Shown here: in pieces, positions 1-64,000 of the stretch
Position numbering within the stretch: the stretch's first letter is position 1
Layout: every line of letters starts with the position of its first letter
Assembly: GCA_032358255.1 (NCBI GenBank)
Contig: JAULBX010000002.1
Coordinates: forward strand, 496,001 to 560,000
Direction of reading: 5' to 3'
Source: Heterotrichella gracilis
Taxonomy: Eukaryota; Sar; Xanthophyceae; Tribonematales; Xanthonemataceae
Length of the DNA: 64,000 bases
The notes under the pieces: model-generated
Database searches by the model: none
Told to the model about the DNA's origin: nothing
What the model saw: only the letters and a program-made list of their open reading frames with translations
Program-made: the position numbers and the translations under genes

Positions 1-63
1 CTTGGGTTATTTTTTACCCAAAAATTGAATACATAGGAAATATCCAATATTGCGCAACAACAA

Positions 64-2424
64 ATGGCCAAAAAAAAATTAAAAAAAGTAATTCTATCAA
101 CCGTGGGCGTAATTGTTATTGCGGTAGTTCTCATAATTATATTTATCTCTCCGCTTACAAAGTACCTCATAGAAAAATACGATGAAAAATTCTTAGGACG
201 AAAGATAACTTTAGACTGGGCTTATGTGAACCCTTTTACGGGCTATGTTCATTTAAGTAATGCAAAAGTATATGAACCAAATGGTGACACGCTTTTCTTT
301 TCAGCTAAAGGCATAAGTGCAAATTTTTCTTTACACAAATTACTTTCAAAAAAATTAGAAATCAACAACCTTATACTAGAAAAGCCCTATGGTGTTATCG
401 CACAAGACACGGCAAAAAAATTAAATTTTACAGATATCATTAAACGCTTTTCACCAAAAGACGGCAGTAAACACAAAGAAGGAGGGCTGCGTTTTAGCTT
501 AACCAGCATAACCATTGTTAACGGTGAATTCATTTATCGCGACTTGTTAATACCCGTAAACTATCCCATTAAAAAAGTAAATATTGAAAGCACTGGTTTT
601 AGATGGGGCTCCGATAGCACCGCGGCGAAATTTTCATTTATTGCAGGTATTGGAAAAGGCGACGTAAAAGGCAACTTTAAGATCAACACAAAAAATCTTG
701 ATTATAAATTAGCCGCCGTCTTTATCAAATACGATCTAAAATTTATTGAGCAATATTTAAAAGATCTTATAAATTACGGAACCTTTTATGCAAACATGGA
801 CGCGGATATTGAAGCGAAAGGTAATTTCAAAAAGGCAGAAGACCTTTTTGCAAAAGGGTTTTTAGCTATTAATGATTTTCATTTTGGTAAAGACAAAAGC
901 GAAGACTATGCTTCGTTTAAAAAATTCGCTATTAAGATCTATGAACTAAGCCCAAAGAATAAAAAATATGTTATCGATTCCGTTTCTTTAGATCATCCTT
1001 TCGTTAAATACGAACTATATGATCATTTGGATAATGTTCAAACTATCTTTGGTAAAAAAGGCACTAAAGTTTCTTCAGCAAAAAATTCGAGAAAATTTAA
1101 CTTGATCTTTGAATTAGCCGATTACATTGTAAAGCTTTCGAAGAACTTTTTAAAAAGTGATTACAAAGTAAACAGGCTTGCCATTTACAAAGGCAATTTA
1201 CTTTTTAATGATTATAAATTAAGTGAAAAATTTTCTATCGGCCTAAGACCATTTGATATTTTAGCCGACTCAGTAAATAAAAATAATTCAAGAGTAAAGC
1301 TGGACTTTAGATCAGGAATGAATCCATATGGAGACCTTTCGATACATTTAAGCATAAATCCAAAAGACAGCTCGGATTTTGATATGGATTATCATTTTCA
1401 AAAAATTCCGGCAACACTTTTTAATCCATATCTTATCTCTTATACCTCATTTCCATTAAACAGGGGCACCATAGAAATAAAAGGGCGTTGGCGCGTTCGT
1501 AGTGGCGATATACAAAGTAGTAACCGCTTGTTAGTGATCGATCCGCGTGTTGCAAAACGAGTTCATAGAGAAGATATCAAATGGATCCCGTTACCAATTG
1601 TAATGGCAATTGTAAGAGAAAACGCCAATGTTATAGATTATAATATTCCCATAACCGGTAATTTAAAAAAACCAAAGATTCATTGGAAAGACATATTGTA
1701 CGACGCATTAAAAAATGTTTTTATAAAGCCGGTTACTGTACCGTATAGTGTTAAGGTAAAACAAAGCGAAAGAACTATAGAAAAAGTACTTTATGTTAAG
1801 TGGCAAATGCAGCAAACAGAAATATATCATTCGCAGGCAAAATTCTTAGATAAAGTTGCCAATTTTCTTGAAAAGAATCCCGGCGCTTCAATTTCAGTTT
1901 ATCCTGAAACTTTTGATGAAAAAGAGAAAGAACAGATATTATTTTACGAAGCGAAGAAAAAATTTTATTTACAAAACAATAAGAAAAAAGAAAAAGAATA
2001 TGATGAAAATGATTCTCTGTTTGTGGCTCATATGTTCATAAAAGATTCAGTTTTTTTTCATTACATAACCAAACATCTTAATGACCCAATGTTATTTACC
2101 ATACAGGATAAATGCATGGCTTATATTGGTAAATCCCTTGTTAATAAACGATTTAACCAATTATTAGCTAACCGAAAAAAAGCTTTTTTAGAACCCTTTA
2201 AAGAAAATGGTACCTTTAACCGCGTTAAAATGCATTCCAACGAAAACTCCATTCCCTATAATGGCTTTTCGTTTTTTAAAATAACGTATAATGGCGAAAT
2301 GCCCGAACCGTTGATCGAAGCATATGAGGATCTTGACGAGTTAAACGAAGAAAAACCAAGAAATAAATATTTGGATTTCCGTAAAAAGATCAAAAAAATG
2401 TTTGCGACACCCACTAAAAAATAA
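64..2424 (+). CDS. DUF748 / AsmA-like membrane-anchored envelope protein
   Basis: A 786-residue protein with a basic N-terminus and one membrane segment (about residues 9-30), followed by a long beta-rich region of the DUF748/AsmA-like kind: the opening after the anchor (LTKYLIEKYDEKFLGRKITL), repeated strand-turn units, and an IPLPIVMAIVRENANVIDYNIPITG motif region near residues 510-540 that is split here by description only. The C-terminal 200 residues are charged and rich in Lys and Glu. Family members sit in the inner membrane and project into the periplasm; a role in envelope lipid or assembly processes is plausible but not established. The ATG follows an A-rich stretch. The next gene starts 23 bases downstream and is likely co-transcribed. 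The family call is from overall pattern, not from a search. Confidence 0.75.
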   Translation: MAKKKLKKVILSTVGVIVIAVVLIIIFISPLTKYLIEKYDEKFLGRKITLDWAYVNPFTGYVHLSNAKVYEPNGDTLFFSAKGISANFSLHKLLSKKLEINNLILEKPYGVIAQDTAKKLNFTDIIKRFSPKDGSKHKEGGLRFSLTSITIVNGEFIYRDLLIPVNYPIKKVNIESTGFRWGSDSTAAKFSFIAGIGKGDVKGNFKINTKNLDYKLAAVFIKYDLKFIEQYLKDLINYGTFYANMDADIEAKGNFKKAEDLFAKGFLAINDFHFGKDKSEDYASFKKFAIKIYELSPKNKKYVIDSVSLDHPFVKYELYDHLDNVQTIFGKKGTKVSSAKNSRKFNLIFELADYIVKLSKNFLKSDYKVNRLAIYKGNLLFNDYKLSEKFSIGLRPFDILADSVNKNNSRVKLDFRSGMNPYGDLSIHLSINPKDSSDFDMDYHFQKIPATLFNPYLISYTSFPLNRGTIEIKGRWRVRSGDIQSSNRLLVIDPRVAKRVHREDIKWIPLPIVMAIVRENANVIDYNIPITGNLKKPKIHWKDILYDALKNVFIKPVTVPYSVKVKQSERTIEKVLYVKWQMQQTEIYHSQAKFLDKVANFLEKNPGASISVYPETFDEKEKEQILFYEAKKKFYLQNNKKKEKEYDENDSLFVAHMFIKDSVFFHYITKHLNDPMLFTIQDKCMAYIGKSLVNKRFNQLLANRKKAFLEPFKENGTFNRVKMHSNENSIPYNGFSFFKITYNGEMPEPLIEAYEDLDELNEEKPRNKYLDFRKKIKKMFATPTKK

Positions 2425-2447
2425 AATTATCCTAACTTTTTTATAAA

Positions 2448-3005
2448 ATGAAAAACTCAACCGTTGAAAGTATTGACGCACTTAATAAGGCACAAGATGA
2501 GCAAATAAAAAAACTGCATCAAATTGTTGAAGCTGCGATTAAAGAAGAAGAATTAATCATTGATAACCTACAACATCCTCCGGCTGAATTACTTTCATCG
2601 GGTCAAAAATTATCTGATAAAGTAGCGGTGTTTGGTGGCAGTTGGAAATTTATTATATTCTTTGGGGTTATTTTGACCCTTTGGATCATCTATAACAGCT
2701 GCGTTAAGAAAGATGCAGCCTTTGATCCATATCCGTTTATATTAATGAACCTGGTGCTATCATGTATTGCCGCCCTACAGGCGCCAATTATAATGATGAG
2801 TCAAAACAGGAAAGAAGAAAAAGACAGAAAAAGAGCTGAAAACGATTATCTCATTAATTTAAAAGCAGAGATTGAAATTCGCAACCTGCACCAAAAAATA
2901 AATTTATTAATGGAAGAGCAGATCAAAAAATTAATAGAGACACAAACCATAGAGATAAAGCTATTAAATGATCTTCACGCTAAAATGGATAAATTTAATA
3001 AATAA
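2448..3005 (+). CDS. DUF1003-family small membrane protein
   Basis: A 185-residue protein. A charged, helical N-terminal part (about residues 1-60) leads into two hydrophobic segments (about 68-86 and 96-120) joined by a short loop with FDPYPFILMN, the characteristic DUF1003 core, including the APIIMMSQNR stretch after the second segment. The last 60 residues are a Lys/Glu-rich coiled coil (residues 120-185). The biochemical function of DUF1003 is unknown. It lies just downstream of the DUF748 gene on the same strand. The N-terminal coiled region is longer than the minimal domain. Confidence 0.8.
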   Translation: MKNSTVESIDALNKAQDEQIKKLHQIVEAAIKEEELIIDNLQHPPAELLSSGQKLSDKVAVFGGSWKFIIFFGVILTLWIIYNSCVKKDAAFDPYPFILMNLVLSCIAALQAPIIMMSQNRKEEKDRKRAENDYLINLKAEIEIRNLHQKINLLMEEQIKKLIETQTIEIKLLNDLHAKMDKFNK

Positions 3006-3110
3006 CTCCCTCAGCTTTTTTAAAAGTATAACAGTAAAATCTATTCCCACTAAGTTTATTTCTATTGGCATTGAGTTTGCATATAAATAGTAAATAAAAA
3101 AACAGAAAAC

Positions 3111-3266
3111 ATGGGAAACATACTTTACACAGTAGCAGTAATTTTAGTGATAGTTTGGGCAATTGGCTTTTTAGGCTTCCACGCAACAGGCATTATACAC
3201 ATACTCTTAATTATTGCAGTTATAGCAGTTTTATTAAGACTTATTCAAGGAAAAAAACCGATATAA
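3111..3266 (+). CDS. Lmo0937-family small membrane protein
   Basis: A 51-residue ORF encoding MGNILYTVAVILVIVWAIGF, then a second hydrophobic stretch ending LLRLIQGKKPI. Two short transmembrane helices with a GFLGFH turn are typical of the small lmo0937/DUF5670 proteins common in Bacteroidota and Bacillota, often found near stress or envelope genes. No function is established. The ATG follows an A-rich leader; no longer reading is possible in this frame. Confidence 0.8.
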   Translation: MGNILYTVAVILVIVWAIGFLGFHATGIIHILLIIAVIAVLLRLIQGKKPI

Positions 3267-3349
3267 AACAAAACACGATCATTCGTTTCTAAAGTTTAAA
3301 TTAGCAATTGTTGAACTTATTCAAATGAAACTGATCATTTTCAAATTAC

Positions 3350-3381
3350 ATGCAAAAAAATTTACTTTTTTTAGTTTGCAT
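3350..3381 (-). terminator. Possible terminator between convergent genes
   Basis: ATGCAAA (3350-3356) is complementary to TTTGCAT (3375-3381), with A- and T-runs in between that can extend the stem. It lies 10 bases beyond the stop codon of the minus-strand hydrolase. The stem is AT-rich, so this is a weak call. The rest of 3267-3391 shows nothing else. Confidence 0.35.
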
Positions 3382-3391
3382 TAAAGAAAGA

Positions 3392-4222
3392 TTAAAATAA
3401 AGAGGTTTGAATAATTTGGTTTTGTTGGGGTTTTACTTTTTCTAAAGAACTGTGAGCACCCGTAATTTCATAGACATCTGTTTCATTATCACGTGAGGCT
3501 ATAATAACATTGGTTTTTCCTGCATGTTTTAAAAACAGATCTTTTACCAACCTAGGATCATTGTTATCTCTCGACAGATGAGATAGAAAAATATGAGTCA
3601 AAGATTCTGATCTGTATTTCACGAAAATTTCAAGAGACTGTGTGTTGGATAAATGTCCTTTATCGCTACTAACGCGTTGTTTCAAGTGATAAGGATAATG
3701 TCCGTTTTGCAACATTTGCTCATCATAATTCGCTTCCAAAAAAGCGGCATGACATAGTTTAAAGTTTTGCATAACGTGTTCGCATGCGGTTCCAATGTCG
3801 GTTAGTACGCCTATATTAATTCCTTTTCCTGAAACAATAAAACTGTAAGGGTCTGAAGCGTCGTGAAATTTTGGGAACGATTTGATCGTAAGTCCACCAA
3901 TAATTATTTCTTCGTAAGCCTTAAACGTTCTATTAAGCTCAGGTAAAAGAAACATACCACTATGTTTTAAAGTTAAGGGTGTGATGTAAACTGGCAGCTT
4001 AAATTTCCTTGAAATAACTTCTACTCCACGGATATGATCTGAATGTTCGTGCGAAATAAAAACAGCCTTTACTTTATCCATTGTAAGCCCTAAACGCTTC
4101 ATGCGTTTTTCTGTTTCACGGCAGGAGATACCAGCATCTATTAACACTGCTTCATCCTCATTACCCACGTAATAGCAGTTGCCATTACTACCGGAATTCA
4201 AAGATGTGATAAAAAGTGACAT
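3392..4222 (-). CDS. WalJ/YycJ-like MBL-fold metallo-hydrolase
   Basis: A 276-residue metallo-beta-lactamase fold protein. The metal-binding motif HEHSDH is at residues 58-63 (H58, H60, D62, H63), preceded by the conserved opening SLNSGSNGNCYYV and the LIDAGIS strand. Later motifs include a DIGTA segment, EANYD and FLSHLSRDNN, as expected for the YycJ/WalJ branch, which are probable 5' exonucleases or phosphodiesterases linked to DNA or cell-wall stress responses in Firmicutes. It is monocistronic here and transcribed toward the DUF1003 cluster. The exact substrate is unknown. Confidence 0.8.
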   Translation of the reverse strand: MSLFITSLNSGSNGNCYYVGNEDEAVLIDAGISCRETEKRMKRLGLTMDKVKAVFISHEHSDHIRGVEVISRKFKLPVYITPLTLKHSGMFLLPELNRTFKAYEEIIIGGLTIKSFPKFHDASDPYSFIVSGKGINIGVLTDIGTACEHVMQNFKLCHAAFLEANYDEQMLQNGHYPYHLKQRVSSDKGHLSNTQSLEIFVKYRSESLTHIFLSHLSRDNNDPRLVKDLFLKHAGKTNVIIASRDNETDVYEITGAHSSLEKVKPQQNQIIQTSLF

Positions 4223-4431
4223 GGATAATACAAAGAAAATGAAATTAAAATAAATAAAACGGCTATGGGTTTAAACTTATAAGAAACATATGAAAATCAC
4301 GATCTAAGAAATTGAAGGTCATAATACTTTAAATTGTTAATTACCTGTTTAAATTAATTTTGACAAAAGTCGTTTGGCAACATTGGGTTTACACAAAAAA
4401 CAGGTTAGGGTAACAAAGTAGTTTTACTTTT

Positions 4432-4458
4432 ATGATGGTTATGGTTGTTCTAATATAA
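4432..4458 (+). other. Eight-codon leader-like ORF rich in Val/Leu/Ile
   Basis: ATG ATG GTT ATG GTT GTT CTA ATA TAA encodes MMVMVVLI. Its makeup resembles a branched-chain amino acid leader peptide, and it precedes an intrinsic terminator by 72 bases. However, no ilv or leu gene follows; the next ORF encodes 30 residues. No clear antiterminator pairing was found. The rest of 4223-4797 holds nothing beyond this ORF, the terminator and the 30-residue ORF. Confidence 0.3.
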
Positions 4459-4526
4459 TTCCAAGAAACCGACACCAAAACTCTAGTAATGGTGGGATAC
4501 GGTTCAAAAAATTTGTAATGATTATT

Positions 4527-4557
4527 AAAAGCCGGGTTAAAAGATCCGGCTTTTTTT
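4527..4557 (+). terminator. Intrinsic terminator
   Basis: AAAAGCCGG (4527-4535) pairs with CCGGCTTTT (4546-4554) around a 10-base loop, and seven T residues follow the GC core (4551-4557). A clear rho-independent terminator with no recognised gene ending just upstream, so it may be an attenuator or a remnant of one. Confidence 0.75.
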
Positions 4558-4590
4558 GTAACCATTTTTCATTTTTAAATTATATTAATC

Positions 4591-4683
4591 ATGAAACAGA
4601 TATTAATAGATGCAGGTACCTACCTTAGCGTGGCGCTTCTAATCTCAGTAGCTTATGGTTATGTGTTGCTAATAATCGATTAG
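4591..4683 (+). CDS. Possible 30-residue membrane peptide
   Basis: An ORF encoding MKQILIDAGTYLSVALLISV plus a ten-residue tail YGYVLLIID-like end: one hydrophobic helix covering about residues 12-29. It lies 34 bases after a strong terminator, with an A/T-rich upstream region. It could be a real small membrane protein or chance; no homologue is recognised. Confidence 0.35.
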   Translation: MKQILIDAGTYLSVALLISVAYGYVLLIID

Positions 4684-4797
4684 GGATTTTTTAGATAACT
4701 TATTTATTGTTCTTGCAAATAATAACACTAATCCTCTCAAAGGGTAAACAGGTTTTTTCAATTGAAAGATTATCAATAAACCACTGCCAATTAATTT

Positions 4798-5334
4798 TTA
4801 ATAGGTATAATCAATCACACCATTGGTAACATTATGAGAAATTCCTTTGCTAATAGCGGTAGAAAAACTAAACGTTCCTTTTAATGTTTTTATATAATTA
4901 CTTCCAGCTCCGTTAGTATCAAATGAAGCAATGTTAAGTGTTCCGTTAATAGCGTTAAATGTGGTAATAGTATCGTGAGCGCTACTATAAAAACCACTAT
5001 AATTAGCAGTAGTAGTAGAATTTGAAGTCGATAAAGTATATGTTCCAGTACCGTAAGGTATTTTTAAATTTATACCATTACCTTTTACGCTAAACAATCC
5101 CGAAAAATAATAATTACCGCCAATTTTATTTGTTAAAACACGGTATGTACTGCCATACCATATATCGGTAGCGAAATTTGTGCCGCTAATTGTAGCTGTA
5201 AGAGGCACAACCGCGGGGGCTGAAGGTGTAGCGGGAGTTGGTTCAGTTGCTTTAGTTTCCTCCTTTTTACAAGCAGCAAAAATTAATGTAGCTATTACAA
5301 TAAATTGAGCCAAGGTTTTAAATGTGTTTTTCAT
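4798..5334 (-). CDS. Hypothetical lipoprotein
   Basis: A 178-residue protein with a type II signal peptide: a basic start MKNTFK, a hydrophobic core and the lipobox FAAC with the Cys at residue 21, followed by Lys/Glu and then a Pro/Ala/Thr linker. The mature part is about 140 residues of beta-strand-like sequence with a GTGTYTLS element and a final GVIDYTY, resembling the small beta-sandwich lipoproteins (DUF6252-like) common in Bacteroidota. It is probably exported to the outer membrane. No function is known. Confidence 0.7.
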   Translation of the reverse strand: MKNTFKTLAQFIVIATLIFAACKKEETKATEPTPATPSAPAVVPLTATISGTNFATDIWYGSTYRVLTNKIGGNYYFSGLFSVKGNGINLKIPYGTGTYTLSTSNSTTTANYSGFYSSAHDTITTFNAINGTLNIASFDTNGAGSNYIKTLKGTFSFSTAISKGISHNVTNGVIDYTY

Positions 5335-5412
5335 ATTTCTTAATTATTTATTTTCTTAATCGAAATTATAAATTAATTTATTCATATTATAAACTATTTC
5401 CTCTCGTTTTTA

Positions 5413-5650
5413 TTAAGTTATGTACTTTTTTAAATCCGCTTTGGGATCAAAAAGTAACTGAAAAATTTTGTTGGCGTTTTTAATTTCACTCATATTTTTC
5501 ATTGAATAATAGTTGTCTCAAAATGCTTTATATTTTTCTGCGTTAGTTTTATCATTTTGAACGGCGTGTTTAGTATTTTGTTTTATAAGTTAATTTGAAT
5601 AAAAAAACTCACTCGCAATAAGCTTACTTTCAATAGATTGCTGCTTTTTG
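5413..5650 (-). pseudogene. Degraded reading frame beside tRNA-Lys
   Basis: On the minus strand the region reads as protein-like segments broken by one frameshift and one in-frame TGA. A first segment contains KKQQSIESKLIASEFFYSN; after a shift comes LIKQNTKHAVQNDKTNAEKY, then after the TGA comes NYYSMKNMSEIKNANKIFQL, ending DLKKYIT and TAA at 5413-5415. The composition (Lys, Asn, Glu, Ile) is like the neighbouring genes. No family is recognised. It abuts the tRNA terminator, and its 5' end is missing. Nothing else was seen in 5335-5653. Confidence 0.45.
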
Positions 5651-5653
5651 ATA

Positions 5654-5684
5654 ATAAAAAAAGGGAGGCTAAAAAGCCTCCCTT
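5654..5684 (-). terminator. Terminator of tRNA-Lys
   Basis: AAGGGAGGCT (5661-5670) pairs perfectly with AGCCTCCCTT (5675-5684) around a four-base loop. Read on the minus strand, the stem is followed by a T-run. It begins one base after the tRNA 3' end. Confidence 0.9.
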
Positions 5685-5685
5685 G

Positions 5686-5759
5686 TGATCCCGCTGGGAT
5701 TCGAACCCAGGACCCCTACATTAAAAGTGTAATGCTCTACCAGCTGAGCTACGGAATCA
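5686..5759 (-). tRNA. tRNA-Lys(UUU)
   Basis: The minus strand folds into a 74-nt tRNA. The acceptor arms TGATTCC and GGGATCA pair, the D-arm has AGCTCAGCTGGTAGAGC, and the anticodon stem TTACA/TGTAG encloses loop CTTTTAA with anticodon TTT. The T-arm is CTGGGTTCGAATCCCAG. The 3' CCA is not encoded. It has its own promoter 88 bases upstream and its own terminator. Confidence 0.97.
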
Positions 5760-5846
5760 TTACAACCTTTTCGCAGGAACCGCTTCTGTAAAAGAAGCAT
5801 TTCGTGTGCGGGCCCGATTCTTACTTAAATTTTCAAAATCGGAGTG

Positions 5847-5876
5847 CAAATATACTTTCATTTTAGTCATTTCCAA
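5847..5876 (-). promoter_or_regulatory. Bacteroidota-type promoter of tRNA-Lys
   Basis: On the minus strand, TTG (5876-5874) is followed by 19 bases and then TATATTTG (5854-5847), a full match to the TAnnTTTG -7 element. Between the promoter and the tRNA are about 87 bases with a hairpin GCTTCT/AGAAGC (5782-5787 with 5793-5798), which would be a processed leader. Confidence 0.75.
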
Positions 5877-5946
5877 AATAATTTTTGTAAATATTTAATA
5901 TTTCTTTTTTCATTGTTTTCAACAGTTTTTATACATTAGCCTTGTT

Positions 5947-6408
5947 ATGCCAGAACCCCCTATAATTAAACTTCTCAAAGGTTTTTGCTCAATATCTTTT
6001 GGCGAAACACGAGAGAATATTAAAGCTATTTTTGGCGAACCGGAAGAGATGCAAACATTGACCGACGATATTCTAAATACATCGTCATTGGTCTATCATT
6101 ACTGGGATCTGGGCTTTTCATTATTTTTTGATAATAACAAGAACCAAACATTTTCGAGTGTAGAAATTGACAATAAAGACACATTGCTCTTTGATGTAAA
6201 ATTATTTTCATTGAAAGAAAAAGAACTTATTGAGTTGATGAAAGCCAATGGTTTTGCTTTAACAGATACCGAGACCCACGAATGGGGAGAAAAGCGAATA
6301 AGCTTTGATAGCGCGGGTTTAGACTGTTATTACGAAAATCATAAATTGGTTTCGGCCAACTTTGGCGTGGTAGATGCCGAAAATAATTTTTATTATTTCC
6401 CTAATTAA
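5947..6408 (+). CDS. Hypothetical 153-residue cytoplasmic protein
   Basis: No signal peptide or membrane segment. An N-terminal SISFGETRENIKAIFGEPEE motif, resembling the start of small allosteric or SMI1-like folds, is followed by strands such as VYHYWDLGFSLFFD and YYENHKLVSANFGVV. I do not recognise the family. It is divergent from tRNA-Lys and 119 bases upstream of the DegT gene. Confidence 0.6.
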   Translation: MPEPPIIKLLKGFCSISFGETRENIKAIFGEPEEMQTLTDDILNTSSLVYHYWDLGFSLFFDNNKNQTFSSVEIDNKDTLLFDVKLFSLKEKELIELMKANGFALTDTETHEWGEKRISFDSAGLDCYYENHKLVSANFGVVDAENNFYYFPN

Positions 6409-6527
6409 GGTTCATAAACCAGACCTTTAACACATTATGTCTCACAAAGAGCAATAAAGGCCTTAAATATCCGTTTTTGAGAAAACATCAATAAATCGTA
6501 ACTTTAACCCTATAAAAACTTAATCGA

Positions 6528-7736
6528 ATGCCTGGAACAGAATTATTTGGCGCCGAAGAGCGTAAAGAAATTGAAGATGTTTTATCTACCGGAATCATGT
6601 TCCGTTTTAACCATGACGCGCAACGTAATAACATCTGGAAAGCTAAAGATTTTGAAGAAGAAGCTAAAAAAATAACCAAAGCAAAATATGCACTCGCGGT
6701 TTCAAACGGTTCAGCAGCTATAATGGCCGCCCTTGCTGCTTCAGGCATAGGCACAGGTGACGAAGTTATTTGCCCACCATTTACTTACATTGCAACCATT
6801 GAGGCCGTTTTATTACTAGGCGCCCTACCCGTTTTCGCAGAAATCGATGAAACGCTTTGTTTAAGTGCCTCTGGCATCAAAGCGGCCATAACGCCAAAAA
6901 CGAAAGCCGTTTGTTTAGTACACATGTGTGGTGGCAATGCTAATATGGATGAGATAATGGCAGTTATTAAAGAACATAAACTTATTTTGGTTGAAGATGC
7001 CGGACAGGCATTTGCTGCTTCATATAAAGGCATCGCCACAGGTTGTTTTGGAAAAGCCGGGGCCTACTCATTCGACTTTTTTAAGATCGCAACTGCTGGC
7101 GAGGGTGGTATTTTGGTGACCAATGACGAAACCACCTTTAAGTTAGCCGATAATTACTGCGACCACGGTCATGACCATGTTGGCAGTAACCGAGGAATGG
7201 AAAATCATCCGGTAATTGGCTTTAATTTTAGAATTAGTGAGTTACACGCCGCCGTTGGAGCAGCTCAAACGCGTAAAGTGCCTTTTATTCGCGAATCAAA
7301 TTTAAAGATCAAAAAAGCACTGCAAACCCAGTTATCTAAAACAGAAGGTATTGGTTTTTCTAAACTGGGCGATGATAATGGCGATTCCGGTACCTTTTTA
7401 AATATTTTAATGCCAAGCACAGAGATTGCAAAACGCACCGTAGATGAAATGAATAAGGCCGGCGTTGGCGGTTTTAACTACTGGTTTACAAATATGTATC
7501 ACTTTATCAATCAATGGGATCATATTAAGCAATTAAAAACTGCTTCTAAATTGGCCATTCAGGTTTTAGGTGCACCACAAGACTACAACAATTTAAATAT
7601 TCCTAAAACGCAGGATGTTGTGGGTAGATTAATTTCTTTTGGTATTCGTTGCACATGGTCAGAAGAAGAAGTTAAAGCATTAGCGACTAAAATTTCAGAA
7701 TGTGTTGTTAAAGCAATGCAAACCGAAAAAGTTTAA
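6528..7736 (+). CDS. DegT/DnrJ/EryC1-family PLP aminotransferase
   Basis: A 402-residue fold-type I PLP enzyme of the sugar aminotransferase family. It shows the substrate-side opening GTELFGAEE, the cofactor-binding SNGSAAIMAAL and CPPFTYIATIEAV segments, EDAGQAF and the lysine segment SFDFFKIATAGEGG with the Schiff-base Lys at residue 186. Such enzymes transaminate nucleotide-linked keto-sugars, but no sugar or polysaccharide gene is nearby, so the substrate is open. It is followed by its own terminator, so it is probably a single-gene unit. Confidence 0.85.
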   Translation: MPGTELFGAEERKEIEDVLSTGIMFRFNHDAQRNNIWKAKDFEEEAKKITKAKYALAVSNGSAAIMAALAASGIGTGDEVICPPFTYIATIEAVLLLGALPVFAEIDETLCLSASGIKAAITPKTKAVCLVHMCGGNANMDEIMAVIKEHKLILVEDAGQAFAASYKGIATGCFGKAGAYSFDFFKIATAGEGGILVTNDETTFKLADNYCDHGHDHVGSNRGMENHPVIGFNFRISELHAAVGAAQTRKVPFIRESNLKIKKALQTQLSKTEGIGFSKLGDDNGDSGTFLNILMPSTEIAKRTVDEMNKAGVGGFNYWFTNMYHFINQWDHIKQLKTASKLAIQVLGAPQDYNNLNIPKTQDVVGRLISFGIRCTWSEEEVKALATKISECVVKAMQTEKV

Positions 7737-7755
7737 TCACAATTAATACTTCAAG

Positions 7756-7788
7756 ATCCATCTGTTTCAACTAACAGATGGATTTTTT
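7756..7788 (+). terminator. Terminator after the DegT-like gene
   Basis: ATCCATCTGTT (7756-7766) is perfectly complementary to AACAGATGGAT (7773-7783), with a six-base loop and a T-run to 7788. Confidence 0.9.
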
Positions 7789-7837
7789 ATTTGCTTAAAT
7801 TTACACTCTGCCAAATAATAAAAAATATTTAGCTCCT

Positions 7838-8560
7838 TTGATCGAAGACCTGAAAGAACTTTCCGTAGGATGTGTCTATGAAAATGAAAGCCTTATCGTT
7901 TCATCAAAAGAAAATACCATTACCATTTATTTTGACAGTCCTATTGCTGACGAAAACAAAAACAGCGTCACTATTCCGGTCGATTTTGTGATCTCTCAAC
8001 ATGAAAAGATAATTTCAATTATCTTATCTAAATTAAATTTAAACAAAACCATTTTTGCAAGAAATTGCAAAGTAGAAAAAATTGAAAAGAATACAGCCAC
8101 AGATTTTTTTAATGAATATCACTTTCATGGTTCAACTACGAGCGCCTACAATTACGGCTTATTTTATAGAGACGAGTTAATTGGCGCCGCTTCTTTTTCC
8201 AAGGGAAGAAACATGAACCGTTTACCAAAAGGCAAACAATCATTCGAGTTAATTCGTTTTTGCTGTAAAAGTGGTATCACAGTCACCGGTGGATTATCAA
8301 AATTAATGAAACATTTTTATCTTGAAAAAGAAGCGGGTGATATTATGACCTATGTTGATAAGCAGTTCTCTAACGGTGATTCATTCATAAAAGCAGGATT
8401 TAAAATACACAGCGAGACGCCTCCACTCGATTTTATTGTAAATAAAAAAACGTTTGAACGCTTTCTCTTAAAAACAGAAGAAAAGTTTGATGAGAATTTG
8501 TTTTATAAGGTTCAGAATTCAGGTAACATTAAAATGATCTACCATCCCAATGAAAAATAA
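7838..8560 (+). CDS. GNAT-like protein resembling phage endonuclease-associated domains
   Basis: A frame of 240 residues if the TTG at 7838 is used; no in-frame ATG exists near the start, and the frame stays open upstream to about 7805 (a CTG at 7808), so the start is uncertain. The core (residues 95-215) reads HFHGSTTSAYNYGLFYRDEL, ELIRFCCKSGITVTGGLSKL, then MTYVDKQFSNGDSFIKAGFK. That pattern resembles the C-terminal GNAT-like domain found with phage homing-type endonucleases and Mom-like proteins. No nuclease motif is visible. Its stop overlaps the miaA start by 11 bases, so it is translationally coupled to miaA. Function unknown. Confidence 0.6.
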   Translation: MIEDLKELSVGCVYENESLIVSSKENTITIYFDSPIADENKNSVTIPVDFVISQHEKIISIILSKLNLNKTIFARNCKVEKIEKNTATDFFNEYHFHGSTTSAYNYGLFYRDELIGAASFSKGRNMNRLPKGKQSFELIRFCCKSGITVTGGLSKLMKHFYLEKEAGDIMTYVDKQFSNGDSFIKAGFKIHSETPPLDFIVNKKTFERFLLKTEEKFDENLFYKVQNSGNIKMIYHPNEK

Positions 8561-9470
8561 TTGCCTGGTTATATTAGGTCCAACAGCCAGCGGCAAAACA
8601 AAACTCGCTTGTCAATTGGCTTACTATTTAAATGGCGATATCATTAGCGCCGATTCGCGGCAGGTATACAAACATTTAAATATTGGTACTGGTAAAGACC
8701 TTGAAGAATATGAGGTAAATGGTAAAAAAATAAATTATCATTTAATAGATATTGTAGAACCCGGTGAGCAATTTTATTTACATGACTTTGTGCGTGAGTT
8801 AAAAATTGCTTTTGACGGAATAATTTCAAAAAACAAATTACCGATTATTTGCGGCGGCACCGGTTTATATTTAGATGCATTGCAAAAGGATTTCAGCTTT
8901 ACGCAAATAAAAGAAAACCAAATATTGAGAAAAGAACTAGAAAGTTTCTCAAAAGAAGAATTGCAAAAAAAACTGACTGCTTTTAAAAATGAAAAACTCG
9001 AGAGCGTCGACTTAAATTCAAAAAAAAGATTAATTCGCGCTATTGAAATTGCCGAGCATTTAAAAAATAATAAAATTGAATTAATAAAGACCGAATTGCC
9101 TTACAAACCCTATTACATTGGTATTAAAATAGGTATTGAAGACAGAAAAGATAGTATCTACAAAAGGCTTATTCATCGTCTAAATAATGGCTTGATTGAA
9201 GAAGTCGAAGATCTTTTAAAAAAAGGCACCACACACGAGCGTTTGCAATTTTTGGGATTGGAATACAAATTCGTTTCAAATTTCTTACAAGAAAAAATTT
9301 CAAAAGATGAACTAATTATTCTGTTAAGCACCGCAATCAATCAATTCTCTAAAAGACAAATGACATGGTTTCGTAAAATGGAAAAAGAAGGTGTAGAAAT
9401 TAATTGGATAGACAGAAACGCAGACATTAAAAATGTTCTTGAAGATGTTGATCAAAAATTTAATCACTGA
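8550..9470 (+). CDS. miaA: tRNA dimethylallyltransferase
   Basis: A 306-residue enzyme that transfers a dimethylallyl group to N6 of A37 in tRNAs reading codons starting with U. The P-loop GPTASGKT is at residues 10-17, followed by DIISADSRQVYKHLNIGTGK and CGGTGLYLDAL, then the C-terminal RQMTWFRK motif. Length and order of motifs are normal. It overlaps the upstream gene by 11 bases and ends 7 bases inside the convergent lipoprotein gene. Confident. Confidence 0.96.
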   Translation: MKNNCLVILGPTASGKTKLACQLAYYLNGDIISADSRQVYKHLNIGTGKDLEEYEVNGKKINYHLIDIVEPGEQFYLHDFVRELKIAFDGIISKNKLPIICGGTGLYLDALQKDFSFTQIKENQILRKELESFSKEELQKKLTAFKNEKLESVDLNSKKRLIRAIEIAEHLKNNKIELIKTELPYKPYYIGIKIGIEDRKDSIYKRLIHRLNNGLIEEVEDLLKKGTTHERLQFLGLEYKFVSNFLQEKISKDELIILLSTAINQFSKRQMTWFRKMEKEGVEINWIDRNADIKNVLEDVDQKFNH

Positions 9471-10234
9471 TCTTGTTTTGGTTCGTCCTCCTTGCTTAAA
9501 ACCTCTTTTTTTGTGTCTACTATCTTAATCAAACCAGCAGTTGCTTCCAGCTTAAAAGTTGTTTTTTCTACTCCTACACCCGGCGTATCCATATCATCGC
9601 TGGTTACAATGGAAGCAATCTCTATTTTTCCGTCCGCAGCTATTTTAGCTTCAGTTTGCGTATTCATCATGGATGGCGGATCGCCGCCACCTGATATCTC
9701 GGCAATATTAAAAAGTGTGGCCTCGTTATTTTTATTTACAAATGTTCCTATTAATAATGTTCCGGAAAAGAATGGACAGGCTTCATAACTAGCGTTTGTA
9801 ATTCCCCAAACGAATAACTTATTATTCTCAGGTAAATTAATTAGTGCAACTTTATAGGCAATACAGGTTTTTGTCATACCTATATCTAGCTTTTCTAAAT
9901 ACGCTTTATAGCCACCGCTTTGTTTTAAAGAATCTATTTGCGCAAATTCATTTATATCATAAACTAATCCGTCGCCTAATTCTCCTTTTAAAAAATTCAC
10001 ACCTAATTGCCTTACCTGCTGATACGTAATTCTTTTATTTGTATCCAGTGTTTGAACAAATAGCGTATCAATTTTTATTGGAAGAGGCAGCAACCTAAAA
10101 CCCTCTTCTGACAACGGAAAAGTCGATGACACAACATTACTATCCGTTTTAGTAATACTTTCTACGATCTTTTGCTCATCGTTACCACATGAAGCAAAAA
10201 CCAAAACACAAAAAAGATAAATATAATTTTTCAT
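9464..10234 (-). CDS. Hypothetical lipoprotein
   Basis: A 256-residue protein with a short signal ending in lipobox FASC (Cys at residue 16) followed by GNDEQ, so it is likely lipidated and exported. The mature part has no membrane segment. Segments CPFFSGTLLIGTF and ISGGGDPPSMM suggest a small globular periplasmic domain. Family not recognised. It lies 4 bases downstream of the RlpA-like gene, with which it is probably co-transcribed, and its 3' end overlaps miaA tail to tail by 7 bases. Confidence 0.65.
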   Translation of the reverse strand: MKNYIYLFCVLVFASCGNDEQKIVESITKTDSNVVSSTFPLSEEGFRLLPLPIKIDTLFVQTLDTNKRITYQQVRQLGVNFLKGELGDGLVYDINEFAQIDSLKQSGGYKAYLEKLDIGMTKTCIAYKVALINLPENNKLFVWGITNASYEACPFFSGTLLIGTFVNKNNEATLFNIAEISGGGDPPSMMNTQTEAKIAADGKIEIASIVTSDDMDTPGVGVEKTTFKLEATAGLIKIVDTKKEVLSKEDEPKQDQ

Positions 10235-10238
10235 AGGG

Positions 10239-10610
10239 CTAAGGTAATGAATCTTTCAAAACTTCAATTCTTACTTTAGTTAAACCGCTTTTTACGAAAT
10301 TTAGTTGTTTCGCAGCACGCATGGTAACATCAATTTTACGCCTGGATGATCTGGGCAAACGATCGTTAACGGTCACAATTACCATGCTATCGTTTTTTAA
10401 ATTGGTGACCTTAACTTTTGTGCCAAATTTCAAGCTCTTATGCGCTGCGGTTAAACTATCGTGGCGAAATCTTTGTCCACTACTACATTTCCTTCCCTCA
10501 AACTTTTTGGCATAAAAACTGGCTGTTCCAGTCTCGGTTTTAGCTGAATCTATTTGCGAAAATCCACTCGCAAAACAGGTAAAAAAGAAAAATAGATAGA
10601 AATTCTTCAC
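10239..10610 (-). CDS. RlpA-like double-psi beta-barrel protein
   Basis: A 123-residue secreted protein: signal peptide of about 18 residues (to GFSQ), then a single RlpA/DPBB domain with GTASFYAKKFEGRKCSSG, LTAAHKSLKFGTKVKVTNL and VTVNDRLPRSSRRKIDVT, ending VRIEVL. RlpA proteins bind or cleave peptidoglycan denuded of stem peptides; no SPOR domain is present, so septal targeting is not implied. The conserved Asp in VNDR is present. First gene of a two-gene minus-strand unit. Confidence 0.88.
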   Translation of the reverse strand: MKNFYLFFFFTCFASGFSQIDSAKTETGTASFYAKKFEGRKCSSGQRFRHDSLTAAHKSLKFGTKVKVTNLKNDSMVIVTVNDRLPRSSRRKIDVTMRAAKQLNFVKSGLTKVRIEVLKDSLP

Positions 10611-10756
10611 TTTTCAATTTACAAAATTTTGGGCAGCTAAAAAACCAGAATTCTAATTTCATCGAAAAAAGTTCTAAAAGGTTGTGTATTGGACCTAAAT
10701 TTCACGCCCTGAAATGCCCGTTAATTCTACAAAAAGCAATTTATTTTAAAATTTAT

Positions 10757-10788
10757 TTGGAAGTATAAAAATAAATAGCTTAAATTTG
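10757..10788 (+). promoter_or_regulatory. Promoter of the sulfur/methionine block
   Basis: TTG (10757-10759), a 21-base spacer and TAAATTTG (10781-10788), a perfect TAnnTTTG -7 element, place the start of transcription near 10795, about 20 bases before the riboswitch P1 stem. Nothing else was seen in 10611-10756 apart from the divergent start of the RlpA-like gene. Confidence 0.75.
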
Positions 10789-10816
10789 TCGAAGATTAAA
10801 ACCACCCATTGTGTGT

Positions 10817-10950
10817 TTTAATTTATTAAGAAGTGGCGAGAGAATAGGCTCATTGACCCACTGGCAACCAACTAAAAGTTTCGGTAAAACGAAATTGGAA
10901 AACAGGTGCCAACTCCTACTCCGATGAAAAACGGAGAAAAATAAATTAAA
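10817..10950 (+). promoter_or_regulatory. SAM-I (S-box) riboswitch
   Basis: The aptamer is closed by a perfect 11-bp P1 stem: TTTAATTTATT (10817-10827) with AATAAATTAAA (10940-10950). Inside are AAGAAGTGG, the P2 closing strand CCACT, the conserved GGCAACC after P2, a P3 hairpin, GGTGCCAACTCC (from 10905), and a P4 hairpin CTCCG (10919-10923) with CGGAG (10932-10936). This order matches the S-box core, which binds S-adenosylmethionine. No intrinsic terminator follows; a small Cys/Met-rich ORF begins ten bases after P1, so control may act on translation of that ORF. Confidence 0.88.
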
Positions 10951-10960
10951 AAAAGAAAAA

Positions 10961-11080
10961 ATGAAACACACAAAATCAAAAAAACAAAACGACACTCAGT
11001 CAAAAGGATTTAATTCTAATCCCCTTTCTTCATTTTTAATGATGGCTTGTTGTATGTGCTGCTGTTGCTGCATGTGCTAA
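10961..11080 (+). CDS. Cys/Met-rich 39-residue leader-like peptide
   Basis: An ATG-started ORF directly after the SAM riboswitch. Its first 26 residues are polar and basic (MKHTKSKKQN...), and its last 13 residues are MMACCMCCCCCMC: eight Cys and four Met. Codons TGT and TGC are mixed. It ends 133 bases before the next gene. Position and composition suggest a stalling leader peptide that senses charged tRNA-Cys and perhaps tRNA-Met, in addition to the riboswitch. A metal-binding peptide is an alternative. The ORF is seen directly; its role is inferred. Confidence 0.65.
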   Translation: MKHTKSKKQNDTQSKGFNSNPLSSFLMMACCMCCCCCMC

Positions 11081-11083
11081 GCT

Positions 11084-11170
11084 AATTTTCCTCAAAAATT
11101 TTATTGGAAAATTTAACCTTGGCAATCCAGGGCGAATTTTGATGTATTCTACTATTTGGAATTTCACATC
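11084..11170 (+). promoter_or_regulatory. Stem-loops after the Cys/Met-rich ORF
   Basis: Three hairpins can form in series: AATTTTCC (11084-11091) with GGAAAATT (11106-11113); CCTTGG (11117-11122) with CCAGGG (11127-11132), one G-U pair, followed by AATTTTG; and GATGTATTC (11141-11149) with GAAT-TTC-ACATC (11159-11170), with a three-base bulge. None has a good T-run. They could be part of an attenuation or mRNA-stability element. Confidence 0.4.
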
Positions 11171-11212
11171 AGTTTCAATTACAAATTTATTAATCATTAA
11201 AAACAAGAAATC

Positions 11213-11452
11213 ATGAACAACAATAATAAACCAAAATATATAAGCGTACTAAACAGCATTAATTTACTTGGTGATGAAGAACACATAAACTTCTTAGCGG
11301 TGCAAGCTGAGTTTGGTATCGAGCAACGTGGCGGCGCGTTTCCTTCTAATATTATTCCGTCTCACATAAATCGTTTAGCAAATGACGTTAATTTTTTAAC
11401 GTCGCTAGAGAAAAAGCAATTGATCTTTTCCGGCAACATATTTAATAACTAA
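11213..11452 (+). CDS. Small hypothetical protein in the sulfur block
   Basis: A 79-residue protein, mostly helical by composition, with HINFLAVQAEFGIEQRGGAF and IPSHINRLANDVNFLTSLEK segments. No signal, membrane helix or Cys. Sixteen bases upstream of metX and therefore almost certainly co-transcribed under the SAM riboswitch. Family not recognised. The ATG follows AAGAAATC. Confidence 0.65.
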   Translation: MNNNNKPKYISVLNSINLLGDEEHINFLAVQAEFGIEQRGGAFPSNIIPSHINRLANDVNFLTSLEKKQLIFSGNIFNN

Positions 11453-11468
11453 AAAATATTCAGGAAAA

Positions 11469-12533
11469 ATGAGCTTATCAACGTTTACATATTCAAAACG
11501 ATTCCAGTTAGAAAGTGGGCAATCACTTCCGGGAATCGACATCGCTTACCAAACATTCGGCACCTTAAATAAAGAACGCAACAATGTTATTTGGGTAGCG
11601 CACGCACTTACAGCAAACAGTAATGTGTTTGATTGGTGGAAAGGTTTGTTCGGCGAGAACGATCTTTACAATCCTAAAGACTATTTTATCGTATGCGCAA
11701 ATAATTTAGGTTCTTGCTATGGTACAACCGGCCCTCTAAGCATCAATAACGAAACTAAAGAAGCCTGGTTCAATTATTTTCCACAAATAACGATCAAAGA
11801 CATTGTCGCTTCACTTGAACTTTTAAAAGATCATTTACGCATTGACAAAATCCATACGTTAATTGGTGGTTCGCAAGGCGGACAAATTGCAATGGAATGG
11901 GCTTTACAAAATAAAGACCTTGTTGAGAATTTAATTCTGATAGCTACCAACGCACAACATTCGCCATGGGGTATTGCCTTCAACGAATCACAGCGTTTGG
12001 CAATAAAAGCTGACAGAACTTACTATTCAAATACCATTGACGCCGCTAAAAAAGGACTTTCTGCAGCGAGAAGTATTGCGCTTTTAAGTTACAGAGGTTA
12101 TGCAACCTATGATGAAACACAAAAAGATGAAAACTATAATAAAACTAATAATTATGCGTCGGCTTCTTACCAACGCTACCAGGGTGAAAAATTAGTGAAC
12201 CGTTTTAATGCCTACTCATATGTTAGACTATTAGATGCAATGGATAGCCACAATGTAGCGCGCAAACGGGCCGAAACAAAAGAACAGGCTTTAAAACAAA
12301 TTAAAGCTAATACTTTGGTAATAGGATTAACAACAGATATTCTGTTTCCTTTGACCGAACAAAAATTTTTGGCTAAAAATATTAAGAATGCAGTGTACTC
12401 AGAAATTGATTCAACTTTTGGTCACGATGGTTTTTTAATTGAAACAGAAAAACTGACAAAAGTAATTTCGGGTTATTACGCGAATGAAAAAATAAAAAAA
12501 GACAAACTTAATTTACAAAAAACTAATAACTAG
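11469..12533 (+). CDS. metX: Homoserine O-acetyltransferase
   Basis: A 354-residue alpha/beta-hydrolase acyltransferase that activates homoserine for methionine synthesis. Landmarks: AYQTFGTLN, WVAHALTAN, the nucleophile elbow GGSQGG with Ser135, and the C-terminal FPLTEQ and FGHDGFLIE segments supplying the catalytic Asp and His. The preceding SAM riboswitch and the downstream hom and metZ fit the transsulfhydration route. Acetyl rather than succinyl specificity is inferred from family membership. Confidence 0.92.
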   Translation: MSLSTFTYSKRFQLESGQSLPGIDIAYQTFGTLNKERNNVIWVAHALTANSNVFDWWKGLFGENDLYNPKDYFIVCANNLGSCYGTTGPLSINNETKEAWFNYFPQITIKDIVASLELLKDHLRIDKIHTLIGGSQGGQIAMEWALQNKDLVENLILIATNAQHSPWGIAFNESQRLAIKADRTYYSNTIDAAKKGLSAARSIALLSYRGYATYDETQKDENYNKTNNYASASYQRYQGEKLVNRFNAYSYVRLLDAMDSHNVARKRAETKEQALKQIKANTLVIGLTTDILFPLTEQKFLAKNIKNAVYSEIDSTFGHDGFLIETEKLTKVISGYYANEKIKKDKLNLQKTNN

Positions 12534-12538
12534 AAACT

Positions 12539-13792
12539 ATGGCAAAGAAATTAAAAATAGGTTTATTCGGATTTGGCTGTGTTGGTCAGGGCTTATATTA
12601 TGTATTAAATAATAGTACAGGCTTTAAAGCAGACATTGTAAAAATTGCGGTTAAGGATAAAACCAAAGAACGCAGTGTTTCAAAAGAGCTTATCACTTTT
12701 GATAAATACGAGATCTTAAATAATCCGGAGATCGATGTGATCGTTGAACTGATTGATGATGCTGAAGAAGCATTTAATATTGTAAGCGAAGCATTAAAAA
12801 AAGGAAAACATGTAGTTACCGCTAATAAAAAATTATTGGCGCTGCACCTCGAAGAATTATATAAGCTGCAGCAGGAAAATAATGTCTCATTATTATACGA
12901 AGCATCGGCAGGCGGAAGCATTCCAATTATTAGAACTTTAGAAGAGTATTTTGATAATGAAGAACTGGAAAAAGTTTCAGGGATCTTTAATGGAACAACC
13001 AATTACATTTTATCAAAAACCATTAGCGAAAAATTATCCTATGCTACCGCTTTAAAACAAGCTCAGGAGCAAGGTTTTGCAGAAACAGATCCTACAAACG
13101 ACGTGGAAGGTTTTGATCCAAAATATAAATCCGTAATAATTGCATTGCACGCTTTTGGGTTAATCATTAAACCGGAAGAGATCCTGAATATTGGTATTAC
13201 TACGTTACACAATAACGATATTAAATATGCTTCAGAAAAAGGCTATAAAATAAAATTAACACCGGTTATTCAACGCTTAGAAGGCGATAAGGTTAGTGTT
13301 TTAGTAGCACCGCGTTTTGTAAAAGATACAAATCAATTATTTAATGTTGAAAATGAATTTAATGGAGTAATTGTAGAAGGTAAATTCTCAGGCGAACAAT
13401 TTTTGCAAGGAAAAGGCGCGGGCAGCTATCCGACGGGTGCTGCGGTACTATCTGATATTTCAGCCTTATCACATGGTTACAAGTATGAATACAAAAAGCA
13501 TGTTCAAAAACACGCGTCTAATTTTACAAACGATGTTCTCGTAAATGTTTACTTCCGTTATAATTCAATCATTGACCTTAACAAATTTGAATTTGATGAG
13601 ATCACCGAAAAATATAACGGAACAGATTATAATTATATTATCGGGAAAGTTAACCTGCAAACCTTATTAAAAAACCGTGATTATATTTTAAAAAATAATT
13701 TATTCATTTCGCTTGTAAACGATACAGTAACCTTAAAAGAAAAAAAGAAAAGTTCTATTTTAAATAAAGAAAAACAATTGATCAACAATTAA
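12539..13792 (+). CDS. hom: Homoserine dehydrogenase
   Basis: A 417-residue NAD(P)-dependent enzyme reducing aspartate semialdehyde to homoserine, the substrate of MetX. The N-terminal Rossmann motif GLFGFGCVGQGLY, the VVTANKKLLA segment, EASAGGSIPIIRTLEEY and GIFNGTTNYILSK, and the catalytic-domain EGFDPKYKSVI are typical. The C-terminal 90 residues do not show a clear ACT domain, so threonine feedback control may be missing. Five bases separate it from metX. Confidence 0.9.
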   Translation: MAKKLKIGLFGFGCVGQGLYYVLNNSTGFKADIVKIAVKDKTKERSVSKELITFDKYEILNNPEIDVIVELIDDAEEAFNIVSEALKKGKHVVTANKKLLALHLEELYKLQQENNVSLLYEASAGGSIPIIRTLEEYFDNEELEKVSGIFNGTTNYILSKTISEKLSYATALKQAQEQGFAETDPTNDVEGFDPKYKSVIIALHAFGLIIKPEEILNIGITTLHNNDIKYASEKGYKIKLTPVIQRLEGDKVSVLVAPRFVKDTNQLFNVENEFNGVIVEGKFSGEQFLQGKGAGSYPTGAAVLSDISALSHGYKYEYKKHVQKHASNFTNDVLVNVYFRYNSIIDLNKFEFDEITEKYNGTDYNYIIGKVNLQTLLKNRDYILKNNLFISLVNDTVTLKEKKKSSILNKEKQLINN

Positions 13793-13805
13793 AAAATAAA
13801 GAATC

Positions 13806-14441
13806 ATGTCAATTAGATTAGGAGATAGCGCACCCGACTTTGTAGCAGAGTCAAGCGAAGGAAAAATAAATTTTTACGAATTTCTAGGAAATAGCTGGGG
13901 GATCTTGTTTTCTCACCCTGCAGATTTTACGCCGGTTTGCACCACCGAATTAGGAACAGTTGCTAAATTAAAATCCGAATTCGATAAACGTAATGTAAAA
14001 GTAATTGCATTAAGTGTAGACCCTGTTGAATCACATTTAAAATGGATAAATGATATCAATGAAACGCAAAATACAAAAGTAAATTATCCCATTATTGCTG
14101 ACCCTATATTTGAAGTGTCAAAATTATACGGTTTTGTTCATCCGAATGCGTCGGATAAATTTACTGTAAGATCAGTTGTCATAATTGATCCAGCTAAGAA
14201 AGTAAAATTACTAATTACTTATCCGGCATCCACCGGAAGAAATTTTGATGAGATATTACGTGTAATAGATTCCTTGCAATTAACTGCTGATTATAGCGTA
14301 GCGACGCCTGCCAATTGGAAACAGGGGGAAGATGTTGTTGTAATACCTTCTATTAAAACCGAAGACATTCCAGCTAAATTTCCAAAAGGATTTAAAGAGA
14401 TAAAACCGTATTTAAGAACAACGCCACAACCAAATATTTGA
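13806..14441 (+). CDS. 1-Cys peroxiredoxin (Prx6-like)
   Basis: A 211-residue AhpC/TSA-fold peroxidase. The peroxidatic Cys45 lies in HPADFTPVCTTELG, the Prx6/1-Cys signature, and it is the only cysteine in the protein, so no resolving Cys exists. The C-terminal extension (residues 160-211) is that of the Prx6 group. It lies between hom and an aldo/keto reductase in the sulfur block; it probably removes peroxide or hydrosulfide-derived oxidants produced during sulfur assimilation, which is inference. Confidence 0.9.
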   Translation: MSIRLGDSAPDFVAESSEGKINFYEFLGNSWGILFSHPADFTPVCTTELGTVAKLKSEFDKRNVKVIALSVDPVESHLKWINDINETQNTKVNYPIIADPIFEVSKLYGFVHPNASDKFTVRSVVIIDPAKKVKLLITYPASTGRNFDEILRVIDSLQLTADYSVATPANWKQGEDVVVIPSIKTEDIPAKFPKGFKEIKPYLRTTPQPNI

Positions 14442-14444
14442 GCC

Positions 14445-15323
14445 ATGGAAAAAATCTATATAAGCGAATCTGGTCCCGAAGTATCGGCAGCTATTTACAG
14501 TTTCTGGAGATACAGCACGGCCTCATTGGCGAATCAAAAAAAGATAGAAGATATTGTTAATTACAATCTAGAGTTAGGTGTAAATACGTTTGACCATAGC
14601 GATAATTATTCCGATGGTAAAATAGAAGAACTTTTTGGTAAAGCCATCTCCTCGAGTTCTATAAAGCGTGAAGATGTAATCATTTCCACAAAAGCCGGCA
14701 TCCGGAAATTTTCCGGAAAAAACAAAAAGGCTGAGTTTTACGATCTGAGCGCAGAGCATATTACTAAAAGTGTAAATGATTCGTTAAAAAGATTAAAAAC
14801 AGATTATATTGATATTTTTTTACTGGAGCATTATGATCCGTTGTACAATGCAGAAGAAACAGCATCAGCATTGACCAAACTTTTAATAAACGGGAAAATA
14901 AAATTCATTGGTGTTTCCAATTTTAATGTATTTCAACATCGTTTATTGGCTTCTCATTTATCGCAGCCGATCATCACTAACCATCTTGAATTAAATCTTT
15001 TGCAAACTAACGCTATCGATGACGGTCGCCTGGATTTTATTAAGGAACAATACAGTAAACCGATGGCTTATGCGCCATTAGCAGGTGGAAGAATATTAAG
15101 CGGCAAAGATAAAAAAGCTGTCAAAGTTAGAAAAGCTTTAACCGAGGTAGCGAAAAAACATAATATTAATATTGAACAGGCTGCTGTTGCCTGGTTACAC
15201 AAGTTAGGCGCTTTGCCAATAATTGGTAGTCCGGATAAAAAACGTATTAAGAATGCAGCAACCGCTTACGCTGTAAAATTAAGTAACGAAGATTGGTATC
15301 ATTTATATAATGCTACAAAATAA
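14445..15323 (+). CDS. Aldo/keto reductase
   Basis: A 292-residue TIM-barrel oxidoreductase of the YdhF-like group. The active-site region NTFDHSDNYSDGKIEELFGKA carries Asp and Tyr, with Lys in IISTKAG and His in FLLEHYDPL, so the tetrad is complete. GVSNFN and the NADPH-binding PIIGSPDKKRI near residue 260 are present. Starts three bases after the peroxiredoxin stop and ends five before the sulfite reductase gene. Substrate unknown. Confidence 0.88.
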   Translation: MEKIYISESGPEVSAAIYSFWRYSTASLANQKKIEDIVNYNLELGVNTFDHSDNYSDGKIEELFGKAISSSSIKREDVIISTKAGIRKFSGKNKKAEFYDLSAEHITKSVNDSLKRLKTDYIDIFLLEHYDPLYNAEETASALTKLLINGKIKFIGVSNFNVFQHRLLASHLSQPIITNHLELNLLQTNAIDDGRLDFIKEQYSKPMAYAPLAGGRILSGKDKKAVKVRKALTEVAKKHNINIEQAAVAWLHKLGALPIIGSPDKKRIKNAATAYAVKLSNEDWYHLYNATK

Positions 15324-15328
15324 ACGTC

Positions 15329-17461
15329 ATGCAGAGTTTTAGAACGGAATTAGAAAACATAAACTCCTCTTCAAAGGTCCTGATCGAAAAAGATATTATC
15401 GATCTTGACAAAAAGATCCGTGCTTTTAAAGAAGGAAAGATCAATGAAGAAAAATTCAGGAGTTTGCGTTTGGCTCGTGGTGTGTATGGCCAGCGTCAGC
15501 AAGGTGTACAAATGATCCGCATTAAACTGCCCTTTGGTAAGTTAAGCGTGAAGCAATTATTGCGTATCGCAGATATTAGCGACGAATACTCAAACGGCAA
15601 TTTACATTTAACCACGCGCCAGGATATACAGATCCATCATGTAAGTTTAGATCGCACACCGGAGCTTTGGGCAAAACTTGAACAAGATGATATTACGTTG
15701 CGTGAAGCTTGTGGCAACACCGTTAGAAATATTACAGCTTCTCCGGAATCAGGAATAGACCCTAACGAATTGTTTGATGTTTCGCCATACGCTCATGCAT
15801 TGTTTACTTATTTTCTACGTAAACCTTTTTGCCAGGAAATGGGCAGGAAAATAAAAATGGCATTTTCGAACAACGAAAAAGATACTGCTTTTACTTACAT
15901 CCACGACCTTGGATTTATTCCAAAGATCGAGAATAATCAAAGAGGCTTTAAAGTTTTAATTGGTGGCGGACTTGGCGCGCAGCCATTTTTAGCGCAAACC
16001 GCTTTTGAATTCTTACATGAAGATAAATTAATTCCTTTTGTGGAAGCCACGTTGCGAGTATTTGATAGAAATGGTGAAAGGGCCAGTCGTCATAAAGCGC
16101 GGTTAAAATATTTGATAAATAAAATTGGTTTAGAAACCTTCTTAGAATTAACAAAGGAAGAAGAAAAAGCGTTACTAGTAAAAGAGTTTAAGATAGATAT
16201 CGAAAACAAAGAAACGAATACTATTTCGCGTGTTTCTCTTTTAAAAGAAAAACCGACAATTAATGAATTAGATTATATCAAATGGTTGAACACAAATACC
16301 TTTAAGCAAAAGCAAAAAGACCTTGTTGGCGTTTACATAAAAATTCAACTTGGAAATATTTCAAGTGAAGCCACAAGAAAATTTGCAAATGTCGTAAAAA
16401 AATATGCAGATGTTGAAGACATACGTATTACCATTAATCAAGGATTTTTATTACGCAATGTCGCACAAGTTGAATTACCATTCTTATTTAACGAACTTAA
16501 AAAAATTAATTTAGCAACACCGGGTTTTGATTCTGTTGGCGATATTACTGCTTGCCCCGGAACTGATACTTGTAATTTAGCAATTTCAAACAGTACACAT
16601 ATTTCTGTTGCGCTTGAGGAAGTTATTTATAGCGAATTTCCTGATCTGCTTTATAATCATGATATAAAAATTAAAATTAGCGGCTGTATGAATGCTTGCG
16701 GGCAACATGGCTTAGCACAAATAGGTTTTCACGGCAGTTCTTTTAAAGTTGGTACAACTGTTGTTCCTGCCCTTCAGGTTCTGTTGGGTGGGGGCACTGT
16801 TGGAAACGGCAAAGGAAGGATCTCAGATAAAATAATTAAAGTTGCCAGCAAACGTGGTCCGGATGTTTTACGTTCGTTATTCACTGATTTCGAAAAAAAC
16901 GCTGTTGAAGGTGAGTACTTCAACTCGTACTACGACAAAAAAGGTAAGGACTATTTTTATCAATTATTAAAACCGTTAGCAGATAATTCCACTTTAAAAA
17001 ATGAAGACTTCATTGATTGGGGGCAGGATGAAAAATTTGCAACAGCTATTGGTGTTGGAGAATGTGCCGGTGTTGTAATTGATCTTGTTGCTACATTGTT
17101 TTATGAAGCAGAAGAAAAATTAGCTTTTGCCGCCGAGGCATTTGAAGAAAAATCTTTCGGTGATAGTATTTATTATTCATACGCAGCCTTTATAAATGCT
17201 GCTAAAGCATTATTGCTCGATAGATCAATTCACGTAAATACGCAACACGGAGTAATCTCTGATTTTGATAAATTATTTGAAAAAGAAAAGCCATTTAGTT
17301 ACGACACCACTTTTAAAGACTTGGTATTACAAATAAACAAGCACGAACCTTCGGAATACTTTGCAGAATTATACTTTTCGCAAGCCGATCGCTTTGTAAA
17401 AGAAGTGAAACAGTTAAGAGCAAAGTATATCAAAGAAACTGAATTAGAAAAGGTATCATAA
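15329..17461 (+). CDS. Siroheme-[4Fe-4S] nitrite/sulfite reductase with C-terminal HEPN domain
   Basis: A 710-residue protein. Residues 40-540 form the duplicated ferredoxin-like and siroheme/Fe-S reductase core: GVYGQRQQGVQMIRIKLPFG, NLHLTTRQDIQIHHV, GNTVRNITASPESG, and the cluster ligands Cys409, Cys415, Cys453 and Cys457 in CPGTDTC and CMNAC. Residues about 565-700 form a HEPN-type helical domain. The context (cysDNH, siroheme enzymes) argues for sulfite as substrate. No CysJ-type flavoprotein is present; the FNR-like protein at 22862 may help supply electrons through ferredoxin. The role of HEPN is unknown. Confidence 0.92.
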   Translation: MQSFRTELENINSSSKVLIEKDIIDLDKKIRAFKEGKINEEKFRSLRLARGVYGQRQQGVQMIRIKLPFGKLSVKQLLRIADISDEYSNGNLHLTTRQDIQIHHVSLDRTPELWAKLEQDDITLREACGNTVRNITASPESGIDPNELFDVSPYAHALFTYFLRKPFCQEMGRKIKMAFSNNEKDTAFTYIHDLGFIPKIENNQRGFKVLIGGGLGAQPFLAQTAFEFLHEDKLIPFVEATLRVFDRNGERASRHKARLKYLINKIGLETFLELTKEEEKALLVKEFKIDIENKETNTISRVSLLKEKPTINELDYIKWLNTNTFKQKQKDLVGVYIKIQLGNISSEATRKFANVVKKYADVEDIRITINQGFLLRNVAQVELPFLFNELKKINLATPGFDSVGDITACPGTDTCNLAISNSTHISVALEEVIYSEFPDLLYNHDIKIKISGCMNACGQHGLAQIGFHGSSFKVGTTVVPALQVLLGGGTVGNGKGRISDKIIKVASKRGPDVLRSLFTDFEKNAVEGEYFNSYYDKKGKDYFYQLLKPLADNSTLKNEDFIDWGQDEKFATAIGVGECAGVVIDLVATLFYEAEEKLAFAAEAFEEKSFGDSIYYSYAAFINAAKALLLDRSIHVNTQHGVISDFDKLFEKEKPFSYDTTFKDLVLQINKHEPSEYFAELYFSQADRFVKEVKQLRAKYIKETELEKVS

Positions 17462-17462
17462 T

Positions 17463-17528
17463 ATGAAAATGCGAATGTATAAAGACAAGATGTGTTGTTG
17501 TTGCTGTTGTTGCTGCACACGTAAATAA
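17463..17528 (+). CDS. Poly-cysteine leader-like mini-ORF
   Basis: A 21-residue ORF beginning one base after the sulfite reductase stop. It encodes MKMRMYKDKM, then eight consecutive Cys (codons TGT TGT TGT TGC TGT TGT TGC TGC at 17493-17516), then TRK and TAA. It lies between sulfite reductase and the siroheme methyltransferase, and its stop codon touches a bistable stem-loop region. Eight Cys codons in a row would make a ribosome pause when charged tRNA-Cys is scarce, so a cysteine-sensing leader is the likely role. Metal binding is an alternative. No homologue was searched for. Confidence 0.72.
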   Translation: MKMRMYKDKMCCCCCCCCTRK

Positions 17529-17601
17529 TTTAACTGGGTTTGAAATTTTCGGCTACTCAGTTAAACATTAAACCGAAAAAATCAAATTATAAACAGTTAA
17601 A
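17529..17601 (+). promoter_or_regulatory. Bistable RNA switch candidate after the poly-Cys ORF
   Basis: Two mutually exclusive folds share the strand 17529-17539. Fold A: 17529-17539 with 17555-17565, 11 bp with one G-U, 15-base loop. Fold B: 17537-17552 with 17573-17588 (14 pairs, one 2x2 mismatch), extended by TTTAACTG 17529-17536 with CAGTTAAA 17594-17601, giving about 22 pairs. Fold B ends 10 bases before the cobA ATG and would occlude ribosome entry; fold A leaves it free. A ribosome ending at the mini-ORF stop would mask the shared strand. Confidence 0.6.
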
Positions 17602-17611
17602 TAAAAATATC

Positions 17612-18382
17612 ATGTCACAAACTATAAATCCAAAACTAACCCTTGTAGGTGCCGGTCCCGGCGATGTTGAATTAATAACCCTTAAAGGTTTAAACGCATT
17701 AAAAACAGCAGATGTTGTTTTGTATGATGCTCTTGTAAACAAAGAACTATTAAAATTTGCTCCGGCTAATTCATTAAAAATTTATGTTGGCAAGCGCAAT
17801 CATCAACATGCGTATACGCAAGAGCAAATAAATTCTTTAATAATTGATCTTGCTTTCACACATGGTCATGTTGTGCGTTTAAAAGGCGGCGACTCCTTTG
17901 TTTTTGGTCGCGGTCAGGAAGAAATTGATTACGCTTATGCCTTTAATATTGAAACGCAGGTTGTACCAGGTATTTCAAGCTCTATTGGTGTTCCGGCTCT
18001 AAGCGGCATTCCTGTAACACATCGAGGTGCAAGTGAGAGCTTTTGGGTAATAACCGGAACAACAAAAGAAAATAAATTATCACAGGATGTTTTATTAGCT
18101 GCAAAAACAAATGCAACAGTTGTGATATTAATGGGCCTTGCCAAATTAAAAGAAATTACAGAAGTGTTTAAAAAAGAAAACAAAGGAAATACGGCTGTAG
18201 CACTAATTCAAAACGGCTCTCTGCCAAACCAGTCCATTGCGTTGGGAACGATTGATACAATTGTTGGTGTTTCCGAAAAAGAAAATATACAAGCACCGGC
18301 GGTTATCATTATTGGAGAAGTGGTAAAACAACATAGAGCATTTTCTTTGGCGCGCGTTAATTCTAGATATCTTTTTAACTAA
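17612..18382 (+). CDS. cobA: Uroporphyrinogen-III C-methyltransferase
   Basis: A 256-residue SAM-dependent methylase making precorrin-2 from uroporphyrinogen III, the first step to siroheme. Motifs: LVGAGPGDVELITLKGL, the YVGKR segment, VVRLKGGDSFVFGRG, VPGISSSIGVPALSGIPVTHRG and a C-terminal APAVIIIGEVV. I chose ATG 17612 (MSQTINPKLTLVG): the frame is open further upstream, but only through the stem-loop region. Siroheme feeds the sulfite reductase just upstream. May be controlled by the poly-Cys element. Confidence 0.94.
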   Translation: MSQTINPKLTLVGAGPGDVELITLKGLNALKTADVVLYDALVNKELLKFAPANSLKIYVGKRNHQHAYTQEQINSLIIDLAFTHGHVVRLKGGDSFVFGRGQEEIDYAYAFNIETQVVPGISSSIGVPALSGIPVTHRGASESFWVITGTTKENKLSQDVLLAAKTNATVVILMGLAKLKEITEVFKKENKGNTAVALIQNGSLPNQSIALGTIDTIVGVSEKENIQAPAVIIIGEVVKQHRAFSLARVNSRYLFN

Positions 18383-18513
18383 TGAGTACAAAACATAAAA
18401 TATTTACTTTGGTTTATTTTGAACGATGTTGTCTTAATTTTCATTGGGCTATATAAATGGCTTTATTACTAAATTAAATAATTTCAAATACAAAATAAAT
18501 TTTAAATAAACCT

Positions 18514-21387
18514 ATGAAAACAATTTTAAGTGCTTTGGCACTTCTTTTTTCCCTATCACTTTTTTCTCAAAATAATTTGATTCAATTATCCGGTATCATT
18601 CATGATAAAACAAATGGTGAGGTGTTAGCAGGAGCGCTAATTCAGATAAAAGGCACACAAACGGCTACACAAACTGATGGCGAAGGGAAATTTATTTTAA
18701 AAACCGCACTTAAGTTTCCTTTTACCGTTATTGTTTCATATATAGGATTTGAGCAACAAGAGTTTTTAATTGAGAATGAAAATCAAAAGACCAATTTCCA
18801 ACTTAATCAACAGGTGCTGACGGTAAATGAAGTAGTTGTATCTGCTTCTCGTACCGAGGAAAGTATTTTAAAATCACCGGTTGCCATTGATAAGTTAGAT
18901 ATTATTTCCATTCGCGAAACGCCTGCGCCCGCATTTTTTGATGCTTTAGAAAATGTAAAAGGCGTACAAATGACAACGGGCAGCTTAACATTTAAGGTTC
19001 CAAATACACGCGGGTTTAACTCTCCTAATAATTTCCGATTTACTCAGTTAGTGGACGGGATTGACATTCAATCGCCAACGTTAGGCATGTCGTTAGGAAA
19101 TACAATTGGACCAAACGAATTAGATATTAAAAGTGTTGAGATCATTCCCGGCTCGTCGTCTGCTTTATATGGTGTAAACTCCATTAACGGTCTATCCAAT
19201 TCATTTACAAAGGATCCCTACAATTACAAAGGTGTAAGTGTATATCAAAGAACAGGCGTTAACCATGTGGATAATATTGATCATGCTTTAAGTTTTATGT
19301 CGGAATCAGCTTTTCGTGTTGCCAATACAGCCGGAAAAAATAACCGTTGGGGATATAAAATAAATGCAAGCTATTTTCAGGGTGTTGATTGGGTATCAAG
19401 TGACCATACAGATCAAAATCCTTACAATCTTACTTCTTCTAATCCGAATTTTTCTCAATTTGGAAGTGGAGAAACTAATCCCGCTTACGATGCTTACAAT
19501 ATTTATGGGAATGAAAGTAATAACAATGTTCCTGTTACAATTGTATACCAGGGAAAAAATCAAACTTTCAATGTCCGCCGCACCGGCTTTCAAGAAAAAG
19601 AGCTTGTAGATCCCAATGTAAAAAACATAAAACTGGATGGCGCTATACATTACAAATTAACAGAGAAAACTGAAGTAAGCTATAAGTACCGTTTCGGGCA
19701 AATGGATGGGATCTTTCAGCGTGGAAACAAAATTCAATTAAAAAATGCTACGCTTCAAAATCACGCCATTGAAATAAAAAATGACGCTTTAGTTTTTAGA
19801 GCCTATACATCTATTGAAAATACTGGTAATTCATATAATTTGAAACCATTAGCGGATAATTTAGACCTTACATTTAAAGATAACAAAACATGGGGTAATA
19901 CATACAAGTCTACATTACAAACTTTGGTGAGCTCCGGGACGGACCTTGTAACCGCTAATCAACTAGCGCGTGAAAAGGCCGATGAAGGAAGATATACAAG
20001 CGATAGTCAAGAGTTTACCGATGCAAAAAACACCATCACTACAATTAACAACTGGGATCATGCGTCATTAATTAAGGACGCGCCATTGACTGGCGGAGCA
20101 GCATTAATACAAAAAAGTAAATTGTACCATAGCGATGTTTTATATGACCTTAGCAAATACACTTCAAAGATAATTGACGTTCTAATTGGTGCAGACGGTC
20201 GCTTAAATCAGGTTATACCAGACGGAAATAATTTTGTGGATTTTAGTAAACCAATAGCTGAAAGAAATCAAACTGGAGGTAACGATGTTTATTATGGTAA
20301 AGTTGGTGGTTTTGTGCAGATAACAAAAAAATTATTCAACGATAAATTAAAATTAGTAGGGTCGCTGCGCTATGATAAGAATTTTGATTTTGCCGGAAAG
20401 ATAAATCCCAGAGCTGCAATTGTGTATACTTTAAAAAAGCAACATAATTTCAGGGTTTCCTATCAAAATGGTTATCGCTTTCCTGCATTATTTGAAGCCT
20501 TATCGTTTGTAAACAACGGAGGGGTGCGTCGTGTTGGCGGTTTACCAGAAGTAAATGAAGGTTTGGGCTTTTTAGAGAACTCTTATACACAAGCTTCCAT
20601 AAATGATTTTACAAGCTTAGTAAATTCAGATATTGCCAACGGCTCAACAAAATCAAATGCGATCATTAAAAATAAATCCGCTTTGGTTGTCGCAAATTTG
20701 CCGCAGTTACAACCAGAACATATTCAGGCATTTGATGCAGGCTATAAGGCAGTATTGTTTGGTAATACTGTTGTTGTAGACTGGGATTTTTATTTTAATA
20801 TCGAGCAAGGTTTCTTAGGTCAGGTAGAAGTATCTGTTCCCACAACCGGTGCTGTTGGGAGTGATAGTTCGGCATTTGATGCTTACACAAAAGCGCGACA
20901 AACCCGTTACCGTGTATTTACAAATGCCAAAAACACATACTACAGTTATGGTTCTGCTATAAGATTGAGTTATAATTTTTACAAGTCCTATACGATCTCA
21001 GGGAATGTAAATTACAACGATCTAAAGACTCAGCAGGCAAATGATATTTTCATCACAGGTTTTAATACCCCCAAATGGGCGGCTAACATTCAATTTGGTA
21101 ACCGTAACTTGTTTAAGAATTTTGGATTTAATCTGATTTGGAAATGGCAGGAAAATTATAAATGGGAAAGCCCATTAGCAACAGGTAACGTGCCTTCATT
21201 TAATACATTTGACGCACAGTTATCCTATAAAATCGCTAAAGCCAACACTTCTTTAAAATTAGGTGGTACAAATATTTTAAACAAGCGTTATGTGCAATAT
21301 GCTGCAGGCCCAACCATTGGAGCATTATATTATTTTAGTTTGACCTACGATCTTAAATTCAAAACCAAACAGGTGGAAAATAATTAG
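18514..21387 (+). CDS. TonB-dependent outer-membrane receptor
   Basis: A 957-residue receptor: signal peptide to FSQ (residue 19), a CarboxypepD_reg-like domain (about 22-105, with GEVLAGALIQIKGTQTATQT), a plug (about 110-240, with VSASRTEESILKSPVAIDKL and IIPGSSSALYGVNSINGL), then a beta-barrel ending in an aromatic-rich strand YFSLTYDLKFK. It is not followed by a SusD partner. Its location inside the sulfur block, 131 bases after cobA and one base before the siroheme/TauE gene, suggests import of a sulfur source or a metal cofactor for siroheme; the ligand is not readable from sequence. 18383-18513 shows no further structure. Confidence 0.92.
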   Translation: MKTILSALALLFSLSLFSQNNLIQLSGIIHDKTNGEVLAGALIQIKGTQTATQTDGEGKFILKTALKFPFTVIVSYIGFEQQEFLIENENQKTNFQLNQQVLTVNEVVVSASRTEESILKSPVAIDKLDIISIRETPAPAFFDALENVKGVQMTTGSLTFKVPNTRGFNSPNNFRFTQLVDGIDIQSPTLGMSLGNTIGPNELDIKSVEIIPGSSSALYGVNSINGLSNSFTKDPYNYKGVSVYQRTGVNHVDNIDHALSFMSESAFRVANTAGKNNRWGYKINASYFQGVDWVSSDHTDQNPYNLTSSNPNFSQFGSGETNPAYDAYNIYGNESNNNVPVTIVYQGKNQTFNVRRTGFQEKELVDPNVKNIKLDGAIHYKLTEKTEVSYKYRFGQMDGIFQRGNKIQLKNATLQNHAIEIKNDALVFRAYTSIENTGNSYNLKPLADNLDLTFKDNKTWGNTYKSTLQTLVSSGTDLVTANQLAREKADEGRYTSDSQEFTDAKNTITTINNWDHASLIKDAPLTGGAALIQKSKLYHSDVLYDLSKYTSKIIDVLIGADGRLNQVIPDGNNFVDFSKPIAERNQTGGNDVYYGKVGGFVQITKKLFNDKLKLVGSLRYDKNFDFAGKINPRAAIVYTLKKQHNFRVSYQNGYRFPALFEALSFVNNGGVRRVGGLPEVNEGLGFLENSYTQASINDFTSLVNSDIANGSTKSNAIIKNKSALVVANLPQLQPEHIQAFDAGYKAVLFGNTVVVDWDFYFNIEQGFLGQVEVSVPTTGAVGSDSSAFDAYTKARQTRYRVFTNAKNTYYSYGSAIRLSYNFYKSYTISGNVNYNDLKTQQANDIFITGFNTPKWAANIQFGNRNLFKNFGFNLIWKWQENYKWESPLATGNVPSFNTFDAQLSYKIAKANTSLKLGGTNILNKRYVQYAAGPTIGALYYFSLTYDLKFKTKQVENN

Positions 21388-21388
21388 A

Positions 21389-22855
21389 ATGAGCATAGAA
21401 GTAAAAAATAATTTATTTCCTGTATTCCTTAAATTGGAGAACTTTCGCGTGCTTATAGTTGGCGGAGGAAAAATTGGTCTGGAAAAAGTAACTGCGGTGC
21501 TAAATAACAGTCCTGCTACAAAAGTTACACTCATTGCAACAAACGTTAGCGCTGACATAAAAAAATTCGCTGAAGCACATTCTAATTTAATTCTTAAACA
21601 ACGAGTATTTAAAAACGAAGACCTTGAGAATATTGACCTGGTTATTGTAGCTGTTAACAATAAAGAAACCAGCATTCTTATAAAAGGAGAAGCTCAGAAA
21701 AGAAATATCCTTGCAAATGTTGCCGACACGCCCGAGCAATGTGATTTTTACTTAGGTTCCATTGTTCAGAAAGGAAATGTAAAAATCGCTGTTTCTACAA
21801 ATGGCAAGTCGCCAACAATAGCAAAGCGCATTCGAGAAACACTTGAAGATACTTTTCCTTTAGAGATCAATGAGTCAATTGATAACTTAACAAATGTGCG
21901 TAAACATTTAAGTGGTGATTTTTCGGCAAAAGTAAAAAAATTGAATTCCATCACTTCAATATTAGCACAACATCCTGAAAAACTAAATAAGGTAAGTAGA
22001 AAACGCTTATTCATTTATAGTTTTTCAGTTCCTGCTTTAATTATTTTTGGCTATTTATTTTGTTATTATTTGCCGCCGGAAATAATTGGCGGTTATTCCT
22101 ATCAAATCGCACAAGCTATTGATTCTTCTATTTTATATTATATTCTTGCTGGATTTATTGCTCAGTTAATAGACGGCGCTTTAGGTATGGCATACGGCAT
22201 TACTGCAACAACTTTTCTATTATCATTTGGCATACCCCCGGCGGCCTCGAGCGCAAGCGTGCACGCATCCGAAGTTTTTACGAGCGGCGTCTCTGGCTTA
22301 ATGCATTTAAAATTTGGCAATGTAAATAAAAAATTATTTAAAAGTTTATTAATACCCGGCGTTATAGGTGCAATTTTAGGAGCTTACATTTTAACTTCAT
22401 TATCAAATTACAATTACATTCTTAAACCATTGGTATCTACTTATACTTTAATTTTAGGAGGCATTATAATTTATAAAGCCATCAAAAAAGACAGCATTCG
22501 TAAAAAAACAAAACGTATTTTTCCTTTGGCATTATTTGGTGGTTTATTAGATTCTATAGGTGGTGGTGGCTGGGGCCCTATTGTGTCATCCACATTAATT
22601 GCCGGTGGACGAAATGCGCGTTACACTATTGGCTCTGTAAATCTTGCTGAATTTTTTGTAGCACTGGCCAGTTCGTTAACATTTATTACCCTTATTGGTT
22701 TAACACATTGGACCATCATTGCCGGTTTAATTATTGGTGGTTGCATTGCTGCGCCCATAGGGGCTTTTCTTGCAAATAAGATCCCCACAAAAACAATAAT
22801 GCTTTTGGTGGGAATAGTAGTAATAATAATAAGTTTAAAACGAATTTTTTTCTAA
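21389..22855 (+). CDS. Precorrin-2 dehydrogenase / TauE-SafE transporter fusion
   Basis: A 488-residue two-domain protein. Residues 1-205 match the CysG N-terminal precorrin-2 dehydrogenase/ferrochelatase: FLKLENFRVLIVGGGKIGLEK, NVADTPEQCDFYLGSIVQKG and ISVSTNGKSP-like AVSTNGKSPTIAKRIRETLE. Residues 210-488 are a TauE/SafE (TSUP) transporter with about eight membrane helices, including DGALGMAYGITATTFLLSFG and GGLLDSIGGGGWGPIVSSTL. It joins siroheme maturation to a probable sulfite or sulfonate permease. Similar fusions may exist in relatives, but I could not check. The frame is intact and no internal start is obvious. Confidence 0.9.
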   Translation: MSIEVKNNLFPVFLKLENFRVLIVGGGKIGLEKVTAVLNNSPATKVTLIATNVSADIKKFAEAHSNLILKQRVFKNEDLENIDLVIVAVNNKETSILIKGEAQKRNILANVADTPEQCDFYLGSIVQKGNVKIAVSTNGKSPTIAKRIRETLEDTFPLEINESIDNLTNVRKHLSGDFSAKVKKLNSITSILAQHPEKLNKVSRKRLFIYSFSVPALIIFGYLFCYYLPPEIIGGYSYQIAQAIDSSILYYILAGFIAQLIDGALGMAYGITATTFLLSFGIPPAASSASVHASEVFTSGVSGLMHLKFGNVNKKLFKSLLIPGVIGAILGAYILTSLSNYNYILKPLVSTYTLILGGIIIYKAIKKDSIRKKTKRIFPLALFGGLLDSIGGGGWGPIVSSTLIAGGRNARYTIGSVNLAEFFVALASSLTFITLIGLTHWTIIAGLIIGGCIAAPIGAFLANKIPTKTIMLLVGIVVIIISLKRIFF

Positions 22856-22861
22856 GTAAAA

Positions 22862-23872
22862 ATGATAACAACAGACATAGCCATAGTAGGCGCAGGACCA
22901 GTAGCATTATTTGCCATTTTTGAAGCAGGACTTTTAAAGATGCGATGCCATTTAATTGATTATTTACCGCAAGTAGGCGGACAACTTTCGGAGATCTATC
23001 CAAAAAAACCCATTTACGATATCCCGGGCTTTCCAAGTGTGTTAGCGCAGGAATTAGTAGACAATTTAGTAAAACAAGCCGAACCCTTTAATCCGGGTTA
23101 CACTTTGGGCGAGCGCATTGAAACTTTAGAAAAACGTGGTGAAAAAGATTTTTTACTAACCACCAATTTAGGAACACAAATCCAGGCAAAAGTAATTGTT
23201 ATTGCTGGTGGCTTAGGTTGCTTTGAGCCCCGAAAGCCTGAAGTAGAAGGTCTGGAAAAATTTGAGAATGGAAAAGGAATCAATTATATGATCCTAGATC
23301 CAGAAAAATACCGAAATAAAAAAATGATAATTGCCGGTGGCGGCGATAGCGCATTAGACTGGACCATTTTTTTAAGCGAAGTTTGTTCTGAACTAACGCT
23401 CGTACACCGTAGTGAATCATTCAGAGGAACACCGGATAGTGTGAACAAAGTTTTTAAATTGGCGGAAGAAGGTAAAATAAAATTACACCTTAACACCAAT
23501 TTAAATTACGTAAATGGCAATGGCAAACTAAATAGCGTGGCCATGACAAATAGTAAAACACATGAGCAGACCATTATTAACACGGATCATTTAATTCCAC
23601 TATTTGGTTTAAGCCCAAAATTAGGGCCAATTGAAAATTGGGGATTGAATATTGATAAAAATGCCATTGAAGTAAATACGGAGGATTATTCAACAAATAT
23701 TCCCGGAATATATGCTATTGGAGACATTAACACATACAAGAACAAATTAAAACTGATCTTATGTGGCTTTCATGAAGCAGCGCTAATGGCGCACAGTGCT
23801 TATAAATATATAAATCCAGGCGTAAAATATACCATGAAATATACAACCGTAAATGGTGTTAACGCATTCTAA
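22862..23872 (+). CDS. Ferredoxin-NADP+ reductase type 2-like flavoprotein
   Basis: A 336-residue thioredoxin-reductase-fold oxidoreductase lacking the CxxC active site. FAD motif IAIVGAGPVALFAIFEAGLL near the start, the LIDYLPQVGGQLSEIYPKKP signature of FNR2, IPGFP, a second GGGDSALDW motif (residues 155-165) for NADPH, and AIGDINTY with a C-terminal GFHEAALMAHSAY. These enzymes pass electrons from NADPH to ferredoxin. In this operon it is a good candidate for reducing the ferredoxin that serves sulfite reductase; that link is inference. Confidence 0.88.
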   Translation: MITTDIAIVGAGPVALFAIFEAGLLKMRCHLIDYLPQVGGQLSEIYPKKPIYDIPGFPSVLAQELVDNLVKQAEPFNPGYTLGERIETLEKRGEKDFLLTTNLGTQIQAKVIVIAGGLGCFEPRKPEVEGLEKFENGKGINYMILDPEKYRNKKMIIAGGGDSALDWTIFLSEVCSELTLVHRSESFRGTPDSVNKVFKLAEEGKIKLHLNTNLNYVNGNGKLNSVAMTNSKTHEQTIINTDHLIPLFGLSPKLGPIENWGLNIDKNAIEVNTEDYSTNIPGIYAIGDINTYKNKLKLILCGFHEAALMAHSAYKYINPGVKYTMKYTTVNGVNAF

Positions 23873-23902
23873 AATAAAGTATATTTAGAGTAAAAAACTA
23901 AA

Positions 23903-24316
23903 ATGAGAATAAATATTAAACGAATAGATAACGATTTTAAAATGGAGGCCATTAACGAAGATGGAAACTCTTTATTGATGGATGCTTCTCCGGATATTGG
24001 CGGCCATGGAAAAGGTATGCGTCCAATGCAGTTATTACTTTCTGCTTTAGGAGGTTGCAGTGCTATTGATGTGATCCTTATCTTAAAAAAACAAAAGCAG
24101 GAGATAGAATCTTTTGAAATTGAAGTTGATGGTGATCGTGAAAAGACCGGAGATGTTTCTTTATTCAAAAACATCGTTCTGCATTTTAAAATAAAAGGAA
24201 AAGTGGATGAAGATAAAGCAGAACGTGCTGTACAATTATCGGTGGAAAAATATTGTTCAGTTGCAAAAACATTAGAACCAACTGCAAAAATAACGTATAA
24301 AGTATCTGTTAATTAA
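23903..24316 (+). CDS. OsmC-family protein
   Basis: A 137-residue OsmC/Ohr-fold protein with GMRPMQLLLSALGGCSAIDV containing Cys52 and a second Cys near residue 118 in KYCSVAKTL, the usual thiol pair of peroxide or persulfide-handling members. Many operonic OsmC proteins in sulfur clusters belong to a YhfA-like group of uncertain substrate. Located 30 bases after the FNR-like gene and one base before metZ. Confidence 0.88.
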   Translation: MRINIKRIDNDFKMEAINEDGNSLLMDASPDIGGHGKGMRPMQLLLSALGGCSAIDVILILKKQKQEIESFEIEVDGDREKTGDVSLFKNIVLHFKIKGKVDEDKAERAVQLSVEKYCSVAKTLEPTAKITYKVSVN

Positions 24317-24317
24317 T

Positions 24318-25490
24318 ATGGAAAATAAGAAATTTGAAACCCAGGCCATAAGAGCACAAATGGAGCGCAGTCAGAACAACGAGCACTCTGCCCCACTCTA
24401 TTTAACATCTAGCTTTGTATTTGATACTGCAGAAGAAATGCGCGCTGCTTTTAATGATGAATCGGAAGACTTTATTTATTCGCGTTATACCAACCCAAAT
24501 GTTAACGAATTTGTAAATAAAGTTTCGCTTCTCGAGAATGCAGAAGCAGGTGTTGCCTTTGCTTCGGGCATGGCGGCTATTTATACTACATTTATGGCTT
24601 TATTAAAATCTGGTGACCATATTATTTCCTGCTCATCTGTTTTTGGCGCAACGCATGCCATCTTTACAAAATATTTCCCAAAACTAAATATTACGCACTC
24701 TTATTTCAATACAAATAATGTATCTGAAATAGAAAAATTAATTAAACCGGAAACACGTTTTATCTATTTAGAAACGCCAACTAATCCGGCCATTGAATTA
24801 ATTGATCTTGAATTAGTAAATACTATCGCTAAAAAACACAAACTACTTTTTATTGTGGATAATTGTTTTGCTACACCCTATTTACAGCAACCAATTAAAT
24901 ACGGCGCTGATCTCGTTGTTCATTCAGCTACAAAATATATGGATGGGCAAGGACGTGTTTTAGGTGGTATAACTGTAGGTAAAAAAGAATTGATAAACGA
25001 TATTTATTTATTTGGGAGATTAACCGGACCATCATTAAGCCCATTTAATGCATGGAACTTAAGCAAGAGCTTGGAAACCTTGGCGTTAAGAATGGATCGG
25101 CATTGCGAGAATGCTCTGCATATTGCAAAAGCTTTGGAAGGGAATTCAAAATTAGAGAATGTTTCATATCCTTTCTTACCATCGCATCCAAATTATAACA
25201 TTGCAAAAAAACAAATGAAAGCCGGTGGAGGCATTATCACAATCACTGTTAAAGGTGGTTACGAAGCTGCCAAAAAGTTTTTGGATAAATTAAAAATGAT
25301 CAAGATCTCTCCAAACCTTGGCGACGCAAGATCCATCGTTACGCATCCAGCCTCGTCTACACATTGCAAACTGTCTGAGGAAGAAAGAAAAACGGTTGGC
25401 ATCACACCTGGTTTAATTCGTATCTCAATAGGATTAGAAAATAAAGAAGATATTTTAAATGACATTTTACAAGCATTAACTAGCGAATAG
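24318..25490 (+). CDS. metZ: O-acyl-homoserine sulfhydrylase (MetZ-like)
   Basis: A 390-residue Cys/Met-metabolism PLP enzyme. FETQAIRAQMERS at the start, FASGMAAIYTTFMALLKSGD, the YLETPTNPAIELID cofactor segment and the Schiff-base Lys206 in VVHSATKYMDGQGRVLGG, the motif typical of O-succinylhomoserine sulfhydrylase. With MetX making O-acetylhomoserine it would use sulfide directly to form homocysteine. Cystathionine gamma-synthase activity is the alternative. Confidence 0.9.
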   Translation: MENKKFETQAIRAQMERSQNNEHSAPLYLTSSFVFDTAEEMRAAFNDESEDFIYSRYTNPNVNEFVNKVSLLENAEAGVAFASGMAAIYTTFMALLKSGDHIISCSSVFGATHAIFTKYFPKLNITHSYFNTNNVSEIEKLIKPETRFIYLETPTNPAIELIDLELVNTIAKKHKLLFIVDNCFATPYLQQPIKYGADLVVHSATKYMDGQGRVLGGITVGKKELINDIYLFGRLTGPSLSPFNAWNLSKSLETLALRMDRHCENALHIAKALEGNSKLENVSYPFLPSHPNYNIAKKQMKAGGGIITITVKGGYEAAKKFLDKLKMIKISPNLGDARSIVTHPASSTHCKLSEEERKTVGITPGLIRISIGLENKEDILNDILQALTSE

Positions 25491-25532
25491 CGATTAGTGA
25501 ATAGTTATTAGGGTCATTTCTATTAACTATTC
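25482..25532. repeat. Imperfect inverted repeat between metZ and cysH
   Basis: GAATAGTTATTA (25499-25510) and TATTAACTATTC (25521-25532) form an inverted repeat around a 10-base loop, with flanking related pieces (AGCGAATAGCGATTAGT to the left, GCTATTAACT to the right, to 25542). It begins inside the end of metZ. It resembles the short AT-rich intergenic repeats scattered in many Bacteroidota genomes. Confidence 0.5.
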
Positions 25533-25550
25533 GCTATTAACTAAAAATAA

Positions 25551-26243
25551 ATGAAAAAAACAGAAAATCTCATAAAGAATAAATCTCCCGAAGAATCTTT
25601 AGCATTATTGGCTAAAGAATTTCCTGGCAAGGTTGTGTTTTCTACAAGTCTAGGTTACGAAGACCAGGCGATTACACATTTTATTTTTTCAAACAATTTG
25701 CCTATTGAAATTTTCACTTTAGATACCGGCCGTTTATTCCCCGAGACCTATTCTGTTCTAGAAAGTACCTTGCAACGTTATAAAAAACCAATTAAAGTAT
25801 ATTACCCTCAAACCGAAGAAATAGAAAAATTAGTTTCTCAAAAAGGCCCGAATAGTTTTTATGAATCGATAGAGAACAGAAAAGAATGTTGCTACATCAG
25901 AAAGGTTGAACCTTTAAAACGTGCTTTAAAAGGAAATAAGATCTGGATCACCGGTATTCGGGCAGAACAGTCAGGCAACCGAAAAGATATGCCTGCGCTG
26001 GAATGGGACGAAGGAAATCAGATCATAAAATTTCATCCGATCATTAACTGGACATTAAAAGAAGTAAAAAATCATATCGCTAAACATAATATTCCTTACA
26101 ATAGTTTACACGATAAAGGTTTTGTAAGTATAGGCTGCGCTCCGTGTACAAGAGCGATAAAAGATGGAGAGGATTTTCGTGCAGGTAGATGGTGGTGGGA
26201 ACAGAATGATAAAAAAGAATGTGGCTTACATAGTTTGAAATAA
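25551..26243 (+). CDS. cysH: Adenylylsulfate (APS) reductase, Fe-S type
   Basis: A 230-residue PAPS/APS reductase-fold enzyme reducing activated sulfate to sulfite. FSTSLGYEDQAITHFI and LDTGRLFPETY form the nucleotide site. Cys113-Cys114 and Cys196-x2-Cys199 (GCAPCTR) give the paired-Cys pattern that binds [4Fe-4S] and marks enzymes using APS rather than PAPS. This agrees with the absence of a CysC kinase in the cluster. The C-terminal ECGLH holds the catalytic Cys for the thiosulfonate intermediate. Confidence 0.95.
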   Translation: MKKTENLIKNKSPEESLALLAKEFPGKVVFSTSLGYEDQAITHFIFSNNLPIEIFTLDTGRLFPETYSVLESTLQRYKKPIKVYYPQTEEIEKLVSQKGPNSFYESIENRKECCYIRKVEPLKRALKGNKIWITGIRAEQSGNRKDMPALEWDEGNQIIKFHPIINWTLKEVKNHIAKHNIPYNSLHDKGFVSIGCAPCTRAIKDGEDFRAGRWWWEQNDKKECGLHSLK

Positions 26244-26275
26244 GATTTAAGAACCGAGATTTGAGAAATAAAAAA

Positions 26276-27184
26276 ATGAGCAAAAAAATAGATTATTTAG
26301 ATGAGTTGGAAGCAGAAGCAATTTATATTCTGCGTGAAGTGGCAGGCCAATTCGATCGCCCTGCATTATTGTTTAGCGGGGGTAAAGACAGCATTTGTTT
26401 AGTGCATTTGGCTTTAAAAGCTTTTCGTCCCGGTAAATTTCCATTCCCTTTAGTGCATGTTGATACAGGACATAATTTCCAGGAGGCATTGGATTACAGG
26501 GATAATTTAGCAAAAACAATTGGAGAGAAATTAATTGTTCGCAAAGTAGAAGATACGATCAAAACAAAAAAATTACAAGACGCTAAAGGAAAATTTCCAA
26601 GCAGAAATGGTTTACAAACCTATACGCTTTTGGATGTAATAGAAGAATTTGAATTTGATGCCTGTATTGGTGGAGCACGCAGAGATGAAGAGAAAGCGAG
26701 AGCAAAAGAACGTGTTTTTTCTGTGCGCGATGAGTTTGGGCAGTGGGATCCAAAAATGCAACGCCCTGAATTGTGGAATATCTATAATGGAAAAATAAAC
26801 AAGGGAGAAAACGTGCGCGTGTTTCCCATTAGCAACTGGACCGAGTTAGACGTTTGGAATTATATTAAACGCGAAAAAATAGAATTACCATCCATTTATT
26901 TTACACACGAACGCGAATGTGTGGTTACTGAACACGGTCAGTTAATGTGCACGAATGAATTCTTGCAATTAGACGGGAGCGAACAGATCGTAACAAAAAA
27001 TGTACGCTACAGAACAGTTGGCGACATGACTTGTACGGCAGCTGTTGAAAGTGAAGCTTATAAAATTGAAGACATTATTAACGAAATAAAAGAAGCAAAG
27101 ATCAGTGAACGTGGTGCTACCAGGATGGATGACAGAGTGAGCGAAGCCGCAATGGAAGACCGGAAGAAGGGCGGATACTTCTAA
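26276..27184 (+). CDS. cysD: Sulfate adenylyltransferase subunit 2
   Basis: A 302-residue ATP pyrophosphatase-fold subunit that adenylates sulfate together with CysN. ALLFSGGKDSICLVHLALKA is the PP-loop, followed by the VDTGHNFQEALDYRD segment and GGARRDEEKARAKER; the C-terminus ends RKKGGYF, as in other CysD. The ATG at 26276 (MSKKIDYLDELE) is chosen over a TTG at 26261. Short repeated pieces AGATTTAAGAACC and GAGATTTGAG precede the start. Confidence 0.97.
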   Translation: MSKKIDYLDELEAEAIYILREVAGQFDRPALLFSGGKDSICLVHLALKAFRPGKFPFPLVHVDTGHNFQEALDYRDNLAKTIGEKLIVRKVEDTIKTKKLQDAKGKFPSRNGLQTYTLLDVIEEFEFDACIGGARRDEEKARAKERVFSVRDEFGQWDPKMQRPELWNIYNGKINKGENVRVFPISNWTELDVWNYIKREKIELPSIYFTHERECVVTEHGQLMCTNEFLQLDGSEQIVTKNVRYRTVGDMTCTAAVESEAYKIEDIINEIKEAKISERGATRMDDRVSEAAMEDRKKGGYF

Positions 27185-27201
27185 AATGAAAAATTATAAA
27201 T

Positions 27202-27232
27202 GTTGGATGATAAATTATTGTTTTCATTCAAC
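27202..27232. repeat. Hairpin between cysD and cysN
   Basis: GTTGGATGA (27202-27210) pairs with TCATTCAAC (27224-27232), 9 bp with one G-U, followed by ATC. No T-run, so not a terminator. It could set the differential expression of cysD and cysN or be an old intergenic repeat. Confidence 0.45.
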
Positions 27233-27262
27233 ATCAGATATTTAAAATTTAAAATTACAAAA

Positions 27263-28507
27263 ATGGACCTATTAAGATTTTTTACAGCAGGTAATGTAGA
27301 TGATGGCAAAAGCACCCTCATCGGGCGTTTATTATACGATAGCAATTCTATCTCAACAGACATTATTGAAACACTTACACGTCAAAGTAAAACTACAGGA
27401 GCTAATTCTGAAATTGACCTGGCATTATTGACAGATGGTTTACGCGCCGAACGTGAACAAGGAATTACAATAGATGTAGCCTACAAATATTTTACAACTA
27501 ATAAACGAAAATTTATTATTGCCGATACTCCCGGTCATATTCAATATACCCGTAATATGTTCACTGGCGCTTCAAATGCCGATCTTGCAATTATTTTAGT
27601 GGATGCCAGAAATGGAATTACTGATCAAACAAAACGCCATTCGATTTTGTCAGCTATATTAAGCTTACCAAATATTTTAGTGTGCATTAATAAAATGGAC
27701 CTCGTGAATTATTCCGAGACGCGTTATAAAGAAATTGAAACTGACTACTTAATTTTTGCGCAACAATTAGCTTTAAAAAACATTTCATTTATTCCTGCAA
27801 GTGCTTTAGCAGGAGATAATGTTGTGACCAGATCTGATAAAATGGATTGGTATAATGGTCCTACCCTTTTGGACTTTTTAGAAACCATTGAAATCGAAGA
27901 AACAGAAAAAATAGATGCATCCCGTTTCCAGGTTCAATATGTTATCCGCCCTCAAACAGATGAACTACATGATTACCGTGGTTTTGCAGGAAAAATAGTG
28001 AGTGGTACATATAAAAAAGGTCAGCGTGTTGTCGTTCTACCTTCCGGAATAGAATCGGAGATCGAAAAGATCGAGATAAATCAACAAGAAGTTGAAGTTG
28101 CAGAAGCAGATCAACCGGTTGTTATTCATTTAAAAGATGATGTAGATGTTAGCCGCGGGAATTCAATAGTATCAGTTGAACATTTACCAAAAACTGAAAA
28201 AGAGTTAACAGCTACCATTTGCTGGATGGATAATGCTGCCTTTATTCCCGGCCAAAAAATATTGTTTCAACAAAATAGTTTCCGCACAAAAGCTATTGTT
28301 AAAGAAGTTATAAGTAAAGTGGATATCCACTCATTTCTGGAACTACAAAGTGATGGCACTATGAAATTGAACGATATTTGCAAGGTTTTAATAAAAACCG
28401 CTGAAGCAGTAAGTTTTGACGCTTACTCGGTAAACAGGGGCACAGGGGCCTTTATACTGGTTAATGAGAACACTAATAATACTATAGCTGCCGGCACAAT
28501 TAATTAA
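27263..28507 (+). CDS. cysN: Sulfate adenylyltransferase subunit 1 (GTPase)
   Basis: A 414-residue EF-Tu-like GTPase that drives sulfate adenylation by CysD. G1 GNVDDGKS (residues 10-17), REQGITIDVAY (G2), DTPGHIQYTRNM (G3) and NKMDLV (G4) are all present; beta-barrel domains follow. No C-terminal CysC (APS kinase) fusion, consistent with an APS-type CysH. I chose ATG 27263 (MDLLRFFTAGNVDD) because the frame opened upstream by a TTG covers the hairpin and adds non-family residues. Confidence 0.96.
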   Translation: MDLLRFFTAGNVDDGKSTLIGRLLYDSNSISTDIIETLTRQSKTTGANSEIDLALLTDGLRAEREQGITIDVAYKYFTTNKRKFIIADTPGHIQYTRNMFTGASNADLAIILVDARNGITDQTKRHSILSAILSLPNILVCINKMDLVNYSETRYKEIETDYLIFAQQLALKNISFIPASALAGDNVVTRSDKMDWYNGPTLLDFLETIEIEETEKIDASRFQVQYVIRPQTDELHDYRGFAGKIVSGTYKKGQRVVVLPSGIESEIEKIEINQQEVEVAEADQPVVIHLKDDVDVSRGNSIVSVEHLPKTEKELTATICWMDNAAFIPGQKILFQQNSFRTKAIVKEVISKVDIHSFLELQSDGTMKLNDICKVLIKTAEAVSFDAYSVNRGTGAFILVNENTNNTIAAGTIN

Positions 28508-28512
28508 AAAAT

Positions 28513-28543
28513 TTGGATATTAAATAAATAATACATTAATTTG
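28513..28543 (+). promoter_or_regulatory. Probable promoter of the his operon
   Basis: TTG (28513-28515), 20 bases, then TTAATTTG (28536-28543), seven of eight positions of TAnnTTTG. Expected transcription start lies at about 28549-28550, at the leader peptide GTG itself, so the leader may be translated leaderless. Confidence 0.5.
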
Positions 28544-28548
28544 CCGTA

Positions 28549-28620
28549 GTGAAAAACAATACACAAATACATCATCATCATAACTTACTTCGGGTAGGCT
28601 ATGATAGTATTGTGTTTTAG
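28549..28620 (+). CDS. hisL: Histidine operon leader peptide
   Basis: A 23-residue ORF starting GTG: (M)KNNTQIHHHHNLLRVGYDSI then VF and TAG. Four consecutive CAT codons (28570-28581) make the ribosome sense charged tRNA-His. An in-frame TAA at 28537-28539 limits the start to this region, and GTG 28549 is the only standard start codon before the His run. Directly upstream of the hisG attenuator. Confidence 0.85.
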   Translation: MKNNTQIHHHHNLLRVGYDSIVF

Positions 28621-28677
28621 AATAAGAAATTACTCCATAATATATTATAAGGCTTACCAATGCGGTAGGCCTTTTTT
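28593..28677 (+). terminator. His attenuator: terminator with antiterminator
   Basis: Terminator: AAGGCTTACC (28649-28658) with GGTAGGCCTT (28664-28673), 10 bp with one G-U, followed by T's to 28677. Antiterminator: GGTAGGCT (28593-28600), inside the leader ORF and 12 bases after the His codons, pairs with the same GGCTTACC arm (28651-28658), 8 bp with two G-U. A ribosome stalled on His codons leaves 28593-28600 free, so hisG is transcribed; a moving ribosome covers it and the terminator forms. Confidence 0.85.
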
Positions 28678-28698
28678 ATGTCAAAAAATTAAAATAAC

Positions 28699-29559
28699 AT
28701 GCAAACAAAATTAAAAATAGCAATACAAAAGTCTGGCAGGTTAAGCGAAAGCTCGCTTAAGCTCCTAAAAGAATGTGGAATTGAATTTGATAACGGTTTA
28801 AATAAACTGAAGGCGGAAGCATTCAATTTTCCTTTAGAAGTATTTTTTCTAAGAGATGATGATATCCCACAATATGTTGAAGATGGTGTAGCGGATATTG
28901 GAATTGTGGGTGAAAATGTTGTGTTAGAAAAAAACAAAGCAATTAAACTCATAGATAAATTAGGTTTTGGAAAGTGCCGCTTATCAATTGCCATACCGAA
29001 GGAGCAAAAATACGCGTCGTTAAAAGACTTCAATGGCAAACGTTTCGCAACCTCCTACCCAAATATTTTATCATCTTATTTAGTAAAAAACAAAATTAAA
29101 GCCGAGATCCAGGAAATAAGTGGTTCTGTAGAAATAGCACCCGGTATAGGGTTAGCTGATGCCATCTGCGACCTTGTAAGTTCTGGCAGCACCCTCTTTA
29201 CTAATGGTTTAAAGGAAGTTGATGTTATACTAAATTCAGAAGCTGTGCTGATTTCAAATAAAAAATTAAAAAAAGAACAGCAATTGATTTTAAATAAATT
29301 ATTGTTTCGCATTAATGCAGTACGTAAGGCTAAAAAAACAAAATACATTTTGCTGAATGCACCAAACAAATCGCTTGAAAAAATTTGTAAAATATTGCCA
29401 GGCATGAAAAGCCCAACTATTTTGCCATTGGCAGAAAAGAACTGGAGCTCAGTTCACTCGGTAGTGGAAGAAGATCAATTTTGGGAAATAATTGAAAAAT
29501 TAAAAATAAACGGCGCCCAGGGAATTTTAGTGGTGCCAATAGAAAAAATGATATTATGA
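28699..29559 (+). CDS. hisG: ATP phosphoribosyltransferase (long form)
   Basis: A 286-residue enzyme for the first step of histidine synthesis. Opening KLKIAIQKSGRLSESSLKLL, DDIPQYVEDGVADIGIVGEN, FATSYPNILSSYL and DLVSSGSTLFTNGL (the PRPP region) define the catalytic part; residues 210-286 form the C-terminal regulatory domain of long-form HisG, site of histidine feedback. Expression is set by the leader and attenuator upstream. Its stop overlaps the hisD start (ATGA). Confidence 0.97.
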   Translation: MQTKLKIAIQKSGRLSESSLKLLKECGIEFDNGLNKLKAEAFNFPLEVFFLRDDDIPQYVEDGVADIGIVGENVVLEKNKAIKLIDKLGFGKCRLSIAIPKEQKYASLKDFNGKRFATSYPNILSSYLVKNKIKAEIQEISGSVEIAPGIGLADAICDLVSSGSTLFTNGLKEVDVILNSEAVLISNKKLKKEQQLILNKLLFRINAVRKAKKTKYILLNAPNKSLEKICKILPGMKSPTILPLAEKNWSSVHSVVEEDQFWEIIEKLKINGAQGILVVPIEKMIL

Positions 29560-30836
29560 TGAAGAGGATAAACTACCCTAACCGGAATCAATGGCAGGAG
29601 ATACTAAAGCGTCCGACACTAGACACTTTATTTATTGAAAAAATTGTTGGCGAAATACTTTCAGATGTTAAACAAAATGGAGATACGGCTATTAAAAAGT
29701 ATAGCTTACAATTTGATAAAACTTCGCTAGATAATTTCTTAGTATCGGAAGCGGAGTTTGAAGAAGGAGAAAAATTGTGTAGTCCTGAGTTAAAAGGAGC
29801 TATTCAACTAGCAAAAAATAATATCGAGAAGTTTCACAGTGCACAAAAGGAAGAGGTCAGCTTTATTGAAACGACTTCAGGTGTGAAATGTTGGAGACGA
29901 TCTTTAGGAATAGAAAAAGTTGGTTTATATATTCCGGGCGGTTCTGCCCCGTTATTCTCTACAATTTTAATGTTGGCTGTTCCCGCAAAAATAGCAGGTT
30001 GCAAAGAAATTATCATGTGTAGTCCTGCAAATAGTGAAGGGAAATTAAATCCTGCTATTTTATACACAGCAAAACTAGTTGGTATTAATAAAGTATTTAA
30101 GATAGGCGGCGCACAAGCAATAGCTGCTATGGCCTACGGCACCGAAAGCATTCCAAAAGTATTTAAAATTTTTGGTCCGGGTAACCAATATGTAACATGC
30201 GCCAAACAATTAATAAATAAAGGCGGTACAGCTATTGATATGCCGGCGGGACCGTCTGAGTTAGCTGTACTTGCAGATGAAAGTTGTGATTCTGCTTATG
30301 TGGCAGCCGACCTTTTATCGCAGGCAGAACATGGAGAGGATTCTCAGGTGATATTGGTTACTGACAATGAAAAAGTAATAACATCCATATTTTCTGAAAT
30401 TAAAATGCAGTTATCCCTTTTACCAAGAAAAGAAATTGCCGCAAAGGCTTTGGAGAACAGCAAAGTAATTTTGGTAAAAAACATTTCGGAAGGAATTGAA
30501 CTCGTTAATGAATACGCGCCGGAGCATTTAATAATTGTTTGCAAAAACGACGAAATAGTTGCTGAACAGATAGTTAATGCCGGTTCCGTTTTCCTTGGAA
30601 ATTACTCTTGCGAAAGCGCGGGTGATTATGCTTCAGGTACAAACCATACACTGCCAACTAATGGTTATGCCAAATCATATAGTGGTGTTTCGTTAGATAG
30701 TTTTGTGAAAAAGATCACCTATCAAAAAATAACAAAGGAAGGTATAAACAATATAGGCCCTGCGATCGAACTAATGGCAGAAGCAGAAGGCTTACAAGCT
30801 CACAAAAATGCAGTCACACTAAGATTAAAAAAATAA
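29556..30836 (+). CDS. hisD: Histidinol dehydrogenase
   Basis: A 426-residue Zn-dependent enzyme carrying out the last two oxidations of the pathway. Landmarks: GLYIPGGSAPLFSTILMLAV, GGAQAIAAMAYGT, FGPGNQYV, DMPAGPSELAVLADES, SQAEHGEDSQVILVT, NEYAPEHLI and the C-terminal SAGDYASGTNHTLPT. ATG 29556 or the next ATG 29559 could both serve; the first overlaps hisG by four bases. Confidence 0.97.
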   Translation: MMKRINYPNRNQWQEILKRPTLDTLFIEKIVGEILSDVKQNGDTAIKKYSLQFDKTSLDNFLVSEAEFEEGEKLCSPELKGAIQLAKNNIEKFHSAQKEEVSFIETTSGVKCWRRSLGIEKVGLYIPGGSAPLFSTILMLAVPAKIAGCKEIIMCSPANSEGKLNPAILYTAKLVGINKVFKIGGAQAIAAMAYGTESIPKVFKIFGPGNQYVTCAKQLINKGGTAIDMPAGPSELAVLADESCDSAYVAADLLSQAEHGEDSQVILVTDNEKVITSIFSEIKMQLSLLPRKEIAAKALENSKVILVKNISEGIELVNEYAPEHLIIVCKNDEIVAEQIVNAGSVFLGNYSCESAGDYASGTNHTLPTNGYAKSYSGVSLDSFVKKITYQKITKEGINNIGPAIELMAEAEGLQAHKNAVTLRLKK

Positions 30837-30838
30837 AA

Positions 30839-31903
30839 ATGGAATTCGACTTAAATAATTTAGTAAGAGAGAATATAAAAAAACTTGTCCCCTATTCTTC
30901 TGCGCGTTCAGAATATAAAGGAATAGAGGGTATATTTTTAGACGCGAATGAAAATTCGTTATGCTTAATTAATGAAACGCGTAACCCGGGTCTCAATCGT
31001 TATCCAGATCCGATGCAAATTGTTCTAAAAGAAAAAATTTCGGAAATAAAAGGAGTTAGCCTTGAGAGGATTTTTTTAGGAAACGGCAGCGATGAAGCCA
31101 TTGATATTCTATTCCGTGCTTTTTGTGAACCAGAGAAAGATAACGTGATCATTTGTCCGCCAACATATGGTATGTACGAAGTGTCAGCAAACATCAACAA
31201 TGTAGAAGTTATTAAAGTTCCTTTGATAGCTGAAACATTTCAATTGGATACTGAAGCAGTTTTAAAATCGATTACACAAAATACTAAACTGATCTTTATT
31301 TGCTGTCCAAATAACCCAACGGGTAATGGTGTAAAATGGTTAGCAATAAAACAGATTCTCGATAACTTTAAAGGTATTGTAGTGATTGATGAAGCATACA
31401 TTGATTTCGCAGGTTACAGAAGCTTAATTCCGGAGCTGTCGAATTACTCTAATATGGTCATTCTTCAAACCTTTTCAAAGGCCTGGGGCCTGGCAGGATT
31501 AAGAGTTGGGATGGCTTTTGCTTCGTCAGCAATCGTTGAAATATTCAATAAAATAAAGCCGCCATATAATATTAATACTGTCTCTCAAAAAATAGTTTTA
31601 GAGGCACTAAATAATTCAGACCAGGTAAACAGTTCGATAAAAGAAATTATTTCCGAAAGAAATAAATTGAGCGAGTATCTTTCAAAATTGTCTTTTGTTT
31701 TAAAGGTTTATCCTTCTGAAGCTAATTTTCTATTAGTAAAAACGACTAACGCAAACAGCATCTATAGTCATCTGGTAAATAATAAAATTATAGTCCGCAA
31801 GAGAAACACTATTACTTTATGCGAGGACTGTTTAAGAATAACAATTGGCACTAAAGAGGAAAACGAAATTTTACTGAACACTTTAAAAGAATACAAAAAA
31901 TGA
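30839..31903 (+). CDS. hisC: Histidinol-phosphate aminotransferase
   Basis: A 354-residue fold-type I PLP enzyme converting imidazole acetol phosphate to histidinol phosphate. [51 protein letters not shown] and the Schiff-base Lys214 in [16 protein letters not shown] match HisC. Overlaps hisB by four bases (ATGA), indicating coupled translation. Confidence 0.96.
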
Positions 31904-33003
31904 AAAAAATATTATTTATAGATCGCGACGGAACGCTCATCAAAGAGCCCAAAGATTTTCAAATTGATAGCTTTGAAAAATTAGCTTTTTTACCTGGTGT
32001 ATTTAACTGGTTAGGTAAAATTGCACGTGAATTAGACTTTGAATTAGTGATGGTAACTAACCAGGATGGTTTGGGAACGAATTCTTTTCCGGAAGATACA
32101 TTTTGGCCGGTACAAAATTTTATACTTAAAATTCTGGAAGAAGAAGGTGTCATCTTCTCTGAGATATGCATTGATAAAACATTTGAAAAAGACAATGCGC
32201 CAACACGCAAACCAAATACAGGAATGCTAACGAAATATATGAACGGAGAATACGATCTTGCTAATTCATTTGTTATTGGTGATAGACAAACCGATGTGCA
32301 GTTGGCAAAAAATTTAGGCGCTAAAGCAATTTTTATAAAAAATAATGAGTTTGAACTTTCTGAAAACACAACAACGTTACAATGTAATAATTGGCAAGAA
32401 ATATATGATCTTTTAAAATTACCTGAAAGAAAAATTACATTCGCTCGCAAAACAAAAGAAACAGATATTAAAATTGAGTTAAATCTGGATGGAAAAGGAA
32501 ACTCTTCTATTTCAACCGGCATTGCATTTTTTGATCATATGCTAGAACAAATTGCCAAACACGGAAATATTGATCTTACCATTAACGCAAAAGGAGACCT
32601 GCATATTGATGAGCATCACACGATCGAAGATGTTGGTTTAAGTTTGGGTGAAGCTTTTTTAAAAGCCCTTGGAGATAAGATCGGGATGGAACGTTATGGT
32701 TTTTGCCTGCCCATGGATGATTGCCTTGCGCAGGTTGCTTTAGATTTTGGCGGAAGGAATTGGTTAGTTTGGGAAGCGGAATTTAAACGCGAAAAAATTG
32801 GCGAAATGCCAACAGAAATGTTCTCCCACTTTTTTAAATCGTTTAGCGATACCGCCAAATGTAATTTAAACATCAAAGCAGAAGGACAAAATGAACACCA
32901 CAAAATTGAAGCTATTTTTAAGGCCTTTGCAAAAGCAATAAAAATGGCAATTAAACGGGATAAAAATAATATGAGCTTACCCTCTACAAAAGGAGTGCTA
33001 TAG
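31900..33003 (+). CDS. hisB: Bifunctional histidinol-phosphatase / imidazoleglycerol-phosphate dehydratase
   Basis: A 367-residue two-domain enzyme. Residues 1-170 are a HAD phosphatase: [12 protein letters not shown] with the nucleophile pair, VTNQDG and [17 protein letters not shown]. Residues 175-367 are the IGP dehydratase: [45 protein letters not shown] and [16 protein letters not shown], the His-rich Mn-binding sets. It does steps 6 and 8. Confidence 0.97.
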
Positions 33004-33588
33004 ATGAAAACGGTAATTATTAAATACAATGCGGGTAATGTGAGCTCTGTGTTTTTTGCTTTAGAGCGAATTGGCATTAATGCTTTGGTAAGCGATAATG
33101 CAGAAGAAATAAAGTCAGCAGATAAAATTATTTTTCCCGGCGTTGGGGAAGCTGGAAGCGCTATGGGCTATTTGCGGCAAAATAAATTAGATGAAGTTAT
33201 TCGGTCCCTGACCCAACCAATACTTGGCATTTGTTTGGGTATGCAATTGATGTGTAATTATTCTGAGGAAGGTGATACCGAATGTCTTGGCATCTTTGAT
33301 CAGAACGTAAAATTATTTCCCACGTCTGAGTTAAAAGTACCGCAGGTTGGCTGGAATACGATCACAGATCTTAAAACAAATTTATTTAGCGATATTATTG
33401 AAAACGAATATCAATACCTGGTGCACAGCTATTATGTAGAGCTAAGTGCATATACTATTGCACAAACAAATTATGGCATTAGCTTTAGTTCTGCTTTAAA
33501 TAAAAATAATTTTTATGGTATTCAGTTTCACCCGGAGAGATCGGGTGCTGCTGGACAGAAAATAATAGAGAATTTTATAAAATTATAA
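33004..33588 (+). CDS. hisH: Imidazole glycerol phosphate synthase, glutaminase subunit
   Basis: A 194-residue class I glutamine amidotransferase. IKYNAGNVSSVFFAL at the start, FPGVGEAGSAM, the nucleophile Cys77 in GICLGMQLM, and GIQFHPERSG with the catalytic His and Glu. It produces ammonia that passes to HisF. The ATG directly follows the hisB stop. Confidence 0.97.
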   Translation: MKTVIIKYNAGNVSSVFFALERIGINALVSDNAEEIKSADKIIFPGVGEAGSAMGYLRQNKLDEVIRSLTQPILGICLGMQLMCNYSEEGDTECLGIFDQNVKLFPTSELKVPQVGWNTITDLKTNLFSDIIENEYQYLVHSYYVELSAYTIAQTNYGISFSSALNKNNFYGIQFHPERSGAAGQKIIENFIKL

Positions 33589-33590
33589 AT

Positions 33591-34307
33591 ATGGAAATTA
33601 TCCCGGCAATAGATATAATAGATGGTAAGTGCATTCGCTTAACACAAGGTGACTACGCTCAAAAAACGATCTATAACGAAGATCCTTTAGAAGTTGCGTT
33701 GCAGTTTGAATCTATAGGCATAAAACGCTTACACCTTGTTGACCTGGAAGGAGCTAGACAAGGAAAGTTAGTTAATATCAATATACTAGAAAAAATTTCT
33801 TCTAAAACAAACTTGAAGATAGATTATAGTGGAGGAATAAGTACAAACGACGCTATTGAACAGGTGTTTTCTTGTGGGGCTGACATTGCAAGTATAGGCA
33901 GCATAGCTGTAAAAAATAAAGAGCTGTTTGCTTCATGGTTACAAAAATACGGAGCTGCTAAAATACTTCTGGGTGCGGATGTGAAGCACGAAAAAATTGC
34001 AATAAATGGCTGGCTGCAAACCACCGATATTTTACTTTTTGATTTTATTACAGATAATATAGACAAAGGAGTAACTAGCATCTTTTGCACAGATGTTTCA
34101 AAAGATGGTTTAATGCAAGGGCCATCGACGGAACTATACAGAAAAATAAAAAAGAATTTTCCCGAACTAAATTTAATTGGCAGCGGCGGAGTATCCAATA
34201 AAGAAGACGTAATGCTATTAAAAGAAATTGGTTGTTCAGGAATAATTATTGGTAAAGCAATTTACGAAGGGTCTATTACCATGAACGAATTAAAAAGCTT
34301 AATATAA
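33591..34307 (+). CDS. hisA: ProFAR isomerase
   Basis: A 238-residue (beta/alpha)8 barrel. [19 protein letters not shown] with the catalytic Asp, [36 protein letters not shown] and [19 protein letters not shown], ending [12 protein letters not shown]. It isomerises ProFAR to PRFAR, the HisHF substrate. Ends in TAATG, one base shared with hisF. Confidence 0.97.
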
Positions 34308-35062
34308 TGCTTGCAAAACGAATTATAAGTTGTTTGGACATTAAAGATGGACGCACGGTTAAAGGTGTGAACTTTGAAAACATTGTTGATGCCGGCGATC
34401 CGGTTGAACTAGCTATTGCCTATGCACAAAAGGGTATTGATGAATTGGTTTTTTTAGACATTACTGCTAGTAACGAGAAACGAAAGATCTTAGTTGGCCT
34501 TGTTAGCCGCATTGCGAAACAGATTAATATTCCGTTCACTGTTGGTGGGGGCATTTCCTCCGTTGAAGATGTTTCTGCGCTTTTAAATTCAGGTGCCGAT
34601 AAAGTTTCTGTAAATTCTGCGGCGGTAAATGATCCGGGATTAGTAAAAAAATTGGCCGGGCAATTTGGTAGTCAATGTATAGTTGTAGCTATTGATACGA
34701 AATTTGAGAACAACGACTGGTATGTTTATACAAATGGCGGCAGAATAAATACCGGTTTAAGAACACTAGATTGGGCAAAACAAATTACAGAATTGGGTGC
34801 GGGTGAAATTTTATTAACCTCGATGAATAATGACGGCACCAAAAAAGGTTTTGCACTTGATATAACAAAACAAATTTCGGAAGCAGTAAATATTCCTGTG
34901 ATCGCTAGCGGAGGTGCCGGAACAATGGAACATTTTAAAGAAATATTTATAAGCGGCAAAGCAGATGCGGCATTAGCGGCCAGTATCTTCCATTATAAAG
35001 AGATAGGAGTATTAGAGTTAAAAAAATATTTAAAAAATAATAATTTAGAAATAAGAATATGA
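34307..35062 (+). CDS. hisF: Imidazole glycerol phosphate synthase, cyclase subunit
   Basis: A 251-residue barrel paralogous to His[21 protein letters not shown] with the catalytic Asp, [71 protein letters not shown] with the second Asp, and [15 protein letters not shown]. Overlaps the hisIE start by four bases. Confidence 0.97.
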
Positions 35063-35655
35063 AACCGAATTTTAGTAAAGCTGCTGATGGATTAATTCCT
35101 GCAATAATACAAGATAATAACAGCAATGTAATTTTAATGTTGGGCTATATGAACCAGGAAGCTTTTGAGAAAACACAAAAAGAAAACCGTGTTACTTTTT
35201 TTTCGCGTTCAAAAAAACGTTTGTGGACAAAAGGAGAAGAGAGTAGAAATTTTTTAAATGTGAATTCTATTTTATTGGATTGCGACGAGGATACGCTTTT
35301 AATCAAAGCCACTCCTCAAGGACCTGTTTGTCACACAGGAACTGATACCTGCTTTAATGAAAAAAATAAGGCAGAGAATTTTTTAATTGAATTAGAAAAT
35401 ATAATAAGTAAACGAAAAGAAGATCCGCAAAGTGATTCTTATACCTCATCGCTATTTAAAAAAGGAATAAATAAAATAGCGCAAAAAGTTGGTGAGGAAG
35501 CTATTGAGCTGGTAATAGAATCTAAAGATGACAATAAAGCGCTTTTTGTGAATGAAGCAGCAGACCTACTCTATCACTATATAATTTTGCTAAGGGCTAA
35601 AGATGTTTATTTAAAAGATATCGTTGCAGTTCTTGAAGGAAGAAATAGCAAATAA
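35059..35655 (+). CDS. hisIE: Bifunctional phosphoribosyl-AMP cyclohydrolase / phosphoribosyl-ATP pyrophosphatase
   Basis: A 198-residue fusion. HisI part (1-105): [60 protein letters not shown] with Cys ligands for Zn and the following HTGTDTCF. HisE part (110-198): [29 protein letters not shown] and [13 protein letters not shown]. Steps 2 and 3. Last gene of the operon, ending two bases from a convergent gene, with no clear terminator. Confidence 0.97.
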
Positions 35656-35657
35656 AA

Positions 35658-37310
35658 TTATTTTACACCGGCCTTCGGCTTAGGCTTGGGCTTTTTATTA
35701 TTCTCCACCTTCTCGACGTTGGTGGGTGGAACGTAACCCGGTTTTGGTTTTAATACAAAATTTCTATTCTTTTCAATATCTACTTTACCAAAGTCAGAAA
35801 TGGTAATTTCTTCTTTGTAATCTATGTAACCGGCAGATACAATTGAAAGCTTGTAAAATCCTGCAGGCAGACTCATTACAAATCTTCCTGTTTTTGAATG
35901 TGGTGTAAAGTTATATTCAATTTTATTTTGTGCGTTGGTTACGATCATTGAAACCGTGTAATTTTTTGGTTTACTTTTTGCAGTTGTATCTCCCAAATAA
36001 ATTTGCCCAACAAAGATCTTACTGATCTGATCGTTCTCGTTAAATTTTATCCTGTAAAGATCAAGATCGCCAAAGCCACCCGGACGGAAAGCACTAATGT
36101 ATGCAACCCTATCATCAGGTGTTACACAAATATTTCTGTCATCATCAGTAGAGTTAATTGGGTAACCTAAGTTTTGAGGTTCGCTAAACGTATTCTCCAT
36201 TACGTTCCATTCTGTTTTAAACAGATCGTATCCACCCATACTGTTATGTCCTTCACTCGCAAAATAGAGCGTTGCACAATCATTAGACAGGTAAGGAAAA
36301 TCTTCGTTGTACTCTGTATTAATAACAGGCGGTAATTTTTGGGCCATACCCCATTTACCGTTTGGTAATTTTTTACAAACATACAGATCGCTGTTTGAAG
36401 TAATTTTATCCCTTCTCGCAAAAACCATTATGCTTCCATCTTCGTTCAAACATCCGCTTGTTTCAACTTTAGCATTAATTAATGGATCGCATAATTTTGG
36501 TTTTGGAAATTCAGAGAGAACATCTTTTCTGGCAGAAACATACAGGTCACCAAACTTATCAATGTGATCAAGATAAACATAAAGTTCTAAACCATCCGGA
36601 CGCAATCCAACTACCTGTTCATCTAAACCCGTATTAATTGTTTTACCCGCGTTAGCGGCTTTTGTCCAGTTATTGTTTTCGATCTTGCTATAATAAACAT
36701 CACTACTGTGGTAACCATCCATTTCCACTTTTTTTCCACCAACGTTCTCTTTTCTTCTTGATGTAAAAGCAAGAACGGTTTCATCTGCACTAACAAAAGG
36801 ATAATAATCTGGCTCGTCGCTATTAATTTCTTTTCCCAGGTTTTGAAAAGTTACGTTTGAGGGTGCATCAATAAACTTTTCGGCATTGTCGCAATTTTCG
36901 AGATAACGTTGAACTTTTTTTGCTTCTTTTGGTTTTAAGCTTTTAAATTTTTCGAATGCTGTTTTTGCATCTTCAATACGATTATTTAATAAATAAGCTC
37001 TTCCTAGATTGATCCAAACTTCCTCATCAACTTTATCTTCTTTTGAGTAATCTTCAAAATATTTAATTGATTCTTCACGGTTGATCTTTGTATTAAGGTA
37101 ACAGATACCAAGATTGTATTTAATTTTTTTATTGTCCCTGTCTTTTTTTAACTCAGCTTTATAGATAGGAATAGCCATTAAATAGTTCTTATGTTTAAAA
37201 TGCTCATCGGCATCGTAAATGTCTTGTTTCTTGCTTCCGCTTTTTGATTGCGAAAAAAGACCAAGGCTTAAACACAAAATAATTAGTATGACAGAGAATC
37301 TTTGGTTCAT
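35658..37310 (-). CDS. Secreted TPR/PD40 protein (PorE-like without OmpA)
   Basis: A 550-residue exported protein: signal peptide to about residue 20 (GLFSQ), TPR-like helices (about 30-135, KKIKYNLGICYLNTKINREE), a PD40 beta-propeller (about 150-400; DEPDYYPFVSADETVLAFTS, EDFPYLSNDCATLYFASEGH, GGYDLFKTE), and a carboxypeptidase-regulatory-like domain (about 425-510). The C-terminus is Lys/Pro rich (NNKKPKPKPKAG). This resembles PorE of the type IX secretion system but lacks the OmpA peptidoglycan-binding domain. Convergent with the his operon. Confidence 0.8.
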   Translation of the reverse strand: MNQRFSVILIILCLSLGLFSQSKSGSKKQDIYDADEHFKHKNYLMAIPIYKAELKKDRDNKKIKYNLGICYLNTKINREESIKYFEDYSKEDKVDEEVWINLGRAYLLNNRIEDAKTAFEKFKSLKPKEAKKVQRYLENCDNAEKFIDAPSNVTFQNLGKEINSDEPDYYPFVSADETVLAFTSRRKENVGGKKVEMDGYHSSDVYYSKIENNNWTKAANAGKTINTGLDEQVVGLRPDGLELYVYLDHIDKFGDLYVSARKDVLSEFPKPKLCDPLINAKVETSGCLNEDGSIMVFARRDKITSNSDLYVCKKLPNGKWGMAQKLPPVINTEYNEDFPYLSNDCATLYFASEGHNSMGGYDLFKTEWNVMENTFSEPQNLGYPINSTDDDRNICVTPDDRVAYISAFRPGGFGDLDLYRIKFNENDQISKIFVGQIYLGDTTAKSKPKNYTVSMIVTNAQNKIEYNFTPHSKTGRFVMSLPAGFYKLSIVSAGYIDYKEEITISDFGKVDIEKNRNFVLKPKPGYVPPTNVEKVENNKKPKPKPKAGVK

Positions 37311-37347
37311 TTTGGGAGGACTAATATAATAAAATATTATATAAACC

Positions 37348-38157
37348 TCATTTTTTTTGTGACAATTTAAAAAGCTCGTCTTTTTCTTTTTTTGTCAGGC
37401 TGTCATAGCCACTTTTTGAAATTTTATCAAGTATTTCATTCATAACCTGTTCGGAGTTATAAGATCCTGATTGGCTTTTGCTTACAATTTTTAATTTCTG
37501 CTTTTTCCTTGAAAAGATGTCTAGGTTAAAAAGATCGACCCCTTTGCGTAAATTATAACCATATAAAACGCCAAATAAAGCGCCACCTATATGCGATATT
37601 TTACCCCCTGTATTTACCGAAAGGTCAATAATAGTGCTTACTACAAAGGTAATAAGGTAAAAGTACTTATACGGTAGTTCTAATACACCAAATAAATAAA
37701 CCCTGTAATTAGGCGAATAAACAGCCATTACGGCGCCAACACCAAGTACGGCAGCAGATGCGCCTAATAGCAAAGAATGGCCAAAAGACTCCGGGAATAT
37801 TAGGCCAAGTGTTAAAACTAAACCGCCACCGCATAAGCCGCTCATTACATATACATACAGCATTTTTTTCTGGCCAAGGATGGTAAAAAATATTTGTGCC
37901 GTAAAATAAAATAACACCATGTTCCAAAAAATATGACCAAGGTTTTCGTGAGCAAACATGTAAGTAAAAATGGTCCAAAATTTATAGATAAAATCAACAC
38001 CAATGGTCATTGCCACGTAGGGTGTTAAATTTAAGTGAGAAAGGTTACCAACTAAATTTAGTGTTAAGAAAATGGCAACATTTATTATAATTATCTGTGT
38101 AAGTACACCTTGCTGCTGGAAATTATATTTTATTTTTTGAAAAAAGTTCATACTCAA
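37348..38157 (-). CDS. Rhomboid-family intramembrane serine protease (second copy)
   Basis: A 269-residue membrane protein with about six helices between residues 15 and 205. FAHENLGHIFWNMVLFYF is the rhomboid HxxxN-type helix, GASAAVLG holds the probable catalytic Ser (GASA, rather than the usual GASG), and SHIGGALFGVLYG supplies the His. The soluble tail (205-269) is Lys/Ser rich. Overlaps the upstream rhomboid gene by four bases. Substrate unknown. Confidence 0.85.
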   Translation of the reverse strand: MSMNFFQKIKYNFQQQGVLTQIIIINVAIFLTLNLVGNLSHLNLTPYVAMTIGVDFIYKFWTIFTYMFAHENLGHIFWNMVLFYFTAQIFFTILGQKKMLYVYVMSGLCGGGLVLTLGLIFPESFGHSLLLGASAAVLGVGAVMAVYSPNYRVYLFGVLELPYKYFYLITFVVSTIIDLSVNTGGKISHIGGALFGVLYGYNLRKGVDLFNLDIFSRKKQKLKIVSKSQSGSYNSEQVMNEILDKISKSGYDSLTKKEKDELFKLSQKK

Positions 38158-39011
38158 TAAAAATGTTGTTTGTCTTTACGCCATATTAAAACAATAATAA
38201 TACCAACTACTAAACCGCCAATATGCGCAAAATGAGCTACATTGTCTCCGGGATTACTTCTTAAACCTGAGAACAGTTCTAGAGCCCCGTAACCGATAAC
38301 CAGCCACTTTGCTTTTACGGGAAAAAGAAAATAAAGATACAGCATTCTGTTAGGAAATATCATGCCAAATGCCCCCAACAAACCGAATAATGATCCTGAG
38401 GCGCCAACCACAACGTTTTGGTTCAAAAACTCATTTTTATAGTCTAACAAAAATTGTGATGCCAAGCTTAAAGCCCGGGGCGGACTAACCTGTATTGCCT
38501 TATTATATTGCTCCACAAAGCTTTGATAAATTGGAAAAGTTTGAGAACTCAAGCTGTTTTGAAACTCTAGGCTATTTAGTAATGCATTAATAGATTCTCC
38601 TGTTAAATTAGCTTGAGTTGCATGAATAGAATCTATTAATGGACCAACCGAAAAATAGATAACTATATACTGTGCCAACGCAGCACCAAAGCCGGTTAAA
38701 ATATAAAAGATCAAATAACGTTTTGGGCCCCATATTTGCTCGAGTACTTGCCCAAAAATATATACGGCCAGCATATTAAATAAAATATGAGAAAAACTCC
38801 CATGCATAAAAATATAGGTAACAAACTGGTGCGGTTTAAAGTCTGGTGCGGTAGGATAATGCAGCCCTAAGTACTTTGCAAGATCAATATGTTGCGTACT
38901 TTGTAAAGCAACAGTTAAAAGAAAAAAAACAACATTAATAATTAATATGTTTTTGGTTACAACTGGTAAACCACCAAAACTATTAGGCCGATATTGATTA
39001 TTGAAGTTCAT
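38154..39011 (-). CDS. Rhomboid-family intramembrane serine protease (first copy)
   Basis: A 285-residue rhomboid. FMHGSFSHILFNMLAVYIFG has the HxxxN helix; GASGSLFGLLG carries catalytic Ser205; NVAHFAHIGGLVVGI supplies the His near residue 255. An extra loop of about 80 residues (125-200) separates helices 3 and 4. Followed by a second rhomboid with a four-base overlap and preceded by mutL with no gap. Confidence 0.9.
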   Translation of the reverse strand: MNFNNQYRPNSFGGLPVVTKNILIINVVFFLLTVALQSTQHIDLAKYLGLHYPTAPDFKPHQFVTYIFMHGSFSHILFNMLAVYIFGQVLEQIWGPKRYLIFYILTGFGAALAQYIVIYFSVGPLIDSIHATQANLTGESINALLNSLEFQNSLSSQTFPIYQSFVEQYNKAIQVSPPRALSLASQFLLDYKNEFLNQNVVVGASGSLFGLLGAFGMIFPNRMLYLYFLFPVKAKWLVIGYGALELFSGLRSNPGDNVAHFAHIGGLVVGIIIVLIWRKDKQHFY

Positions 39012-40844
39012 TTATTTTTTAAAGAATTTTTCAATGTCAGTGTAATCCACTTCCATCATGATTGATTTGCCAGATGCAGTATGCAATGGATTTTCACAAT
39101 TTATTAAATGTTCCAATATCAGGCGCATCTCTTCAGTTTCAAGCGATTTGCCATATTTAATACAAGTATTATAAGCTATTGCACGGCATAAATTATCGTG
39201 TTTTTCTATCTTACTATCAATGGTATTTAATTTAAAAGTTTCCAATATGCTTTCAATAGTTTCGGCAATTTTAAAATCTTTAAGATCGCTTGGGGTGCCA
39301 TTAACAACTATACTGTTCTTGCCAAAAACCTCGAAATCAAAACCCAACAATTTAAATTCATCGCCAAGATCTTTTATAAGTGTAAAATCGTTCGCACTTA
39401 ACTCTATTTGTTCAGGGAAAAGCATTTGTTGCGATGCGATCTTTGTTTCTTTTTTTGTTCTTAAATAATGCTCATAAACAATACGTTCATGCGCTCTTTG
39501 CTGATCGACAATAAGCACGTTCTTATTGTAAGCTGTAACAATATACTTTTGATTTAGTTGAAAAAAAATAAAATTAACAGCCTCGCTTTTTAATTCTTCT
39601 AAAGCGTTTTGATGAGGGCTATCGGAGGTTGTTATTGTGTTTTGCTGCGTGTTTTTAAAACCCTCAAACATCGTTTCCCAATGTTGTTTATTTGCTTTTT
39701 GCAAAGTATTTTCTTGAGAAAGCGTTACAGAAGAATTAAAAGGATTATAATTTTCGTTATAACTTACTTTTGGCTGAGTGATGATCCTGTTCTCTGATTG
39801 CGCGTCTAAACTCACGCTCATTTCCGAATCAAAATCGAGCGAGGGACCCACATTTGCCTTACCCAGTGCGCGTTTGATAGAACTTACCAATAACATGTAA
39901 ACTGCTTTATCATCGGTAAATTTTACTTCTGTTTTCGTTGGGTGAATGTTGATATCGATATTTTTTGGATCCATTTCTAAGAACAAAAAATAACGAGGGT
40001 GAGATTGATACGTTATTAATTCTTTATACGCTTCGTAAATGGCGTGATTTAAAAAAGGGTTTTTTACAAAGCGATTATTCACAAAAAAATACTGCTCTTT
40101 TCTTGTTTTTATCGCTGCTTCGGGAAGACTAACATAACCTCGTATCTTTACAAAATTGGTGTCTTCGCTAATAGGAACAAGTTCTTTTTGAATGTAACTT
40201 CCAATTAAAGATTTAATGCGCTGCATTAAATTTCCGGCCGGGAGATTTAGAACTTCGTTACCATTACTTTGAAAAATAAAATGGATATCGGTATGCGGAA
40301 TTGCAACACGTTCTATCTCATCAATAATATGTTTTTGTTCAACCTGGTCGTTCTTTAAAAAATTGCGGCGCGCAGGCACGTTAAAAAATAAATTCTTCAC
40401 AATAAAAGTTGTTCCGGTAGCGCATTGACATTCGGCTTGCTCAATAAATTTTCCGCCTTCAATAATTATGTGCTGCCCAACAAGATCGTCTGCTTTTTTT
40501 GTTTTTAATTCTACTTGCGCTATAGCAGCAATACTTGCTAAAGCCTCGCCTCTAAAGCCTTTAGTGGTTAAGGCAAATAGATCATCGGCCGAATTTATTT
40601 TAGAAGTAGCGTGCCTTTCAAAACACATTCTCGCATCAAAAGGGTTCATGCCTTTGCCATTATCGATCACCTGTATGAGCGATTTTCCGGCATCTTTTAT
40701 GATCAGTTTTATTTGTGTGGCGCCGGCATCAATAGCATTCTCTAACAGCTCTTTTACAACACTTGCGGGCCTTTGCACTACCTCACCTGCAGCGATCTGG
40801 TTTGCTACATGGTCTGGCAAAAGTGCTATGGTATTGTTTGACAT
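39012..40844 (-). CDS. mutL: DNA mismatch repair protein
   Basis: A 610-residue MutL. GHKL ATPase motifs: IAAGEVVQRPASVVKELLEN, DAGA, DNGKGM and TTKGFRGEALASIAA; the middle domain carries FVNNRFVKN and DINIHPTKTEVKF. The C-terminal dimerisation domain has DQQRAHERIVYE, close to the DQHA(x)2E(x)4E endonuclease motif, so this is probably a nicking MutL. First gene of the mutL-rhomboid-rhomboid unit. Confidence 0.97.
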   Translation of the reverse strand: MSNNTIALLPDHVANQIAAGEVVQRPASVVKELLENAIDAGATQIKLIIKDAGKSLIQVIDNGKGMNPFDARMCFERHATSKINSADDLFALTTKGFRGEALASIAAIAQVELKTKKADDLVGQHIIIEGGKFIEQAECQCATGTTFIVKNLFFNVPARRNFLKNDQVEQKHIIDEIERVAIPHTDIHFIFQSNGNEVLNLPAGNLMQRIKSLIGSYIQKELVPISEDTNFVKIRGYVSLPEAAIKTRKEQYFFVNNRFVKNPFLNHAIYEAYKELITYQSHPRYFLFLEMDPKNIDINIHPTKTEVKFTDDKAVYMLLVSSIKRALGKANVGPSLDFDSEMSVSLDAQSENRIITQPKVSYNENYNPFNSSVTLSQENTLQKANKQHWETMFEGFKNTQQNTITTSDSPHQNALEELKSEAVNFIFFQLNQKYIVTAYNKNVLIVDQQRAHERIVYEHYLRTKKETKIASQQMLFPEQIELSANDFTLIKDLGDEFKLLGFDFEVFGKNSIVVNGTPSDLKDFKIAETIESILETFKLNTIDSKIEKHDNLCRAIAYNTCIKYGKSLETEEMRLILEHLINCENPLHTASGKSIMMEVDYTDIEKFFKK

Positions 40845-40881
40845 AAATCATTCAAAAGTAACGATAATAAATGTTTGAAAT

Positions 40882-40899
40882 ACTTAATATTTATTAAGT
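40882..40899. promoter_or_regulatory. Perfect 18-bp palindrome in the mutL upstream region
   Basis: ACTTAATA-TT-TATTAAGT, 38 bases upstream of the mutL ATG and about 128 upstream of the divergent small secreted protein. Symmetry suits a dimeric regulator, but AT-rich palindromes also arise by chance. The rest of 40845-41027 shows nothing clear. Confidence 0.35.
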
Positions 40900-41027
40900 C
40901 GAAAATGAACGAATTAACAAAAAAAACACTTCTACTCACTGGGTGGTCAATTTTAAAAAGTTTATTTGTTAAAAACCTGTTGATAATTACTTTTTTTATT
41001 ACATTTATCGAAATTAAAAATACAGTT

Positions 41028-41498
41028 ATGAAGATTTTTTCCAAAACGGTGCTTACTTCTTTGCTTTTTTTAACCTTTTTTACGCTAAGGTCCCAAAATG
41101 TTGACTTATTAAAGGCTTTTATAAATAAAAACAGTATTGCCTTAAGAAGCGTTCAAAAGACTTCCATGAAAATTTCTGACGCTAAAAACTCAGATAATTT
41201 TAAAGAGCTATTAAGATTACACCTTATCTCGGTTAAATTATATGGGTCAGACAAGGATCAAAGCACCGCTGCAGCCCTAAAGGTGAGGGAAGGCAGCCTT
41301 TCCTATACAAACAAGAACGCAAACCAGGCAACGGCAGAGTACTTTAATTTGACAGATGAAGAGAAAAGTGGTTTAAATACTAAAACCATGCTTAACGCTT
41401 CATCTACTTATCTCACCGAAAGCGAATTAAAATCGATCGATACTATTGACAGTATGGATCCCAGCCTTTTTAACTTGTTCACTATAACCATTCAATAA
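41028..41498 (+). CDS. Hypothetical secreted protein
   Basis: The frame is open from about 40875, but ATG 41028 gives a normal signal peptide: MKIFSKTVLTSLLFLTFFTL, cleaved near LRSQ. The mature part, about 133 residues, is polar and helical with SMKISDAKNSDNFKELLRLH and a final FNLFTITIQ. No domain recognised. It lies 26 bases upstream of the giant repeat protein, so it may be part of the same unit. Confidence 0.6.
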   Translation: MKIFSKTVLTSLLFLTFFTLRSQNVDLLKAFINKNSIALRSVQKTSMKISDAKNSDNFKELLRLHLISVKLYGSDKDQSTAAALKVREGSLSYTNKNANQATAEYFNLTDEEKSGLNTKTMLNASSTYLTESELKSIDTIDSMDPSLFNLFTITIQ

Positions 41499-41524
41499 GT
41501 TTATTCTATTAATTATTTTACAAC

Positions 41525-44500
41525 ATGTACATGCGCCATTTTAAAATCGTATTAAGAGTTTTTGTTTTCTTGCTAGTCTTTATAAATACTAGTTATTCAC
41601 AAACCTGTCCTGCCCCAAGTATCAATGCACAAGCAGGTACCGGACCAAGCACAACTATTTGTTCTGGACAATGCGCCAACTTAACGGCAACCGTTGTTCC
41701 AGTAAATTCTACTACCAGTTATTCTGTGGCATCCATTCCTTATGCGCCATTCCCTTATGCTGGCGGTACGTCACCGGTTGGACCTGTTGATGACGTTTGG
41801 AGTAATGTACTTAACATTGGTTTTAATTTTTGTTATTTTGGTAATAATTTCAACCAACTTTTAGTTGGTACAAATGGAGAGATCACTTTTAGTACGGCAA
41901 ACGCTTCTTTAGGAGAGAATTTTACGGTAAACAATATCCTACCAAATTTAACAGAGCATCCGGGTAACACTATTTGCGGACCATACAGAGATATCGACCC
42001 TTCGGTAGGAGGAATTGTAAGAACATACACCACCGGTGTTGCACCCTGCCGCAAGTTTGTTGCATATTGGAGCAACGTTCCACTTTATAACTGTAATAAT
42101 CCTCAATCTACTTTCCAAATTGTTTTGCATGAAAGCTCAAATATTATTGACGTAAATATTCAAAACAGTTCCGCTTGCTTGGTTTGGCAAAACGGTAGAG
42201 GTTTAATTGGTATTCAAAACGGAGCTGGTACTACGGTGGTTGCTCCACCAACCAGAAACGTGTTAACAGCATGGACTGCAACTAATGAATCGTGGCGTTA
42301 TACCCCAACGGGTGCGCCTACATTTACTGTAAACTGGGCTGGTCCTTCGGGTTTTACCGCAACCGGTTTAACAGCGAATCCTTGTCCAACCGCAACTGGA
42401 AACTATACAGCAACTATGGTTCTGCAAAGTTGCGCAAGTGGTAATATTACTACGTTTACGTCGGCGGTTCAGGTTTCTGTTACGCCAACGCCTACAGTTA
42501 ATGCAAGTGCAACTCCTTCATCAATTTGTGTAGGCGGTTCGTCAAATTTAACTGCGACCGGTGCTACTACTTATACCTGGCAACCCGGAAACTTAATCGG
42601 AGCAAGCGTTAGCGTTACTCCTGCCGTTACTACCATATATACTGTTACCGGTAAAACGGGTTCCTGCAGCGGTACTAAAACTGTACAGGTTGTTGTAAAT
42701 TCAACTGTAACTGCAAGTGCCAGTTCAAACACAATTTGTACCGGTGGCACAACCACGCTTACAGGGAATGGAGCTTTATCATATACCTGGAATCCCGGAA
42801 ATATTATTGGTTCAACCGCAGTAGTTTCGCCGGCAACCAGCACAACTTATACTTTAACTGGATTAAATGGGGCTTGTACAAGTTCTACTACCATTGCTAT
42901 AACAGTTACATCTCCTTCTACAGTGAGTGCATTTAATTTGAGCGGTACTATTTGTTCCGGATCAACCGCAACATTAGTTGGAACCGGTGCCTTAACCTAC
43001 ACATGGAACCCTGGCGCTCTTAATGGAAATATCGTAAATGTTACACCTACAATAACTACAACTTATACGGTAGTTGGTGGTGTTGGAAGTTGTACAAGTA
43101 CAGCGACAGTAACTGTTCCAGTAAGCAATGGACCTACTTTAACCGTTGTTGCCTCTCCAACAGCAATTTGTCCTGGAAATTCTTCAACACTAAGTGCGTC
43201 TGGCGCATTAAGTTATACCTGGAATCCAGGTGCAACTGTTTCTAATTCTATTGTTGTTTCACCGTTAATCACAACGACTTATTCTGTAACCGGTGTTAAT
43301 ATCATAGGTTGTACAACTACGAATACAATTAGCTTATTAGTAAATCCTGTACCTAGTATTACCATTTCCCCAGCTTCTCCTTCGATATGTATTGGTACTT
43401 CCGGAACACTTACAGCGTCGGGTGCTACAACCTATACATGGAATCCAGGAAATTTAACCGGTTCATCCGTTGTTGTAAATCCAACAGTAACCACTGTTTA
43501 TACTATCATTGGAAGTAACGGTACCTGCACAAGTTCAACAACATCAACTTTAGTTGTAGTTCCAAACCCAACGGTTGGTGCGTCAACCTCTACAACCTCT
43601 ATATGTGCAGGAAACTCAGCAACTTTAACTGGTTCGGGAGCCACTAGCTATACCTGGAACCCGGGAAGTTTGGTTGGAACAAACGTTGTTGTTTCTCCGC
43701 TTGTAACCACCAGTTATACCGTTATTGGTTCTTCTGCAAGTTGTACAAGTTCGGCGGTTGTTTCAGTTACCGTTAATAATGGCCCAGTTATGACTGCAGT
43801 AGCTTCTCCTACAAATATTTGCGCCGGAAACAGTGCCACTCTAACGTCTACCGGTGCGCTTTCGTACACCTGGAATCCTGGTGCTTTAACCGGTGGTACT
43901 GTAACTGTTACACCTGCGGCTACCACTTTATATTCTGTAACCGGGAATAATGCTTTCGGATGTTTAACCACGAACACAGTTAATCTAATTGTTACACCAA
44001 ACCCAACAATTACTCCAAGTTCATCATCTGCTTCAATTTGTATTGGCAATAGCGCCACTCTTTCTGCTATTGGCGCCACAACATATACTTGGAATCCTGG
44101 AGCCCTAACCGGAACCAGCGTTGTTGTTTCTCCAACATTAAATATTACTTATACTGTTTCGGGTAGTACCGCGGGATGCTCTTCACAAGCAACTATTTCA
44201 ATAATCGTTGTGCCGATCCCAACCGTTAATGCAACAGTATCTCCAACTGTTATTTGTAGTGGTGGCTCTGCCACACTTACCGGATCTGGTGCCTTAACTT
44301 ATACCTGGAATCCTGGTAACATTACGGGTAACCCAATAACTGTTAATCCAATTTCTACTACTTTATATACTGTTACAGGAAGCAACGGAAGTTGTACTTC
44401 CACAAAAACAGTAAACTTAATTGTTAATCCAAATCCAACTATTACGGCTGCAGCTTCACCTACAAATATTTGTGTAGGAAGTTCTGCAACTTTATCGTCG

Positions 44501-47500
44501 TCTGGTGCCACTTCTTATACCTGGAATCCCGGTGCATTAATTGGCGGAACTGTTACTGTTAATCCATTAGTTACAACGCTTTATACAGTTACTGGCGCTA
44601 ACGGTTTTGGATGTACTACAACAAACACTGTTAATTTAATTGTAACGCCAATTCCTACGGTAAATATTGCAGCGTCTTCAACAACGATTTGTTCTGGTAA
44701 TTCAACAACGTTAACCGGAAGCGGTGCAACAAATTATACTTGGAATCCGGGTGCTTTAACTACCACTGCAATAGTTGTTTCTCCTACGGTAAATACAACT
44801 TATACTTTAACAGGCTCTAATGGTGCTTGTTCAAGTAGCAACACCATTACTATTATAGTTAACCCAAACCCAACTATTACTGCGGTTGCTTCTCCTACAA
44901 ATATTTGCGCAGGAAGTTCGGCAACATTATCATCTTCCGGAGCTGTATCTTATACATGGAATCCGGGTGCTGTTATTGGCGGAACTGTTACTGTTAATCC
45001 TGTTGCAACCACACTTTACACTGTTACAGGTGCTAACGCTTTCGGCTGTACCACAACCGCGACTGTTAACTTAATTGTGACACCAATTCCAACTGTTAAT
45101 GCTATTGCTTCGCCAACTGCTATTTGCGCAGGAGGTTCTACCAGCTTAATTGCAAATGGTGCTACTTCTTATACTTGGAACCCGGGCGCTTTAACTGGAA
45201 GTAATGTTTCGGTTTCTCCTTTGGTAAATACTACTTATACAGTTACGGGTTCTAACGGAACTTGTTCTAATACTAAAACAATTACTGTTATTGTTAACCC
45301 AATTCCTACGTTAACAGTTACTGCTACACCAACTGCTATTTGTAGCGGTGGTTCTGCTACGCTTACTGCTTCAGGTGCTTCAGCTTACAACTGGTTGCCG
45401 GGCGCTTTAGTTGGCGCTAACGTTGTTGTTAGTCCAACCGTTACTACTACCTATACTGTTATTGGCACAAGTGCCGCAGGTTGTAGCAATACTAAAACCA
45501 TTACTTTAATTGTTAACCCTATTCCTTCTTTAACCGTTAGTGCAACACCAACTGCTATTTGCAGTGGTAATTCAACAACGTTAACTGGTGCAGCTGCTGG
45601 TGGCGGTCCTTTTATTTCGGTTTGGAACCCAGGGGCTATTTTTGGTAATACTGCAGTAGTTTCTCCTGCTACAAATACGACTTACACCTGGACCGTACAA
45701 AACTCGTTTGGTTGTAATAACAGCGCAACAATTGCAATCAATGTTACCACTACTCCAACTGTTACTGCTTCGGCAAGTAATTTAACCGTTTGCGCGGGTG
45801 GTCCAAGCACCTTATCAGCGATTGGTGCTACCACTTACACCTGGAACCCGGGTGCTTTAACCGGCGCTAACGTTACTGTTAACCCAACAATTACAACTAC
45901 TTATTCTGTTACCGGATCTAATGGTTCTTGTATCAATACTAAAACTATTACAATTACAGTTAGTCCTAACCCAACTATTACTGCCGTTGCTTCTCCTACA
46001 AATATTTGCGCAGGAAGTTCGGCAACATTATCTTCATCAGGAGCTGTATCTTATACATGGAATCCGGGTGCTGTTATTGGCGGAACTGTTACTGTTAATC
46101 CTGTTGCAACCACACTTTACACTGTTACAGGTGCTAACGCTTTCGGCTGTACCACAACCGCGACTGTTAACTTAATTGTGACACCAATTCCAACTGTTAA
46201 TGCTATTGCTTCGCCAACTGCTATTTGCGCAGGAGGTTCTACCAGCTTAATTGCAAATGGTGCTACTTCTTATACTTGGAACCCGGGCGCTTTAACTGGA
46301 AGTAATGTTTCGGTTTCTCCTTTGGTAAATACTACTTATACAGTTACGGGTTCTAACGGAACTTGTTCTAATACTAAAACAATTACTGTTATTGTTAACC
46401 CAATTCCTACGTTAACAGTTACTGCTACACCAACTGCTATTTGTAGCGGTGGTTCTGCTACGCTTACTGCTTCAGGTGCTTCAGCTTACAACTGGTTGCC
46501 GGGCGCTTTAGTTGGCGCTAACGTTGTTGTTAGTCCAACCGTTACTACTACCTATACTGTTATTGGCACAAGTGCCGCAGGTTGTAGTAATACTAAAACC
46601 ATTACATTAATTGTTAACCCTATTCCAACTATTACTGCGGTTGCTACTCCTACAAATATATGCGCCGGAAGTTCTGCAACGCTAACATCTACAGGTGCTA
46701 GTTCTTATACATGGAATCCCGGTGCTTTAATTGGCGGAACTGTTACAGTTAATCCGGCTGCGACTACACTTTATACTGTTACTGGCACTAACGCTTTTGG
46801 CTGTACCACAACTAAAACGGTTAACTTACTTGTCACTCCGATCCCAACTGTAAATGCTATTGCTTCACCTACTGCTATTTGTGCAGGAGGTTCTACCAGC
46901 TTGATTGCAAATGGCGCTACCAACTATACATGGATGCCCGGTTCGTTAACAGGAAGCAATGTGACGGTTTCTCCGGCAACTAATACAACTTATACTGTTA
47001 CAGGTTCTAACGGAACTTGTTCTAACACTAAAACAGTTTCAGTTATTGTAAATCCTCTACCAACTTTAACTGTTACTGCCACGCCAACTGCTATCTGTAA
47101 TGGTGGTTCTGCTACTTTAACTGCAAGCGGTGCAGCCGCATACAATTGGTTGCCGGGCGCTTTAGTTGGTGCTAACGTAGTCGTTAATCCGACTGTTACA
47201 ACAACTTATACCGTTATTGGTACAAGCTCGTTAGGTTGTAGCAATACTAAAACTCTTACTTTAATTGTCAATCCTATTCCTTCTTTAACTGTTACAGCTA
47301 CACCTACTGCAATTTGTAGCGGAAACTCAACGACGTTAACCGGAACTGCAACTGGTGGTGGTCCTTTTGTTTCTATATGGAACCCGGGTGCGATCGTTGG
47401 ACCGGTTGCTTTTGTTTCACCTGTTGTTAATACAGTTTATACTTGGAGCGTATCAAATAGTTTTGGTTGTGTTAATTCTAAAACAATTTCTATTAATGTC

Positions 47501-50500
47501 AATGCTACTCCAACTGTTGTTGCAACAGCAAGTAGCTTTACTATTTGTGCAGGTGGCACAACCAGTTTAGCTGCCGGTGGCGCCGTAACTTATACATGGA
47601 ATCCTGGCGCCTTGATCGGCGGAACAGTAACTGTTAACCCAACTATTACAACCACATATTCTGTTACAGGTTCTAATGGCGCATGTACCGATACCAAAAC
47701 AGTTACTATTGTAGTTAATCCAAATCCAACTGTTACTGCTACTTCTTCTCCAACTAATATTTGCGCAGGAAGCTCAGCAACATTATCATCTTCGGGCGCT
47801 ACCTCTTATACATGGAATCCAAGTGCTGTCATAGGTGGAACCGTTACAGTTACTCCTGCGGCCACAACATTATACACTGTTACCGCTTCTAACGCTTTTG
47901 GCTGTACCACAACCAACACGGTTAATTTGGTTGTCACTCCTAATCCAACGGTAATCATAGGTATACCATTAGTACCTGTCTGTGCAGGATCAACTGCAAC
48001 GCTCGTAGGGCTTGGCGCATCAAGTTACACATGGTTACCGGGCGGATCTAACGCTACTGTATTAGTTGTTCCATTACCAGTTGCACAAACATTTACCTTA
48101 ATTGGATCAAACGGGCTTTGTCAGTCAACGGGCACTGCGGCGCTGATCCCGGTTGCAAATCCAACCATAAGTGCAACAGCATCACCAACTACAGTTTGTG
48201 CGGGAAGTAATTTAACTTTAACTGCTTCGGGGGCAAATACCTATTCATGGAATCCTATTGCAACAACGGGCTCTGTAGTTGTTACAACGCCAACCATTAC
48301 TACAACATATAGTGTTGTTGGAACGGACCTAAATGGTTGTATCGGACAAACAACTGTTAACGTATTAGTTTCTCCTATCCCAACTTTAACTGCCAGCGCA
48401 TCGGCAACTTCAATTTGTGTCGGCACAACTGTCACTTTAACCGCTAACGGTTCCGGAACTTACACATGGAACCCAACCGGTTTAACAACGGCAACTATAA
48501 CCGACACACCAACTCTTACAACAACCTATACAGTTTCAAGCAGCAATTCATTTGGTTGTATTGGAACTTCTACCGTAACAGTAGTTGTTAACACAGTGCC
48601 ATCTTTAACAGTATCGCCAACAAACGCCACGGTTTGTAGCGGTTATGCCACAACACTTACTGCTTTAGGCGCAACAAACTACACTTGGTTACCAAGCGGT
48701 AATACGACTTCTGCGACAGTAGAAACACCTACAGTTAATACTACATACACAGTAATTGGCGCAAACGGTGTTTGTTCATCACAATTTACTGTTGATGTTT
48801 TTGTAACACCATTGCCCGCTAACTTAACAGCTACAACAAGCGGTTCAATTACATGTACTGCGCCAACTGTTACTTTAACAGGTAGTTCAACCACCACTAA
48901 CGTAAGTTACGCATGGGCTGGACCGTTCTCATTCACATCAACATCTCAAAGTCCAACAGTCAACGTACAGGGTACTTACACATTTAGCGTGATTGATAAT
49001 AGTACCGGTTGTATTGCTTCCGTAACCTTGAACGTGCCTACAGATTCTTCAATACCATCTGTAACAGCAACTACAAGCGGAAGTATAACTTGTGCAAACC
49101 CTAGTGTGACTATTAATGCTACTACAACTTCAACAAACGTGTCTTATTCATGGACGGGCCCGGGTAGCTTTACAAGTACAGCTCAAACATTTACATCGAT
49201 ACAATTTGGTGTTTATACTGTAACAGTTACTGACCTTACCAGCACCTGTTCAACAACAGCAATTGTTTCTGTTGGTATACATACTCAGGTTGCAGTTACG
49301 GCTTCAATAACACCGGCTACATGTTCTGGCAGCGTAACTAATAATGATGGAACAATTTCTGTATTGAACTTTACTGTTACAGATAAATATGATTTCGTGA
49401 TCGGAAGTACTTATACAGGAACAGCAACATATGCTACCGCAGCATTTATTCCAACAACAGGTATCATTACAAATACTTTAGCGAATCCAACAAACACTGT
49501 TGCCTACACAATAAGGTTATTTGATGCTGAAGGTTGCTTTAAAGACACCACATTAATTTTAATTCCTATAAATTGTTTATCAGTAAATTCTTTAGGTTTG
49601 GCAAAAGCAGTAAGCACGCCAACTTTGAATGCCAACGGAAGCTATGATATTACATATAAAGTAGTAGTTAAAAATTATGGTTTGTTACCATTAAACGACG
49701 TTGCTTTAACCGAGAATTTAAATAACACATTCCCGTTACCAACAACATTTAGCGTGGTATCTGCTCCATTAATTACATCAATAGGAAGTAGCTTAACCCT
49801 TGATCCTGCATTTGACGGAAGTGTTAATATCTCATTAACTAATCCTCTTACAAGTACATTAAATCTTGGACAAAGTGATACAATTGTTTTTGGAGTTAGA
49901 ATATTTACAAACGGATTCTTTGGTCCATTCAATAACTCTGTTATTGGTTTAGCAAGTCCGAGTCCAAGTGTGTTTGTAACAGATTCATCAGAAATTGGAT
50001 TAGATCCTGATCCGGATACTGATCTTGACCCTACAAACAATAATATTCCAACACCTATACAGTTCACTCCGAATGTTTTCTTTGGTATAACTAAAAAAGG
50101 AGTTGTTGGCCCTAAGCAGTCAGATAAAACTTATGATGTTACATATACTATCACCATCCATAATTTAGGAAATGATACTTTGAAAAATGTAACTGCAAAA
50201 GACAGTCTATTCAATAACACGGTCAGATATCCTGCAACTTATGTTATGAAAACGGCTCCGGTAACAACAGGAAGTTTAAATGCCAACGCACTATTTAATG
50301 GTAATAGCGACATTAACCTATTAGCGCCAGGTATGAACGTTATGGCGCCAGGTGATGTGAATACTATTGTATTCACAATAAATGTAAATCCTGATACAGT
50401 AACGATATTTGAAAACAGCGCATATGGAAATGCATTAAGCTCAACCAGTGTTACGGTGTCAGATACATCTAATACAGGTGATAATCCGGACTCAAATAAC

Positions 50501-50845
50501 AATGGCGTTTGGAACGAACCATCTGACAATGTTCCAACTGTATTGATCATTCCAAATACCGATTTCTTTTTCCCTGAAGGTTTCTCTCCAAATGGTGATG
50601 GTAAAAATGATCTGTTTGTAATAAAAGGATTACCGGTTGGTGTTGATAATGTATTTACAGTTTATAACCGTTGGGGAAATAAAGTGTATTCTAAATCAAA
50701 CTACGATAATACATGGAATGGAACTCCTAATGTGAACGGCACTCTTGGAACTGAAAAATTACCGCCGGGCACTTACTACTATATCCTCGAATTTAAAGGC
50801 GGAGATATACAAACTACTAATGGATTTATTGTGATACAATACTAA
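41525..50845 (+). CDS. Giant T9SS-exported repeat protein (SprB-like adhesin)
   Basis: 3106 residues. A signal peptide ends near NTSYSQ (residue 26); a nidogen-like beta domain follows (about 40-260; FGNNFNQLLVGTNGEITFS, WQNGRGLIGIQNGAG). Then come about 29 Ig-like repeats of 70-80 residues, each with a TICAGxSATLxxxGAxxYTW core followed by SPxxTTTYTVTGSNGxC, then two divergent repeats (about 2420-2590), two DUF11-like domains (about 2683-2840 and 2851-3000) and a T9SS type B sorting domain (about 3019-3106; FSPNGDGKNDLFVIKG, VYNRWGNKVYS, NTWNG, PPGTYYYILEFKGG). Probably a cell-surface adhesin. The next gene is PorP/SprF-like, the partner usual for type B cargo. Repeats 12-14 are duplicated almost exactly. 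Confidence 0.88.
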   Translation: MYMRHFKIVLRVFVFLLVFINTSYSQTCPAPSINAQAGTGPSTTICSGQCANLTATVVPVNSTTSYSVASIPYAPFPYAGGTSPVGPVDDVWSNVLNIGFNFCYFGNNFNQLLVGTNGEITFSTANASLGENFTVNNILPNLTEHPGNTICGPYRDIDPSVGGIVRTYTTGVAPCRKFVAYWSNVPLYNCNNPQSTFQIVLHESSNIIDVNIQNSSACLVWQNGRGLIGIQNGAGTTVVAPPTRNVLTAWTATNESWRYTPTGAPTFTVNWAGPSGFTATGLTANPCPTATGNYTATMVLQSCASGNITTFTSAVQVSVTPTPTVNASATPSSICVGGSSNLTATGATTYTWQPGNLIGASVSVTPAVTTIYTVTGKTGSCSGTKTVQVVVNSTVTASASSNTICTGGTTTLTGNGALSYTWNPGNIIGSTAVVSPATSTTYTLTGLNGACTSSTTIAITVTSPSTVSAFNLSGTICSGSTATLVGTGALTYTWNPGALNGNIVNVTPTITTTYTVVGGVGSCTSTATVTVPVSNGPTLTVVASPTAICPGNSSTLSASGALSYTWNPGATVSNSIVVSPLITTTYSVTGVNIIGCTTTNTISLLVNPVPSITISPASPSICIGTSGTLTASGATTYTWNPGNLTGSSVVVNPTVTTVYTIIGSNGTCTSSTTSTLVVVPNPTVGASTSTTSICAGNSATLTGSGATSYTWNPGSLVGTNVVVSPLVTTSYTVIGSSASCTSSAVVSVTVNNGPVMTAVASPTNICAGNSATLTSTGALSYTWNPGALTGGTVTVTPAATTLYSVTGNNAFGCLTTNTVNLIVTPNPTITPSSSSASICIGNSATLSAIGATTYTWNPGALTGTSVVVSPTLNITYTVSGSTAGCSSQATISIIVVPIPTVNATVSPTVICSGGSATLTGSGALTYTWNPGNITGNPITVNPISTTLYTVTGSNGSCTSTKTVNLIVNPNPTITAAASPTNICVGSSATLSSSGATSYTWNPGALIGGTVTVNPLVTTLYTVTGANGFGCTTTNTVNLIVTPIPTVNIAASSTTICSGNSTTLTGSGATNYTWNPGALTTTAIVVSPTVNTTYTLTGSNGACSSSNTITIIVNPNPTITAVASPTNICAGSSATLSSSGAVSYTWNPGAVIGGTVTVNPVATTLYTVTGANAFGCTTTATVNLIVTPIPTVNAIASPTAICAGGSTSLIANGATSYTWNPGALTGSNVSVSPLVNTTYTVTGSNGTCSNTKTITVIVNPIPTLTVTATPTAICSGGSATLTASGASAYNWLPGALVGANVVVSPTVTTTYTVIGTSAAGCSNTKTITLIVNPIPSLTVSATPTAICSGNSTTLTGAAAGGGPFISVWNPGAIFGNTAVVSPATNTTYTWTVQNSFGCNNSATIAINVTTTPTVTASASNLTVCAGGPSTLSAIGATTYTWNPGALTGANVTVNPTITTTYSVTGSNGSCINTKTITITVSPNPTITAVASPTNICAGSSATLSSSGAVSYTWNPGAVIGGTVTVNPVATTLYTVTGANAFGCTTTATVNLIVTPIPTVNAIASPTAICAGGSTSLIANGATSYTWNPGALTGSNVSVSPLVNTTYTVTGSNGTCSNTKTITVIVNPIPTLTVTATPTAICSGGSATLTASGASAYNWLPGALVGANVVVSPTVTTTYTVIGTSAAGCSNTKTITLIVNPIPTITAVATPTNICAGSSATLTSTGASSYTWNPGALIGGTVTVNPAATTLYTVTGTNAFGCTTTKTVNLLVTPIPTVNAIASPTAICAGGSTSLIANGATNYTWMPGSLTGSNVTVSPATNTTYTVTGSNGTCSNTKTVSVIVNPLPTLTVTATPTAICNGGSATLTASGAAAYNWLPGALVGANVVVNPTVTTTYTVIGTSSLGCSNTKTLTLIVNPIPSLTVTATPTAICSGNSTTLTGTATGGGPFVSIWNPGAIVGPVAFVSPVVNTVYTWSVSNSFGCVNSKTISINVNATPTVVATASSFTICAGGTTSLAAGGAVTYTWNPGALIGGTVTVNPTITTTYSVTGSNGACTDTKTVTIVVNPNPTVTATSSPTNICAGSSATLSSSGATSYTWNPSAVIGGTVTVTPAATTLYTVTASNAFGCTTTNTVNLVVTPNPTVIIGIPLVPVCAGSTATLVGLGASSYTWLPGGSNATVLVVPLPVAQTFTLIGSNGLCQSTGTAALIPVANPTISATASPTTVCAGSNLTLTASGANTYSWNPIATTGSVVVTTPTITTTYSVVGTDLNGCIGQTTVNVLVSPIPTLTASASATSICVGTTVTLTANGSGTYTWNPTGLTTATITDTPTLTTTYTVSSSNSFGCIGTSTVTVVVNTVPSLTVSPTNATVCSGYATTLTALGATNYTWLPSGNTTSATVETPTVNTTYTVIGANGVCSSQFTVDVFVTPLPANLTATTSGSITCTAPTVTLTGSSTTTNVSYAWAGPFSFTSTSQSPTVNVQGTYTFSVIDNSTGCIASVTLNVPTDSSIPSVTATTSGSITCANPSVTINATTTSTNVSYSWTGPGSFTSTAQTFTSIQFGVYTVTVTDLTSTCSTTAIVSVGIHTQVAVTASITPATCSGSVTNNDGTISVLNFTVTDKYDFVIGSTYTGTATYATAAFIPTTGIITNTLANPTNTVAYTIRLFDAEGCFKDTTLILIPINCLSVNSLGLAKAVSTPTLNANGSYDITYKVVVKNYGLLPLNDVALTENLNNTFPLPTTFSVVSAPLITSIGSSLTLDPAFDGSVNISLTNPLTSTLNLGQSDTIVFGVRIFTNGFFGPFNNSVIGLASPSPSVFVTDSSEIGLDPDPDTDLDPTNNNIPTPIQFTPNVFFGITKKGVVGPKQSDKTYDVTYTITIHNLGNDTLKNVTAKDSLFNNTVRYPATYVMKTAPVTTGSLNANALFNGNSDINLLAPGMNVMAPGDVNTIVFTINVNPDTVTIFENSAYGNALSSTSVTVSDTSNTGDNPDSNNNGVWNEPSDNVPTVLIIPNTDFFFPEGFSPNGDGKNDLFVIKGLPVGVDNVFTVYNRWGNKVYSKSNYDNTWNGTPNVNGTLGTEKLPPGTYYYILEFKGGDIQTTNGFIVIQY
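44939..45486 (+). repeat. Long near-exact internal duplication, copy 1
   Basis: About 548 bases that I read as identical to 46040-46587, offset 1101 bases (367 codons). Covers most of repeats 12-14. Differences appear outside both ends: GCGGTT versus GCCGTT and TCATCTTCC versus TCTTCATCA at the left, AGC versus AGT and ACTTTA versus ACATTA at the right. Confidence 0.85.
46040..46587 (+). repeat. Long near-exact internal duplication, copy 2
   Basis: Second copy of the segment at 44939-45486, in frame, in repeats 17-19. Synonymous sites are also identical, so the duplication or conversion is recent. The two copies are separated by repeats 15-16. Confidence 0.85.
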
Positions 50846-50863
50846 TTGATAAAAAATATTTAG

Positions 50864-51823
50864 ATGAAAAGCACCATGAAAAAAACAAAAAAAATAGCAA
50901 TAGTTGCAATTCTTTTTATGATCGTTACCGCAGGTAAAGCGCAATACGACGCACTATTCACGCAATACATGTTTAACGAGATGTTCATAAATCCTGCTTA
51001 TGCGGGAAGCAAGGAAGCCATGAGCGCAACTTTATTGCATCGTCAGCAATGGGTTAATTTCCCAGGCCGTCCGGTAACAACTTCCTTCTCCCTTCATGGT
51101 CCATTAATGGATAATAAAATGGGGTTAGGTTTGAGCGTTTTAAACGAAAAAATTGGTGTGCTAAATAGGAATTTAGTTTATGTAAGTTATGCTTACAGAG
51201 TAAAAACCGGCGATAAAGGTCATTTAGCCTTTGGCTTAATGGGTGGTATCCATAATCAGTTGAATAAATTTTCAACTTTAAAAACAAATGATGATGGTAC
51301 TGTCGATCCTCAATTAGGTCAAAACTCACCGAGTGTTTTAGCTCCAAATTTCGGAACCGGTATTTATTTTAACACCAAAACATTTTACACTGGACTTTCG
51401 ATTCCGAGAATGGTGGATGACCGTGTAACGTTTAATCCAAACGGCGATGTTTTACAAACTACAAAAATAGACCCTTCAAAATTTCACTACTATTTTACAA
51501 TTGGAAACATGTTTACATTGTCGAGCAGCCTAAAATTAAAAGGCCAGGCAATGGTGAAAGCGGTTCAAAACGCGCCAATACAATATGATATTAGTGCAAA
51601 CTTCTTTATTAAAGAAATGATCTGGGCAGGACTTTCATACAGAAGCAACGCTGCTGTTGCCGCTATTGTTGGCGTGCAGGTTAATCCACAATTTTTGGTA
51701 AGCTACTCTTATGATTATGGCATTAATGCTATTCAAAAATATTCTCAGGGGTCGCATGAGATAGGGATAAATTATTTATTCTCTTACAAAGGCAAAAAAG
51801 TTGTTACACCTCGTTATTTTTAA
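50864..51823 (+). CDS. PorP/SprF-family type IX secretion membrane protein
   Basis: A 319-residue outer-membrane protein of the PorP/SprF family. After the signal peptide (to GKAQ) comes the signature YDALFTQYMFNEMFINPAYAGS, then TLLHRQQWVNFPGRPVTTSF and beta strands ending EIGINYLFSYKGK. In gliding Bacteroidota SprF is needed for secretion of SprB-type cargo with type B sorting domains. Its place right after the giant cargo gene matches. The start may be 50864 or ATG 50876. Confidence 0.93.
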   Translation: MKSTMKKTKKIAIVAILFMIVTAGKAQYDALFTQYMFNEMFINPAYAGSKEAMSATLLHRQQWVNFPGRPVTTSFSLHGPLMDNKMGLGLSVLNEKIGVLNRNLVYVSYAYRVKTGDKGHLAFGLMGGIHNQLNKFSTLKTNDDGTVDPQLGQNSPSVLAPNFGTGIYFNTKTFYTGLSIPRMVDDRVTFNPNGDVLQTTKIDPSKFHYYFTIGNMFTLSSSLKLKGQAMVKAVQNAPIQYDISANFFIKEMIWAGLSYRSNAAVAAIVGVQVNPQFLVSYSYDYGINAIQKYSQGSHEIGINYLFSYKGKKVVTPRYF

Positions 51824-51843
51824 TTATTACAATTTAATTTCTT

Positions 51844-54039
51844 ATGAAAACCAGTTTTAAATATTTCTTGTTATTGAATGTTTGTTTTTCTATTTATTCG
51901 TTTGGCCAGGCCAGTGCATTAAAAAAAGCAAATAAATATTACTCTACCAAAGCTTATTCGCAGGCAATTCCCTATTACGAAAAATTGCTTAAAAAAGACA
52001 GTAGTAACAAGATCATACTTTCCAATTTAGGAGACTGTTATCGCTTAACCAATAACACTAAAGGGCAATTACTTTGTTATGGTGGCTTAGTAAAATCCGG
52101 TAATGCTGAACAGATCCATAAATTATATTATGGTCAGGCTTTAACTGAAAGCGGGCAAAAAGAAAGTGCTAAAACTTATTTTGAACAATACGGTGCTGAT
52201 GCGAGAGGTAAAAATCTTGCTTCATCTGTTGACAAAATGAAAGCATACACTAAAAATGCCGATGCCTATAAAGTTGAGATCGCATCTTACAACTCTGATC
52301 AAAACGATTTCTCTGCTGTAAAATATCAAGAATCTGTTGTGTTTGCTTCCTCAAGAAATAAAACAAAATGGATCAATAAAAAACACGGTTGGACAAGTGA
52401 CAGCTACATGAAGTTGTATACCAGCGAAAATAGTGGTAACGGTGTTTATTTAAAACCAAAAATATTTATGGGCGATCTGAGTTCAAAATATAACGACGGA
52501 CCAATTTGCTTCAGTAAAGATTTTAACACAGTTTATTTCACCAGAAATAATTCAAATAAAAAAATGATAAGTAGTGAAGATACTTATAAATTAAAAATAT
52601 TTGAAGCCGGTTTAAATCAAAATGGTTTTGATAGGGTAACTGAATTACCTTTTAATAATAACAACAATAACTGCGCGCACCCTTCACTTTCTGCAGACGG
52701 GACATATTTGTTCTTTGCATCTGATATGGAAGGTGGTTTTGGTGGAATGGATATTTACTATGTTAAAAAAGAAGGTGAAACTTGGGGTACCCCGGTTAAC
52801 CTGGGCGAAAAAGTAAACACAGCTGGCACTGAAGTATTTCCTTTCATTGCGGCAAACGGATTATTATATTTTTCATCTAATGGTCATGATGGAATGGGTG
52901 GTTTAGATGTTTACGAAACTAAATTTAAAGACAACAAAGCAGGAAGAGTTTATAATATGGGTGAGCCTGTAAATAGCACTCATGATGACTTTGGTGTTTT
53001 CTTAGGAGAAGATAATAAAATAGGTTACTTAAGTTCTAACCGTAAAAGTGGCGGTATGGATGATGATATTTACAATTTTGAAATTTTACGCGAAGTAAAA
53101 AGAGGAAAAGAAATATTGATCGTTACTAAAGATAAAGATAACGGCGAAATAATACCAAATACTAAATTTGCCATGAATGGAGATACAGTTACTACAAACG
53201 AAAAAGGTGAGTTAGCAACTGTTATTGAAGAAGATCTTAGTTATAATTTAGTAGTTAATAAAACTGATTATTTTAAATTAGAAGACAGTGTTTCTACAAA
53301 AACTTCTCCTGACGATACTTTCACAAAAGAATTACGTTTAGAAAAAGATCCACATCTTTCATTATTAGCCTTTGTTACTGATGCAAAAACAAATCTTGCA
53401 TTAGAGGGTGTAAAAATCACCATCAATGAGTTGCCGAGTAAAGCGCCTTTTGATAGCTATACTACTTTGGCAACAGGCGATTATCGCAAACCGTTAAAAG
53501 GTAAAAAAGTTGGCGATAAAATAAGCTATTTTATAGTTTTAGAAAAATCTGGTTATATAACTAAAACATCAACTTTTATTTATGACATTAAAGCTCCGGG
53601 AGAAATAAAAGTAAATGAATCTTTAAATCTTACATTAGGAAAAGTAGAAGTTGGTAATGACCTTGCAAAAATGATAGACATGAAGCCTATCAATTTTGAC
53701 TTGGGAAAATCGACTATTCGTAAAGACGCAGCGGTTGAATTAGATAAAGTTGTTAAGATAATGAATGAATACCCTAACATGTACATCGAGCTTGGCGCGC
53801 ATACTGATTGTAGGGGTGCTGCCGCTGCCAATACTAAACTTTCTGGCGCACGCGCAAAATCAAGTGCTGCTTATATTATTAAAAAAGGTATTAAAAAAGA
53901 TAGAATAGTTGGTAAAGGCTATGGTGAAGCAAAATTATTAAATGGTTGTATCTGCGAAGGAAAAATAAAACCAACTTGTTCTGAAGATGAACACGCTAAG
54001 AACAGAAGAACGGAGTTTATTATAACTAAATTGAAATAA
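51844..54039 (+). CDS. PorE-like OmpA-family protein (TPR, PD40, CRD, OmpA)
   Basis: 731 residues: signal peptide to about residue 21 (SFGQ), TPR helices (about 24-125), a PD40 propeller (about 150-420; FASDMEGGFGGMDIYYVKKE, YFSSNGHDGMGGLDVYETKF, LSSNRKSGGMDDDIY), a carboxypeptidase-regulatory-like stretch (about 430-600) and a C-terminal OmpA domain (about 615-731; INFDLGKSTIRKDAAVELDK, ELGAHTDCRG, NRRTEFIIT). This domain order is that of PorE, which ties the type IX machinery to peptidoglycan. In this locus it likely anchors or serves the exported giant proteins. Confidence 0.88.
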   Translation: MKTSFKYFLLLNVCFSIYSFGQASALKKANKYYSTKAYSQAIPYYEKLLKKDSSNKIILSNLGDCYRLTNNTKGQLLCYGGLVKSGNAEQIHKLYYGQALTESGQKESAKTYFEQYGADARGKNLASSVDKMKAYTKNADAYKVEIASYNSDQNDFSAVKYQESVVFASSRNKTKWINKKHGWTSDSYMKLYTSENSGNGVYLKPKIFMGDLSSKYNDGPICFSKDFNTVYFTRNNSNKKMISSEDTYKLKIFEAGLNQNGFDRVTELPFNNNNNNCAHPSLSADGTYLFFASDMEGGFGGMDIYYVKKEGETWGTPVNLGEKVNTAGTEVFPFIAANGLLYFSSNGHDGMGGLDVYETKFKDNKAGRVYNMGEPVNSTHDDFGVFLGEDNKIGYLSSNRKSGGMDDDIYNFEILREVKRGKEILIVTKDKDNGEIIPNTKFAMNGDTVTTNEKGELATVIEEDLSYNLVVNKTDYFKLEDSVSTKTSPDDTFTKELRLEKDPHLSLLAFVTDAKTNLALEGVKITINELPSKAPFDSYTTLATGDYRKPLKGKKVGDKISYFIVLEKSGYITKTSTFIYDIKAPGEIKVNESLNLTLGKVEVGNDLAKMIDMKPINFDLGKSTIRKDAAVELDKVVKIMNEYPNMYIELGAHTDCRGAAAANTKLSGARAKSSAAYIIKKGIKKDRIVGKGYGEAKLLNGCICEGKIKPTCSEDEHAKNRRTEFIITKLK

Positions 54040-54047
54040 ACTCTTTA

Positions 54048-57000
54048 ATGAAAAAATTATTTTTTTTATTATTTAGTTTAATAACTCTATCTTTTTTTTC
54101 TCAGAGTTTAACTACTAGCTTAACTGCCTGTTATGCTTTAAACGGAAACGGTGCGGAACCCATAAATAATTTTACCGGGACTTTAAGTGCTGTAACACCA
54201 ACATTAGATAGATTTAGTAATCCAAACTCAGCGTTTTTTTTTAGCGGAACCACATCCAGTTATATCGAATTACCTGATAATCCATTAATAAAATCAAATG
54301 CTGTAACATTCTCAGGTTGGATAAAAATTAATGTAATAACAACGTCGCATATTGTATTTACGAAAAATTCCGCCTCTTCTAACTTTGAAGCTTTTTGCTT
54401 AAGCCTAAACAACACTGCTTTTGGTTATAAATTTCGAGTTACAAAAGGAAATAGTGGCTTTGTAAATACAATTGACTGTACAACACCTATTGTAGCTAAT
54501 ACATGGTATCATGTTGCTTTTACAATGGATAATACCAACATCAACATTTATTTAAATGGTGCCTTACAAGGTGCAACACCAAGTACAGTTCTTTTTGATT
54601 ATGTGGCGGGGAAAAAAGTTTATCTAGGTGTTTCAAATGAAAGTTTTAATTTACCGCTCAACGGCACAATAGATAACGTAAGATTTTATAACCGAATTTT
54701 AAATGCTTCGGAAATAAACCAATTGTATTTAACTGATCCCGCCTGTGTAGCTTCAATATCAAATCCAAATTGTAACTCTTCATTTTACGCACAATCAACA
54801 AGTGGAATATTTGAATCAGGATTGGTAGTTCCAAACACTTCTACCCTTGTATCACTACCACCTGCCAGTAGCGGATTTGCAGTTGGCCCTGCTTTTGGTT
54901 TTCCGGCGCCCAACCCAACTTTCTGGACAACCATAGCAGGAAACTTTGCTTATTATGATGGAACTAATTTTATAAATACCGGCCATTCAACATCAAACGC
55001 CGGCGCTGTTAATATTGGCGGTAGTAAAAATCTTATTTACAATTTAGTTGGGGCCACAGGACAAGTTTATAAATATAACGGTACCGGCCCTGCCACTTTG
55101 GTGGCAACAATACCTGCGCTGGCAGGAGGAGGGCCATATGATCTTGTTGGTGATGACCAGGATAATTTTTATTATTTAAGAACTCAACCTCCACAAAGTT
55201 TGAATGTTTACGATCCGACGGGAATTTTAACTTGCTCATATTCTGTTGCAGGTATTTTACCAGCTACTGCAGGTGGTGGATTCTCTATTGTTGGTAATAC
55301 CGTTACTGCCCATACCGGTAGCGCTTATTATGTTGGAACTATTGCAGGTTCCGTTGTTAATTTTACAACCACACCTTCCAGCTTTGCTTCTCCATCCGAT
55401 TTTGCCAACTGTCATTTGGTAAATACATTTAGTTCTAATATTACAGGAAATCCAAGCGCTTCATTAACCTGTTCAAGTCCTACACTAACTTTAACGGCAA
55501 GTTCAACTTTAAGCCCAAACTCTTATACATGGACTGGGCCAGGTATACTTACACCAATTAATAATCAAACCATACAGGTAAATGTGGCAGGTGTTTATAC
55601 CTGCTCATTGACTTCACTTACTGGTTGTCCAGCTAAAACTTCTGTTGCAACATTTACTGTAATTAACAGTGGTGGTATATTAACACCTACAATTACAAGT
55701 ACTGGCAGTTTAAGTTGTACCAACCCAACAACTCAATTAATAGTTTCACCTAACTCACCTACCAATACAATATTATGGTCTGGTCCGGGTATAGTTGGTG
55801 CAAATAACACGGCCACTATTATCGCCAATGCGGCAGGAATTTATTCGGTAACATTAACAAGTACATTGTGCAGCGGTACCGCTACTTTTAATTTAGCAAG
55901 TGGTGTTGGGCCGTTAACATTGATTCCTAGCCCAGCGTCTGCTCAGATCTGTTCTTCGAGCGGGCCTGTAACTCTATCCGTTACGGGTGCAACAAATTAT
56001 ACCTGGGCTCCTGCGGCTTCATTGATCCCTTCAACAGGATCTGTTGTGGCTGCTAATCCGGGTTCTACAACAACCTATACTATTAATGGAGTAACAGGCG
56101 TTTGTAGCGGCAGTGCGATGGTAACTGTTTCGGTAAATGCAACGCCAACTGTTATAATTACAAGTGGTAACCAAACTGTCTGCGCAGGTAACTCTGCAAC
56201 TTTATCCGCTTCCGGCGCTACATCCTACACATGGAATCCGGGTGCGTTATTTGGCAGCCCTGTTATTGTTTCTCCTACAGTTACAACTATTTATACAGTT
56301 ATTGGCGCTAACGGTTCGTGTACTGCCAGCGCTACCACAAGTGTGGTGGTGGTGCCAAGTCCTACTATTTTTACACTAGCCTCTCCCTCATCTGTTTGTC
56401 AGGGTGTTTCTACAAATATATTAGCTGCAGGTGCTTTAAGCTATACATGGCAACCGGGTAATTTAAATGGTGCCTTAGTAACGGTTACCCCTGCCATATC
56501 TACAGTTTACACCGTAAGCGGAACGAACGCTGCAGGTTGTGTTGGAACTTCAACAGTCTTAATTAATGTAGATCCTAATCCAACTATTACTATCAATCCG
56601 GCTTCACCAACAATTTGCGCTGGAACTTCGGCAACACTTACGGCAACTGGTGCTGTTAATTACACGTGGACGCCGGGTGCAATTGTTTCTTCTTCTTTAG
56701 TTGTTACTCCAGCAAGTTCTACTTCATATACTGTAAATGGTGATGATGGTACCTGTCCGGGCTCTTCAACTGTTTTTGTAACTGTAATTTCTAATCCAAC
56801 TGTTACGGTTTCAGCAAGCAGTACTTTAATTTGTCTTGGTGGTACCACAACTTTATCAGCCGTAGGCGCAGGTTCTTATACCTGGAATCCGGGTAATTTA
56901 TCCGGCAGTTCGGTTACAGTGTCCCCTCTTGCAACAACGGTTTACACTGTTACGGGCGGTACAGGTATTTGCTCTGATACTAAAACAATTTCTATTACAG

Positions 57001-59984
57001 TAAATAACGGACCTACAGTAACGGTGGTAAGTTCGCCTACAACTATTTGTAGCACAAGTGGAAGTTCCGCTACCTTAAGCGCCAGCGGCGCTTTAAGTTA
57101 TACGTGGAATCCCGGCGCGGTAGTTGCTTCTTCTTTAGTAATTACACCTACGATCACTTCTACTTTTTCTGTGAGTGGTACTAATGGGCTTGGTTGTGTT
57201 TCTACTACTACCCTTTCATATTCGGTTACGCCTACGCCTACAATAAACGTTAGCTCATCTTCAACTGCTATTTGTGCCGGTAATTCTGTTACTTTAAGTG
57301 CAACAGGTGCGACTTCTTATACCTGGAACCCCGGCGCGTTACCAGGAGGAACAGTTACAGTGGCTCCTGCAACCAATACAACTTATACTGTTACTGGAAG
57401 CAATGGTAATTGTACAAGTACGGCAACTATTGCCGTAGTAGTAAATTCCAATCCAACTATTACTGCGAGTTCTTCACCAACAATTATTTGCAGCGGCAGC
57501 TCCAGTACACTAACTGCTGCTGGTGCTTTAACCTTTACGTGGAATCCCGGCGCTTTGAACGGCACATCTGTTTCTGTTAGTCCGGGTGCGACAACCAGCT
57601 ATACTGTTACTGGAACTAGCGCTTCTGGATGTACCGCAACAGCTGTAACTATTGTTTCAGTAAATATTACGCCTACTCTTAATCCTATTGCTACGCCAAC
57701 TGCTATTTGTATTGGCGGCACTTCTACTCTTTCTTCTACCGGAGCTACTTCATACACCTGGAACCCGGGAAACCTTTCCGGTGCAAGCGTTACAGTTGCT
57801 CCATTAGCAACTACTAATTATACCCTTGTTGGGTCTACTTCAGGATGTTTTGATACTAAAACTGTTTCTCTTATTGTAAATCCTTTACCTATTATTAGCG
57901 GCGCCAGTTCACCAACTGCTATTTGTGTCGGTAATTCTGCAACGCTTACCGGCTCTGGTGGATCAACTTATACGTGGACACCTGGCCCTGTAACCGGCGT
58001 TAACGTAACTGTTTCTCCGATCGCAAATACTACTTATACTGTTGTCGGAACCAACTCGCTAGGTTGTTCTAATTTTGGCACTGTGAGTTTAATAGTAAAT
58101 GCTAATCCAACAATTACTGCCGTAACTAATCCAACAAGTATTTGCAGTGGCTCAGGTGCTTCTGCTACATTAACTGCTGGCGGTGCTATTTCTTACACCT
58201 GGAACCCGGGTGCTTTGATCGGATCTCCTGTTATTGTTAATCCAAGTGTTACAACTAATTATACCGTTACAGGTACCAATGCTTCCGGCTGTGTAAGTAC
58301 CAAAACCGTTAGTATCTTGATTACGCCTTCACCAACTATTACTATTATTGGCAATCCCGCTCCACTTTGCCTTGGAAGTTCAAGTACATTAACAGCTAAT
58401 GGCGCTGCATCTTATACCTGGTTACCGGGCGGTTCTACTGCAACAAGTATTGTCGTTTCGCCAACTGCCACCACAGTATATACAGTTATCGGTGTATCTG
58501 GAAATTGTTCCTCTACTAAAACATTTACATTGGTAGTATTACCGCGTCCTAATATTAATATAACAACTCTTCCTCCGGTTATTTGTAACGGCGGTTCTGC
58601 ATTATTGCTGGCGTTTGGTGCCTCTAGCTATACCTGGAATCCAGGCAGCGCAGTTGGTAATACTATAATTGTGTCGCCTTCGGTTACTACTTCTTATACG
58701 GTTACCGGTAGTAATTTAGCGGGCTGTACAAATACAGCTGTTACTACTGTATCCGTCAATCCTAATCCTACAATTACAACCGTTCCTTCGTCTACACTCG
58801 TTTGTTCAGGAAATTCTGTCACTCTGGTTTCGAGTGGTGGTTTAACTTATTTAGTTAATCCAGGCGCCTTAACCGGACCGATCGTTGTGGTTTCTCCAAC
58901 CGTTACAACAACTTATACTGTTACCGGTTTAAATAATTTTGGTTGTACAGATACTGAGACAGTAACTATTGCTGTGGGTGGCAATCCTACTATTACTGCC
59001 AGCGCTTCAAGCTCACTTCTATGTGACGGCGGATCATTTACTTTATCTGCAACCGGCGCTACTAATTACACATGGATGCCAATTGCTCTTACAGGAACTA
59101 CTGTTGTTACAACTGCTACTAATTCTATTAATACGTATACTGTTATTGGTGAAAATGGTGGCTGTAGTTCTGTAGCAACTGTTTCTGTATTTGTGATCAG
59201 TTGTAACAATACTATGTTTGGAATGACAAAAGCGGCAGGAAAACCTGTTTTAGTTTACAACACGTTTTACAATGTTGATTTTACTGTTACCGCAGTTAAC
59301 GCTTCTACTATTAACTTAACCAACGTTACTTTAAATGAAGACCTTGGTTTTGCTTTTCCAATGCCTAGTAATTTTAGCGTAGTAAGCCAACCTGTTATTA
59401 CTTCGCAAAATAGTAGCCTAAGCATTAACCCTTTATTTGATGGTGTGTCACAAATAAGCTTAACATCTCCATCTACCAGTACTTTATTAGCCAACAAACG
59501 CGACACCATTGTCTTTACTGTACGTATCGATCCTAAAGGTTTTTATGGTCCTTTTAAAAACTGGGTAATTGGTTTTGCTGATTTTATTAATAACGTTACT
59601 GTTATGGATACCTCGAATAATGGCTTTACATGGGATCCTGACTTTGATGGTGATCCTACCAACAACGACACGGTGACCATCATCAACTTAACGCCTATCG
59701 ATCTTTTTATCCCGGATGGTTTTTCTCCTGATGGTGATGGAAAAAATGATGTTTTCTTCATTAAGGGTTTAAATGGCAGACCTGTGAAATTGACTATCTT
59801 TAATCGCTGGGGTAATAAAGTATATGAGAAATCTGAATACGATAACTCATGGAATGGTTTGGTTAATGCCACCGGCCTGGTGCTTGGTAGTAACAAAGTG
59901 CCACCTGCTACGTATTATTACATTATTGAATTCCTGGACGGTGACAAAGAAACAAGGACCGGATTCGTTGTCGTGCAGTATTGA
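54048..59984 (+). CDS. Giant T9SS-exported LamG plus Ig-like repeat protein
   Basis: 1978 residues: signal peptide to about 19 (FFSQS), a LamG/concanavalin-like domain (about 28-235; VTFSGWIKINV, WYHVAFTMDNTNINIYLNG, NGTIDNVRFYNRILNASEIN), a propeller-like region (about 240-465), two divergent Ig-like repeats, about 15 Ig-like repeats of the SATLSASGAxSYTWNPG type (about 625-1720), a DUF11-like domain (about 1722-1870) and a type B sorting domain (about 1893-1978; FSPDGDGKNDVFFIKG, FNRWGNKVYEKSEYDNSWNG). LamG modules often bind glycans, so surface or matrix binding is plausible. Nine bases after the PorE-like gene. Confidence 0.88.
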   Translation: MKKLFFLLFSLITLSFFSQSLTTSLTACYALNGNGAEPINNFTGTLSAVTPTLDRFSNPNSAFFFSGTTSSYIELPDNPLIKSNAVTFSGWIKINVITTSHIVFTKNSASSNFEAFCLSLNNTAFGYKFRVTKGNSGFVNTIDCTTPIVANTWYHVAFTMDNTNINIYLNGALQGATPSTVLFDYVAGKKVYLGVSNESFNLPLNGTIDNVRFYNRILNASEINQLYLTDPACVASISNPNCNSSFYAQSTSGIFESGLVVPNTSTLVSLPPASSGFAVGPAFGFPAPNPTFWTTIAGNFAYYDGTNFINTGHSTSNAGAVNIGGSKNLIYNLVGATGQVYKYNGTGPATLVATIPALAGGGPYDLVGDDQDNFYYLRTQPPQSLNVYDPTGILTCSYSVAGILPATAGGGFSIVGNTVTAHTGSAYYVGTIAGSVVNFTTTPSSFASPSDFANCHLVNTFSSNITGNPSASLTCSSPTLTLTASSTLSPNSYTWTGPGILTPINNQTIQVNVAGVYTCSLTSLTGCPAKTSVATFTVINSGGILTPTITSTGSLSCTNPTTQLIVSPNSPTNTILWSGPGIVGANNTATIIANAAGIYSVTLTSTLCSGTATFNLASGVGPLTLIPSPASAQICSSSGPVTLSVTGATNYTWAPAASLIPSTGSVVAANPGSTTTYTINGVTGVCSGSAMVTVSVNATPTVIITSGNQTVCAGNSATLSASGATSYTWNPGALFGSPVIVSPTVTTIYTVIGANGSCTASATTSVVVVPSPTIFTLASPSSVCQGVSTNILAAGALSYTWQPGNLNGALVTVTPAISTVYTVSGTNAAGCVGTSTVLINVDPNPTITINPASPTICAGTSATLTATGAVNYTWTPGAIVSSSLVVTPASSTSYTVNGDDGTCPGSSTVFVTVISNPTVTVSASSTLICLGGTTTLSAVGAGSYTWNPGNLSGSSVTVSPLATTVYTVTGGTGICSDTKTISITVNNGPTVTVVSSPTTICSTSGSSATLSASGALSYTWNPGAVVASSLVITPTITSTFSVSGTNGLGCVSTTTLSYSVTPTPTINVSSSSTAICAGNSVTLSATGATSYTWNPGALPGGTVTVAPATNTTYTVTGSNGNCTSTATIAVVVNSNPTITASSSPTIICSGSSSTLTAAGALTFTWNPGALNGTSVSVSPGATTSYTVTGTSASGCTATAVTIVSVNITPTLNPIATPTAICIGGTSTLSSTGATSYTWNPGNLSGASVTVAPLATTNYTLVGSTSGCFDTKTVSLIVNPLPIISGASSPTAICVGNSATLTGSGGSTYTWTPGPVTGVNVTVSPIANTTYTVVGTNSLGCSNFGTVSLIVNANPTITAVTNPTSICSGSGASATLTAGGAISYTWNPGALIGSPVIVNPSVTTNYTVTGTNASGCVSTKTVSILITPSPTITIIGNPAPLCLGSSSTLTANGAASYTWLPGGSTATSIVVSPTATTVYTVIGVSGNCSSTKTFTLVVLPRPNINITTLPPVICNGGSALLLAFGASSYTWNPGSAVGNTIIVSPSVTTSYTVTGSNLAGCTNTAVTTVSVNPNPTITTVPSSTLVCSGNSVTLVSSGGLTYLVNPGALTGPIVVVSPTVTTTYTVTGLNNFGCTDTETVTIAVGGNPTITASASSSLLCDGGSFTLSATGATNYTWMPIALTGTTVVTTATNSINTYTVIGENGGCSSVATVSVFVISCNNTMFGMTKAAGKPVLVYNTFYNVDFTVTAVNASTINLTNVTLNEDLGFAFPMPSNFSVVSQPVITSQNSSLSINPLFDGVSQISLTSPSTSTLLANKRDTIVFTVRIDPKGFYGPFKNWVIGFADFINNVTVMDTSNNGFTWDPDFDGDPTNNDTVTIINLTPIDLFIPDGFSPDGDGKNDVFFIKGLNGRPVKLTIFNRWGNKVYEKSEYDNSWNGLVNATGLVLGSNKVPPATYYYIIEFLDGDKETRTGFVVVQY
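55455..59200 (+). repeat. Tandem Ig-like repeat tract of the LamG protein
   Basis: About 15 units of 70-80 residues plus two divergent units, with the same YTWNPG core as the upstream protein. I saw no exact long duplication, so this tract looks older or less homogenised. Confidence 0.8.
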
Positions 59985-60021
59985 AAATAAAATTAAAAAA
60001 TTTATTTCCTAAAACCGGAAA

Positions 60022-63000
60022 ATGAAATTAAAATATTTTATACTCAGTCTAATTAGTTTAACCGCTAATTTATTTTATTCGCAATCGTTGTCTACAAGTT
60101 TAACAGCATGCTATGCGTTAAATGGAAATGGGACAGAACCCATTAATAATTTAACGGGCATATTAAGTGCGGCTGCCTCTCCAACATTAGATAGATTTAA
60201 CAATCCTAATTCTGCCATTCACTTTAATGGTACAGCTGCAAGTTTTATTACTTTGCCAAATAGTCCTTTATTAAAACCAAGCAATGCGGTTTCATTTTCA
60301 GGTTGGGTAAAATTTGATAATATTATTCAATCGCATTATATCGTTTTTGCACATAATACTTGTACGAGCTATCATGAAGGATATACTTTGGTTGCGCAGA
60401 ATCTCGGTCTCGGCTTTAAGCTACACGCTGTAAAATCAAGCGGGGCCTGCTCGCCGGCGACGCAACAAGTTTTATCCAGTAGTTCTAACATGCTGGCAAA
60501 TACCTGGTACCACGTTGGCGCATATATTGGAAATGATTCATTAAAAGTATACATAAACGGTGTATTGGAAGGTTCGGCTATTTCTATAAATCCATCTTTC
60601 AATTATAATCCGGGGGATAATGTATACTTAGGCGGTTCAAACATTGCTTTTAATTTGCCTATGAATGGATCACTTGATAATGTGAGGTTTTACAATCGTA
60701 AATTAAATGGTACAGAATTTAATCAATTATATCTTACAGATCCAATATGTTCTGTTCTTGCATCTCCAAATTGCAATAGTAATTTTTATTCTATTGCAAA
60801 TAATACTTTTCCCTCCACAATGCTGGTATCCGCATCATCATTAGGAATTCCAAACACTTCGACGGTTTCCGCTGCGCTATCAACCCCAGGAATTAGTGGA
60901 TTGGCAATTGGGCCAGCCTTTGGTTTTCCAGCTCCAAACCCGACATTCTGGACAACAGACGGTAACAATTATTTATATTTTGATGGCAGTACATATATAA
61001 GCACTAACCACGCTGATCTCGCTGGTAACGGTCAAAAAAAATATGGCGGAAGTAAAAATTATATTTATAGCTTAGACCAGATCGGTCAAGTATTTTCTTA
61101 TAATGGAACAGGGCCGGCTAGTCTACTTACTACTGTTCCTACTTCTTCAAATGGTTTAATGGTAGCTGATATTGTTGGAGACAACCTAGATAATTTTTAT
61201 ATTCTTAAATTAACAATACCTCAAAGTTTACTTGTATATAATTCATCAGGCGTTCAATTATGTTCATATTCCATTACCGGAATACCGTCAACGACATTTC
61301 CCTTTCCTGGAGGAGGTATGGCAATTATTGGCAATACAGTTACTGCTTTCAATACCAATAGCTCAGGCACACCGCTATACTATGTTGGAAAGATTTCAGG
61401 TTCCGCCGTTAATTTTACGCAAACCGCACATACTTTTTCTATAAATCCAGGTGTAGATTTTGCAAGTTGTCCAATAACAACATCTCCTTTTTCTTCATCA
61501 ATTACCGCAATTCCAAATCCTTCTATAAGTTGTATAAGTCAAACTATCACATTAACGGCGAATTCAACTTCAACTGTATTTCCCGGAAATTATTCCTGGT
61601 CCGGTCCCGGTATTATTACCTCACCTACAAGCCAAAGTGTCCAGGTAAATCAACCGGGTGTTTATTCGTGCACCTTAACAAGTTGTCCTATGGCAGGTTC
61701 AGTTTCTTCTTTTACTGTGTTAAGTGGACCGGGGCCTATCACACCAACTATTACATTAACGAATAGCTTAAGTTGTGCAAGTCCAAACGCTACACTTGTG
61801 GTTACACCAAATATAGCGCCACATACTTTTTTGTGGGCAGGAGCAGGTCTTGGTTCATATACAACACCAACAACCGTTGCCAGTGCTGGTGGAATTTTTA
61901 CTGTAACAGTTACAAATCCTGTAACAGGTTGTTCAGGTACACAAACTATAAATGTTCCAAGTAGTATAAGTATACCCACAATAAATGCAACCGCATCCAG
62001 CACACAAATTTGTTTTCCGAGTGCTTCCCCAATAACTTTTACCGCAACCGGCGCTACCAATTATACGTGGACACCAATAGGTTCAACTGTTCCGGGAACA
62101 GGTTCTGTTGTGGCTGCTAATCCAACGGTTACCACAACGTACACGATAAGTGGTACTACTGGAGCGTGTACAGGAAGTACGTCTATCACCATCTCTGTAA
62201 CGCCAACGCCAACAATGATCGCCAGTGGAAGTCCAACAGTTTGTTCAGGCTCACCAACAACTTTATCGGTTACCGGAGCAACAAACTACACATGGATGCC
62301 GGGAAGTTTAACGGGCTCTAGTGTTACAGTTTCTCCAACTGTAACCACTAATTATACTATAACTGGTGCTAATGGAATTTGTACATCTACAACAAGTATT
62401 TTATTAACGGTAGTTCCAATTCCAACCATTACTGCTTCTGCTTCACCAACAATTATTTGTCAGGGTAGTACTTCTACTTTAACCGCAAACGGCGCAATAA
62501 CTTACACCTGGCAACCGGGTAATTTATCCGGCAATACAGTAACCGTTAGTCCGCTAGCAACAACTATTTATACTGTAAGTGGTAAAAACATATTGGGTTG
62601 CTCTTCAAGCACAACGGTTCAGTTGGTTGTAAATAATCCGACAATTAACGTTTCACCATTGTCAAATACTATATGTACCGGAAGTTCGGCAACGATATCT
62701 GCAAGTGGGGCAAGTTCTTATACATGGAATCCAGGTGCTTTTACAACTTCTTCTATTGTGGTTTCGCCAACAACCAGCACTACTTATACTTTGATCAGTA
62801 TTAACGGCGCTTGTACTTCTACGAGTACAATTCCAATTTCTGTTGCTCCATTGCCAACAATAACAGCTGTAAGCAATGCAACGGTTATTTGTGCAGGTGG
62901 AAGCGCTACTTTAACTGCATCTGGTGCTTCCACATACACCTGGAACCCTGTTGCTTTATTTGGATCTACCATAAGCGTTTCTCCAACCATAACAACAGTG

Positions 63001-64000
63001 TATGTTGTAGCAGGAACTTCTTCCTTAGGTTGCATCAACGCAGGAACCATTAGCGTTGCCGTTAACCCTACACCCACTGTTTTCGTTACCAGCACCCCAA
63101 CTAATATTTGCAGTGGTTCTCCTTCTTTATTAAGTGCTTCAGGTGCTGTAACATATACCTGGGCACCAATAGGTTCTAACGGCAGTACCTTAGTAGTTAC
63201 TCCACCAGTAAGTACAACTTATACCGTTACCGGAACAAACTCTTTAGGATGCGTCAGTTCTCAAACCGTTAGTGTTTTAGTTTTGCCTACGCCTACTTTA
63301 ACTATTTCTTCTTCGCCCACTGTTATTTGTACGGGTAGTTCGGCAACATTAACGGCGAATGGCGCAACAACTTATACCTGGATGCCCGGAGCATTAACCG
63401 GCACTTCGGCAGTTGTTTCTCCAACTGCCACAACTGTTTACACCGTTAACGGCGCATCTGGCATATGCAATTCTAACAAAACATTTACTTTAGTTGTATT
63501 ACCACGTCCTACTATTTCAATTACAGCAATACCTTCGGTAATGTGTAGTGGTAATTCTGGTGTATTATTAGCGTTTGGCGCTTCAAATTATACATGGAGT
63601 CCGGGTAGCTCAGTTGGAAACACTCTAGCAATTACTCCTTCCGTAACTACAACATATACTGTTACTGGCACCAACACTGTAGGTTGCGCCAACACAGCAA
63701 CAACAGCAGTTACCGTTAACCCTTCGCCAACTATTACTGTAATTACATCTTCAAACACCGTATGTTCAGGAAATTCAGTAACACTAACTTCCAGTGGCGC
63801 TCTTAATTATATCTGTTTACCAGGCGCACAAACAGGTTCTGCTATAGTAGTTTCTCCAACAGTAAATACCACTTACACAATTAGTGGAATTAATGGTTCG
63901 GGTTGTACGGATACGGAAACTATTAGCATTACAATTGCCCCGGGCCCAACAATAAGTGCAACTAGCTCAAATACGCTTTTGTGTGATGGAGGAACTTTTT
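60022..64000 (+). CDS. Third giant LamG plus Ig-like repeat protein (cut by window end)
   Basis: An open frame from ATG 60022 to the window edge, at least 1326 codons without a stop. Signal peptide to about 20 (LFYSQS), a LamG domain (about 28-240; AVSFSGWVKFDN, WYHVGAYIGNDSLKVYINGV, NGSLDNVRFYNRKLNGTEF), a propeller-like region, two divergent Ig-like repeats, then Ig-like repeats. Its domain order parallels the 1978-residue neighbour throughout, so the two are tandem paralogues. DUF11-like and type B sorting domains are expected beyond the window. The 37 bases between them hold only a weak TTTCC/GGAAA hairpin. Confidence 0.87.
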   Translation, partial: MKLKYFILSLISLTANLFYSQSLSTSLTACYALNGNGTEPINNLTGILSAAASPTLDRFNNPNSAIHFNGTAASFITLPNSPLLKPSNAVSFSGWVKFDNIIQSHYIVFAHNTCTSYHEGYTLVAQNLGLGFKLHAVKSSGACSPATQQVLSSSSNMLANTWYHVGAYIGNDSLKVYINGVLEGSAISINPSFNYNPGDNVYLGGSNIAFNLPMNGSLDNVRFYNRKLNGTEFNQLYLTDPICSVLASPNCNSNFYSIANNTFPSTMLVSASSLGIPNTSTVSAALSTPGISGLAIGPAFGFPAPNPTFWTTDGNNYLYFDGSTYISTNHADLAGNGQKKYGGSKNYIYSLDQIGQVFSYNGTGPASLLTTVPTSSNGLMVADIVGDNLDNFYILKLTIPQSLLVYNSSGVQLCSYSITGIPSTTFPFPGGGMAIIGNTVTAFNTNSSGTPLYYVGKISGSAVNFTQTAHTFSINPGVDFASCPITTSPFSSSITAIPNPSISCISQTITLTANSTSTVFPGNYSWSGPGIITSPTSQSVQVNQPGVYSCTLTSCPMAGSVSSFTVLSGPGPITPTITLTNSLSCASPNATLVVTPNIAPHTFLWAGAGLGSYTTPTTVASAGGIFTVTVTNPVTGCSGTQTINVPSSISIPTINATASSTQICFPSASPITFTATGATNYTWTPIGSTVPGTGSVVAANPTVTTTYTISGTTGACTGSTSITISVTPTPTMIASGSPTVCSGSPTTLSVTGATNYTWMPGSLTGSSVTVSPTVTTNYTITGANGICTSTTSILLTVVPIPTITASASPTIICQGSTSTLTANGAITYTWQPGNLSGNTVTVSPLATTIYTVSGKNILGCSSSTTVQLVVNNPTINVSPLSNTICTGSSATISASGASSYTWNPGAFTTSSIVVSPTTSTTYTLISINGACTSTSTIPISVAPLPTITAVSNATVICAGGSATLTASGASTYTWNPVALFGSTISVSPTITTVYVVAGTSSLGCINAGTISVAVNPTPTVFVTSTPTNICSGSPSLLSASGAVTYTWAPIGSNGSTLVVTPPVSTTYTVTGTNSLGCVSSQTVSVLVLPTPTLTISSSPTVICTGSSATLTANGATTYTWMPGALTGTSAVVSPTATTVYTVNGASGICNSNKTFTLVVLPRPTISITAIPSVMCSGNSGVLLAFGASNYTWSPGSSVGNTLAITPSVTTTYTVTGTNTVGCANTATTAVTVNPSPTITVITSSNTVCSGNSVTLTSSGALNYICLPGAQTGSAIVVSPTVNTTYTISGINGSGCTDTETISITIAPGPTISATSSNTLLCDGGTF
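61500..64000 (+). repeat. Tandem Ig-like repeat tract of the partial protein
   Basis: About twelve units up to the window end, with cores such as GATNYTWMPG and GAITYTWQPG, aligned in order with the tract of the preceding gene. Confidence 0.75.

Follow-up and report, generated by a model that had tools for sequence, protein, structure and literature searches.

A conserved poly-cysteine mini-ORF between sulfite reductase and cobA in Bacteroidota, with features of a mid-operon leader

Introduction

Most descriptions of amino-acid leader attenuators place them at the start of an operon. Poly-Cys upstream leaders have been reported for the cys genes of mycobacteria and other actinobacteria, for which, according to the relevant passages of that study, a conserved terminator hairpin was not found (Seliverstov 2005, PMC1262725). 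The mycobacterial poly-Cys leaders are described as leaderless short ORFs and are reported to be cysteine-responsive in M. smegmatis (Canestrari 2020). The uORFC-8-2 motif, located before cysS in Rhodobacterales, combines a tandem-Cys uORF with RNA stems, and ribosome attenuation is proposed for it in the section devoted to the motif (PMC8632094). The LEU element, located before leuA in Actinobacteria, is a related case: its leader ORF contains one codon several times in succession and lies next to a conserved pseudoknot. These repeated codons pair with the leuA ribosome site, and changing them is said, in the passage on this element, to have no regulatory effect (PMC1262725). For F. psychrophilum, clues for leader-peptide attenuation before amino-acid operons are presented in a passage that does not name cysteine (PMC9723704).

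Here we describe a short ORF with eight consecutive Cys codons that lies inside an operon, between a sulfite reductase-type gene and a cobA-type gene, in a 64,000-nucleotide stretch of DNA (hereafter the window). The window belongs to an 894-kb contig that carries Bacteroidota genes (its SiR matches UBA2475 at 94%) inside a eukaryote-like assembly of 68.5 Mb and 903 contigs that was handled as intron-containing. Judged by its sequence, this contig is that of a symbiont or a contaminant.

Results

The mini-ORF and its operon

The sulfite/nitrite reductase-type gene SiR (15329-17461, plus strand; NIR_SIR and NIR_SIR_ferr domains) ends with a TAA codon at 17459-17461. After a single spacer base (17462) begins an ORF of 21 codons, conserved among relatives, that occupies 17463-17528 of the plus strand (ATG at 17463, TAA at 17526-17528) and whose product reads MKMRMYKDKMCCCCCCCCTRK. 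Positions 17493-17516 of the same strand are an uninterrupted run of eight Cys codons, TGT TGT TGT TGC TGT TGT TGC TGC. These coordinates confirm what an earlier note on this DNA had reported, namely a 21-codon ORF with eight TGT/TGC codons in a row, one base past the SiR stop. Downstream lies a cobA-type siroheme methyltransferase gene (17612-18382, plus strand; TP_methylase domain), presumed to be the controlled gene, so that by their Pfam domains the flanks of the mini-ORF are sulfite reduction and siroheme genes.

Pfam domains in the rest of the block correspond to a homoserine dehydrogenase, an alpha/beta hydrolase, a siroheme synthase-TauE fusion, a Cys/Met PLP enzyme, two PAPS_reduct-domain proteins and a GTPase. 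We take the hydrolase to be metX-like, the two PAPS_reduct proteins to be CysH-like and CysD-like, and the GTPase to be CysN-like. In the fusion (21389-22855), the NAD-binding and central domains of siroheme synthase are joined to a TauE/SafE sulfite exporter domain. The operon head carries a SAM riboswitch aptamer (RF00162; 10820-10947, plus strand; 71.2 bits against a gathering score of 44.4), followed after 13 nt by a head leader ORF, MKHTKSKKQNDTQSKGFNSNPLSSFLMMACCMCCCCCMC (10961-11080, plus strand), which by ORF reading is a second Cys/Met leader of the block. The riboswitch is the sole match of Rfam 15 at gathering scores in 9000-29000, leaving the internal element without a family; at E<=1, the region 17440-17660 matches only a miRNA model, far under its cut-off.

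A single (TGY)8 is present in the window, and none in any of 100 dinucleotide-preserving shuffles of the same DNA. For the shorter (TGY)4, with an expectation of 0.22, there are 9 matches, overlaps included, which fall in three places: the internal mini-ORF, the head leader (near 11057) and a minus-strand segment, 63694-63708, antisense to a large ORF. As a bare DNA word the TGY 12-mer is not rare, with 49-87 places per genome in nine relative genomes. Since such runs are common, the argument depends on the Cys run being in frame and kept at a single place, and not on the mere presence of a run.

Conservation and distribution

A genome scan for SiR retained 80 loci, where a Cys leader was defined as an ORF no longer than 75 aa that has 4 adjacent Cys residues or 5 within 8 positions. 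All eight nearest loci (78-94% identity) have a mini-ORF directly 3' of SiR, and seven of them pass this threshold, L035 having three Cys. None of the 72 more distant loci (L039-L110) has such a leader between SiR and the next gene at the 4-Cys threshold, some contigs of this control stopping shortly past SiR. L059 is the only one of the 72 with threshold-passing ORFs, and these are placed upstream of SiR: two short Cys-run ORFs at 6485-6737 of this Saprospiraceae contig, perhaps an independent leader. Another of the 72, L090, belongs to a contig titled Bifidobacterium breve MAG and has a SiR 58% identical to that of the window, the bin being probably mislabelled.

At the level of the order that includes L031, 87 genomes were sampled, with 32 strong cobA orthologs (E<=3.8e-69); 31 of these were assessed, leaving out G032, whose contig begins in cobA. 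The partial copy of 66 residues in G074 was not included. A leader with at least three consecutive Cys codons stands just upstream of cobA at 22 of the 31 assessed loci. This agrees with the claim of the earlier note that a conserved internal poly-Cys mini-ORF marks the SiR-cobA junction in Bacteroidota. Loss of the run with the flanking genes kept, which that note had named as evidence against its reading, is not the pattern within the order; outside it, SiR is kept without such a leader, at the 4-Cys threshold, at all 72 loci mentioned above.

The number of consecutive Cys codons varies from 3 to 8 across the 22 leaders, with variants such as CCCYCCC (G003) and CCCFC (G066). By eye, 21 of them follow an ORF reading as the SiR 3' end, the exception being G029; the leader ATG lies -8 to +2 nt from the SiR stop in 18 of these 21 and at +17, +21 and +67 nt in the other three. 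Outside the Cys run the peptide varies by group, MKMRMYKDKM.. in one and YIYIKYEY..MIM in another. G085 keeps the ORF and the structure described below with a single Cys codon. Eight of the 31 assessed cobA loci have no leader, and in seven of those the SiR-cobA gap is at most 60 nt. On a cobA tree of 30 rows, computed without G064, G063 and G013, the label 'absent' (7 rows) requires five changes, four of which are forced by well-supported branches, indicating that the element was repeatedly lost or gained. Since the loci are related to each other, the counts given here are not independent.

A leader HMM (A3) was built from 19 of the order's leaders. In the 87 genomes of the order, all 14 matches at E<=0.005 sit at cobA. 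The model is weak on some window-type leaders (no match in G002, E 0.205 in G001), and none of the thirteen weaker loci that were inspected is at a recognisable sulfur gene; one of these, L264, holds a short ORF that starts with TTG and encodes CCCC. In 395 class genomes, where the low sensitivity of the model means that the result is no proof of absence elsewhere, four matches were obtained: G056 and G057, both members of the order, G169 and G272. At L271 (G169:C44), in a genome outside the 87, a leader ending in CCCC before its stop lies between SiR and cobA, with no P1 by eye. The G272 match, located in a repetitive stretch, was discarded by eye as chance.

RNA structure downstream of the Cys run

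A hairpin, P1, is located 3' of the Cys run, and its loop can pair with a downstream segment to form P2. By P1+P2 scoring, the P1 5' arm (A) of the window occupies 17529-17539, starting directly past the stop codon; the P2 5' arm lies inside the P1 loop at 17546-17552, the P1 3' arm (B) at 17555-17565 and the P2 3' arm at 17573-17579, all on the plus strand. The best stacking energy of P1+P2 was compared with 60 dinucleotide shuffles per locus at 24 loci. The shuffles were beaten at 22 of them, by exceeding all 60 at 21 loci (p 0.016) and 59 of 60 at L149 (p 0.033); L150 (p 0.90) and L169 (p 0.15) are CCC leaders without structure above shuffles. The program's best fold at L145 and L149 has another register than the P1/P2 described here, and P2 is weak at L235. 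Both this structure past the mini-ORF and the second leader at 10961-11080 were missing from the first reading of the sequence.

The letters of the arms change between loci while pairing holds, that is, the arms covary. For instance, the P2 arms are TTTTCGG/CCGAAAA in the window, TCTTCCC/GGGAAGA in G030, TTTCCTCC/GGAGGAAA in G056 and CTTTCTCT/AGAGAAAG in G016. Since MAFFT, by eye, misregisters the distant loci, arms were compared directly instead of through a covariance model. With a locus's own arms the longest pairing run averages 10.3 for P1 (21 rows) and 7.7 for P2 (20 rows), against 4.2 and 4.1, respectively, with arms of unrelated loci; mixed arm pairs are as good as the true pair in 8 of 340 cases for P1 and 2 of 188 for P2. 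For this comparison the arms of L145 (G039) and L149 (G064) were picked by eye, and the structureless L150 and L169 as well as L164, a near copy, were left out. RNAalifold showed no compensatory change among the five closest sequences, which are too alike.

At 18 of the 22 structured loci, P1 begins 12-16 nt past the Cys run (12 nt in the window, 16 nt in L168); at the others the distance is 7, 11, 17 and 21 nt. The argument from spacing is weakened somewhat by the restriction of the P1 search to 0-22 nt and by the kinship of the loci. The stop codon is found 12-36 nt past the Cys run across the structured loci. The ribosome footprint extends about 12 nt beyond the translated codon, as given in the relevant passage of PMC4833913. 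With such a footprint and such a spacing, a ribosome at the last Cys codon would just leave P1 free, and a ribosome moving on would cover arm A. The spacing appears to be about that of an attenuator and constitutes the core of our argument.

Concerning the head leader, 68 SAM-riboswitch loci were examined in the order, and 46 of them have a Cys/Met-rich leader of its type (45/67 without one duplicate); the 68 are made up of 30 loci and 38 of 40 stretches, a subset of the order's matches. A poly-Cys leader was present at none of 29 class-wide SAM-riboswitch loci, these being the best-scoring ones and not a fair sample. The same P1/P2 was considered for the head leader and rejected: compared with shuffles, P1 reached p<=0.05 at 4 of 46 loci and P1 with P2 at 2 of 46. 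The head leader supports, by its sequence, a sulfur-sensing context, and a working of the internal type is only putative for it.

Possible outputs of the element

The window's clade has a partial copy of arm B (B', 17594-17601, plus strand), separated from the cobA start by 10 nt; it is able to pair with arm A, and this pairing would enclose P2 (pairing test, p 0.013). Of the 19 rows tested, 6 have a second partner for arm A at p<=0.05, four of these rows coming from close relatives, and 1 has such a partner for arm B (G056); the 38 tests are uncorrected. The 89 nt at 17526-17614, past the ORF, have a minimum free energy of -17.6 kcal/mol (z -4.96), and the 178 nt at 17463-17640, which include the ORF, give a z of only -1.44. 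In nested folding, the cobA start region is unpaired at 0.76 with the ribosome at the stop codon versus 0.54 with the ribosome at the Cys codons; this modelled openness runs against the ON/OFF assignment proposed below and calls for caution.

A scan of 17300-18000 for terminator-like sites, limited to loops of 3-8 nt, found none, and no T-run is seen by eye past P2 in the window. The P2 stem of G031 has 13 bp, and TTTTTT closes its 3' arm. G029 (L235) has two successive Cys leaders before cobA, at 1290-1760 of G029:C20, with a G+C-rich hairpin and TTTTTT between the first and the second; by eye, upstream of them there is an Rrf2-like regulator gene. With moderate confidence, the predicted structures point to control of cobA translation in the window and to outputs that differ between clades. 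A translational output in the window seems somewhat more probable than a transcriptional one.

Discussion

A cysteine-responsive switch as the preferred reading

The mini-ORF and P1/P2 probably form a mid-operon, ribosome-gated, cysteine-responsive leader switch that controls cobA. Such a switch is suggested by the Cys run that is kept, the adjacency to the SiR stop, the covariation of P1 and P2, the spacing, the sulfur neighbours, and the SAM riboswitch with its Met/Cys leader at the operon head. Through this leader, the cell would most likely register a lack of cysteine midway along the operon. Like an attenuator, the locus has a short ORF with a codon run for the amino acid of its pathway, and, by computation only, alternative structures placed for selection by ribosome position (P1/P2 and, in the window's clade, A:B versus A:B'). 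The earlier note had already read the ORF as a poly-Cys sensor of the attenuator kind, acting on the siroheme/TonB/cys half of the block; the conserved Cys run and the covarying RNA at about the footprint distance speak for the sensor, a reach past cobA into the TonB/cys half is only putative, and the reading as a whole is partly supported at the sequence level.

We infer translation of the leader, stalling and the order of folding, the last from the logic of the pathway and from known attenuators. Ribosomes finishing SiR would start at once on the leader, such reinitiation being suggested by the observed adjacency of the ATG to the SiR stop. When Cys-tRNA is scarce, the ribosome would wait in the Cys run with its leading edge just short of arm A; A could then pair with B as P1 and the P1 loop with the downstream segment as P2, giving a pseudoknot-type fold that would leave the cobA start region free (ON). 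When Cys-tRNA is plentiful, the ribosome would run on and cover A during downstream transcription, allowing P2 without P1. In the window's clade, A would later pair with B' beside the cobA start and mask this start (OFF). The output seems different in other clades, with a terminator-like P2 in G031 and, in G056, arm B pairing with a second A segment close to the start. We consider it likely that cobA is ON under cysteine starvation, which would require that P1 forms first during transcription and is stable, and that A:B' forms only after ribosome passage.

Alternative explanations

The RNA structure could itself be the active part, acting as an intercistronic stabiliser, a ribonuclease barrier or a protein- or metabolite-binding site, with the mini-ORF only setting translation through structure. 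Indeed, P1/P2 are better supported than any output, and G085 retains the structure with its single Cys codon. However, the Cys run is kept in 22/31 loci beside cysteine-pathway genes, the loop letters vary freely between clades, which fits poorly with a fixed ligand or protein site, and no Rfam family matches; we regard this explanation as unlikely. In most loci the leader start touches the SiR stop or overlaps with it, a position that would also suit a leader that merely aids ribosome reinitiation on cobA, without cysteine sensing. This is quite improbable: the leader stop and the cobA start are 83 nt apart in the window and 43-168 nt apart at the other loci measured, whereas the reinitiation distance proposed for Bacteroidetes peaks at 11-14 bp in the relevant passage of PMC4833913, and the Cys run would be left unexplained.

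A functional Cys-rich micropeptide that binds a metal, haem or thiol is very improbable. Although the ORF has a sensible start codon and some residues are common within groups (as in YIYIKYEY..MIM), the products are of 17-27 aa, with the Cys run alone common across groups, and in several loci (L161-L166) the 3' end of the ORF lies within arm A of P1; the mini-ORF also matches no NCBIfam or Pfam model, such models being poor at 21 aa. As for an accident of TGY simple repeats, the 12-mers are common in the relative genomes, but the run occurs at the same place and in frame in 22/31 genomes and mixes TGT with TGC. Its chance is practically negligible, since the conservation of the in-frame Cys run already contradicts it.

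Significance and comparison with known systems

If the cysteine-responsive switch is real, an attenuator located between genes and coupled to the preceding one would split the expression of an operon by tRNA charging, and uncultured Bacteroidota would gain a named, testable cysteine-sensing system. The natural series of 3 to 8 Cys codons, together with one single-Cys locus, would make the relation between codon number and response measurable. Judging from the head leader, these lineages seem also to place a riboswitch for a metabolite and a codon-counting leader on a single mRNA. A wider proposal, which we hold as evenly balanced between true and false, is that one operon carries two codon-reading sulfur sensors: at its head, a SAM riboswitch with a Met/Cys leader and, mid-operon, a poly-Cys leader coupled to the SiR stop and gating a pseudoknot-type switch with covarying arms before siroheme synthesis. 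Its core would be common to the order, and the output, start-site masking or a terminator, would be exchanged between clades.

As far as the published passages go, the window's mini-ORF is like the mycobacterial poly-Cys leaders in being a short ORF with contiguous Cys codons linked to cysteine genes, so the parallel drawn in the earlier note holds for the Cys run. It does not extend to the architecture: the mycobacterial leaders are described as upstream and leaderless, whereas this mini-ORF is mid-operon, abuts SiR, is accompanied by covarying P1/P2 and occurs in Bacteroidota. Being one base past the SiR stop, it would require an internal promoter for a leaderless start. With uORFC-8-2, as described in the section on that motif, it shares a uORF with successive Cys codons and RNA stems; that motif, however, has two Cys codons, a head position, cysS as its gene and always a 3' U run, against eight Cys codons and no terminator found in the window. 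Like the LEU element in the passage available for it, the locus has a leader ORF with a single-codon run near a pseudoknot-type fold, but in the window P1 starts 12 nt past the Cys run. A pairing of the Cys run with the cobA start, as in the LEU element, is absent from the minimum-free-energy fold of 17463-17640, a single nested fold.

The Bacteroid-trp element (RF01692) is, we assume, a Trp leader. Together with the attenuation suggested for F. psychrophilum, it provides a precedent within the phylum for attenuation-type elements; in the material compared, neither case has a Cys run or a mid-operon place, and the window element has both. Searches of an open-licence PMC library gave no paper recognisable as an account of a Bacteroidota poly-Cys leader, an earlier mention being possible. 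The locus is best explained as a variant of the poly-Cys leader, a type already known, of which the mid-operon, SiR-coupled form with P1/P2 would be the new part.
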